Source: Desulfovibrio sp.
GTDB lineage: Bacteria > Desulfobacterota > Desulfovibrionia > Desulfovibrionales > Desulfovibrionaceae
Direction: 5' to 3'
Assembly: GCA_017454855.1 (NCBI GenBank)
Contig: JAFTCE010000088.1
Span: forward strand, 1-37,849
Length of the DNA: 37,849 nucleotides
In this document: piece after piece, positions 1 to 37,849 of the stretch
Position numbering within the stretch: the stretch's first letter is position 1
Layout: the number at the start of each line of letters is the position of its first letter
Translations under genes and position numbers: made by a program
Notes under the pieces: model-generated
What the model was told of the DNA's origin: nothing
Databases searched by the model: none
Seen by the model: only the letters and a program-made list of their open reading frames with translations

Positions 1-69
1 AGGAACGAAAGCGTGGAAACATTGCTGCCCTATGATGGGCAGAAGAAAAGTATGCTTGCGTTAACTTAA
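1..69 (+). CDS. C-terminal end of an unknown gene, cut by the window edge
   Basis: Frame 1 is open from the first base to a TAA at 67-69, giving 22 residues that begin RNESVETLLPYDGQ. Two hairpins with T-rich tails follow within 80 bases, which is what one expects after a real gene end. The protein is too short to assign to a family. Its orientation is the same as the Sel1-repeat gene that follows, but the terminators separate the two. Confidence that this is coding is modest. Confidence 0.35.
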   Translation, partial: RNESVETLLPYDGQKKSMLALT

Positions 70-85
70 AATACCCAACGAAATT

Positions 86-107
86 CAAGGCTGCATGCCT
101 TGCTTTT
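86..107 (+). terminator. Weak intrinsic terminator
   Basis: CAAGGC and GCCTTG form a 6-bp stem around the loop TGCAT, followed by CTTTT. It lies 17 bases after the stop codon at 69 and directly before a stronger terminator, so the two probably act in tandem. Confidence 0.4.
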
Positions 108-117
108 CCTCCGGTAC

Positions 118-147
118 GGTAGCTACTGAATAGCTACCAATTTTTTT
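118..147 (+). terminator. Strong Rho-independent terminator
   Basis: GGTAGCTA and TAGCTACC form a perfect 8-bp stem with a five-base loop, followed by AATTTTTTT. It should end transcription from the partial gene at the left edge and isolate the Sel1-repeat gene. Confidence 0.75.
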
Positions 148-292
148 AGTAAGTGATAATACACAGCAGCCAGAAAAAAATTCAATTAGTGAAATATATA
201 AAAATCCTGATTATCAACAGCCAAGTAACCAGAAGCAGAGTCAACAACATGATACATTTGCCATTATCCAGCGTTTACATGACGAAGGGATT

Positions 293-772
293 ATGTATTA
301 TAATAGTGGGTGGTATTCGTCAGCAAAAGACAAATTTACACAATGCTTAAGTTATAATAGATTAAATGATAATATGATTATTGAAAAGCAAGCTGAATGT
401 GCTAATTATTTGGCAATTATGTCTTCCAAAGGGATTGGTGGTTTACCTGTAGATCATATTAAAGCTTTTCAATTATTACAATTTGCAGCTCAAGCAGGTC
501 ATCGATCAGCACAATATAATCTTGCAAAAAGATATAAAAATGGAGTTGGTACAAGGAAAAATACACAACAGGCGGTTTACTGGTATAAAAAGGCAGCAGA
601 AGCTGGAGATTGTGATGCAGCAAAAATGCTCGGTTATATATACGAAAATGGACATGGGAATGTTTCAGTATATAAGGAAGAGGCGTTACGATGGTATAAA
701 TATGCTTATTCACTAAATTCACGAGATAAAGAAGTAGAGTCTGCTATTTTAAGATTGCAAAATTATAATTGA
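293..772 (+). CDS. Sel1-like repeat (SLR/TPR-like) protein, probably missing its original N-terminus
   Basis: The 159-residue product has three Sel1-type helical repeats: around residues 36-70 (ending FAAQAGH), 71-106 (AQYNLAKRYKNGVG...KKAAEAGD) and 107-142 (AAKMLGYIYENGHG). Such repeats are protein-protein interaction scaffolds and are often secreted. The ATG at 293 has a fair ribosome-binding site (GAAGGG). However, the same frame stays open back to position 134 and reads like coding sequence with a TPR-like helix across the chosen start, yet it offers no ATG, GTG or TTG. I infer that the native start and any signal peptide were lost upstream, near the terminator at 118-147. Base composition is AT-rich, unlike the core of the window. 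It converges with the minus-strand gene ending at 789. No function is assigned. Confidence 0.7.
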   Translation: MYYNSGWYSSAKDKFTQCLSYNRLNDNMIIEKQAECANYLAIMSSKGIGGLPVDHIKAFQLLQFAAQAGHRSAQYNLAKRYKNGVGTRKNTQQAVYWYKKAAEAGDCDAAKMLGYIYENGHGNVSVYKEEALRWYKYAYSLNSRDKEVESAILRLQNYN

Positions 773-788
773 AAACATTACTTAACAG

Positions 789-1520
789 TTATATTTTATC
801 TGGAACATCTGTAATTATTGTCTTATTTTCACAATCTACATTCATATTTATGTTCTTATTATGATTTTTTTGATTTTTTTCTTGGCGTGATATTGGTTTA
901 ACATGTTTTGGATATAATATACCTGGCTTTCCTAGGGTAATGTTTGCTCTGTCTGATCCAATGCACGGTTCATCTTCGTATTGTGATATATTGCGTTCAA
1001 TCATCAACGCGAAATCATATCCGTTAGAATATGAATTCTGATCAACATAATTTTGTCTGACCCAACATTCATTTACACGGAAAGGCTTTAACGCCTTTAA
1101 TGTCTCAAAATCTCTGTCATCTGTTTCGTAGTTATTGATATTATATGTTTTGATAACGACAACGTATCCCTTTACGAACCACACTTCAAAGGATAGCCCG
1201 AATGGCTCATAATATTTTGCGTCAAACTTGTACTTTGAATTATTTTTAGATGTAAGATTGTATACAGTGCTTTGCGCTGCCCAGAGTTCAACATCATTTT
1301 TTGTCATCCCAAGCCTGATGGGAATTTTCTCTTTTGACAAGTTTAGCTTGAGCTTTTCAAAATTCCTGATGGCAGCATATTTTTGGATGACTTCGTCAAT
1401 GGTCGGCCCGTATGGCGCTGCATCAACTTGGTTAAAAGGAGATACAGCAAACAATATGGACAACAAAATCACATATATCAGCTTTATGGTATTTCCTTCC
1501 GTATGCTTTAAATGCTCCAT
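789..1520 (-). CDS. Secreted protein of unknown function
   Basis: This encodes 243 residues. The frame extends upstream to 1670, but the ATG at 1518-1520 is preferred because GGAAA lies upstream and a hydrophobic stretch follows (IKLIYVILLSILFAV, then a possible cleavage after QVDAA), which looks like a Sec signal peptide. A start closer to this stretch would give a more standard signal peptide; a good GGAAGGAAA box sits there but only ATA or GTG codons follow. The mature part begins PYGPTIDEVIQKYAAIRNFEKLKL and has aromatic-rich beta-like segments, two cysteines in the middle (NECWVRQN and DEPCIGSD) and a lysine/asparagine-rich tail. I do not recognise a family. It lies just downstream of the IS66-derived sequence on the same strand and is AT-rich, consistent with acquired DNA. 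Confidence 0.6.
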   Translation of the reverse strand: MEHLKHTEGNTIKLIYVILLSILFAVSPFNQVDAAPYGPTIDEVIQKYAAIRNFEKLKLNLSKEKIPIRLGMTKNDVELWAAQSTVYNLTSKNNSKYKFDAKYYEPFGLSFEVWFVKGYVVVIKTYNINNYETDDRDFETLKALKPFRVNECWVRQNYVDQNSYSNGYDFALMIERNISQYEDEPCIGSDRANITLGKPGILYPKHVKPISRQEKNQKNHNKNINMNVDCENKTIITDVPDKI

Positions 1521-1597
1521 CAGCGGTTTCCAAGTTTGTATCCGTTCACGGGGTAACGTCAACGCTTGCAAGCCGATGACAACGTTAATTATGGGGG

Positions 1598-1615
1598 AGG
1601 TCTGGCACCTGACCT
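1598..1615. repeat. Imperfect 18-bp palindrome beside the IS66-derived sequence
   Basis: AGGTCTGGCACCTGACCT reads almost the same on both strands, with mismatches only at symmetric positions. It lies 12 bases beyond the stop codon of the HsdR-transposase fusion. It could be part of an insertion-sequence end or a REP-like unit; the sequence alone does not decide. Confidence 0.3.
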
Positions 1616-1627
1616 CATACCTGTTTT

Positions 1628-2806
1628 TCATATCCAATTGACAGTTGAACTCTTCCCCCGTGCGTAGCATTCAAGGGCTGTCTTCAGCTCTGCGTAACTT
1701 GACCTGCTATTGGGCCGACACGTCTCGTGAATGGTCAGGAGCTTCGCGATATCATCTTCTCCATGCAGCGATGTCGCTCCAAAGCTGATCTTCTTGTGGC
1801 AGACGTAGGGACACAGCGCCTTTTCTGCGGCGTTATTCGTAGGATCAATGCCTTTGTATTTGAGAAACGTAACAATATAATCAGCTTCGAGCAACAGATG
1901 CCTGGCATAGGGGCATAGATGTCCACTTCGCCACCATTTGTTGACGCACCTAGTGAATCGCCCCTTCCATGCGAGGTATTGGCCTTTCGTAGGCAGATTG
2001 TGGGCCATTTTGACCAGGCGGCGTAGCTCGGCAAGTATCCAGTGGCCGCCTGATGCTTTTTCAGGCGTGTCACTCTCCGCAAACTGCCTCGCCTTTCGTA
2101 TCAAATGAGAAAGACAGCTCTGGCGGGCGACTCCTGCCCATTTCTGATAGAAGGCGTAGCCATCCGAGACAAGAATTCCCGCCCGGTCGCCAACAAGATC
2201 AGAAAAGGCTTGCGCCGAACGCGTTGTATGAATCATAAAGAAGCAAAGTGTGGGGCAGACCATGACCCACAGCCAGTGCTTCTCCTCGCCATCGGGGCCG
2301 AAAAGCCGACTTGATGTCTCGTCAACATGGCTGACAGGAACGCGCCTGGACTCCCTGGCGATGGCATCGTAATGGGGCTGTATTGATAAAGAAACTCTGT
2401 CCAGGCATTTCTGGATGCCACCCTGCGATATGTCAATGTCGGCAGTCTGTTCGAAAAAAGTCTGTATATGCCGTCGCGTCATACCAAGAGCAGTCATCAC
2501 GCCTATCATGGCTGCAAGCCAGGAACCGAACACGGTCCGGGCTTCCGGTGGAACGTCGGTTTTGAAGCGACTGCCACATTCACTGCAGGTGTATTCCCAC
2601 AGAAGGGCAGCCCTTTGCCTTGACGTCTTCGACAACGTCCGGCTGGATTCTTTGAGTCGTGCCGGGATGGTGGGCTTTGCGGGCTTTTTCGCCAGGCTCG
2701 TCGTCCTTGTTGGCCTTCTTTTTTTGTCTTTGTCCTGAGTCCTCTTCTCCGTTTTCTGACCATCAATACCGAGTGCGGCATTGATGCTTTCAAGAAGCCC
2801 CCGACC
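1628..2806 (-). mobile_element. IS66-family insertion sequence remnant inside hsdR
   Basis: This part of the fusion frame encodes a zinc-finger-like CxxC, the DDE catalytic residues and the C-terminal NNAAEKAL region typical of IS66 transposases. The N-terminal leucine-zipper part of TnpC and the accessory genes tnpA and tnpB are absent, so the element is truncated and probably cannot move by itself. The join to hsdR is placed only approximately, between about 2770 and 2830. I could not identify terminal inverted repeats or a target duplication with confidence. Confidence 0.75.
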
Positions 2807-4837
2807 GCGTTCCATAGTAGGTTCGTGCCCATCCGACACATCAACACCTGCCTTGTCCGCAATGACATCCACATCAAAGGCGTCCAGCAGCCCTTGGGCC
2901 AGCACGCTTGCGCTGCCGCCGACATGTGCGCTGAAATCGGAGCGCTCCTTTTCGGTCATCTGGTTGTTGAGACGGATCAGACGATTGGCAAGAGACGTCA
3001 GCGTGTCTTCGTCCTTGGCCCCCATTGCCACTTGCAGCATCAGTTCCCGCAAGCTGACAGTGGGCTTGCGCTCCAACGTGCGTGTTTCTGTTTTCGTGGA
3101 TTTCGTCACCCCAACGGCATCCACAATGACAAAATGATCCTTGTTCCCAGTGGCGGAGGGCGTCACTTTTTGCAGGGCATCCCTGCCGAGAGTGCGGGTG
3201 CCCCGCCCCTTCATCTGTTCAAAATAATTCCTGCTGCGGACGTCCCGCATGAAGACCAAACATTCTATGGCTTTTACGTCGGTGCCCGTGGCTATCATAT
3301 CCACCGTGACGGCAATACGGGGGTAATAATCGTTGCGAAACGCGCTGAGTACGGTCTCTGGACGGTCTGCCTTACAGGTTATTTTCTGGCAGAATTCGTT
3401 GCCTTCCCCAAACTCATCGCGGACAATCTGAATGATGTCGTCCGCATGGCTGTCGGTTTTGGCAAATATCAGGGTTTTGGGCACTTCCTGACGGTGGGGA
3501 AAAAGCTGCGTCGGCAGACACTCCTTGAACGTGCGGATAACCGTGCGGATCTGGCTGGGGTTGACAACATCCCGATCCATGACGGAAGGGGTGTAATCGA
3601 TATCCTCATCCATCTGTTTCCAGCGTTTGACGCGCGTTTGCCGGTTGCGGCACTCAATCTGCTGTTTCATAAGATGAGCGCCGTGCTTGGTGACATCGGT
3701 TTCAATGAGGAAGATGTCTTCCCCCACATTGACCCCATCAATGATTGCCTGCTCTCTGGAATACTCGCTGACGATATTCTGGTTGAAAAAGGCAAAAGTG
3801 CGCTTGTCTGGCGTGGCGGTAAGGCCGATGATGAAGGCGTCGAAATACTCCAGCACCTGATTCCAGACATTATAGATAGAACGGTGGCATTCATCGACAA
3901 TGATGCAGTCAAAAAATTCCGGCGGGTACTTGGCGTTATAGACGACCTCTTTGGCGGGTTGCGCGTCGATGCCTCTCTGCTCGAAAAGGGATTCTTCCTC
4001 GACGGAGGCATCCATTTCCTCGCCTTTTAACAGGGAATACATCCGCTGAATAGTGCTGATGCAGATGTGAATATCGCTGGGAATATGCGAGCTGTTCAAG
4101 CGGCGGACACCGTAGAGCTGGGAAAAAGAACGGTTGTCGTCATTGGGCGTGTAGGCAAGAAATTCGCGCTCGGCCTGCTCCCCCAGGGACTTGGTGTCCA
4201 CAAGAAACAGGATGCGCTTCATGTTGCCGAATTTCAAAAGACGGTAGGCGGCAGTGATTGCCGTGAAGGTTTTGCCAGCGCCGGTAGCCATCTGTACCAA
4301 AGCCTTGGGGCGGTTGGCGGCAAAAGATACCTCTAGGTTTTGTATGGCTGCAATCTGGCATTGCCGGAATCCTGTCGCGTCAAAGATGGGAAAGTGCTTC
4401 AGAGCATTACGGATTGTATCGCTTCGTGCAAGCAAGGCCAGCAGTGTTTCCGGCCTGTGGAAGGAAAACACAGGCCGCGACCGGTATTTGATATCGGCAT
4501 AATCTGTAAATCGCGTGAGCTGCCCTGTGGCTTCGTAGGCGAAACGAATCTTGTGCGCAGATGTGACATACTTGAAGGTGCTGTGGGCATATCGTCCGGT
4601 CTGTCCCTCCACAGCGGTGATGCTTTCTGCACATTTGTCCTTCTTCGCTTCAATGACTCCGACAGGTTTGCCGTCAACAAAAAGTGCGTAATCCACAGGG
4701 CCGGTGTCGGTGGGGTATTCCCGGACAGCAACACCGAGCGACATCATGGGATTTACTTCTCGAAAATCCTGCAACAGCCAGCCGGACTGTTCAAGACGGG
4801 CATCTATCCGTTGTCGAGCGCTGTGTTCTGGAGGCAT
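1628..4837 (-). CDS. hsdR: In-frame fusion: type I restriction HsdR (nuclease + helicase) with IS66 transposase C-terminal part
   Basis: One uninterrupted 1069-codon frame. Residues 1-675 are an HsdR-like subunit. The N-terminal PD-(D/E)xK nuclease keeps Asp49 in GPVDYAL and Glu63/Lys65 in VIEAKK. The SF2 translocase has Walker A MATGAGKT (183-190), DECH (315-318), TATP (340-343) and a motif VI-like QMKGRGTR (541-548). A type I C-terminal region starts but stops early, near HEPTMERGRG (671-680). From about residue 680 the protein becomes an IS66-family transposase: a zinc-finger-like CSECG (751-755), then the DDE triad in HVDETS (Asp839), SDGYAF (Asp892) and NNAAEKAL (Glu1005). Normal type I systems need hsdM and hsdS beside hsdR, but here roo is directly upstream, so this HsdR is an orphan. 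The nuclease and motor look intact; the region that docks onto the methyltransferase is probably lost. Start ATG at 4837, with GGAGATGAG somewhat far upstream. Confidence 0.88.
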   Translation of the reverse strand: MPPEHSARQRIDARLEQSGWLLQDFREVNPMMSLGVAVREYPTDTGPVDYALFVDGKPVGVIEAKKDKCAESITAVEGQTGRYAHSTFKYVTSAHKIRFAYEATGQLTRFTDYADIKYRSRPVFSFHRPETLLALLARSDTIRNALKHFPIFDATGFRQCQIAAIQNLEVSFAANRPKALVQMATGAGKTFTAITAAYRLLKFGNMKRILFLVDTKSLGEQAEREFLAYTPNDDNRSFSQLYGVRRLNSSHIPSDIHICISTIQRMYSLLKGEEMDASVEEESLFEQRGIDAQPAKEVVYNAKYPPEFFDCIIVDECHRSIYNVWNQVLEYFDAFIIGLTATPDKRTFAFFNQNIVSEYSREQAIIDGVNVGEDIFLIETDVTKHGAHLMKQQIECRNRQTRVKRWKQMDEDIDYTPSVMDRDVVNPSQIRTVIRTFKECLPTQLFPHRQEVPKTLIFAKTDSHADDIIQIVRDEFGEGNEFCQKITCKADRPETVLSAFRNDYYPRIAVTVDMIATGTDVKAIECLVFMRDVRSRNYFEQMKGRGTRTLGRDALQKVTPSATGNKDHFVIVDAVGVTKSTKTETRTLERKPTVSLRELMLQVAMGAKDEDTLTSLANRLIRLNNQMTEKERSDFSAHVGGSASVLAQGLLDAFDVDVIADKAGVDVSDGHEPTMERGRGLLESINAALGIDGQKTEKRTQDKDKKRRPTRTTSLAKKPAKPTIPARLKESSRTLSKTSRQRAALLWEYTCSECGSRFKTDVPPEARTVFGSWLAAMIGVMTALGMTRRHIQTFFEQTADIDISQGGIQKCLDRVSLSIQPHYDAIARESRRVPVSHVDETSSRLFGPDGEEKHWLWVMVCPTLCFFMIHTTRSAQAFSDLVGDRAGILVSDGYAFYQKWAGVARQSCLSHLIRKARQFAESDTPEKASGGHWILAELRRLVKMAHNLPTKGQYLAWKGRFTRCVNKWWRSGHLCPYARHLLLEADYIVTFLKYKGIDPTNNAAEKALCPYVCHKKISFGATSLHGEDDIAKLLTIHETCRPNSRSSYAELKTALECYARGKSSTVNWI

Positions 4838-4925
4838 GAAGGGCTGTTCTCATCTCCGGTTGTTTGTTGAAAATCTCCGGCATAGCTGCTCTGGCAGCCG
4901 CAGCCGCCAGAGCAGAGGAGGGGTT

Positions 4926-5017
4926 TAGAGCGTTTTGACTTTTATTTTTGCAAAAAATATTCTAGAGGCTGCTGTACGTCCTGCGGCTATGTGCAGAGTT
5001 AACGTCAAAATGCTCTA
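4926..5017. repeat. 92-bp MITE-like inverted-repeat element overlapping the roo stop codon
   Basis: TAGAGCGTTTTGAC at 4926-4939 is matched by GTCAAAATGCTCTA at 5004-5017, an inverted repeat with 13 of 14 positions pairing. The 64 bases between are AT-rich on one side and non-coding. The right arm contains the TAG stop codon of roo on the minus strand. No other copy was found by eye in the window. It may be a small non-autonomous mobile element or a long-looped transcript end; it lacks the compact stem and T-run of a standard terminator. Confidence 0.5.
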
Positions 5018-6223
5018 GCCCTGACATTTTTTCTTGAGGGCTTCGGCCACGGTCGCGCCCAAGGCGTGGCAGGCTTTGAGCGTCTCCTTATCTGGCCGCC
5101 ACTGGCATTTCACGGGATCGGCGGGCAGATCCATCTTCATGGAGGCCAGCCATTCCTGGAGTTGCTTAGGCGCCTCACCAGACCAACCGTAGGAGCCAAA
5201 GGCACCGCCCACACGGTTGAGCGGACGCAGGCCCTTCATGTAGGTTAGCTGGGCCGCCATGAGGGGCAGAATGGTATTGTTGTGCGTTGGAGAGCCAGCC
5301 AGCACGGCACCGCAGTCGGCCAGCTCGGTCATGACAGCGCTGTGGTGGTTGCTTTTGACCGACATAAGGCGTGTGGGCACGCCGTTTTCCTCCAGGCCGC
5401 TGCATACGGCATAGGCCATGGCTTCCGTGGAGTGCCACATGGTGTCGTAAACAATGAGTGCGCGCTGCTGCGGTTTTTGTTCCGCCAGGGCGCGGTAGCG
5501 GGCGATAATGTCGGCAACGGCTTTCTCGCCGCGATGGATGAGCCCATGATCCGGCGCAACCATGTCGATATCGAGCTTTTCCACGATGGGCAAAGCCTTG
5601 AGAACCATGGGCGAATAGGGCAGCACGATGTTGTAGAAATATTCCTTAACGCGGTGATCGTATTCACCGTCATCGGAAAATTCGTCGCGGAAGCGAACCG
5701 AGCTGGCAATGTTCTGGCCAAAAATGTCATTGCTGATGAGCAGCTTGTCCTGGGGAATGTAGGAAACCATGCTGTCAGGCCAGTGCAGCATGCGTGTTTC
5801 CTGAAAGACGATGGTGCGGCTGCCAATGCTGATGCTGTCACCGCTCTTGACCGCCTGCACGGGCCAGTCCTTCATGTCGGGAAAGTAGCCGGCCATGGAG
5901 TTGAGACCCGTCTTGGAGACGAAGATTTTTTCAGGCTTGCAGCGTTCCACAAGTGCTTTCAGCGCGCCGGCATGATCCAGCTCCATGTGGTTGCAGACAA
6001 TGTAGTCGATCTTTTCCGGCGGAAGCACCTTGCCCATGCGGCAGAGCAGCGTGCCCTCGCAGCCGCCATATACGGTGTCCATGAGGACGTTTTTCTCGTC
6101 CTTGATGAGATAGGCATTATAGGTGGAACCGTCAGGGGAACGCGAATACCCGTGGAAGTCCCTGTGGTCATAGTCCACATGGCCTATCCAGAAAATGCCT
6201 TTTTTGATTTCAAAAGGTTGCAT
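5015..6223 (-). CDS. roo: Rubredoxin:oxygen oxidoreductase (flavodiiron protein)
   Basis: This flavodiiron protein is known to reduce O2 (and in some cases NO) in the cytoplasm with electrons from rubredoxin, without releasing superoxide. The 402 residues equal the D. gigas enzyme in length. The N-terminal metallo-beta-lactamase-like domain has the diiron ligands in HMELDH (His79, Glu81, Asp83, plus His84), His147, Asp166 and a later His in APDHGLIH. The C-terminal flavodoxin-like domain starts near residue 255 (ALIVYDTMWHSTEAMA) and has the GSPTHNN and GSYGWSGEA loops that bind FMN. Start chosen at the ATG at 6223, which has GGAGATG upstream; eleven codons further upstream are open but have no such signal. 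It follows rubredoxin, its electron donor, across a terminator. The stop codon lies within an inverted-repeat element. Confidence 0.95.
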   Translation of the reverse strand: MQPFEIKKGIFWIGHVDYDHRDFHGYSRSPDGSTYNAYLIKDEKNVLMDTVYGGCEGTLLCRMGKVLPPEKIDYIVCNHMELDHAGALKALVERCKPEKIFVSKTGLNSMAGYFPDMKDWPVQAVKSGDSISIGSRTIVFQETRMLHWPDSMVSYIPQDKLLISNDIFGQNIASSVRFRDEFSDDGEYDHRVKEYFYNIVLPYSPMVLKALPIVEKLDIDMVAPDHGLIHRGEKAVADIIARYRALAEQKPQQRALIVYDTMWHSTEAMAYAVCSGLEENGVPTRLMSVKSNHHSAVMTELADCGAVLAGSPTHNNTILPLMAAQLTYMKGLRPLNRVGGAFGSYGWSGEAPKQLQEWLASMKMDLPADPVKCQWRPDKETLKACHALGATVAEALKKKCQG

Positions 6224-6254
6224 GACATCTCCACTGTTGTTGCTCGTAAACGTC

Positions 6255-6286
6255 AAAAAAAACCGCCTTGCCGCAGGGCAAGGCGG
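6255..6286 (-). terminator. Strong terminator between rubredoxin and roo
   Basis: On the minus strand CCGCCTTGCC pairs perfectly with GGCAAGGCGG around a four-base loop (6263-6286) and is followed by eight T residues (6255-6262). It lies after the rubredoxin stop and 32 bases before the roo start. There is no room for a promoter between it and roo, so roo is probably expressed by read-through from the upstream genes. Confidence 0.8.
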
Positions 6287-6307
6287 AGTTGGTGTCAGGA
6301 AGAAAGA

Positions 6308-6445
6308 TTACTCGGGGTTGAACTGATCCTTGCCCTCGCCGCATACGGGGCACGTCCAATCGTCGGGCAGATCCTCAAAGGGCACGTTGTCGTTTTCTGC
6401 GGGGTCATATACATAGCCACAGACGCTGCAGACATACTTTTTCAT
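6308..6445 (-). CDS. rub: Rubredoxin, short 45-residue form
   Basis: This small iron protein carries single electrons in the cytoplasm and is the donor for both desulfoferrodoxin and the flavodiiron oxidase. The gene is only 46 codons. The product starts [19 protein letters not shown] and has the two CxxC iron-ligand pairs, Cys6/Cys9 and Cys32/Cys35 (TCPVCGEG). The loop between them is shortened compared with the usual 52-54 residue rubredoxins; D. desulfuricans is known to have this 45-residue type. A strong GGAGG lies just before the ATG. It sits 51 bases after desulfoferrodoxin on the same strand and is followed by a strong terminator. Confidence 0.95.
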
Positions 6446-6496
6446 AGGAAACCTCCGTATCAGGTGTTGGATATTCGCAAATGGACGAACCGTAGC

Positions 6497-6877
6497 TCAG
6501 TTCTCGGCCTTCCAGTGGCCGTGCAGATTGCAAAATTCTCGTGCCGTGACCTTGTCCGCTTCAACGGCAAAAAAGGCTTCAGGCGCGTCGCCTGGATGAA
6601 GAAATTTTTTGTAGCTATGACCGTCGGCAAGGAGTTCAATCCATTCAATCCAGTGTTTTTCTTCCATGGGGTGCGCCACGCTGCCCACGGAAACCTTATA
6701 GCCGCCGTCCACTTTCTCAATGACAGGGACATGCTTTTCCTTGGCGCCGTCGGTAGAGCCTTCAACCATCAGCTTCATGGCTTCGCCACAGCAGATCATA
6801 TCGCATCCGCCGCCGTGCAGGACTTCCACGATGTTGCCGCAATGGGTGCATTTATACACTTCAAGCTGTTTGGGCAT
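6497..6877 (-). CDS. dfx: Desulfoferrodoxin (superoxide reductase, two-iron class)
   Basis: It reduces superoxide to hydrogen peroxide in the cytoplasm, taking electrons from rubredoxin. The 126 residues match the known family length. The N-terminal desulforedoxin-like centre has Cys10, Cys13, Cys29 and Cys30. The catalytic FeN4S centre has histidines in KHVPVIE and [11 protein letters not shown], then Cys116 and His119 in EFCNLHGHW. The start at 6877 has GAGGAAGG upstream; the frame is open further back to 7045 but that part overlaps the preceding gene in another frame and is not typical. It is followed by rubredoxin and then roo, the classical Desulfovibrio oxygen-defence order. The 67-base gap upstream is short, so the promoter may lie there or in the gene before. 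Confidence 0.96.
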
Positions 6878-6944
6878 ACCTTCCTCGCTGGGTTGCTGTT
6901 GTAAAAGACCGGAATAAACCCGTGGCCTTTCGTTTTTTGTGTTC

Positions 6945-7937
6945 CTATTCTGAAAGAATTGCCGACGGAAGTAAAGTCTTTTTGCTGGATTCCGGAGTGC
7001 CACATTGTGCAGGAGCGGGCTTTTTGCGCCGCACGCCCAACACATTGGGCAGGGTGGCGCGCAAATTGCCCGTGATCAGCAAGTCGCCGAGGCTCAAGCC
7101 GCCCTCCTCATGGGTCAGGGCGGGCGAGCGGATCAGCAGGCCGGCCTGGCCGCCGCCTTCCACGTACATGACTGTACGCACATCCAGGGGCAGTTGAAGC
7201 AGCTGCCTGGCCAGGGAGTGGGCCTCTATGGGCCGTCGGCAGTGGAGGAAGAGTATCTGACCGGCACCGTCCTCGGCCACGGCAGAGATGGAGTACAGTG
7301 GCCCGCCGGGTGACCAGAGAATGCGGCGGTCTGCACTGATCATGCGGTAATTTTGGACGACAAGGCGGTATTTGTCCAGCTGTTCGCGCCACTGCGGCGT
7401 TCCTTTTTCAAGGATACGCGCTGCGGGCAGGGAGGGATCGGCGGGGCCGGCGACAAAGAAAGCCCCAAAGCGCCGCACTAGACGTCCATTGTTGATGTGT
7501 TCGTCCTGACGCATATAGCCCGTACTCGTGGAACCGTCGGGCAGATACATGCTGGCATTGATGGCGGCGGTCAGATTGTGTTCCTCGCTCCATTGGCGCA
7601 GTGTGCGGCCTAAACCGCCGTGCTGGGAACGGGCACAGAGGACAAAGTCAAAATGCCCCGGGTCAATGCGCAATACCGTCAGCCTGGCTGCTCGATCCTC
7701 AAGCTGAAATTCGCCGAATTGCAAACCTGGTTCCAGATTGCGCCAGCCGGGGGGCGGGCCGTCTTCGCCTATCAGGGAGAGGGAGTCGGGTAGGGCATCG
7801 GCATCGTCCATATCGTCCATGTCGCTGGCCGTGAAATCCACTGGTTCTTCGCTGGCGGCAAAGCACATGGCGGGCAGGGAACAAAATATAAGGACGGCCA
7901 GCCACAAAAAAAACAGAGGCTGTAAGCTAGGGCGCAT
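6945..7937 (-). CDS. Secreted phosphodiester glycosidase-family (NAGPA/DUF2233-like) protein
   Basis: The protein has a clear Sec signal peptide (positively charged start, then [21 protein letters not shown]) and an acidic linker rich in Asp. The body has the family pattern: INASMY with STSTGYM near residue 150, WSPGGPLYS, and [11 protein letters not shown] near the end. Members of this family are thought to cleave or bind sugar-phosphodiester linkages; the substrate here is unknown, and an envelope location is inferred from the signal peptide. The start at 7937 gives a normal signal peptide; an ATG 17 codons upstream at 7988 is an alternative, and neither has a strong ribosome-binding site. 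The stop lies 67 bases before dfx on the same strand, so both may be transcribed together. A palindromic operator-like site lies upstream at 8001-8018. Confidence 0.7.
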
Positions 7938-8000
7938 TCCTGAGGCAGTAGGCAGGGCGCAAGGCGGCGTACGGTAGATGAAATTCATAGTTTGCAAGGT

Positions 8001-8038
8001 GTTGCAATGACATGCAACGAACTTCAGAACTGTGTCAA
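8001..8038 (-). promoter_or_regulatory. Putative promoter with an operator-like palindrome
   Basis: GTTGCAATGACATGCAAC (8001-8018) is an inverted repeat with 6-bp arms and a 6-bp centre. On the minus strand a TTGACA box (8033-8038) stands upstream, so the palindrome would cover the -10 region, where a repressor would block transcription. The -10 hexamer itself (GCATGT) is poor. The downstream genes are the phosphodiester glycosidase-like gene and possibly dfx-rub-roo. Confidence 0.4.
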
Positions 8039-8169
8039 CTCCTTTACGACCGTCTCTGGAATTTTGCAAGCGCCGTTCCGCGCAAAAAATGGGGGCTGCT
8101 TGCCGGGGGCAGCGCGGTTTGGTTATGAAAATCAGACAATTTTCTCCACGACTCCTCTTTGCCGGTATC

Positions 8170-8190
8170 AGTCGGCGGAGCGAGCCGACT
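8170..8190 (-). terminator. Hairpin after the phosphodiesterase gene
   Basis: AGTCGGC and GCCGACT form a perfect 7-bp stem with a 7-base loop, 14 bases past the stop codon at 8204. There is no T-run after it, so it may be a Rho-dependent end or a stabilising 3-prime hairpin. Confidence 0.4.
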
Positions 8191-8203
8191 GTAGCGTGAA
8201 ATA

Positions 8204-8962
8204 TCAACCTATGTCGAGAATGCGGCAAAGTACGTTGGCTACCTGCGTTTGTGCCTCGGGCAGGGGCTGGGGGCAGCCGATCAGCCACAGGGGGACACGG
8301 CGGACGCTGTCCGTGGTGTCATTGTGCATGCCGTCCTCGTCCATGCCATGGTCGCTCGTCACAAGCACGGTATATCCGTTGGCAAGCCAGTTTGGCAGGC
8401 TTCTGGCCAGAAGTCCGTCCGCCTCGCGCACGGCATCGCGGTAGGCGCGGCTTTCAACACCGTGCTGATGGCCGGTCGTGTCAATGCCCATGCAGTGAAC
8501 CAAAAGGATATCCGGTTTGTGCTGCGCGAGCAGGCAGTTGGCATCGCAAAATAGTTCGGCGTCGGGGTAGAGGTCGGAGCTATAAAACAGGCCGTGGGCA
8601 ATGGGCAGGGAAGGGGCGTTTGTCAGTCTGTCGCGGGCAGGTACGAAGGGCGCGGCATTGCACAGTTCGCTCACCCATAGCCAGGCGGCGGCGGCCGTGA
8701 CGAGACCGGCGTCCCTGGCGCGCGAGAAGACGGTGGACGTCGGGCAGATGCGGACGTCGTCGTTGTGTAGGATACCGTGTTCAACCGGAGAAAGCCCGCT
8801 GAAGAGCGTGGCGTAGAGGGGCCGGGAGAGTGGGGGCAGTTCGCAGGACAGTTGGGCGTAGCGGGCATGACCGGCCTGTTCCAGGGCCAGCAAGTAGCCC
8901 ATGCAGCGCCGGGCCGTGTGGGCATTGAGACCGTCCAGCAGGACAAAGACGCAGCGGGACAC
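8204..8962 (-). CDS. Type I phosphodiesterase/nucleotide pyrophosphatase-family protein (alkaline phosphatase superfamily)
   Basis: The product has the metal-binding and nucleophile motifs of the superfamily: FVLLDGLNAHTAR near the N-terminus, PPLSRPLYATLFSGLSPVEHGI with a Ser/Thr nucleophile, GIDTTGHQHG, and SDHGMDEDGMHND near residue 215. It probably hydrolyses a phosphodiester or pyrophosphate bond in the cytoplasm, as no signal peptide is seen; the substrate is unknown. I chose the GTG at 8962 as start. It overlaps the stop of the preceding gene (TAGTG) and has AAGGAG seven bases upstream; the ATG at 8986 lies inside the previous gene and has no such signal. This makes 252 residues and indicates translational coupling to the deacetylase-like gene. 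Confidence 0.8.
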   Translation of the reverse strand: MSRCVFVLLDGLNAHTARRCMGYLLALEQAGHARYAQLSCELPPLSRPLYATLFSGLSPVEHGILHNDDVRICPTSTVFSRARDAGLVTAAAAWLWVSELCNAAPFVPARDRLTNAPSLPIAHGLFYSSDLYPDAELFCDANCLLAQHKPDILLVHCMGIDTTGHQHGVESRAYRDAVREADGLLARSLPNWLANGYTVLVTSDHGMDEDGMHNDTTDSVRRVPLWLIGCPQPLPEAQTQVANVLCRILDIG

Positions 8963-9924
8963 TACCAGTCTCCTTGTGTGCCCCAAAGATGGGCAAAGCC
9001 CAGGGAAGGGGCTTGGGCGGCAAGCTGCGCCGCCGTGAGGCCATGCACGACAAAGGTTTCTCCCAACCAGCGCAAAAAGGCATAGAGCTTGCCGTACAAA
9101 GCGTCGGCGGCCTGCTGATCGGGCACATGGGGCGATCCACCGGGCAGCAGTTCAGAGGAATGCAGGAAGAGGTGCAGTACCTTGCCACCCCGCGCCCTGT
9201 GCAGCCTGACGGCGGCGCGCATCACGGCAGGGGCGTGCCAGACGGGGTTCGCGCTCAACGCACCCCAGAAATGGAAGGCGTCCGCCCACCGCTGCCCGAC
9301 AAGGGCATGCCAGGCCCTGGCCAGGGTTCGGCTCAGCGGAATCTGCGTGATGGGCGATTCCAGCAGGCCGGGCGTGTCCTCCGGCCACCAGGGATCGGCT
9401 GGAGCAAGGAAATGATCCGGGCCGTGCCGAAAAGTGCGCAGGGGGCAGACAGAACTGTCCAGGGTAATGCCTGCTTCGGCCAGCAGGGGGCGAATGGCGG
9501 CCTTCAAATCCCAGCGGCCCATGCGAAAGCTGGTCAGTGGCGCGGACTGGAAGGCGCGTCCTGCCTCCAGGAGTGTGTGCAAACGGCGACGCAAAAGGTC
9601 TCGCGGTAAGCGATCGGTGCGCTCTGGCGGCGCATGAGGATCATGCCTGGCATCCAGCGGCGGGGTACTCCAGTGATGGAGATGGGCGGCAATTTCCGCA
9701 CCGCAGTGGTCACGCATCCAGGCCAGATGTCCGCAGGCTTCGGCATCGGCAAAGACCGCATGGGCGCAGAACAGCGTCAGAGGGAAGCCCAGTTCCAGCG
9801 TGAGCGGCGCGAGGCGTCGCAGCAAGGCCACGTTGCGAACCCCGCAGCCAGATGCGGCATAGTTACCGGAAAAGAGTCCTTCTTCTTCCACATCCAGGCT
9901 GACAATGACGCGCAGTGCGCCCAT
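8962..9924 (-). CDS. Polysaccharide deacetylase-like (WalW-type) protein
   Basis: The chosen start gives 320 residues beginning MGALRVIVSLDVEEEG. Features of NodB-like deacetylases are present: the Asp in SLDVEEEG, a possible metal-binding H-x3-H in AEIAAHLHHW, SFRMGRWDLKAAI and VLHLFLHSSELLPGG. The likely role is removal of acyl groups from an envelope or extracellular sugar polymer, but the substrate is unknown. ATG codons at 9951 and 9981 are open in frame; they lack ribosome-binding sites and overlap a possible small plus-strand gene, so I prefer 9924, where similarity-like sequence begins. The stop overlaps the start of the phosphodiesterase gene, so the two form a coupled pair. In Desulfovibrio such genes are often annotated WalW. 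Confidence 0.7.
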   Translation of the reverse strand: MGALRVIVSLDVEEEGLFSGNYAASGCGVRNVALLRRLAPLTLELGFPLTLFCAHAVFADAEACGHLAWMRDHCGAEIAAHLHHWSTPPLDARHDPHAPPERTDRLPRDLLRRRLHTLLEAGRAFQSAPLTSFRMGRWDLKAAIRPLLAEAGITLDSSVCPLRTFRHGPDHFLAPADPWWPEDTPGLLESPITQIPLSRTLARAWHALVGQRWADAFHFWGALSANPVWHAPAVMRAAVRLHRARGGKVLHLFLHSSELLPGGSPHVPDQQAADALYGKLYAFLRWLGETFVVHGLTAAQLAAQAPSLGFAHLWGTQGDW

Positions 9925-9979
9925 AGCATTGAAGGCAGAGTCTTGGCACATGAGGTCAGTGTAAACGCAAGCCGGATGC

Positions 9980-10159
9980 ATGACAAGTACGGGCAGGGTG
10001 CTGCGTTACGCCGCATTTGCCCAGGCCAGGTGGAATGACGGCGAGCAGGCACGGTTCCACAGTGCCCAAAAATCTGCCAAGGAGTGGGTCCTGTGGCGTT
10101 TTCTGTCTTCACTTGGCGTCCCGTCGGAGCCCAAGCTGCCTCTTGTTATTGGCGCGTAA
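9980..10159 (+). CDS. Possible small protein of 59 residues
   Basis: The plus strand has an ATG at 9980 and a TAA at 10157-10159. The product begins MTSTGRVLRYAAFAQARWND and ends EPKLPLVIGA, with four Trp or Tyr residues and codon use like the neighbours. The ribosome-binding site is weak (CCGGA). It is divergent from the deacetylase-like gene and points towards the NYN-domain gene, 88 bases before it. The family is unknown and coding is uncertain. The rest of the 9925-10247 gap shows no clear promoter to me. Confidence 0.35.
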   Translation: MTSTGRVLRYAAFAQARWNDGEQARFHSAQKSAKEWVLWRFLSSLGVPSEPKLPLVIGA

Positions 10160-10247
10160 TTATGGCAAAATACCAAAATGTCAGGGGCAGCGCAAGAGCC
10201 GTTTTATGCAGGCTTGCAGCACAGTACTTTTATACAAAGATGAAGCT

Positions 10248-11174
10248 ATGTTGAAAAAAATTATTGCTATCGATTTGATTCCCATGGAATATTATGCCAA
10301 AAATTTTGGCTATCCCTTTCTTCCGTTGACAGAAATCATTGCCTTTTGCCGCGACGGAGGGAATACGGACATTATAGAAACTCTCGTGCCCTTGGTACAC
10401 CGCGTTCCCAATGACACCTCTGATGAATCCATTTCCAAGGTGACAACAGCCTTTGTCAATAAGCAATATGCCTTGCAGATGTCCGGAGCTAGGGTCATTG
10501 AGTGCAGCTCCAAAAGCAGCGCCAATTCCATGAGCGGCTATAAGCAGAGCGACGACCAACGTCTGATGCTGACTACGCTCATGCTGTGTATGAAACTCCG
10601 TCCAGATTATCTCGTACTTTTTGCCGCTGACGGGGATTTCGCGCCTATGGTGGAACTGCTGCGCTGTGAGGGTATCCGTACGGAGATTGTCGCTCCTGAG
10701 GAATCCCTGGCAGGAGAGCTGAAACGGCATGCCACAAAAATTTTCAATTTTGAGGATGTTCTGAAGACTATTCGCGATGAGTATTGGGACAAGGGGGCTT
10801 TGCAGCAGAGAAATTTTGAAGAACGCAAAACTACCGAAGAACGCAAAACTGCCGAAGAGCGCAAAACTGCTGAGGACGGCCAAACATCCGAAGAATGTGG
10901 CAATGTCGGGGAAGGCAAAACTTCCGAAGGCAAGGAAACTTCCGATGAGAGTGGCATTTCCCAGGAAGACGGGACTTCCCAGGAAGACGGGACTCCAAAG
11001 GAAGAGAATATTCCCCTGGACGACGGAAAACCCGATGAAGGCCAAACCTCCGAAGAATGTGGCAACGCTGCGCCAGCGGAGCTGCCCGAAGAGGAACATT
11101 TCGTGCAAGAACATTCCGAGCAGCAGGACAATAGCGGAGAAGAAGGCAGTTCTGAAGCCCGGAGGGAAGAATAA
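10248..11174 (+). CDS. NYN-domain (PIN-like, LabA-type) protein with a hexapeptide-repeat tail
   Basis: Residues 1-170 form a NYN/PIN-like fold, a family that includes metal-dependent ribonucleases. Acidic residues in the expected places are Asp9 (IAIDLIPM), the pair in QSDDQRL, and Asp in FAADGDFAPMVELLR, followed by the conserved GIRTEIVAP strand. The usual Asn close to the first Asp is not obvious. Residues 191-274 are fourteen degenerate hexapeptides, roughly E-E-x-K-T-S/A, and the end is highly acidic. Start: the ATG at 10248 begins the recognisable domain; the frame is open to 10017 but that part overlaps a different small ORF. RNA cleavage is plausible from the fold, not shown. It is the first of a same-strand series running to the CgeB-like gene. 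Confidence 0.75.
   Translation: MLKKIIAIDLIPMEYYAKNFGYPFLPLTEIIAFCRDGGNTDIIETLVPLVHRVPNDTSDESISKVTTAFVNKQYALQMSGARVIECSSKSSANSMSGYKQSDDQRLMLTTLMLCMKLRPDYLVLFAADGDFAPMVELLRCEGIRTEIVAPEESLAGELKRHATKIFNFEDVLKTIRDEYWDKGALQQRNFEERKTTEERKTAEERKTAEDGQTSEECGNVGEGKTSEGKETSDESGISQEDGTSQEDGTPKEENIPLDDGKPDEGQTSEECGNAAPAELPEEEHFVQEHSEQQDNSGEEGSSEARREE
10818..11069 (+). repeat. Fourteen 18-bp tandem repeats coding for hexapeptides
   Basis: The 252 bases divide exactly into fourteen 18-bp units with no spacer. The first three units are nearly identical (EERKTT, EERKTA, EERKTA); later ones drift (EDGQTS, EECGNV, QEDGTS, QEDGTP). Units 4-5 and 13-14 are a diverged 36-bp repeat of each other (EDGQTS-EECGNV versus DEGQTS-EECGNA). 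This shows duplication of more than one unit at a time. Confidence 0.9.
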
Positions 11175-11183
11175 GGAGCGCGC

Positions 11184-11468
11184 ATGGCCATACTTTCCTT
11201 TTGCCTTGGTGCGGCATCTGTGGTGGCCGCATCGTATGCCCATAAGTTTCTGCAAGAACGCAGGGATGCGAAAAAAGCCCGTCTGGCGGCAGCGCTTGAG
11301 GCCGTCCGCGACGGGCAACCCATGACGGACAAGGAAACGTTGCGCGAACTCTATGGCAGGGGCTGGATTGCGGATGTGCCCACAGGACAGGCCATAACGG
11401 CAGCCGGGGCGGAATTTTTGGCAGCCCGCGCTGCTGCCCGAGCCGTCGGCCAGAGAGAAGATGCCTAG
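11184..11468 (+). CDS. Small membrane-anchored protein of unknown function
   Basis: This encodes 94 residues with AAGGAG before the ATG. An N-terminal hydrophobic segment (residues 2-18, AILSFCLGAASVVAASY) is followed by a basic helix (HKFLQERRDAKKARLAAALEAV) and a short soluble tail rich in alanine. That pattern suggests a single-span inner-membrane protein with a cytoplasmic tail. It lies 9 bases after the NYN-domain gene and 32 bases before the response regulator, so it is probably in their operon. I do not recognise the family. Confidence 0.7.
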   Translation: MAILSFCLGAASVVAASYAHKFLQERRDAKKARLAAALEAVRDGQPMTDKETLRELYGRGWIADVPTGQAITAAGAEFLAARAAARAVGQREDA

Positions 11469-11500
11469 GACTGCGGCCTGAATGCAGGATGAGGATGACG

Positions 11501-13186
11501 ATGGAAGACTTTGATTTTGTCAAGCGTCCTATATTGATTGTGGAGGATGAACCGGTCAACAGGCTTCTTCTGGCGGGTATGCTGGAGGAAAACTATGAGA
11601 TTCTTCAGGCCGCTGACGGTCGCGAGGCCATGCGCTACATTGAGAAAGGCGAGGACATTGCTCTGATCCTGCTTGATCTGCTCATGCCCAACATGAACGG
11701 GTATGAAGTCCTGCGGGCGTTGCGCGAAAGGAAATTGCTGACGCAAATTCCCGTCATAGTCCTTACCTCGGAGACATCGGCTGAGGTGCAAAGTCTCAAT
11801 CTGGGCGCCATTGATTTTATCCCCAAGCCCTATGACGCTCCGGAAGTTATTCGGGCTCGCGTCCGCCGCATCATCCAGATGAGCGAAGATTCTGCTGCCT
11901 TGCGCAGAGTGGGCCAGGATCCCCTCACTGGCCTTTTTGTGCCGAGCTTTTTCTTCCGTCGCATTGAGCGCATTGAGCGCTACGCCCCGGATCGGGTCAT
12001 GGACGCCATGGCCATCAATGTCAACAATTTCCACCTGATCAACAACCTATATGGACGGGCCTGCGGGGACGACGTTCTGTTGATTCTCGCCGATGCTCTG
12101 AAAAACGAGATGGAAGCCTGCCTGGGGGTAGCCTGTCGAGAACATGGTGACAATTTTTATCTTTATATGGAACACCATGCCAATCCAGAAGACATGCTGA
12201 TCAGGATTGCCGACGGCGTGCGGCAGCGGGCGGGCATCAAGACGCTGCGTTTGCGCATGGGCGTCTACCCGGAAGTGGATCGCAAGGTGTCCATGGAGGA
12301 TCGTTTCGCACGTGCCGAGCATGCCTGCCAAACCCTGCGGGGGAACTATACGCGTCGGGTCGCCGTCTATGACGAGGAGATGTTCCACAACGAATCCTTT
12401 GCCAACAACCTTCTTGAAAGCTTTGACGAGGCCCTTGCCGAAGGCCAGTTTCAAGTCTGGTATCAGCCACAGTACGACATCCGCGGCGATGTTCCCGTGC
12501 TGTCCGGCGCCGAGGCGCTCGTACGCTGGCTACATCCCCGCTACGGCATGGTGCGGCCCGACAAGTTCATACCGCTCTTTGAGGCCAACGGACTCATTGC
12601 GCGCTTGGATCGCCTGGTTTGGCACACGGCGGCTTCGCAGGTGCGGAAGTGGCACGACGAATATGGTTCCAAACTGTCCGTTTCGGTGAATGTGTCGCGT
12701 ATCAGCATCCGCGATCCGAGGCTGGAGGAGGATCTTCTGGACATTGCCCAGCATACAGGCATCCACTGTCGGGATCTCGTGCTTGAAGTGACAGAATCTG
12801 CCTACGCCGACAGCATGGAGCAGCTTGTGAATACGGTGGGCAATCTCCGAGCCAATGGCTTTCTGGTGGAAATGGACGATTTCGGCAGCGGCTACTCCTC
12901 TCTGAACATGCTCACAAGCCTGCCCATGGACGCTCTGAAGGTCGATATGAAGCTCATTCGGCACATTACGGACAGCGAAAAGGATTTGCACGTCCTGACG
13001 TTGATTCTGGATATCGCCAGGTCGCTGGCCTTGCCCGTGGTGGCCGAAGGCGTGGAAACGCAGGCCCAGTTCGATCTGCTCAAGCAATTGGGCTGCGATC
13101 GCATTCAGGGCTATTATTTCTCCAAGCCCGTGACGGCTTTTGAATTCAGCCATTTTCTGGTTCAGCCGACCGGGAAGCCAGCGTGA
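11501..13186 (+). CDS. Response regulator with REC, degenerate GGDEF and EAL domains (probable c-di-GMP phosphodiesterase)
   Basis: The receiver domain (about residues 9-125) is complete: Asp16/Glu17, phospho-acceptor Asp59 in LILLDLLMPN, Thr89 and Lys109 (PKPYD). The GGDEF region (about 135-295) is degenerate: the signature reads REHGDNF, so cyclase activity is unlikely. The EAL domain (about 305-555) has the signature AEALVRW, NVSRISI, ESAY, the DDFGSGYSS loop and KVDMKLI, all consistent with active hydrolysis of c-di-GMP to pGpG. The expected role is to lower c-di-GMP when phosphorylated; no partner kinase is in the window. Start at 11501 has GAGG six bases upstream; an ATG at 11489 is the alternative. 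Genes that modify surface glycans follow on the same strand. Confidence 0.9.
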   Translation: MEDFDFVKRPILIVEDEPVNRLLLAGMLEENYEILQAADGREAMRYIEKGEDIALILLDLLMPNMNGYEVLRALRERKLLTQIPVIVLTSETSAEVQSLNLGAIDFIPKPYDAPEVIRARVRRIIQMSEDSAALRRVGQDPLTGLFVPSFFFRRIERIERYAPDRVMDAMAINVNNFHLINNLYGRACGDDVLLILADALKNEMEACLGVACREHGDNFYLYMEHHANPEDMLIRIADGVRQRAGIKTLRLRMGVYPEVDRKVSMEDRFARAEHACQTLRGNYTRRVAVYDEEMFHNESFANNLLESFDEALAEGQFQVWYQPQYDIRGDVPVLSGAEALVRWLHPRYGMVRPDKFIPLFEANGLIARLDRLVWHTAASQVRKWHDEYGSKLSVSVNVSRISIRDPRLEEDLLDIAQHTGIHCRDLVLEVTESAYADSMEQLVNTVGNLRANGFLVEMDDFGSGYSSLNMLTSLPMDALKVDMKLIRHITDSEKDLHVLTLILDIARSLALPVVAEGVETQAQFDLLKQLGCDRIQGYYFSKPVTAFEFSHFLVQPTGKPA

Positions 13187-13264
13187 AAATGCTTTCCGTT
13201 TTTAGACAAGTCATAGCTTGGAGCGTTGCCTGAAAGTGCGGCAACCTCTCATGGAAAGCGCCCC

Positions 13265-14512
13265 ATGCCCTCTTATCTGGTTTTGCAGGCAGCGCGTTTC
13301 GGCGATCTGGTGCAGACAAAACGTCTGCTCCTGACCCTTGCAGTACGCGGCGAGGTGCATTTGGCCGTAGACGAGGGGCTTGTGCCCCTGGCCCGGCTGC
13401 TCTATCCCTTTGCCCGGCTGCATGCCCTGGCCGTGCATGGCGCGCCATCTGCCGTTGCCTTGGATAAAAACAGGGCCGTTCTTGCCCATTGGCGTGGCAT
13501 GAGCTTTGACGGGGTCTACAACTGCAATTATTCTCCTCTGACGACGGCCCTGTGCCGCGTCTTTCCGATCGAGACCGTCTGCGGCTACCGGCCCGAGCTG
13601 GGCAGGATCGCACGTTCCCCGTGGGCGCGCATCGGCTTTACCTTGAGCGCCAAACGCGTCCTCACTCCCTTGAATCTGGTGGATTTCTGGGCGTATTTTG
13701 CGCAAGACCCCGTGCCGCCGTCCACGGTCAACCCGACGGCAAAGCCAGGTGGTCGGGGGCTGGGGGTGGTTTTGGCCGGGCGGGAAGCGCGTCGTTCTTT
13801 GCCCTTGCCCGTGCTGGCAGATCTGACGCAAACGGCCTTTGGCATCCTGCATGGACCCAAGGTGTACCTTTTGGGACAAAGGGCCGAGCAGCCCTTGGCC
13901 CGCCAGTTGCTGCGAAGCCTGCCCGTCGGCATGCAGGCCCGCGTGGAAGACCTGAGCGGTAAGACGGACTGGCCCGGCCTGGTGGAAGCACTAAGCGGCC
14001 TGGATGCCGTGATCACTCCCGACACAGGCAGCATGCACCTGGCGGCGCATCTGGGTGTGCCCGTGCTGGCTTTTTTTCTTTCCTCGGCCTGGCTACACGA
14101 AACCGGTCCCTATGGCGAAGGACATTATGTCTGGCAGGCGGCGCGGGCCTGCGCGCCTTGCCTGGAATCAGCCCCTTGCCCCTGCGCAACCTCATGCGGC
14201 CAGCCTTTTGTTGGGTCGGCCATCCTGCGCTCCTTGGCTTTGGTTCTGGGCGGCAAGGGACGTGCCCGGGCAGTCACGCTACCCTTGGGTCTGCAACTCT
14301 GGCAAACGGCCACGGATGCCCTGGGCGCAAAAGCGCTGCTCATGGCCGGAGAGGATGCCCACGCTAGGCGTCGGGCAGAGGTGCGCGCCCTGCTCATGGC
14401 CCAGGTGGGACTGCCACAGGCGGAGGATGCCCTTGAGGCATGGTCCCCTGAAGTTCAAGAATGGTTTTTCAAGGATGCGGACTGGATGCTGCCGCCCGGG
14501 AGATACTGCTGA
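13265..14512 (+). CDS. Glycosyltransferase family 9 (heptosyltransferase-like)
   Basis: The protein starts MPSYLVLQAARFGDLVQTKRL, the typical N-terminal loop of ADP-heptose transferases, and has GVVLAGREARRSLP, VYLLGQRAEQPLA and the C-terminal sugar-nucleotide site ITPDTGSMHLAAHLGVPVLAFF. It probably transfers a sugar to lipopolysaccharide core or another surface glycan at the inner membrane. Residues beyond about 330 form an extra C-terminal part with several cysteines (CAPCLESAPCPCATSCG), which may bind a metal or form disulfides. The ATG at 13265 has GGAAAG upstream and starts the conserved domain; a TTG at 13226 extends the frame. The stop overlaps the start of the next gene, which indicates coupled translation. 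Confidence 0.85.
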   Translation: MPSYLVLQAARFGDLVQTKRLLLTLAVRGEVHLAVDEGLVPLARLLYPFARLHALAVHGAPSAVALDKNRAVLAHWRGMSFDGVYNCNYSPLTTALCRVFPIETVCGYRPELGRIARSPWARIGFTLSAKRVLTPLNLVDFWAYFAQDPVPPSTVNPTAKPGGRGLGVVLAGREARRSLPLPVLADLTQTAFGILHGPKVYLLGQRAEQPLARQLLRSLPVGMQARVEDLSGKTDWPGLVEALSGLDAVITPDTGSMHLAAHLGVPVLAFFLSSAWLHETGPYGEGHYVWQAARACAPCLESAPCPCATSCGQPFVGSAILRSLALVLGGKGRARAVTLPLGLQLWQTATDALGAKALLMAGEDAHARRRAEVRALLMAQVGLPQAEDALEAWSPEVQEWFFKDADWMLPPGRYC

Positions 14513-15786
14513 TGTCCCTTGCGCCCTTACGAATTCTTGTCGTTCTGCCCATGTACGGCGGCTCGTTGTCCATTGGCCATTACTGCGCCACGGCCCTTGG
14601 CGGTATGGGCCATGTGGTGAAAGTCTTCGATGCCACCTTGTTGTATCCGGCCTTCACGGGGCTGCGCGCTCTGGGATTGCCGCAGGCGGCCACGAGTCAG
14701 CTAGAAAATGCCTTTTTGCATGTGGTTGCCCAGGCCATCTGGGCCCAAGTGCAAAGTTTGGAGCCGCATTTGGTGCTGGCAGCAGCCCAGGCACCTTTAG
14801 GGCGCGGTCTGCTGCAGCGGCTGCGCCGCAGCAATGTGCGCACGGCCATGTGGTTCGTGGAGGATCATGAGATATTTTCCTACTGGCGAAGTTACGCGCC
14901 CTTGTACGACGTCTTTGCCGTCATTCAGAAGGAACCCTTCCTGTCCAAGCTTGCGGCCCTAGGCCAGCATAATGTCCTCTATTTGCCTTTGGCGGCCCTG
15001 CCCGAGGTGCATAGACCGCTCGATCTGACGCAGCAGGAACGGAGAGAATATGGGGCGGATATAGGCTTTATGGGCGCGGGCTATCCCAACAGGCGTCTGG
15101 CCTTTCGTCAGCTGGCGGGCCGTGATTTTAAAATTTGGGGTTCGGATTGGGAGGACGAGCCACTGTTGGTCTCCCATGTGCAGCGCGCTGGGGCGCGTAT
15201 CAGCAGCGAAGAAAGCGTGAAAATCTATAATGCCACGCGCATCAATCTCAATCTGCATTCCAGCATGCAGACGAGGGATCTGGTCAGTCATGGCGACTTT
15301 GTCAATCCTCGCACCTTTGAGCTGGCGGCCATTGGGGCATTTCAGCTCGTGGATGAACGCAGTTTGCTGCCAGAGTTGTTCGCCAAGGACGAGCTGGCTA
15401 CCTTTGCCACGTTGGAAGAAATGTTTGCGGCCATCGATCATTACCTGGCCTGTCCTGAGGAACGGCGCGCCATTGCCCAACGCGCACGTGCCAAGGCTTT
15501 GCGTGAACACACCTATGCGGCACGCATGACCGCCCTGCTGGACTTTATCCAGGAGCGCATGGGAGCCTGGCCTCAAGATCAGCGTCGGGAAGAATCCCTT
15601 CCGGAAGAGCTTTCTCCGCAGCTACGGGACAGCCTGGACAGGCTGTTGCGTACGCTGGGGCTGGGGCCGCATGCACATTTTGATGAGGTCATCCAGGCTT
15701 TGCGCGCGCGCAGCGGTGTTTTGTCGGATGTGGAGGCCACGCTCCTCTTCCTGGATGAATGGCGCAAGCAGTACGCCAGGAAATAG
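14512..15786 (+). CDS. CgeB-like family 1 glycosyltransferase
   Basis: This encodes 424 residues. The N-terminal half (RILVVLPMYGGSLSIGHY...) and C-terminal half (IGFMGAGYPNRRLAF, INLNLHSSM, NPRTFELAAIGAFQLVDER) make the two Rossmann-like halves of a GT-B fold; the C-terminal half matches the CgeB-like type. It would add a sugar to a surface glycan or protein such as flagellin; the acceptor is unknown. The start ATG at 14512 overlaps the TGA of the previous gene by one base (TGATG), so the two enzymes are made together and may act in one pathway. The last 80 residues are a helical extension. It converges with a membrane-protein gene 34 bases away. Confidence 0.85.
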   Translation: MSLAPLRILVVLPMYGGSLSIGHYCATALGGMGHVVKVFDATLLYPAFTGLRALGLPQAATSQLENAFLHVVAQAIWAQVQSLEPHLVLAAAQAPLGRGLLQRLRRSNVRTAMWFVEDHEIFSYWRSYAPLYDVFAVIQKEPFLSKLAALGQHNVLYLPLAALPEVHRPLDLTQQERREYGADIGFMGAGYPNRRLAFRQLAGRDFKIWGSDWEDEPLLVSHVQRAGARISSEESVKIYNATRINLNLHSSMQTRDLVSHGDFVNPRTFELAAIGAFQLVDERSLLPELFAKDELATFATLEEMFAAIDHYLACPEERRAIAQRARAKALREHTYAARMTALLDFIQERMGAWPQDQRREESLPEELSPQLRDSLDRLLRTLGLGPHAHFDEVIQALRARSGVLSDVEATLLFLDEWRKQYARK

Positions 15787-15794
15787 GGCAGAGA

Positions 15795-15815
15795 CTGTGT
15801 GCTTTGTGCGCACAG
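15795..15815. terminator. Hairpin between convergent genes
   Basis: CTGTGTGC and GCGCACAG form an 8-bp stem with one G-U pair and a five-base loop. It stands between the stops of the CgeB-like gene and the membrane-protein gene, so it could end transcription from both sides. It lacks a T-run. Confidence 0.35.
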
Positions 15816-15820
15816 GGCCT

Positions 15821-16867
15821 TCAGGGCAAGACCGGCTGTTGGCTTGCCTGCGGAAGCACGGTCGTAGACTGCAGCGGTGGCGCAATTTCTGTCATGTTGG
15901 CATGGAAAGGCAGGACGCCTGCCAGGGAAAGCAGCAGAGCCAGGAACAGCAGTAGCTTGTGGCGTAGCGGTGTCGCACTGCGGGCCGGAATAGCCCAGAA
16001 CAGTGCTGGGACAAGCCAGAGCAGGAGCCAGGCGCTTTCCCACAGCGCGTCTTCTGGTGTAAAGGAATCTCCCAGCCATTGTACATGGATTTGCAGGGAT
16101 GTGGCCGAGAGCAGCAAAAGCCAGTACACAATCCAGGCATTGCGGGCCCAGACGGCGCACCAGGGTAGCATGGCGTTGTAGTGGTCGCGGCCAAAGTCGT
16201 CATGCCTGCGGCGCAGAATGAGCCAGAAGGCGCCGAAACCGCCGGCCAGGGCCAGGGCCAGAGGCAGGGTCATGCACAGGGCGCAGAAAAAGGGCGTGCA
16301 GATGTCTGGCGTATAGATGTGTTCTAGTGTCATGAGGGCGGCATCTGATCTGTCCAAGGCGGCAAAGAGGCGCGCTGCGGCCATAGTAGCGCCAGCGCTG
16401 AACAGACCCGCCAGGCCGGAAAGGAAGGCCAACAGGGCGTGCAGGGTGGGCAGTCCGCGCATCGGCTTCCAGAGCATGTAGTACACGCTGACGAGCATGA
16501 CGGCTGAACCCAGAAGCATCCATGCGCATTCCAGAATGAAATTGGCCAGGGAATCCGGGGCAAATGTGCCTTGGGTGTAGAAAAGCCAGAGCCTTCCGCC
16601 GACAAGCAGACTCCAGCCTAAAAGCACGGCGAGCAGGGCGAGTTGCCGTGCGCATTTTGCATAGGAAGAGCGCTTGCGCGTGACGGCCAGCAAGCGCGCC
16701 ATGCCGGAAAGGCAACACAGGCCGACACAGGCCAGCAGTGTGGCCAGGGGAATGGCCAGACTTGCGGCGTCAATGCCTTGCAGAACCAGGGGCCATGCCT
16801 GCACGGTTTGCTGCAGCATGTCGGCCCAGGAAGTCAGCGTTGCCATTGCTTCATCGAGAATATACAT
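15821..16867 (-). CDS. Polytopic membrane protein of unknown function, about eight spans
   Basis: This encodes 348 residues with GGAGG before the ATG. By eye there are about eight hydrophobic segments, near residues 36-60, 74-96, 110-133, 142-168, 193-218, 241-260, 275-295 and 305-325. Charged loops between them contain Arg/Lys-rich stretches (VTRKRSSYAK, LRRRHDDFGRDHYNA). An amphipathic N-terminus of about 30 residues precedes the first span. No transporter or enzyme motif was recognised. It is alone on its strand, 224 bases after tpx in the direction of reading, and converges with the glycosyltransferase gene. The 16868-17091 gap shows no gene. Confidence 0.7.
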   Translation of the reverse strand: MYILDEAMATLTSWADMLQQTVQAWPLVLQGIDAASLAIPLATLLACVGLCCLSGMARLLAVTRKRSSYAKCARQLALLAVLLGWSLLVGGRLWLFYTQGTFAPDSLANFILECAWMLLGSAVMLVSVYYMLWKPMRGLPTLHALLAFLSGLAGLFSAGATMAAARLFAALDRSDAALMTLEHIYTPDICTPFFCALCMTLPLALALAGGFGAFWLILRRRHDDFGRDHYNAMLPWCAVWARNAWIVYWLLLLSATSLQIHVQWLGDSFTPEDALWESAWLLLWLVPALFWAIPARSATPLRHKLLLFLALLLSLAGVLPFHANMTEIAPPLQSTTVLPQASQQPVLP

Positions 16868-17091
16868 GTGCCGCCTCCGGAGCGTCGTGGAGTGAGAACA
16901 TCGTAGGCCGCCTGCGCGGACAGCCCCATGCAGGATGCGTCAATTATGACGTACACTTGCAGACGTAAGGAGTTTTTTTGCCAAGGTCAAGCAAAGTCTG
17001 GACGGAAGCTGCCGGAGCGGCTTCTCTCGCAGTGTCTTTACGTGTATCTGGTCGAGAAACCACTCCGTAGGGGGGATAGGGCAGGCAGGGA

Positions 17092-17595
17092 CTAGACGAT
17101 CTTTTTGACGGCCTCCAGCACGGCGGCATAGTCCGGCTCATGGGTCACTTCGGGAACAAGTTGGCTGTAGGTCAAAACGCCGTCAGGGGCCAGCACGAAG
17201 ACGGCGCGGGCCAAGAGCATGAGTTCCTCAATCATGATACCGTAGTTCTTGCCAAAATCGCCGTTTTTGTAATCCGAGAGGGCCTCCACGGCCTTCACGC
17301 CCGCCGCCCCACACCAGCGCGCCTGGGCAAAGGGCAGATCGCGGCTCACGGCTGCAATGCGCACCTTGTCGGAAAGGGCCGCTGCTTCATTGTTGAAACG
17401 CCGTACTTCCATGTCGCAGACCGGTGTATCCAGGGAAGGCACGCAGACCAGAACCAGCGCCTTGCCCTTATAGTCGTCTAAGGAGCGCGTGGCCAGGTCG
17501 GTGGTCACGAGGGAGAAGTCACTGGGCCTGGAGCCGATGCCAGGCAGATTGCCGATGAGATGCATGGGTTTGCCTTGAAAGGAAACGGTATTCAT
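17092..17595 (-). CDS. tpx: Thiol peroxidase (atypical 2-Cys peroxiredoxin)
   Basis: It reduces hydrogen peroxide and organic peroxides in the cytoplasm, normally recycled by thioredoxin. The 167 residues match the family. The peroxidatic Cys60 lies in SLDTPVCDMEVRRF and the resolving Cys95 in SRDLPFAQARWC, both as in E. coli Tpx; Thr57 of the active site is also kept. AAGGAG stands before the ATG at 17595; the longer open frame to 18270 overlaps hslU on the other strand and is not real. The gene is divergent from hslU, with about 240 bases between them. It complements the dfx-rub-roo cluster because superoxide reductase makes peroxide that Tpx can remove. Confidence 0.95.
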   Translation of the reverse strand: MNTVSFQGKPMHLIGNLPGIGSRPSDFSLVTTDLATRSLDDYKGKALVLVCVPSLDTPVCDMEVRRFNNEAAALSDKVRIAAVSRDLPFAQARWCGAAGVKAVEALSDYKNGDFGKNYGIMIEELMLLARAVFVLAPDGVLTYSQLVPEVTHEPDYAAVLEAVKKIV

Positions 17596-17627
17596 GGGAA
17601 TCTCCTTTGTAGTTCGTTTTTTGATCT

Positions 17628-17656
17628 TTCTTACCCCGGACAGCCGCAATTGGCAA
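17628..17656 (-). promoter_or_regulatory. Possible sigma-70 promoter of tpx
   Basis: On the minus strand TTGCCA (17651-17656) is followed after 17 bases by TAAGAA (17628-17633), and the tpx start is 33 bases further on. The -35 box is good, the -10 box only fair. Confidence 0.35.
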
Positions 17657-17704
17657 TGACGCTCGTGTCTCATGCTGCTAGTCGGAAAATTTGGCCTAAG
17701 CCCA

Positions 17705-17732
17705 TTGCCATTTGCGCCGCAGTTGCTATATT
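17705..17732 (+). promoter_or_regulatory. Possible sigma-70 promoter of hslU
   Basis: TTGCCA (17705-17710) and TATATT (17727-17732) are separated by 16 bases and precede hslU by about 100 bases. No heat-shock CIRCE-type repeat was seen between this and the gene. Confidence 0.4.
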
Positions 17733-17835
17733 GTGCTATTGCCGGTTTTGTCCTGGGGGCATTACTGGATGCGGGTTGGCCATGAGTGCGGATGCGGGCC
17801 GGATGATCGTTTGGTAGGAAGAGCAGGAGCAGAGC

Positions 17836-19146
17836 ATGAGTACATTGACGCCGCGCGGCATTGTTGCAGAACTTGACAAATTTGTGGTTGGACAGGAGCA
17901 GGCCAAGCGCATGGTGGCTGTGGCCGTGCGCAATCGTTGGCGTCGACAGCATCTTGCACCGGAACTGCGTGACGAGGTCTCTCCCAAGAATATCATCATG
18001 ATGGGTCCTACTGGTGTGGGGAAAACCGAAATCGCACGCAGGTTGGCCAAACTTTCCGGCGCGCCCTTCGTGAAGGTGGAAGCCACCAAGTTCACCGAGG
18101 TGGGCTATGTGGGCCGCGATGTGGAATCCATGGTGCGCGATCTCATGGAAATTGGCGTCAATTTGCTGCGCGACGAAGAAAATACCCGTGTGCGCAAGGC
18201 GGCTGAGCAGGCTGCCGAAGCCCGGCTTCTGGATTTGCTCCTGCCCGGCTCTACCGTTCAGGAAGATCATTCTTCCACCCGGGACAAGCTCTTGCAGCAG
18301 TTCCGCTTGGGCTTTCTTGACACCCGTGAGGTGGAGATGGAAGTTGAGGAGCAGGGCGGCAGTATTGACATCTTTGCCATTCCCGGCATGGAACAGATGG
18401 GGAATCAGGTCAAGGATGTGTTCAGCAAGGCATTCCCGCCCAAGCGCAGCCGCCGCAAGATGAAGGTGCGCGATGCCTTCAACGTGCTTGTTCAGGAAGA
18501 ATCCGGCAAGCTCGTGGATCAGGACGCTCTGGTGGACAAGGCCAAGGAGCGCGTGGAACAGACGGGCATCATCTTTATTGATGAAATCGACAAGATTGCC
18601 AGCGTTTCACAGAACCGCACTTCAGACATCTCACGCGAAGGGGTGCAGCGCGATCTTTTACCCATTGTGGAGGGCAGTGTTGTCAATACCAAGTACGGCA
18701 TGATCCGCACCGACCATATTTTGTTCATTGCAGCGGGCGCCTTCCACTTCAGTAAACCCTCGGACATGATTCCGGAGCTGCAAGGGCGCTTTCCTTTGCG
18801 GGTGGAGCTGCAAGCCTTGGGCAAGGATGAGTTTTTGCGCATACTCAAGGAACCGGACAATGCTCTGACCAAGCAATACGAAGCCCTGCTGGCCACGGAG
18901 CAAATCCGGCTCAGCTTCACCGACGACGGTCTGGAGGAAATCGCTGCCTTTGCCGAGGACACCAACTCCCGCACTGAGAACATAGGGGCGCGGCGGCTGT
19001 ACACCATTATGGAAAAGATTTTGGCTGATATTTCTTTTGACGCCCCGGAAATGCCCGGGGCGCAGATCGTCGTGGATAAGAACTATGTGCAGGAGCATCT
19101 GCGGGACGTGCGCGAGGATCAGGATCTGAGTCGGTATATCCTCTGA
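17836..19146 (+). CDS. hslU: HslU, ATPase subunit of the HslUV protease
   Basis: This AAA+ unfoldase forms a ring that feeds proteins into the HslV peptidase in the cytoplasm. The 436 residues match the family. Walker A is GPTGVGKT (57-64), the pore loop is GYVG (90-93), and Walker B is in [11 protein letters not shown] (about 249). The middle I-domain (about residues 110-240) is present, and the sensor region [16 protein letters not shown] and the C-terminal LSRYIL, which docks into HslV, are conserved. The ATG at 17836 has AGGAGCAGAGC upstream. The odd point is that hslV, usually directly upstream, is not here; the neighbours are tpx and ddh. The intact C-terminal tail suggests a partner exists elsewhere in the genome. 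Confidence 0.96.
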
Positions 19147-19216
19147 AACGGCGCCGGGCACGTCCCTGGATTTTGCCGGAAGTTTGTTGCAGACGGCAGG
19201 CCAGGGGATGTCAGGT

Positions 19217-20200
19217 TCAGAGGAGTGTGCGCCGCAATTCCTCACCAGACAGTGGACTGAGATAGGCCGGGGGCACATCGAACAGCGTCAGGCAGCCCTG
19301 CCTGCCAGCAGCAGCCATGCGGCACACTGCCCGGGCGCAGGCCGTCAGGACGCTGCCTGTGAATTCCGGATTGGAATCCAGGGTCAGTCGGTACTCAATG
19401 ACGTGCGTGTGTTCAGCGTTGGAACCGGTGAGGCCAGAACGGAACACCGTGCCGCCGTGGGCCATGCCGCCGTGGTTGGCATGGAATTCCTCTTCGCTGA
19501 TGAAGTGTACCGTCGTGTCATAATCGGCGAAATAGTTGGGCATGGTCTTGATGGTCTGTTCTACGGCAGCGGCATCTGCATCGGGTTCGAGTACCACGAA
19601 ACATTCCCTGGTGTGCTTCTGGCGCGTGTTCAGCTCTGGGCGTTTGCCCGCTCGCACGGCTTCCAGGGCACTTTCCACGGGCACGGTGTACTGTTTGGCG
19701 TTGCGTACGCCAGGAATGCGGCGGATGGCGTCGGAATGGCCTTGGCTCACGCCCCGTCCCCAGAAGGTGTAGTCCGAACCCTCTGGAAGAATGGCATTGG
19801 CGTAGAGCCGGTTGAGGGAAAACATGCCCGGATCCCAACCGGCGGAGATGAGTGCCAGATGACCGCTCGCTTGGGCGGCTGTGTCCACGGCGGTGAAATG
19901 TTCGGGGATTCTGGCATGTGTGTCAAAACTGTCGACCACGTTGAACCATGCGGCGTATTCCACGGTCTGCGTGGGCAGGTCTGTGGCGCTGCCGCCGCAG
20001 AGGATCATCACGTCGATCTTGTCCCGCCAGGACGGGGCTTCCGTCAGGGGCAGGGAAAGCGCTCCGCCCAGGGGCGTTATAGATGCTGGATCGCGCCTGG
20101 TGAACACGGCTGCCAGGGCCATGTCCGGCGTTTTCTGGAGCGCCAAGGCCACGCCGCGGCCCAGATTGCCATAGCCGATGATGCCGATGTTTTTCTTCAT
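19217..20200 (-). CDS. ddh: meso-Diaminopimelate D-dehydrogenase
   Basis: It makes meso-diaminopimelate in one reversible step from tetrahydrodipicolinate, ammonium and NADPH, for lysine and peptidoglycan. The 327 residues match the family. The N-terminal Rossmann fold has GIIGYGNLGRG, then LCGGSATDLP, NVVDSFDTHARIP, ISAGWDPGMFSLNR, and WGRGVSQGHSDAIRRI, all typical. The ATG at 20200 follows CAGGAGAACC. The C-terminus NPEFTGSVLTACARA is also conserved. The gene is single, converging with hslU. It is notable because a complete alternative route (DapL plus DapF) begins 2.5 kb downstream on the other strand. Confidence 0.95.
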   Translation of the reverse strand: MKKNIGIIGYGNLGRGVALALQKTPDMALAAVFTRRDPASITPLGGALSLPLTEAPSWRDKIDVMILCGGSATDLPTQTVEYAAWFNVVDSFDTHARIPEHFTAVDTAAQASGHLALISAGWDPGMFSLNRLYANAILPEGSDYTFWGRGVSQGHSDAIRRIPGVRNAKQYTVPVESALEAVRAGKRPELNTRQKHTRECFVVLEPDADAAAVEQTIKTMPNYFADYDTTVHFISEEEFHANHGGMAHGGTVFRSGLTGSNAEHTHVIEYRLTLDSNPEFTGSVLTACARAVCRMAAAGRQGCLTLFDVPPAYLSPLSGEELRRTLL

Positions 20201-20324
20201 GCCGGTTCTCCTGTTGGTGTGCAAGGGCAGGTGCAAAATAGCAGGCAATGGCCATGTAGGCAATGCCTGGACACCGGAAAAGGATATAACCTGGAGCGCT
20301 CAGGAATGTCTTGATGGAGGGAGC

Positions 20325-20918
20325 ATGGAACAGCAGCGTTGCCTGTGGTACAAAAATTCTTCGCCAGACATGATCCGCTACCATGATGAAGAATGGGGCG
20401 TGCCCTGTCATGACGACAGGGGGCAGTTCCAGTTTCTCGTGCTGGAATCTGCCCAGGCCGGTCTTTCCTGGCGAACCATTCTGGACAGGCGGGAGGGCTA
20501 TCGCCGTTGTTTCGCCAACTTCGATGCGCGCACGGTGGCCGGGTTTACTGCAGCCGATGTGGCCCGCCTCATGCGTGATACGTCCATCATCCGCAATCGC
20601 CACAAGATCGAGAGCGCCATCAACAACGCCCGAGTATTCCTGGAAATCGCCGCCAGGCACGGCAGCTTTTGCAATTGGTTCTGGGGCTTCACCGACGGCT
20701 TGAGCATCCAAAATGCCTGGCGGGAAATGACCGATGTCCCGTCTACAAGTCCACTTTCGGATACCATTGCTAAAGAAATGAAGGCCCTAGGCTTTCGTTT
20801 TCTGGGCAGCACCGTGATCTACGCGCACATGCAGGCCACGGGCATGGTCAACGACCACATCACGCGCTGCTTCAGGCATGAAGAACTGCGCCACTGGCCC
20901 AGGTATCAGCCACAGTAG
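20325..20918 (+). CDS. tag: DNA-3-methyladenine glycosylase I
   Basis: This base-excision repair enzyme removes 3-methyladenine from alkylated DNA. The 197 residues match the family. The N-terminal RCLWYKNSSPDMIRYHDEEWGVP supplies Cys6 and His20, and DHITRCFRHEE near the end supplies His178 and Cys182, the expected zinc ligands. The core has FLVLESAQAGLSWRTIL and the glutamate of the base pocket. GGAGGGAGC precedes the ATG at 20325; upstream codons to 20178 overlap the ddh start on the other strand and are not used. It is divergent from ddh and followed by an Rpn-type gene. Confidence 0.95.
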   Translation: MEQQRCLWYKNSSPDMIRYHDEEWGVPCHDDRGQFQFLVLESAQAGLSWRTILDRREGYRRCFANFDARTVAGFTAADVARLMRDTSIIRNRHKIESAINNARVFLEIAARHGSFCNWFWGFTDGLSIQNAWREMTDVPSTSPLSDTIAKEMKALGFRFLGSTVIYAHMQATGMVNDHITRCFRHEELRHWPRYQPQ

Positions 20919-21023
20919 CTGGACAGGGAATACTTTCATCCTGTGCCCCCCATGTTGCTCTGGAAAAGCACAGATATTGCTGGTAATGTGATGACTGAAA
21001 TTTTTGGAGACAAGATATATGCT

Positions 21024-22043
21024 ATGAGTGATCGATCCCGTGTAGCTGATGCGCCATCTGACTCTGCGGAAGGCGGAGAGGCAAGGGGTGTGCGCAATAT
21101 CCATGACGCCACATACAAGCTTCTTTTCGGCATACGTGAGGCAGCGAAAGACCTTTTGCGCTACCATGTGCCCGCCGATGTGCTTGGCAACGTTGATTTT
21201 GATACGCTGGAGCGTTTTCCAGAGACGAACATCGCCAAAGACATGCAGGAGCGCCGCAGCGACCTCATTTGGCGCGTGCGCACCGATGTTGGCCAATGGA
21301 GCTACATGTATATTTTGCAGGAGTTCCAGAGTCAAAACGACGTCGAGATGGTGCTGCGCATTCTTGAATACGTCGCCGTCTTTTTGCGCAGCCTGTACCG
21401 TCTTGGACTTCTCAAGCTGACGGAAAAATTGCCGTTGGTGGTTCCTGTTGTCGTGTACAATGGCATACGACCATGGACAGCGGCGCGTTCCCTGGCGGAG
21501 CTGCAAATACCGGTTCAGGAGCCATTGCGCCAGCTTCAGCCGCAAATCGGCTATTTTCTGATTGATATTGGCCGTCTGTCACAAGAATCCATTGAGAATA
21601 ACAAGAGCATTCCATCCTTCTTTTTCCGCATGGAACGCGCGCGCACCTGGACTGAAATGCTTGCAGTTCTCAAAGACACTATAGGTACTTTTTCTGGAGA
21701 GCGTCACCAGGAAATATGCCGTATTTTTCTCCATTGGTTTGTCCATGTGGGACTGCGGCGCGTCGGCATTCCTGAAGACAAGGTCTATGAAGCAACAACC
21801 CTGAAGGAGCTGGGCAGTATGCTGGAGACAAATGCACCGCATTGGCTGGATGCCATCAGAAAAGAAGGCGAAGACAATGGCCGTCGGGAAGGAGAAGACA
21901 AGGGAAGGCGTGAAGGAGACAAGCTTGCCTCAAGGCGCATTGCCAGGAATCTTGCATCCATCAACATGGATGAACGACAAATAGCCACGATGACCGGGCT
22001 GTCCCTGGAAGAGGTCAGGGAAGCGGCAGTCGGCCATGCCTGA
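21024..22043 (+). CDS. Rpn-family (PD-(D/E)xK) recombination-promoting nuclease/transposase-like protein
   Basis: The product has the Rpn core: NIHDATYKLLFG near the N-terminus, then ERRSDLIWRVR and YILQEFQSQ, which carry the Asp and E-x-Q residues of the PD-(D/E)xK nuclease variant, and VPVVVYNG. The C-terminal part has a charged repeat-like stretch (GEDNGRREGEDKGRREGDK) and a short helix-turn-helix-like end (MDERQIATMTGLSLEEVREA). The family promotes recombination in E. coli and is widespread near mobile DNA. I chose the ATG at 21024; ATGs at 20991 and 20943 are also open and no start has a close ribosome-binding site. A strong hairpin follows the stop. Beyond it lies a scar of IS and gene remnants. 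Confidence 0.8.
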   Translation: MSDRSRVADAPSDSAEGGEARGVRNIHDATYKLLFGIREAAKDLLRYHVPADVLGNVDFDTLERFPETNIAKDMQERRSDLIWRVRTDVGQWSYMYILQEFQSQNDVEMVLRILEYVAVFLRSLYRLGLLKLTEKLPLVVPVVVYNGIRPWTAARSLAELQIPVQEPLRQLQPQIGYFLIDIGRLSQESIENNKSIPSFFFRMERARTWTEMLAVLKDTIGTFSGERHQEICRIFLHWFVHVGLRRVGIPEDKVYEATTLKELGSMLETNAPHWLDAIRKEGEDNGRREGEDKGRREGDKLASRRIARNLASINMDERQIATMTGLSLEEVREAAVGHA

Positions 22044-22048
22044 ACGCA

Positions 22049-22082
22049 CAGCGCCCCTGGCAATTTTCTGCCAGGGGCGCTG
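22049..22082. terminator. Strong hairpin terminator, probably bidirectional
   Basis: CAGCGCCCCTGGCA and TGCCAGGGGCGCTG form a perfect 14-bp stem with the loop ATTTTC, six bases after the stop of the Rpn-type gene. On the minus strand it would follow the truncated reading frame ending at 22110. There is only a short T-poor tail. Confidence 0.7.
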
Positions 22083-22109
22083 GTCTTGATGACGTGTTCG
22101 GAATGCTGC

Positions 22110-22196
22110 TTACGCCGAAGCCAGTCCGGCCTTCTTGAATGCCTCGTTCCTGGCTGCCGTGGTCTGCGGCGTCGTGGCATCTTCCCCTGCAACGCC
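22110..22196 (-). pseudogene. C-terminal remnant of an unknown gene
   Basis: On the minus strand a frame of 28 codons ends in TAA (22110-22112) and reads GVAGEDATTPQTTAARNEAF, then KKAGLASA. It looks like the tail of a normal soluble protein but has no start, because a TGA stop lies directly upstream at 22197-22199. It abuts IS256-type sequence, which suggests that the rest of the gene was lost when an insertion sequence came and went. Confidence 0.35.
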
Positions 22197-22325
22197 TCAA
22201 TAGTACGGCTCATCGGCGCGGTACTCATGGAACAGAATGACGCGTGGCTGCTTCAGGACAGGTACATGCCCAAGGAGCCTCTGGAGCGGCTTATCAATGC
22301 AGCAAAGGAGCTTGCAGCGGTATAA
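22191..22325 (+). pseudogene. C-terminal remnant of an IS256 (Mutator)-family transposase
   Basis: The plus-strand frame reads ASIVRLIGAVLMEQNDAW followed by LLQDRYMPKEPLERLI and stops with TAA. The order of RL-x-G-x-x-L-x-E-x-x-x-x-W followed by RRY-like sequence is typical of the very end of Mutator-type transposases. Only about 45 residues remain and the catalytic domain is gone, so it is a dead remnant. Confidence 0.6.
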
Positions 22326-22514
22326 GCACAAAAACATGGTGCGTTGCTGACCACAAGGCAGGGGAAATGAATTTACACCACCTTGACGGACGCTATCTCA
22401 AAAAATACCAATATTGTAGATTCTGTATCCTGTCTGTATTCTCTTGAATATCCAAATAATTTTTTCTTTCTCACCATTCCATCCGCAGCGCAAACTGATT
22501 TTGCACAGCCTTTA

Positions 22515-22547
22515 TCTACAAATATGTAGAAAAATTTTGCTTTGTAG
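22515..22547. promoter_or_regulatory. Candidate enhancer (upstream activating) sites
   Basis: TCTACA-AATA-TGTAGA (22515-22530) is a perfect 6-4-6 palindrome, and a third half-site TTTGTAG (22541-22547) pairs with CTACAAA in it. Its centre is about 140 bases before the expected transcription start, a usual distance for a sigma-54 activator such as the NifA-like one in this operon. Confidence 0.4.
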
Positions 22548-22596
22548 CCTCCTCCTGGGCTGACATTCCACACGTCTGCAAAAATTTCCACTGTCA

Positions 22597-22614
22597 TTAC
22601 ACACGATTGTGAAA
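22597..22614. promoter_or_regulatory. Second palindrome upstream of dapF
   Basis: TTACACACGATTGTGAAA has symmetric CACA and TGTG separated by four bases, the same ACA-N4-TGT spacing as the site at 22515. It lies about 24 bases upstream of the -24 box. Confidence 0.3.
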
Positions 22615-22637
22615 AATTTTTCGTCATCCGCCCAAGG

Positions 22638-22653
22638 TGGCACACCTTCTGCT
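22638..22653 (+). promoter_or_regulatory. Sigma-54 promoter of the dapF-dapL-glutamate synthase-regulator operon
   Basis: TGGCACACCTTCTGCT matches the -24/-12 consensus: a perfect TGGCAC, GG and GC with the required ten bases between them, and CTGC in place of TTGC. It lies about 90 bases before the dapF start. The last gene of the operon encodes a sigma-54 activator, so autoregulation is likely. Confidence 0.6.
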
Positions 22654-22743
22654 TCCTATGGTCTTGGCGCATGGCCAGGGAGGGCGTCCATACAGGCTGT
22701 CTTTCCTGGGTATCTGCCTATCGCTGACCTTGAGGAGAAACAC

Positions 22744-23613
22744 ATGGGCATCCCCTTCACTAAGATGCAGGGCATAGGCAATGACTATGTCTACATCAAC
22801 GGCTTTGAGCAAACGGTGGCACAGCCTGGGGCTTTGGCCAGGCGCATGAGCGATCGGCATTGTGGCGTGGGTGCGGATGGTTTGGTTCTGATTCTGCCGT
22901 CAGCCACGGCGGATGTGCGCATGCGTATGTTCAATGCCGACGGTAGTGAGGCAGAAATGTGCGGCAATGCCGTGCGCTGTGTGGGCAAGTTCGCACGGGA
23001 GCGCGGGCTGGCAGCGAGTGACGAGGTGCGTGTGGAGACCCTGGCTGGGCTGAAGCTGGTGCGCTTGCACCGCCAGGAAGGTGCGATTTGCGCGGCCACG
23101 GTGGACATGGGTGCGCCTGAGCTGCGGCCCGAGCGCATTCCTGTCCTAGTGGAAGACGGCGGCGACGAGGAGCGTTTCGTGTCTCGTCTCGTGGACGTTG
23201 ACGGTAGGGCTTGGTCGGTGACCGCTGTGTCCATGGGCAATCCCCATGCCGTGATTGTGGTGCAGGATTTGGACGCCCTCGATTTGTCGACGCTGGGGCC
23301 AAAATTTGAACATCATCACTTGTTCCCGAAGCGCGTCAATACGGAATTTGTGCAAGTGCAGAGCCGCGCACGGGTGCGTATGCGCGTTTGGGAGCGTGGT
23401 GCCGGGGAAACTCTGGCCTGCGGCACCGGGGCCTGTGCCGTGGCCGTGGCCTGCCACTGCACTGGTCTGACGGAAAACGACATTGAGGTGGAATTGCGTG
23501 GCGGCGTTTTACGCATCTGTCTGGACGGCGGGCATGTGTTCATGACGGGCGGGGCGGTCACGGTCTTTGACGGTGTGTATTATGGAGAGGAAGAGCAGCA
23601 TGGCCAGCGTTAA
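22744..23613 (+). CDS. dapF: Diaminopimelate epimerase
   Basis: It converts LL-diaminopimelate to the meso form for lysine and peptidoglycan. The 289 residues are near family length. The catalytic cysteine pair is Cys73 in [15 protein letters not shown] and Cys226 in [12 protein letters not shown]; the N-terminal [12 protein letters not shown] and SMGNPHAV segments are also typical. GAGGAG stands before the ATG at 22744; the frame is open to 22609 but the earlier codons lie in the promoter region. It overlaps dapL by 14 bases, so the two are coupled and work in sequence (DapL makes LL-diaminopimelate, DapF converts it). A sigma-54-type promoter is upstream. Confidence 0.95.
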
Positions 23614-24826
23614 CCGTCATTATTTGGAACTCCAGGGCAGTTACCTTTTTTCGGAAACTGCGCGCAGGGTAGCCGCGTGTCGTGCGGCCAGGCCCGAGCG
23701 GCGCATTGTCAGCCTGGGCATTGGCGATGTTACGCGCCCCCTGGTTCCGGTCGTCATTGCGGCTCTGCACAGGGCCGTGGAGGAAATGGGCCAGGAGACG
23801 ACCTTTCGGGGTTACGGGCCGGAACAGGGCTATGCTTTTTTGCGCGAGGCCATTGTGCGACAGGACTACCAGGCCCGTGGCCTGGACATTGCGCCAGACG
23901 AGGTCTTCATCAGCGACGGGGCCAAGTCAGACCTGGGAAATTTTCAAGAGTTGTTTGCGCCGGAGAGCGTGGTGGCCGTAATGGATCCGGTGTATCCCGT
24001 CTATGTGGATTCCAATGTCATGGCCGGTCGGGCCGGGCAGTTTCGGGATGGGCGTTGGCAGCGTATTCTCTATTTGCCCTGTACCAGAGACAATGCCTTC
24101 CTGCCCGACCGGCCCGCCACGCGGCCCGATATGGTCTATCTCTGTTCCCCCAACAATCCCACGGGCGCGGCCCTGCCCCGCGACGTGTTGCGGCAATGGG
24201 TGGATTACGCACGGCGCGAGGGTTGCGTGATCCTTTTTGATTCTGCCTACGAGGCATTTGTCACAGAGCCGGAACTGCCCCGCAGTATCTACGAGCTGGA
24301 AGGCGCACGCGAGGTGGCCGTGGAATTTCGCAGTTTTTCCAAGACTGCCGGGTTCACAGGTCTGCGCTGCGCGTATACGGTGTTGCCCCGCGACGTGACG
24401 CTTGCCGACGGCAGGGGCGGTCGTGTGGCCCTGCGCGATCTTTGGCTGCGTCGTCAGTCGAGCAGGTACAATGGCTGTCCCTACATCGTGCAGCGCGCCG
24501 CCGAGGCCGTATACAGTCCGCAGGGTAGGATCGAGACGGCGGCGGATGTGGCTGCCTGTCAGGCCAACGCTCGGCGCATTGCCCAGGGCTTGCGCAGACT
24601 CGGCTTGGGGGTTTTTGGCGGCGTGAACGCGCCCTATCTCTGGGTGCAGACGCCGCAGGGCCTCTCGTCTTGGGAATTTTTTGACCTGCTGCTGGACAGA
24701 GCCGGGCTGGTCTGCACGCCGGGCGCAGGCTTTGGCCTGTCCGGCGAGGGCTATGTGCGTTTCACCGCCTTCGGCAAGCCAGCGGACACGGAAGAAGCCT
24801 TGCGGCGTCTGGCACTCATTTTGTAA
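23600..24826 (+). CDS. dapL: LL-Diaminopimelate aminotransferase
   Basis: This PLP enzyme makes LL-diaminopimelate from tetrahydrodipicolinate with glutamate as amino donor, skipping the acylated intermediates. The 408 residues match the family. The PLP lysine is Lys248 in [17 protein letters not shown]; other typical segments are [40 protein letters not shown] and DSAYEAF. The ATG at 23600 overlaps the end of dapF. The glutamate synthase genes begin 18 bases after the stop, so the enzyme that makes its amino donor is in the same operon. Confidence 0.95.
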
Positions 24827-24844
24827 CATTGGACAGGCTGCATC

Positions 24845-25963
24845 ATGTGTAGAATTGGAGCCATCAAGAGTCTTGCGCCCCTTCCCCCCTCCCGGGCGCT
24901 GCAGCTTATGCTGCCACAGCAGGAGGGGCATGACAATTCCGGCTTTGCCATGGTCATGCAGGATTTGGAGGGCATTTTCGCCCATTGCAAGGACAAACCT
25001 CTCTTATCCCTGGCCTGTACGCCCAAGGGTGAGCAGCTCGTCAACGCCTGGATGGAGGAACACGGATTTGTCCAGGTGGCCCAGTGGGCGCCAGATGTGA
25101 ACAAGCGCTCTGGCTTGAATATTGAACTCATGCCTCGCTATGTGTTCCGTAACTATGATTACCCGGAAATCTACCGCTACCGCACGGAAAAAGAGCGTGA
25201 GGAGCTGCTTCTGGACACACGGTTGGCCCTGCGCGATCTGCTGAGCGGCAAGGACGGCGGCCATGATGAGGGCTATGTGTATTCCTTCTGGCCGGACGTC
25301 CTTACGCTCAAGGAAATCGGTGATCCGGCGGACATTGCCGTGTACTTTCGTCTCTGGGAGGACACGGGTCGTTTGCTGGCGCGTAACATTGTGATCCAGT
25401 GCCGTCAAAACACCAATTATGCCATCGTGCGTTATGCGGCCCATCCCTTCTTTTTGCAGGGCTATACGCTCTGCGCCAATGGCGAAAACACGTTTTTTTC
25501 GCGCAACAGGGAATTTCAGAAGGCCCTACACCGTGGCTATACGGGTTTTGAATCTGATTCGCAATGCCTGCTCTACACGCTGCACTATGTTCTACGTGAG
25601 CTGGGCTGGCCTTTACAGTACTACAAGCATGTCATTACGCCTTTGCCCGTGCCGCGCATGGGCCAGCGTCCAGACCGCGACGCGCTTGTCAGCGTGCGTG
25701 AATCCCTGGCCCATCTGGAAATCAGCGGACCCAACGCCATCATAGCTCTCTTGCCCGACGGACGTCTGCTCGCGTGCAGCGATGCTGGAAAGCTGCGTCC
25801 TTTGGTGGTGGGACGTGGGCAGGACATGCTGGCCGTGACTTCCGAGGTCTGCGGGCTGAACGCTGTTTTCCCCGACCGCGACTTTGAGACGGATATTTAT
25901 CCTGGAGGCCGTGACCTGGTGGTCATCGACAATGGGCTGGAGGTACACCAATGGCGGCAGTAA
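24845..25963 (+). CDS. Glutamate synthase glutaminase (class II amidotransferase) subunit, archaeal-type
   Basis: The second residue is cysteine (MCRIGAIKSL), the N-terminal nucleophile of class II amidotransferases, exposed when the methionine is removed. Further family features are QQEGHDNSGFAMV, NTNYAIVRYAAHPFF-like ligand segments, NGENTFFSR and SDSQCLLYTLHYV. It releases ammonia from glutamine and passes it to the synthase subunit encoded next. In most bacteria this domain is part of one large GltB chain; here, as in archaea, the domains are separate genes. The 372-residue frame begins 18 bases after dapL and its end overlaps the next gene by 13 bases, indicating coupled translation and a stable complex. 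Confidence 0.9.
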   Translation: MCRIGAIKSLAPLPPSRALQLMLPQQEGHDNSGFAMVMQDLEGIFAHCKDKPLLSLACTPKGEQLVNAWMEEHGFVQVAQWAPDVNKRSGLNIELMPRYVFRNYDYPEIYRYRTEKEREELLLDTRLALRDLLSGKDGGHDEGYVYSFWPDVLTLKEIGDPADIAVYFRLWEDTGRLLARNIVIQCRQNTNYAIVRYAAHPFFLQGYTLCANGENTFFSRNREFQKALHRGYTGFESDSQCLLYTLHYVLRELGWPLQYYKHVITPLPVPRMGQRPDRDALVSVRESLAHLEISGPNAIIALLPDGRLLACSDAGKLRPLVVGRGQDMLAVTSEVCGLNAVFPDRDFETDIYPGGRDLVVIDNGLEVHQWRQ

Positions 25964-27537
25964 TGGTGCAGGATCTGCACTGCTGTGATTTGCCCTGGCA
26001 GGTGGATTGGCAGCAGGACAAGTGCGTACTCTGCGGCGCGTGCGCGGCGGCCTGCACCGTGGACGCCATTCACTTCGTGGCCTCGTCGCGCGGTGTGCGG
26101 GGCGCGGCCCTGCGGCAGAGGGCGGAGCTTGCGCGAGCCTGTACGGGATGCGGTATGTGTTCACGGGTGTGTCCCCAGAATGCCATCCGTCCGCTGCGCA
26201 ATCCCGATCATCGCTTTCCCTTGTTGGCGCGGGCCAATGGCCCGCTCAAGCGCGGTGGTCGCAGCAATCTCCATGCGCAGCGCACCCTAGACAAGCTGAC
26301 CGTGGGCCGCATCAGTCAGATGACGGATCCGGCCCTGGATTCTGAGCGGCACGTCTTTGATCTGCGTGCGCCCCTGGGGCGCGTACTGCCTGTGCGCGAT
26401 TTGCCCCTGCGGGTAGAGGGCGAAGCCCTATCCCTGGCCGCGCCCACGCCGCCCGTGCGTTGGATTTACCCGCTCATGTTCAGTGACATGAGCATAGGTG
26501 CCTTGTCCACGCGCGCCTGGGAGGCCATTGCCCTGGCCTGCGCCTACCTCAACGAGCAGTGTCATTTGCCGGTGCGCATGTGTTCCGGCGAGGGCGGCAT
26601 GCCGGGACGTCTTTTGGAATCTGAGCATCTGCAATACATGGTGCTGCAAATCGCCTCAGGACACTTCGGCTGGAATCGCATTCTGCGGGCTTTGCCACGC
26701 ATGAAGACTGACCCGGCAGGCGTACTCATCAAGATGGGACAGGGAGCTAAGCCCGGCGACGGCGGGCTTTTGCCAGCTGCCAAGGTGGCCGCGCACATTC
26801 AGGCCATCCGCGGCGTGCCGCGCACAACCCTGCATTCCCCAGCCAACCATCAGGGCTTGTATTCCATTGAAGAGGCCGTGCAGAAAATGCACCTTTCCTG
26901 CAATGCCGCCTTTGGCTTTCGCGTGCCCGTGGCCATCAAGTGCGCGGCCTCGGTCACCTCTGTGGCCGTGTATAACAATTTGCTGCGTGATCCCTATAAC
27001 ATTTGCGGCGGTTTTTTTCTGGACGGCATCCAGGGCGGCACGGGCGCAGCCAATGAGATATCTCTGGAACACACCGGTCATCCCCTTGCCTCCAAGCTCC
27101 GACACTGCTACCTCGCGGCTCAGGCCCAGGGCAGGCAGGGACAGATTCCCCTCTGGGTCGGCGGGGGGGTGGGGCAAACAGGCCAGGCCGCTGCGGACGC
27201 CTTTAAGCTCATCTGTCTGGGGGCCAACGGCGTGCTGGTGGGTAAGCTCCTCATCCAACTCCTGGGTTGCGTGGGCAATGAGCAGGGCCGCTGCAATGCC
27301 TGCAATACCGGTCGCTGTCCGGCGGGTATCTGCACCCAGGACATGCGGCTTGTGCGGCGGCTGGACATCGACAGGGGGGCGCAGGCCATTGTAGACTACA
27401 TGCTGGCCTTTGACGCGGAATTACGCAAATTGCTGGCCCCGGTGGGCAACACTTCCCTGCCCGTGGGCCGTGCGGATGTCCTGGTGGCCACGGATAGGGC
27501 CGTGGCGCAAGCTCTGGGTTTGGACTATGCCTGCTAG
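25951..27537 (+). CDS. Ferredoxin-containing glutamate synthase central (FMN) subunit, archaeal-type
   Basis: Residues 20-80 form a double 4Fe-4S ferredoxin: Cys25/28/31/35 (CVLCGACAAAC) and Cys64/67/70/74 (CTGCGMCSRVC). The rest is the FMN-binding glutamate synthase barrel: PLMFSDMSIGALS, GEGGMPG, KMGQGAKPGDGGLLP, HSPANHQGLYSIE, DGIQGGTGAA, LWVGGGVGQTGQAAADAFKL and the cluster CNACNTGRCPAGICTQ (Cys448/451/456/461). It makes glutamate from 2-oxoglutarate and ammonia supplied by the glutaminase subunit. No GltD-type pyridine nucleotide subunit is in the operon, so electrons probably come through the ferredoxin domains. It overlaps the gene before and is followed by the GXGXG subunit. Confidence 0.93.
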   Translation: MAAVMVQDLHCCDLPWQVDWQQDKCVLCGACAAACTVDAIHFVASSRGVRGAALRQRAELARACTGCGMCSRVCPQNAIRPLRNPDHRFPLLARANGPLKRGGRSNLHAQRTLDKLTVGRISQMTDPALDSERHVFDLRAPLGRVLPVRDLPLRVEGEALSLAAPTPPVRWIYPLMFSDMSIGALSTRAWEAIALACAYLNEQCHLPVRMCSGEGGMPGRLLESEHLQYMVLQIASGHFGWNRILRALPRMKTDPAGVLIKMGQGAKPGDGGLLPAAKVAAHIQAIRGVPRTTLHSPANHQGLYSIEEAVQKMHLSCNAAFGFRVPVAIKCAASVTSVAVYNNLLRDPYNICGGFFLDGIQGGTGAANEISLEHTGHPLASKLRHCYLAAQAQGRQGQIPLWVGGGVGQTGQAAADAFKLICLGANGVLVGKLLIQLLGCVGNEQGRCNACNTGRCPAGICTQDMRLVRRLDIDRGAQAIVDYMLAFDAELRKLLAPVGNTSLPVGRADVLVATDRAVAQALGLDYAC

Positions 27538-27603
27538 AGCAGCCTCAATTTCGTGTTTTGGCCTGGCCCAGGTGGACACAATCTACGTAATGGTGGAAAT
27601 GTC

Positions 27604-28698
27604 ATGATGCACATAGATACCCTGGACGGACACAGACGCCTTTCCACGCAGGAATTGCTGCGTATGGTCGAGGTGGCTGTGCAGCAGGGGGAAACCGAAT
27701 TTGTCATTGCGGCCTCCGGGCAGCACGACATCGGTGGGCCGCTCTGGAATCGTGCTGGCCGGGAACTTGTCTTCCATGTGCGCAATCCCGGGCAGCGCGT
27801 GGGGGCCATGTGCCTGCCAGGCACGACTGTTCTCGTGGACGGCCCAACGCCGGCGGATGCGGGCTGGCTCAATTCCGGAGGCCGTGTGATCGTACGCGGC
27901 GACGCTGGCGACACAGCTGGGCATTGCGCGGCTGCGGGCAGCATATACATCGCCGGTCGGGCAGGGACGCGCACGGGTTCGCTCATGAAGCACGATCCGC
28001 AATTTGAAGAGCCTTCCCTCTGGGTTCTGCGTACGGTGGGCGACTTTTCTTTTGAATTCATGGGCGGGGGCCGCGCCGTGGTCTGCGGCCTAGGCTGCGC
28101 GGACGGCGCATCCCCGTTGGGGGCGCGACCGTGCGTGGGCATGGTTGGCGGGGTGGTCTATGTTCGGGGTCAGGTTGACATGCTGCCCGAAGATGTGCGC
28201 CAGTCAGAGCTGGAAGCAAGCGACATAGCCTGGTTGAAGCCGGGGCTTGCGGATTTTCTCGCCGCAGTGGGACGTCCAGAGCTGCATGCCGCGCTGTCCC
28301 ACTGGGGGCAATGGCGGAAGATTACGCCACGGCCCTTTGCAGAAGGTGGGCGCACTGTTGGCCTGGACATGGCGGCATTTCGCCGTCAAGCCTGGGTACA
28401 AGGCGGTATCTTTGGCGATGTCCTGGAAGATGACGGGCGCGTGGTGGGTCTGGCCGCCTTGGGCGAAGATCGCTTGCGTATGCCGGTCTGGGCCGGACGC
28501 GACTGCCGGGATTGCCGCCTGTGCCTCAAATCGTGTCCGTGCAAGGCCATTGCGCGTGAAGAAGATGAACGCGTGGGGCAGGACAGCGCCAAGGGCATCT
28601 ATGCGCTGCAGGCAGAAAAATGCCAGGGCTGCGGCCTGTGCGCGGGTCTCTGTCCGGTTGGCGCATGGGACATGCAGGAACTTCTTGGCCATGACTAG
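27604..28698 (+). CDS. Glutamate synthase GXGXG-domain subunit with C-terminal ferredoxin domain
   Basis: Residues 20-200 form the right-handed GXGXG beta-helix of the C-terminal glutamate synthase domain (SGGRVIVRGDAGDTAG, AAGSIYIAGRAGTRTGSLM, VVYVRGQVDM). Residues 295-355 hold two 4Fe-4S motifs, Cys301/304/307/311 and Cys340/343/346/350 (CQGCGLCAGLC). Together with the preceding two genes it makes a three-chain glutamate synthase with four predicted ferredoxin-type clusters plus the one in the barrel. The ATG at 27604 has GGTGGAAATGTC upstream. It is 66 bases after the barrel gene and its last 8 bases overlap the regulator gene. The separate ferredoxin part may be the entry point for electrons. 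Confidence 0.88.
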   Translation: MMHIDTLDGHRRLSTQELLRMVEVAVQQGETEFVIAASGQHDIGGPLWNRAGRELVFHVRNPGQRVGAMCLPGTTVLVDGPTPADAGWLNSGGRVIVRGDAGDTAGHCAAAGSIYIAGRAGTRTGSLMKHDPQFEEPSLWVLRTVGDFSFEFMGGGRAVVCGLGCADGASPLGARPCVGMVGGVVYVRGQVDMLPEDVRQSELEASDIAWLKPGLADFLAAVGRPELHAALSHWGQWRKITPRPFAEGGRTVGLDMAAFRRQAWVQGGIFGDVLEDDGRVVGLAALGEDRLRMPVWAGRDCRDCRLCLKSCPCKAIAREEDERVGQDSAKGIYALQAEKCQGCGLCAGLCPVGAWDMQELLGHD

Positions 28699-30310
28699 CA
28701 GGGCTATGAGGAATAGCGGGAGCAAAAGCGGCAGTAGTGTCTCGCGGGGGACAGCGGAGAGTTTTGAAAACCAGGTACGGCTGCTGTCGGCCCTTGCCGA
28801 GCTGGTGACGACCTCGGCGCCGCTGGACGCGACGCTGCACACGGCCCTGGGACTCATGGCGCGCTACCTGCACATGATGCGCGGTGCGGTCACCTTGATT
28901 TCGCCCAGCAGCGGCGAAATTCGCATCGAAGCGGCCTATGGACTCAAGCCAGCCGAAGCCCGACGCGGGCGCTATGCTCTGGGCGAAGGTATCACCGGGC
29001 GCGTCATTGAGACCGGACGACCCATGTTCGTTTCCCAGGTGTCCCGTGAACCCCGTTTTCTCAATCGTACGCGTTCGCGCAATCTGGGCAAGGAGGATGT
29101 GTCCTTCATCTGCGTACCCATTTTGCTGCAGAACCAGGTCGTGGGTGCCATATCCGTGGACAGGTTGCTGGCGGATGAAGCCACCCTGGCCGAGGAAATG
29201 CGCTTGTTGGCCATCATTGCCACGCTTTTGAGCCATGTGGCCTTGGAAACGCAGGGGCACATGGACGATGCTGAGACGCAAACATCGCGCCCTCGCGGCT
29301 TTGTGGGCAACTGTGAGGCCATTCGTCTGGTTTACGAGCAGATTGCCATCGTGGCCCCATCCACGAGTACGGTACTCCTGCACGGCGAATCGGGCACGGG
29401 CAAGGAGTTGGCGGCTCGTGCCATCCACGCTGCCAGCGAGTGCGCCAATGGACCCTTTGTCTCGGTCAACTGCGCTGCATTGCCGGAAAACCTCATTGAA
29501 AGCGAATTGTTCGGCTACGAACGCGGGGCCTTCACCGGCGCCACCGCCATGCGTAAGGGACGCTTTGAATTGGCTGAAGGTGGCACGCTCTTTCTGGACG
29601 AAATAGGTGAACTCTCTCTGCTCACCCAGGCCAAGCTCTTGCGCGTTCTGCAGGAATGCGCCTTCGAGCGTCTGGGAGGATCCGCCACCATACGCGTGAA
29701 CACGCGCTTCATCACGGCCACCAATCGCGATCTTGAGGCCATGGTTGCCGCAGGAACCTTTCGTCGCGACCTCTTTTACCGCCTCAATGTTTTTCCCATC
29801 CTGCTGCCGCCCCTGCGCTGCAGACAGGAGGACATCCTGCCCCTGGCCCACCATTTCGCCGTACGCTTCTCTCAACGCAATGGGCGCGGCAGCGTGCGTC
29901 TCTCCCTGGCCGTCATGGAGATGCTGCAGCGCTATGCCTGGCCTGGCAACATCCGAGAGCTGGAAAATGTCATGGAGCGCGCCGTGCTGCTCGTGGGCCG
30001 GGCCGGGCTGATCCTGCCCAGGCATCTTCCCCCGGCAGTACATGGTGACCGGCTTTTCGCCACACAGGCCGCTGATGCGGCTGTGACGCGACAGCGCAGC
30101 GGCAGCCTGCAGGAGCAGATTGAGGAACTGGAGCGGGCGGCCATTGTCGAAGCCCTGGAGGCCAGCCGTGGCCATGTGGGTAAGGCGGCGGAGAGACTGG
30201 GCTTGACAGAGCGCATTGTCGCCTTGCGCATGAAAAAGTACGGCATCAGCTATAAGACCTTTCGTGAAGAACTCCGGGGACAGGGGGGCGCTCCTCAAAA
30301 TGACCATTAG
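28691..30310 (+). CDS. NifA-like sigma-54-dependent activator (GAF, AAA+, Fis-type HTH)
   Basis: This encodes 539 residues. A GAF sensor domain (about 35-185) precedes the AAA+ domain, with Walker A GESGTGKE (232-239), the sigma-54 contact loop GAFTGA (279-284), Walker B FLDEIGE (301-307) and LFYRLNVFPI. The C-terminus has a Fis-type DNA-binding helix-turn-helix (HVGKAAERLGLTERIVALRM). It probably activates the sigma-54 promoters before dapF and before amtB. The absence of a receiver domain means control by a ligand or by PII through the GAF domain, as known for NifA, rather than by phosphorylation. Start at 28691 overlaps the previous gene; an ATG at 28706 is an alternative. No nif genes are in the window, so the target is nitrogen assimilation rather than fixation as far as can be seen. 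Confidence 0.9.
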   Translation: MTSRAMRNSGSKSGSSVSRGTAESFENQVRLLSALAELVTTSAPLDATLHTALGLMARYLHMMRGAVTLISPSSGEIRIEAAYGLKPAEARRGRYALGEGITGRVIETGRPMFVSQVSREPRFLNRTRSRNLGKEDVSFICVPILLQNQVVGAISVDRLLADEATLAEEMRLLAIIATLLSHVALETQGHMDDAETQTSRPRGFVGNCEAIRLVYEQIAIVAPSTSTVLLHGESGTGKELAARAIHAASECANGPFVSVNCAALPENLIESELFGYERGAFTGATAMRKGRFELAEGGTLFLDEIGELSLLTQAKLLRVLQECAFERLGGSATIRVNTRFITATNRDLEAMVAAGTFRRDLFYRLNVFPILLPPLRCRQEDILPLAHHFAVRFSQRNGRGSVRLSLAVMEMLQRYAWPGNIRELENVMERAVLLVGRAGLILPRHLPPAVHGDRLFATQAADAAVTRQRSGSLQEQIEELERAAIVEALEASRGHVGKAAERLGLTERIVALRMKKYGISYKTFREELRGQGGAPQNDH

Positions 30311-30317
30311 GTAGAAT

Positions 30318-30358
30318 TGTTTCGACCCGTTGAGACATATTCCACGCAATTGTCGAAA
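30318..30358. promoter_or_regulatory. Candidate activator site upstream of amtB
   Basis: TGTTTC-N8-GAGACA (30318-30337) is an imperfect inverted repeat, and TTTCGAC (30320-30326) pairs with GTCGAAA (30352-30358). The site lies about 110-150 bases upstream of the -24 box at 30467, a typical enhancer distance. It is not the same sequence as the candidate site upstream of dapF. Confidence 0.3.
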
Positions 30359-30405
30359 GAGCCAAGCCGAAGTGCCGCAGGTCGTGCCTGGATGGGGCGC
30401 AGCAG

Positions 30406-30421
30406 AAAAAAATTTTTTTTT
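30406..30421. promoter_or_regulatory. A7-T9 tract between candidate enhancer and sigma-54 promoter
   Basis: Seven A residues are followed by nine T residues. Such tracts bend DNA. Its position between the enhancer candidate and the promoter at 30467 would help the loop that sigma-54 activation needs. Confidence 0.4.
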
Positions 30422-30466
30422 GAAAAACAGAGGTATGGACAGCATCTGAGGCCACATGGTGTCGAC

Positions 30467-30482
30467 TGGCATGATTTCTGCC
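30467..30482 (+). promoter_or_regulatory. Sigma-54 promoter of amtB-glnB-glnN
   Basis: TGGCATGATTTCTGCC has GG and GC at the exact -24/-12 spacing, with TGGCAT for TGGCAC and CTGC for TTGC. It lies about 95 bases before the amtB start. The shared CTGC variant with the promoter at 22638 suggests they form one regulon. Confidence 0.55.
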
Positions 30483-30577
30483 TTGGGGCTGGTCATGGCC
30501 TGCCCATGCAGGGTGGGGAACATTGCCAGACTGCTGCCCCGATCGTCATGGGGCCGCAACAAAGGAAGGAAATTGCT

Positions 30578-31783
30578 ATGAATGCCGCAGACACTGCTTT
30601 CATTTGCCTCTGCGCCGGCCTCGTTTTTCTCATGACGCCGGCCTTGGCCTTGTTTTATGGCGGACTGGTGCGTGCCCGCAACATTTTGTCCACATCCATG
30701 CACAGCTATGCGTCGCTGGGTATTATTTCCGTGCTTTGGGCCATTTTGGGCTATTCTCTGGCCTTTGGCCCAGATCACGGCGGTCTCCTGGGCGATCTCT
30801 CTTACTGCTTCCTCCAGGGCGTGGACAGCGCTCCGGCACCAGCGGCAGCTAACCTGCCGCATACAGTTTTTATGGCCTTTCAGTGCATGTTCGCGGCCCT
30901 GACGGTAGCGCTCATTTCGGGTTCCTACGCCGAGCGTATACGCTTTCCGGCCATGCTGCTTTTTTCAGCTCTGTGGTTGATCCTGGTCTACTGCCCCATG
31001 GCCCATTGGGTATGGGGTGGCGGCTGGATGGGGAAGATGGGAGCATTGGACTTTGCGGGGGGCGCAGTAGTGCATATGTCTTCTGGAGCGGCAGCTTTGG
31101 CCTGTGCCCAAGTCCTTGGGCCGAGATGCAATCTCGGCCTGCCCGTAAAGCCTAACAATCTACCCATGACCCTGCTGGGGGGCGGACTGCTCTGGTTTGG
31201 TTGGTTTGGCTTCAATGCGGGTAGCGCTCTGGCTGCCGGAACCCTGGCCGGGCATGCTTTTGTCACAACGCACATGGCCACGGCCAGCGGCATCTTGGGC
31301 TGGATGTTGGTGGAATGGCGGCGCACGGGCAAGCCCACGACCCTGGGAGCTGTGTCCGGCGCTTTGGCGGGTTTGGTGGCCATCACGCCGGCAGCGGGTT
31401 TTGTGCAGATACTGCCCGCTATGGTCATCGGTTTTTTGGGGGGCATGCTCTGCTACGGCGGCGTCTTGCTCAAGGAGCGGTTCGGCTATGACGACGCCTT
31501 GGACGCCGTGGGTATCCACGGCCTGGGCGGGACGTGGGGCGCTCTGGCCACGGGCCTGTTCGCCTGTGCAGCCGTTAACGGCGTGGATGGGCTTTTTTAT
31601 GGCAATCCGCATCAAGCATGGGTGCAAATCATTTCCATCGTGGCCACATGGGGCTATTGCTACGCTATGACCCGCAGTATCTTGATGGCCATGAAGGCCG
31701 TCATGCAGCTACGTGTGCCGCAGGACGCGGAATTTTCCGGCCTCGACCTGAGCGAACACAATGAACGCGGCTATTCGTTGTAG
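30578..31783 (+). CDS. amtB: Ammonium transporter
   Basis: This inner-membrane channel imports ammonium. The 401 residues carry about eleven hydrophobic spans. Typical segments are the N-terminal ALALFYGGLVRARNILS, SGSYAERIRFPAM, GAVVHMSSGAAAL and GIHGLGGTWGALATGLFA; the last two give the twin histidines of the pore. AAGGAAGG stands before the ATG at 30578; the frame is open to 30317 but that stretch is the promoter region. The next gene encodes PII, which in other bacteria binds and blocks the transporter when ammonium is plentiful. The C-terminal tail (QDAEFSGLDLSEHNERGYSL) is the usual PII-responsive end. Confidence 0.95.
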   Translation: MNAADTAFICLCAGLVFLMTPALALFYGGLVRARNILSTSMHSYASLGIISVLWAILGYSLAFGPDHGGLLGDLSYCFLQGVDSAPAPAAANLPHTVFMAFQCMFAALTVALISGSYAERIRFPAMLLFSALWLILVYCPMAHWVWGGGWMGKMGALDFAGGAVVHMSSGAAALACAQVLGPRCNLGLPVKPNNLPMTLLGGGLLWFGWFGFNAGSALAAGTLAGHAFVTTHMATASGILGWMLVEWRRTGKPTTLGAVSGALAGLVAITPAAGFVQILPAMVIGFLGGMLCYGGVLLKERFGYDDALDAVGIHGLGGTWGALATGLFACAAVNGVDGLFYGNPHQAWVQIISIVATWGYCYAMTRSILMAMKAVMQLRVPQDAEFSGLDLSEHNERGYSL

Positions 31784-31816
31784 CCGCAGACTGTTTTCAT
31801 GCAGGAGGAAGGCGTC

Positions 31817-32155
31817 ATGAAGAAGCTGGAAATCATCATCCGGCCCGGCATGTTTGAAAGCGTCAAGTCCGCGTTGACGGATTTGGGCATTCAAGGGCTG
31901 AATTATACGGAAATCATGGGGTTTGGCCGTCAGCATGGACATACGGAAGTCTATCGCGGCACCACAATGCGGGTGGACTGCCTGCCCAAGATCAAAATTG
32001 AGGTGGTTTTGGCCGATGCAAAGCTGAAAGATGTCCTTCAGTCCGTGATCGCCGTGGCCCGTACGGGACAGGTGGGCGACGGCAAGATATTTGTCAGCGA
32101 TATTGCAGATGCCATTCGCATACGCACGGGCGAACGCGGCGAAGACGCACTGTAA
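31817..32155 (+). CDS. glnB: PII nitrogen signal protein lacking Tyr51
   Basis: The trimeric PII protein senses 2-oxoglutarate and ATP/ADP and controls transporters, enzymes and activators. The 112 residues match the family. Conserved parts are GFGRQHGHTEVYRG, LPKIKIEVV, TGQVGDGKIFV and IRIRTGE. The T-loop residue 51, the tyrosine that is uridylylated in E. coli, is methionine here (YRGTTMRVDC), while Tyr46 is kept. Signalling by uridylylation is therefore unlikely; effector binding alone would carry the signal. GGAGGAAGG precedes the ATG at 31817. It lies between amtB and glnN, and both products, as well as the NifA-like regulator, are plausible partners. Confidence 0.93.
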   Translation: MKKLEIIIRPGMFESVKSALTDLGIQGLNYTEIMGFGRQHGHTEVYRGTTMRVDCLPKIKIEVVLADAKLKDVLQSVIAVARTGQVGDGKIFVSDIADAIRIRTGERGEDAL

Positions 32156-32195
32156 GCCCGGACAACACGCCATGCACAACACAAGGAGAGAAAGA

Positions 32196-34388
32196 ATGCA
32201 ATCCCCCCGTACCAGAGTCCTGCTTGAGGCCATGAACACGGCCCCCGTGGCACCGTCTTCAGAGGAGCAAAAGGGCAGGGCAGCCGAGGAAATTTTCGGG
32301 CAAGATGTCTTTGGCCTGTCGGCCATGCGCAAGCGTCTGCCCAGGGATGTGTACCGCAATCTTGAGCGCATCATCCACAATGGCGAACGTCTGGATGCGG
32401 CCATGGCCGATGTGGTGGCCAGCGCCATGAAGGAATGGGCCATGGAGCGCGGTGCCACGCACTATACGCATTGGTTTCATCCCATGACCGGCCTGACCGC
32501 CGAAAAACACGATGCTTTTCTGACGCCTGCGGGCGACGGGCAGGTCATCAGTGAGTTTTCCGGCAAGATGCTCATCAGTGGGGAACCGGACGCATCCTCC
32601 TTCCCCTCCGGCGGTCTGCGCTCCACCTTCGAGGCCCGTGGCTATACGGCCTGGGATCCCTCGGCCCCGGCCTTTGTCATTGCCCAGCCCTACGGAGCCA
32701 CGCTGCACATACCCACATATTTTTATTCCTATTCCGGGGAAGCCTTGGACAGAAAGATTCCCCTCCAGCGTTCCATTGCGGCCCTGTCGCGCCAGGCATT
32801 GCGCATCCTGCGTCTGTTTGGCAATACCACGGCCACGTTCGTGCGTCCCAACGTGGGGCCGGAGCAGGAATATTTTCTCGTGGACAAGGGCCTGGCCGCA
32901 CTGCGGCCCGACCTGCTGCTCACGGGCCGCACCCTGCTGGGCGCGCCTTCGCCCAAGGGGCAGGAGATGGAAGATCATTATTTCGGCGCCATCCCCGAGC
33001 GCGTCATGAGCTTTATGCAGGATGTGGAAATCGCCTTGCTCAAGCTGGGTATTCCGGCCAAGACGCGGCACAACGAGGTGGCGCCAGGGCAGTTTGAGTT
33101 GGCACCGGTCTTCGAGGATGCCAACATGGCCTGCGATCACAACATGCTCTGCATGAACATGATGCGCCACCTGGCCCCGCGCCACGGCTTCCTCTGCCTG
33201 CTGCACGAAAAGCCCTTTGTCGGCGTCAACGGCAGTGGCAAGCACAACAACTGGTCGATCAGCGATTCTGAGGGCAACAATTTGCTCAATCCCGGGGCCA
33301 CGCCCCAGGACAATGCCCAGTTCCTTGTCTTTCTGGCGGCGGTGCTGCGTGCCGTACACAAACATGCCTCTGCCCTGCGCCTGGGCACCGTGGGCGCGGG
33401 CAATGACCATCGTCTGGGCGCCAACGAGGCCCCCCCAGCCATACTTTCTGTCTATCTGGGTGACCAGCTGGCAGAGGTCTTGGAGGCCCTTGTCAATGGC
33501 GGTCGGGCTGCGCAAGGCAGGGAGCATGTCTTGGAAATCGGCGTTTCCACCCTGCCCCCTCTGCCCGTGGATCTTTCGGATCGCAATCGCACCAGTCCTT
33601 TTGCTTTTACGGGCAATAAGTTTGAATTTCGCGCCGTGGGTTCGTCACAGTCCGTGGCCCCGGTGAATATTGTCCTCAATGCGGTCGTGGCTTGCGCCCT
33701 GGATGACATTGCCACGGATCTGGAAGCCTCAACGTCGGCGGGGACGCCCCTGAACGCGGCCTTGCAGGAATTGTTACCGCGTCTCTTCCGCGAACACATG
33801 CCCGTGGTCTTCAACGGGAACGGCTACGCCGCTTCCTGGACTCAAGAGGCCGCACGCCGGGGCTTGCCCAACGACAGGGACAGCGTGGCGGCCCTGGAAC
33901 ACTACAGCGAACCAGCTGTGATGGACATTTTTTTGCGCTGCGGCATTCTGAGCGAGCGCGAAATGCTCTCGCGGCAGGAAATTTTGTTGGAAAATTACGG
34001 CAAGACCCTGTGCATCGAAGCCCGGGTCATGTCTGACATGATCCGTTCTTCCGTCTTGCCCGCAGGCCGTGAAGCGCAACGTCGGGCAGCGGAAACCCTG
34101 CTCAAAACGCGAGAGGTGCTGGGCCCGGAGACTGCCCAATGTGAGGAAGCGTTTTTTGTCAGTCTGCGTTCGCAGGTGACGGCGCTTGCTGCTGGCGTGG
34201 AGGCATTGGAAGCAGTGCTTGCCTCCGTGGCCGCCACAGAGGGCGTCCTCGCCCAAGCCCGTGCCGCGCGCGATGGCATCTTACCGGCCATGCAGGCATG
34301 TCGGGAGCATGCCGATGCCTTGGAGCGCATGGTTGACGATGAACTTTGGACACTGCCCAAGTACGCTGAACTACTTTGGGTAAATTGA
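32196..34388 (+). CDS. glnN: Glutamine synthetase type III
   Basis: It makes glutamine from glutamate, ammonium and ATP, the first step of the cycle completed by the glutamate synthase upstream. The 730 residues are the length of the type III (GlnN) family, longer than the about 470 of type I. Typical features are THYTHWFHPMTGLTAEKHDAFL, FRPN-like VRPNVGPEQEYFLVD, TRHNEVAPGQFELAPVFEDAN, GVNGSGKHNNWS, NDHRLGANEAPPAI and DRNRTSPFAFTGNKFEFRAVGS. The C-terminal 130 residues form the family-specific helical extension. AAGGAGAG stands before the ATG at 32196. Type III enzymes are not known to be adenylylated, which fits a PII without a uridylylation site. The operon ends here. Confidence 0.95.
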   Translation: MQSPRTRVLLEAMNTAPVAPSSEEQKGRAAEEIFGQDVFGLSAMRKRLPRDVYRNLERIIHNGERLDAAMADVVASAMKEWAMERGATHYTHWFHPMTGLTAEKHDAFLTPAGDGQVISEFSGKMLISGEPDASSFPSGGLRSTFEARGYTAWDPSAPAFVIAQPYGATLHIPTYFYSYSGEALDRKIPLQRSIAALSRQALRILRLFGNTTATFVRPNVGPEQEYFLVDKGLAALRPDLLLTGRTLLGAPSPKGQEMEDHYFGAIPERVMSFMQDVEIALLKLGIPAKTRHNEVAPGQFELAPVFEDANMACDHNMLCMNMMRHLAPRHGFLCLLHEKPFVGVNGSGKHNNWSISDSEGNNLLNPGATPQDNAQFLVFLAAVLRAVHKHASALRLGTVGAGNDHRLGANEAPPAILSVYLGDQLAEVLEALVNGGRAAQGREHVLEIGVSTLPPLPVDLSDRNRTSPFAFTGNKFEFRAVGSSQSVAPVNIVLNAVVACALDDIATDLEASTSAGTPLNAALQELLPRLFREHMPVVFNGNGYAASWTQEAARRGLPNDRDSVAALEHYSEPAVMDIFLRCGILSEREMLSRQEILLENYGKTLCIEARVMSDMIRSSVLPAGREAQRRAAETLLKTREVLGPETAQCEEAFFVSLRSQVTALAAGVEALEAVLASVAATEGVLAQARAARDGILPAMQACREHADALERMVDDELWTLPKYAELLWVN

Positions 34389-34403
34389 ACACAAGCCAGA
34401 ACT

Positions 34404-34439
34404 GACAGCGGGAAATCTGTGGGAAAGCAGCCCGCTGTC
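34404..34439 (+). terminator. Hairpin after glnN
   Basis: GACAGCGGG and CCCGCTGTC form a perfect 9-bp stem with an 18-base loop, 15 bases after the stop of glnN. It has no T-run, so it is a weak terminator candidate. Confidence 0.4.
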
Positions 34440-34544
34440 GCCTGCGCTTTCCTGCAAAAAGCCGCCAATGCGTCGTCCAGGACTGATGGATGGCGTATCG
34501 GCGGCTGCTGCTGGAGGGCGTCATGTGCAGAGTTTTGGCTGTGG

Positions 34545-35228
34545 TCAATCGCGGTCATAGCTGCCGTCAAAACCCACGCCGACGCCGCAGCCCTGTGAGG
34601 AGCCGCCGCGTTTGTAAAATATTTCGGCGCCATAGGGCAGGAAGAGTACGTAAAAATCGTCAAAGTCGTCGTGCTGCATCCGGATCCAGCCATTGCCCAT
34701 CTTGCCGGACGCTTCATAGTCACAGGTATTCTGGCGGCGATAGGCAGAGCCGGTCACATGCACTCTGCCGCCCCTGACCGAGGTGCTGAAGCTGGCATAG
34801 GCATTGGAATAGCTGCCGTCCTTGGGTATGACGCCCACGCGCCGCGTCAGTTCGTCCACGCGATCCATGGTGGCTCGGGCATAGGCGCGGGTTTCACTCA
34901 TTTCATCCATGTAGCGACGAGCGGCCCTGTCCCGACCTTCGGATATCCAGCGGCGTTGTTCCTTCTGCAGGCTTTCATATTCATGCGTGGGCAGGGTTCT
35001 TTTGAGCAGGCCCCAAGTAGCGTTCAGCAGACCGTCGGCCAAGGCATAGCGGGGATCGTCCAGGGTTTCGCGGTGAAACTCATTGTCCATGCCACCCCGG
35101 GAGTGGTAGCTCCTTGGGGCTGAAGGGTAGCTAAAGGCGTCGTCCACCGGGCTGTAGTTGGCCGCCGGGGCCTGGGCAGCGGGAAAAATGAGGCAAGACC
35201 AGAGGGCAAGGACAAGAACTTTGTACAT
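34545..35228 (-). CDS. Secreted protein with an LprI-like (DUF1311-type) region
   Basis: This encodes 227 residues with a Sec signal peptide (MYKVLVLALWSCLIFPAAQAPAA). The middle (about residues 65-130: LADGLLNATWGLLKRTL...EQRRWISEGRDRAARRY) has the spacing of the lysozyme-inhibitor LprI-type helical domain, including the characteristic EQRRWI-like motif. The C-terminal part is beta-rich and ends GCGVGVGFDGSYDRD, with a cysteine pair (NTCDYEAS and SSQGCGVG) that may form a disulfide in the periplasm. The start at 35228 gives a normal signal peptide; the frame is open to 35297. It converges with the nitrogen operon. A truncated reading frame lies just upstream on the same strand. Role in envelope protection is only a guess. 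Confidence 0.7.
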   Translation of the reverse strand: MYKVLVLALWSCLIFPAAQAPAANYSPVDDAFSYPSAPRSYHSRGGMDNEFHRETLDDPRYALADGLLNATWGLLKRTLPTHEYESLQKEQRRWISEGRDRAARRYMDEMSETRAYARATMDRVDELTRRVGVIPKDGSYSNAYASFSTSVRGGRVHVTGSAYRRQNTCDYEASGKMGNGWIRMQHDDFDDFYVLFLPYGAEIFYKRGGSSQGCGVGVGFDGSYDRD

Positions 35229-35296
35229 GGGAGAGGTATCCTCTTGTAGTGACGGCGTCCTTGTGAGCTGCGGACGCCGTCCGTGTTCGGGAGGCA

Positions 35297-35422
35297 CTAA
35301 TTGTGGGTCAATTCATAGGTGACCACAAAGGGTTCATCGCCATTGGCCTTCTGGCTCTTGGTGTTCACGTCCTTTTCGTCTTCCTCTTCAAGGAAGAAGC
35401 AGCTATTATGAGTGTAGTCATA
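35297..35422 (-). pseudogene. Truncated C-terminal remnant of an unknown gene
   Basis: A minus-strand frame of 41 codons reads YDYTHNSCFFLEEEDEKD and ends FVVTYELTHN with a TAG at 35297-35299. It has protein-like composition but no start codon; a TGA precedes it. The base composition falls sharply immediately beyond it, so the rest of this gene was probably replaced by the AT-rich right-hand segment. Confidence 0.45.
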
Positions 35423-35543
35423 TCACAAAAAATTTCAGGGGGTTACAGGTTATAGCTTGTAGCTCTCTTTCTCTATTCAAGAGGCTTTTATAGCTATTCA
35501 AGAGGCCGTAATCCCTATTTTATGTTGGCGATGGAGTTGGACA
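35423..35543. repeat. AT-rich junction with a 13-bp direct repeat
   Basis: CTATTCAAGAGGC occurs at 35473-35485 and again at 35494-35506, with a 21-bp period. This stretch has no gene and lies at the change from GC-rich core to AT-rich accessory DNA. The repeat period equals two turns of the helix, so it could be a protein-binding site or a recombination footprint. Confidence 0.4.
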
Positions 35544-35735
35544 ATGGGTAAAGCGTTGAAAATTTACCTGAAAAAAATCCACCTCCAAGCCAACACGGAT
35601 ATTGAGCATGAGGGCTTGCCACAACGCACGGTGATACTGACTGATACACCTCAAAGACCGCGTACACTTCCCTCCTACTTCTTCAGAAACATTCCCTTGC
35701 AAATTGACGTCTCTCCGTTTACGTTTAGACAATGA
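35544..35735 (+). CDS. Possible small protein upstream of the deoxyribosyltransferase-like gene
   Basis: The frame has an ATG with GGAG seven bases upstream and codes for 63 residues (MGKALKIYLKKIHLQANTDI...). It ends 10 bases before the next gene, a spacing that suggests an operon. The opposite strand is also open here over 85 codons, so coding is not certain. No family is recognised. Confidence 0.35.
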   Translation: MGKALKIYLKKIHLQANTDIEHEGLPQRTVILTDTPQRPRTLPSYFFRNIPLQIDVSPFTFRQ

Positions 35736-35745
35736 CGGAGGGCAA

Positions 35746-36519
35746 ATGCGCATATACCAAGCTGGCCCACTCTTCACTGAAGCCGAAAGACTCTGGCATC
35801 AAAATTTTAAAGAAAAATTCGCCGCAGCAGGACATGAAGTGCAGTGGCCGGGTGACTTCTTCACGCAGCAGGAAATAGATGCTTGGGGAGGAGATGCACC
35901 CAGAAAAATTATGGAACGAGATAGGGCTGCCATCGACGATTGCGACGTTGTGGTAGCCCTTCTTGATGGTGCCCAGGTAGACGACGGCACTGCCTGGGAA
36001 ATCGGCTATGCGTATGCTAAAGGTAAGCCTGTTATCGGCATCAGAACTGACATCCGCAATGCTGGCGATACCGTTCACGGTAAAGTCAATGCCATGATTG
36101 AAGGAAGTTGTTTCGCAGTCGTAGATGATCCATGTGCAGTTTTTGATCAATTGACATCGCTTCCTAGTGAAAAGGATGGCATTGTTGCTTATTGTAAAAA
36201 TTGTGGTGGAGTATTTTCACAAAGAGCTAAAATTATTATTGCTGAAGAAGATGTTGAGTGGGACGGGAGTGATCAAAATGGGGATGTAAGGGAAGACGAT
36301 ATGGGACCAAGAAATGTACACATTGGCCGCTATTCTTCGACTTGTCCTATTTGTCATAATGTAGTTGAAGCTACTTTCTATACTGAAGAATATCCAATCG
36401 GTTGCAATGCAGGTAGCGAAGAACCTATGTTATATAACTTAGAGTTCGAGAATCCAAAGGAAAAATACGAGTATGACTGTAGCAAGTCTTTAGAGGACAA
36501 CTACGATAATCAGGTGTAA
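35746..36519 (+). CDS. Nucleoside 2-deoxyribosyltransferase-like protein with zinc-ribbon-like C-terminal domain
   Basis: Residues 1-138 are a nucleoside 2-deoxyribosyltransferase domain: MRIYQAGPLFTEAE, CDVVVALLDG with Asp67, and DDGTAWEIGYAYAKGKPVIGI with the nucleophile Glu85. Members move or remove the deoxyribose base bond; related folds also cleave nucleotides in defence systems. Residues 145-235 carry two CxxC pairs, Cys150/Cys153 (CKNCGG) and Cys200/Cys203 (CPICHN), separated by an acidic insert, which suggests a zinc-binding domain. The usual enzyme is only about 150 residues, so this is a fused form of 257. GGAGGGCAA stands before the ATG at 35746. The second half is visibly more AT-rich than the first. 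It lies just before hsdM, so a role in defence or in DNA-base handling is plausible but not shown. Confidence 0.78.
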   Translation: MRIYQAGPLFTEAERLWHQNFKEKFAAAGHEVQWPGDFFTQQEIDAWGGDAPRKIMERDRAAIDDCDVVVALLDGAQVDDGTAWEIGYAYAKGKPVIGIRTDIRNAGDTVHGKVNAMIEGSCFAVVDDPCAVFDQLTSLPSEKDGIVAYCKNCGGVFSQRAKIIIAEEDVEWDGSDQNGDVREDDMGPRNVHIGRYSSTCPICHNVVEATFYTEEYPIGCNAGSEEPMLYNLEFENPKEKYEYDCSKSLEDNYDNQV

Positions 36520-36557
36520 TAACTTTTAACTCTTGTATATCTACGTACTATTATATA

Positions 36558-36577
36558 AGGGGACATATTTGTCCCCT
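36558..36577 (+). terminator. Terminator after the deoxyribosyltransferase-like gene
   Basis: AGGGGACA and TGTCCCCT form a perfect 8-bp stem around TATT, followed by CCTATAATTTT. It separates this gene from hsdM. A TATAAT at 36580-36585 could serve as -10 box for hsdM, but I see no good -35 box. Confidence 0.6.
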
Positions 36578-36635
36578 CCTATAATTTTACATAAATGTAC
36601 AAAGCTATGAACATATTTGATTAAAGGGCAGTTTT

Positions 36636-37849
36636 ATGAGTCTTTCCTCTACTGTATCTGAAAAAGCAAACCTTATCTGGGCTATTGCTGACAAGCTAAC
36701 TGGCACATTTAAGCCGCATCAGTACGGCGAAATAATCCTGCCCATGACCGTCATTCGCAGGTTCGATAATGTTCTTGCCGATACAAAAAATACAGTAATT
36801 GAGGCTTGTGAGAAATTTGGCAATAGTACTCTCAAAGATGCCATGCTTAAGAAAGCATCTGGATATAAATTTTATAATACAAGCAGATTTAGTTTTGAAA
36901 GTCTAGTAGAATCACCTAATGATATTAATGAAAATTTTACAAATTATCTAAATAGTTTTTCTCAAAATATAATAGAACTTTTTGATAAGTTCCATTCTTT
37001 CAGAGAACATCTTAATTTAATGATAGAGAATAAAATTTTATATTGGGTAATAAAAGAATTTACTACTCCGAAAGCCAACCTTCATCCAGACAATGTTTCT
37101 AATTTAGAAATGGGTTATATATTTGAAGAACTTATTAGGAGATTTTCAGAAGCTCATAACGAGGACGCCGGACAGCATTACACCCCCAGGGAAGTTATCG
37201 AACTGATGGTCAATATCCTCTTCACCTATGACAAGGATACCCTTTCTGGAGAAGCGGTAACAAAAACCATATACGACCCTGCCTGCGGAACAGGCGGCAT
37301 GTTGTCCGTAGCCGATGCCTACATACATAAGCTAAATCCCAAAGCGAACTTAATACTTTCAGGCCAGGAAATTAACGACGAAACCTTTGCTATTTGCAAA
37401 GCCGACATGCTCATCAAGGGTAATCAGGCTGACTTCATCAAAAACGGCAACACGCTGTCTGCTGATGCCTTTGCCGATCACACATTCGACTACATTATAT
37501 CAAATCCTCCTTTTGGACGGGAATGGAAAAACGAAAAGGCCGCCGTTGAGAAAGAAGCACAGAATGCCGAAGGACGGTTTGGGCCTGGCTTGCCGAGCAT
37601 ATCAGATAGTCAAATGCTTTTTTTGCTAACGGCGGTATCCAAGCTCAAGGCGAATGGACGTGCAGCCATTATCCAGAACGGCTCTCCTTTGTTTACAGGT
37701 GATGCCGGTAGCGGGCCTTCTGAAATACGCCGCTTTATACTTGAAAATGACTTGCTGGAAGCCATTGTAGCCCTGCCCAACGACATTTTCTACAATACCG
37801 GTATAGCAACCTATATCTGGGTGCTGAACAAGGCCAAGCCAGAGAATCG
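36636..37849 (+). CDS. hsdM: Type I restriction-modification methyltransferase subunit, 5-prime part (window ends inside)
   Basis: The frame is open for 404 codons to the edge of the window. The N-terminal helical bundle starts MSLSSTVSEKANLIWAIADKL and includes HQYGEIILPMTVIRRFD. The catalytic domain has GQHYTPREVIELMV, motif I DPACGTGGML (214-223) for S-adenosylmethionine and motif IV NPPFG (290-294), the N6-adenine type. It methylates host DNA together with HsdS. AAAGGG precedes the ATG. The first 165 codons or so are AT-rich; the catalytic part from about 37140 is near 50 percent GC. HsdS and HsdR would be expected beyond the window; the orphan hsdR at the left end is 32 kb away and reads the opposite way. 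Confidence 0.95.
   Translation, partial: MSLSSTVSEKANLIWAIADKLTGTFKPHQYGEIILPMTVIRRFDNVLADTKNTVIEACEKFGNSTLKDAMLKKASGYKFYNTSRFSFESLVESPNDINENFTNYLNSFSQNIIELFDKFHSFREHLNLMIENKILYWVIKEFTTPKANLHPDNVSNLEMGYIFEELIRRFSEAHNEDAGQHYTPREVIELMVNILFTYDKDTLSGEAVTKTIYDPACGTGGMLSVADAYIHKLNPKANLILSGQEINDETFAICKADMLIKGNQADFIKNGNTLSADAFADHTFDYIISNPPFGREWKNEKAAVEKEAQNAEGRFGPGLPSISDSQMLFLLTAVSKLKANGRAAIIQNGSPLFTGDAGSGPSEIRRFILENDLLEAIVALPNDIFYNTGIATYIWVLNKAKPEN

Follow-up and report, generated by a model that had tools for sequence, protein, structure and literature searches.

In Desulfovibrio vulgaris, the sigma-54 regulon of DVU1949 comprises 9 operons of nitrogen metabolism and transport (PMC4641369), and the genes DVU1231-1234 include an ammonium transporter and PII (PMC3333781). 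This system resembles the locus described here in having a one-component enhancer-binding protein (EBP) with a nitrogen regulon; the words "diaminopimelate" and "dapL" have no match in the main text of the regulon paper (PMC4641369). In Corynebacterium glutamicum, the diaminopimelate dehydrogenase (Ddh) route operates at high ammonium and another route at low ammonium; unlike in our locus, the other route is the succinylase one, and the split is attributed to the dehydrogenase binding ammonium with low affinity rather than to a sigma-54 operon (PMC8396482). For Prevotella ruminicola 23, the accessible part of the report groups dapF with glnN-2 and gltBD in a cluster that responds to nitrogen supply, and puts a ddh gene, highest on peptides, elsewhere, which is similar to the arrangement found here (PMC5552732). 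However, this bacterium belongs to another phylum, and the same part of the report names no dapL, describes no sigma-54 promoter or enhancer, and contradicts itself on whether limiting or excess ammonium induces the cluster. With these precedents in Corynebacterium and Prevotella, the view of the initial annotation that a nitrogen-dependent switch for a cell-wall precursor would be unusual was too strong. DapL and Ddh also occur together in the genomes of Bacteroides fragilis and Clostridium thermocellum, as in our genome, and the part of the citing article at hand does not describe their regulation (cited in PMC4176475). In Bacteroides uniformis, dapF, dapL, gltBD and the glutamine and asparagine synthase genes fall together, but in response to carbon source (pectin, WBE) and not to nitrogen (PMC5609589). 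Our literature search, which covered articles apart from their supplementary files, found no report of dapL under sigma-54 control, and the accessible part of PMC7311316 holds nothing on it.

We analyzed the 37,849-nt contig JAFTCE010000088.1 (the window) from the 2.95-Mb genome of Desulfovibrio sp. (assembly GCA_017454855.1), and found the gene run dapF-dapL-gltB1-gltB2-gltB3-EBP followed by amt-glnK-glnN (Table 1). The last three genes, coming after the activator gene, go beyond the initial annotation, which had correctly described the overlap of dapF and dapL (14 nt), the 18-nt gap between dapL and gltB1, and the position of ddh. Given which genes are present and how they are ordered, the sequences of promoter and palindrome, the recurrence of both in relatives, and a palindrome that is unique in the genome, we consider it probable that the six genes from dapF to the EBP gene form a nitrogen-regulon operon controlled by the palindrome and sigma-54, with Ddh a separate second route outside that control.

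Table 1. Features of the dapF-glnN region and of ddh, with positions in the window.
Feature	Position	Strand	Evidence
ddh, meso-diaminopimelate dehydrogenase	19217-20200	-	TIGR01921, 412 bits (cut-off 180.6)
Possible second enhancer site	22405-22420	+	Only right half (TGTAGA) intact; 233 nt upstream of -24 element
Palindrome TCTACAAATATGTAGA (TCTACA-N4-TGTAGA), candidate upstream activator site of EBP	22515-22530	+	Perfect dyad
Sigma-54-type -24/-12 promoter of dapF operon, TGGCACACCTTCTGCT	22638-22653	+	Score 13.5/15
dapF, diaminopimelate epimerase	22744-23613	+	TIGR00652, 306 bits (cut-off 114.65)
dapL, LL-diaminopimelate aminotransferase, plant-type	23600-24826	+	TIGR03542, 545 bits (cut-off 364.7)
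gltB1, probable amidotransferase subunit, N-terminal Cys	24845-25963	+	Met-Cys start
gltB2, glutamate synthase core with 4Fe-4S motifs	25951-27537	+	PF01645, 193 bits; Fer4, two stretches
gltB3, GXGXG subunit, C-terminal 4Fe-4S motifs	27553-28698	+	PF01493
One-component sigma-54 EBP, GAF-AAA-Fis	28691-30310	+	PF00158, PF01590, PF02954
Weak sigma-54-like site before amt, TGGCATGATTTCTGCC	30467-30482	+	12.5/15
amt, ammonium transporter	30578-31783	+	TIGR00836, 445 bits
glnK/glnB, PII protein	31817-32155	+	PF00543, 97 bits
glnN, type III glutamine synthetase	32196-34388	+	PF12437, 250 bits

The 14 best solved relatives of the dapF product are all named diaminopimelate epimerase, and both of its Cys-containing motifs, which are catalytic in this enzyme, align with 2otn. 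The dapL product has 6oxm as its closest solved structure, and its best solved relatives are named LL-diaminopimelate aminotransferase; it is predicted to transaminate THDP with glutamate. The closest solved structure to the ddh product is 3wyb (440 bits). Glutamate is the amino donor of DapL, while Ddh takes free ammonium and NADPH.

The glutamate synthase is split, and we take it to be of the archaeal-like type; DVU1823-1821 of D. vulgaris is presumably also a glutamate synthase. In the window's enzyme, the core and GXGXG parts are matched by Pfam, whereas the presumed amidotransferase part, gltB1, has zero Pfam matches at 1e-3 and shows only a Met-Cys start, invariant in all 12 aligned sequences (including the window's own), and a partial, weak match to a PurF-type amidotransferase (E 0.016). 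The gltB3 product has 381 aa, compared with 765-766 aa and a fused NAD(P)H-oxidoreductase domain (PF07992) in the counterparts of two relatives scanned, L011 and L149; in the window, Pfam shows no NAD(P)H-oxidising GltD-like part in any of the three glt genes. Calling the glutamate synthase complete, as in the initial annotation, therefore goes beyond what these matches support.

An 8-nt overlap with gltB3 makes the EBP gene the last of the same gene run. The EBP contains the AAA+ sigma-54 domain (PF00158, 232 bits) and the GAFTGA motif at residue 279, in agreement with its earlier description as a sigma-54 activator. It scored 455.2 bits with the NifA model TIGR01817, below the cut-off of 528.85; the NifA-type activator site, TGT-N10-ACA, occurred in 1 of 20 upstream regions (1.65 expected) and was rejected. 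A DVU1949 orthologue would be expected to show orthology and an iorAB neighbourhood; no iorAB-type match appeared among 10 scanned proteins, part of the neighbours, beside five paralogues in four other genomes. Three of these five paralogues have nitrogenase-type genes nearby (PF00148 twice, PF02579 once).

The sigma-54-type promoter claimed in front of dapF was recovered at 22638, its GG and GC dinucleotides being spaced as in -24/-12 elements. Its score by itself carries little weight, since 6 sites in the window reach at least 13.5/15 against 2.2 expected in shuffles, but L008 and L009, the two closest relatives to share this gene order, retain it at -100 to -106 before dapF within diverged flanks. 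Transcription would be expected to start at about 22664. The genome contains rpoN, and allowing one mismatch to the sigma-54 consensus gave 56 matches genome-wide compared with 23 for the backward control, an excess indicating that sites of this kind are present; the dapF site differs at two positions and hence lies outside these 56. Among relatives, sites of at least 13.5 were found within 300 bp of amt (5/12; 0.10 expected), glnN (6/33; 0.10) and dapF (2/63; 0.30), and none before dapL (0/116), gltB1 (0/23) or the EBP gene (0/15). These surveys and those of the palindrome omit self loci, duplicate upstream regions, and genes whose starts were too short or divergent, and they keep near-copies (e.g., L115/L119, L024/L025 and L153/L157). 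For the site before amt in the window, a sequence of this length would yield about 20 chance sites with as high a score; the amt gene of L009 is preceded by TGGCACGGTTTCTGCC. A scan of 22040-22760 gave no match to a sigma-70-like promoter, which is weak evidence since only 0.7 matches were expected.

At 123 nt before the -24/-12 site, we found a perfect palindrome that the initial annotation had missed. It occurs in 1 of 20,000 dinucleotide-matched 450-bp sequences and is the sole perfect copy in the genome, where sites with at most one mismatch number 3, compared with 4 for the backward control. The 20 upstream regions of the discovery set included the window, and an AT-rich dyad reached an equal count in them, so that independent support comes solely from the whole-genome and spacing tests. 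Across 149 family genomes, the extended palindrome has 9 perfect copies (control, 4), five of which precede sigma-54 sites, before dapF in the window, glnN in G003, G146 and G089, and amt in G059; the other four adjoin none of the genes tested. Among 63 dapF upstream regions, palindrome and promoter are combined only in the window, L009 and L008, at spacings to the -24 element of 123 nt in the window and L009 and 125 nt in L008, whose palindrome has 2 mismatches. Before amt, the spacing is 116-134 nt in the 8 relatives with the pair (124-125 in five); before glnN it is looser, 100-122 nt in seven relatives and 155-217 in four (G003, 191), so that pairs before amt or glnN are mostly 100-134 nt apart. 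With the same pairing there, dapF-dapL carries the promoter architecture of the regulon. The window's own amt has no palindrome within 2 mismatches. Counterparts of the possible second site, each with 2 mismatches, lie at 233 nt in L008 and at 235 nt in the amt upstream regions of L115 and L119.

The conserved linkage that the initial annotation had proposed to search for was found in related genomes. Nitrogen genes lie near plant-type dapL at 24 of the 36 loci with 4 kb or more of upstream sequence, whereas the other dapL type had them at 1 of 20 loci sampled (Fisher 4.9e-6); the control queries of this comparison came from plant-type dapL genomes and would miss type I glutamine synthetase or distant homologues near the other dapL. 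The truncated dapL of G125 (L160) was removed from this count, and G006 contributes two loci. Two kinds of glutamate synthase stand beside dapL, the split type at 9 loci and the long type at 8. Together with the promoter architecture, this recurrent linkage makes the predicted membership of dapF-dapL in a sigma-54 nitrogen-assimilation regulon well supported at the sequence level.

In the model we propose, the one-component EBP recognizes the palindrome, with the half-site at 22405-22420 as a possible second contact, and activates the sigma-54 RNA polymerase at 22638, presumably at nitrogen shortage and giving a single transcript. The glutamate-using route to meso-DAP would then be produced together with the enzyme supplying its glutamate, and the EBP, whose gene lies in the operon it would activate, would amplify itself and probably drive amt-glnK-glnN too. 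The likely benefit would be a DAP flux kept up while the glutamate pool is short, Ddh being a separately acquired second route outside this control. Peptidoglycan precursor synthesis is usually seen as housekeeping; here the DAP amino-transfer step and the epimerase stand behind a nitrogen-type enhancer and promoter, grouped with the enzyme making the amino donor. The same grouping is met again with two kinds of glutamate synthase and also, close to glnN, in Bacteroidota. For sulfate reducers, this gives a simple connection of nitrogen status to cell-wall supply that can be put to the test, and the palindrome provides a concrete DNA element for defining the regulon.

It could be argued that dapF and dapL are housekeeping passengers in an amino-acid gene cluster, with a fortuitous -24/-12 site and palindrome, since the site taken by itself lacks significance in the window, the genome holds no excess of palindrome near-copies over the backward control, and in two members of the genus, G137 and G146, dapF-dapL are not adjacent to nitrogen genes. 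We regard this as very unlikely, considering the genome-unique perfect palindrome, a spacing that hardly varies ahead of dapF and amt, and a promoter conserved amid a diverged background. A different question is what Ddh does. The initial annotation let it take over at plentiful ammonium, with DapL and DapF serving at nitrogen shortage; the membership of dapF-dapL in the regulon stood, whereas the evidence for a takeover by Ddh is weaker. The 300 bp upstream of ddh contain no palindrome (best, 3 mismatches) and no sigma-54 site (best, 11.0/15). Within the genus, ddh occurs in 2 of 9 genomes, ours and G126, and in the other seven Ddh, succinylase DapD and a second DapL all went undetected in a search that left aside the acetyl-route DapH, so DapL there must also work in nitrogen-replete cells. 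The full switch gains from the presence of both routes in the genome, from dapF lying behind the palindrome and promoter in the window and about 74 nt behind glnN in G126, and from the need of the Corynebacterium Ddh for high ammonium (PMC8396482); the peak of P. ruminicola ddh on peptides, in the accessible part of that report, speaks against it (PMC5552732). Among plant-type dapL genomes, Ddh was found in 16 of 27 nitrogen-linked but 0 of 19 unlinked ones (Fisher 1.7e-5; G125 scored unlinked though its contig ends inside dapL), and in 14 of 24 versus 0 of 11 with short contigs excluded. However, 11 of the 27 linked genomes lack ddh, and correction by the dapL tree left 2 to 4 independent pairs on supported branches (4 to 7 on all branches; none opposite), too few for the underpowered test to reach significance. 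The nitrogen-dependent DapL/Ddh switch is thus unproven, and we think it unlikely.

Alternatively, Ddh may be displacing DapL-DapF as it is acquired in Desulfovibrionaceae, our genome being a redundant intermediate with no switch. The 149 family genomes divide into 84 with DapL type 2 (one with Ddh), 46 with plant-type DapL (16 with Ddh), 10 with Ddh only and 9 with none detected; DapF was found in none of the 6 Ddh-only genomes tested (of 10) and in each of the 10 double genomes tested (of 16). A Ddh tree built without L095 (self) and the incomplete L114 puts the window's Ddh in another group than that of G126, and the window's Ddh shares at most 66% identity with family members. Such replacement is a serious possibility, to which we give somewhat less than an even chance; it leaves unexplained why Ddh was seen only with nitrogen-linked dapL among plant-type genomes, 30 of which show no ddh. 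A bolder reading is a nitrogen-controlled two-route circuit for this cell-wall precursor, in which the sigma-54/EBP operon makes DAP synthesis from glutamate follow the supply of glutamate. Lineages could then afford dapL in this operon because, whenever it is off, DAP would come from the acquired, ammonium-using Ddh. We hold this circuit to be doubtful, and prefer the nitrogen-regulon operon with Ddh outside its control.

We also considered the C50 aminotransferase as a second DapL. Its top score was to alanine transaminase (624 bits, itself below the cut-off of 647), and with every DapL model shown it stayed under the cut-off; we therefore did not count it as DapL. The open reading frame after it resembles homoserine dehydrogenase by eye.

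The genes from dapF to that of a one-component sigma-54 enhancer-binding protein (EBP) follow one another with gaps of -14, 18, -13, 15 and -8 nt. The initial annotation had described the overlap of dapF with dapL, the 18-base gap to the glutamate synthase genes and the separate ddh, and these were all borne out. Besides its listed domains, the EBP has a GAFTGA loop; no receiver domain was found among its Pfam matches, and it scores below the NifA cut-off. Many columns of GltB1 are invariant across 12 aligned sequences, in which it begins with the dipeptide listed, a start resembling that of class II amidotransferases. The 381-aa product of the third glutamate synthase gene compares with 765-766 aa in two scanned relatives (L011:17002-19299 and L149:6540-8840), both of which carry a GltD-like oxidoreductase domain. 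Between a tag-like gene and the dapF promoter lies a nuclease gene of the YhgA-like/Rpn family (PF04754, 20943-22043).

Coordinates of the genes discussed
Gene	Position	Strand	Remarks
ddh	19217-20200	minus	curated family cut-off passed
dapF	22744-23613	plus	curated family cut-off passed
dapL	23600-24826	plus	curated family cut-off passed
gltB1	24845-25963	plus	no Pfam match; Met-Cys start
gltB2	25951-27537	plus	
gltB3	27553-28698	plus	381 aa
sigma-54 activator (EBP) gene	28691-30310	plus	GAF, AAA+, Fis-type domains
amt	start 30578	plus	267 nt after EBP gene
PII gene	start 31817	plus	after amt
glnN	32196-34388	plus	after PII gene

The sigma-54-type site before dapF (22638-22653), where the initial annotation had noted a promoter of this type, scores 13.5 of 15. 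Since the window contains six sites scoring this high, against 2.2 expected from shuffles, the score by itself proves little. By dapL, the window groups with L008 and L009, two Desulfovibrio assemblies that are its nearest relatives sharing the gene order. In both, TGGCA-N3-CTTCTGCT is kept at nearly equal distance while the rest of the dapF upstream region has diverged. The window's genome also contains rpoN. In other relatives, strong sigma-54 sites precede amt in 5 of 12 regions (0.10 expected) and glnN in 6 of 33 (0.10 expected); the count is 2 of 63 for dapF (0.30 expected) and 0 of 116 for dapL (0.75 expected).

A spaced-dyad search upstream of 20 such promoters found TACA-N4-TGTA, part of the longer palindrome TCTACA-N4-TGTAGA, in 10 regions, whereas across 30 shuffles the top count for any dyad was between 3 and 7; an AT-rich dyad equalled this count, and the discovery step alone is thus not proof. 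The whole-genome, random-sequence, family-wide and spacing tests do not rest on these 20 regions. The only perfect copy in the window, at 22515-22530, is also the only one in the whole genome, and 1 of 20,000 dinucleotide-matched 450-bp sequences contained one. Copies with at most one mismatch occur at three places in the genome, against four for a backward control pattern, and are therefore not enriched. Among 149 Desulfovibrionaceae genomes, the extended perfect palindrome occurs at nine places, against four for the control, and five of the nine precede a sigma-54 site: before dapF in the window, glnN in three genomes (G003, G146, G089) and amt in one (G059). The other four adjoin none of the genes tested (G052:C44:2788, G098:C3:35204, G007:C4:208948, G010:C20:28463), and may be further regulon members or chance.

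Measured start-to-start from palindrome to -24 element, the spacing before dapF is 123 nt both in the window and in L009, and 125 nt in L008. Before amt it is 124-125 nt at five relative loci (L013, L015, L115, L116, L119) and 116-134 nt at three (L036, L042, L043); before glnN it is 100-122 nt at seven (L024, L025, L044, L052, L144, L156, L159) and larger, 155-217 nt, at four (L031, L038, L153, L157). An additional copy is often present at a distance of about 214-247 nt; in the window, only the right half of such a site is intact, at 233 nt. Within 500 bp upstream, a palindrome with at most one mismatch was found before amt in 5 of 12 regions, glnN in 8 of 33 and dapF in 2 of 63, and none before dapL (116), gltB1 (23), EBP (15) or glnK (15), counts that include some discovery-set regions and some near-copies.

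In the 149-genome survey, plant-type DapL (TIGR03542) was found in 46 genomes (45 over the cut-off) and the other DapL type, as strong matches of at least 563 bits, in 84 (59 over the cut-off), with no genome holding both; Ddh (TIGR01921) was found in 27 (26 over the cut-off) and the succinylase DapD in none. The neighbourhoods of 46 plant-type dapL loci (45 genomes; G006 contributes two, truncated G125 excluded) contain dapF at 26, glnN at 24, glutamate synthase at 17 (split at 9, long at 8; 1551 aa in G026, the one scanned) and an EBP at 16. At least one nitrogen gene is present at 27 loci, and at 24 of the 36 with at least 4 kb upstream. For the other DapL type this held at 1 of 20 loci sampled from the 84. 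As the queries for this control were taken from genomes with plant-type dapL, it would overlook type I glutamine synthetase and distant homologues. Among the named Bacteroidota loci, dapF-dapL-glnN occurs in L045, L047, L067 and L076, with dapL-glnN in L046, and not in L041 or L050. These results indicate that the adjoining of dapF-dapL and nitrogen genes is no accident of the window's genome, and the linkage to glutamate synthase that the initial annotation had suggested looking for in related genomes was seen at 17 of the 46 plant-type dapL loci. Nested among Desulfovibrionaceae DapL are those of three other genomes, two from Sutterellaceae and one from Alcaligenaceae (L018, L029, L032), suggesting transfer between bacteria or mixed assemblies.

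Judged from sequence, the dapF operon probably belongs to a nitrogen-assimilation sigma-54 regulon, a well-supported assignment; the operon itself would then respond to nitrogen, and the EBP may be the protein that binds the palindrome. The one-component EBP DVU1949 of D. vulgaris is a predicted controller of nitrogen operons, and the main text of that study contains neither 'diaminopimelate' nor 'dapL' (PMC4641369); DVU1231-1234 is reported as an ammonium transporter and PII operon (PMC3333781). In P. ruminicola 23, dapF is reported to cluster with glnN-2 and gltBD and to differ strongly from one ammonium level to another, and ddh was highest on peptides; the direction of regulation is ambiguous in the text, since one sentence reads 'limiting' and three other places (the discussion, the legend to the figure and the text on principal components) read 'non-limiting' (PMC5552732). 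In B. uniformis on pectin, dapF, dapL, gltBD and glutamine synthetase genes were reported as jointly lowered (PMC5609589), and a general link of sigma-54 to the cell exterior and its precursors has been proposed (PMC3162934).

The initial annotation had also proposed a switch, with DapL serving under nitrogen limitation and Ddh when ammonium is plentiful. Use of Ddh at high ammonium is reported in Corynebacterium (PMC8396482), and both enzymes are reported in B. fragilis and C. thermocellum (PMC4176475). Among plant-type dapL genomes, 16 of the 27 whose dapL is nitrogen-linked have Ddh and none of the 19 others does, which speaks for a link between the routes; however, the supported branches of the dapL tree yield 2 to 4 independent pairs, each either uninformative or pointing the same way, and these are too few for significance. 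Neither the palindrome nor a sigma-54 site was found in the 300 bp before the window's ddh. Of the two readings, a true switch seems the less likely, and at present we tentatively favour redundancy or replacement of the two routes.

Within the genus, plant-type dapL is present in 9 of 9 genomes and ddh in 2, and neither the other DapL type nor DapD was detected in any of the nine. DapL thus appears to be the sole route in seven (acetyl-route genes lay outside the search), and in these it must also function when nitrogen is in good supply. The Ddh tree assigns the two ddh genes of the genus to different groups; at least one of them is therefore likely to be a separate acquisition. Ten family genomes have Ddh and neither DapL type; DapF was not found in any of the six tested (G070, G086, G011, G017, G019, G034) and was present in all ten tested of the 16 genomes with both plant-type DapL and Ddh. 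This suggests that Ddh can serve as sole route in relatives, and the DapF pattern fits a replacement series. In six Veillonella loci (L060, L071, L075, L078, L080, L083), ddh directly follows dapL on the same strand, which argues against strict alternation of the routes there. At a further Veillonella locus (L068), ddh lies about 2.7 kb from dapL.
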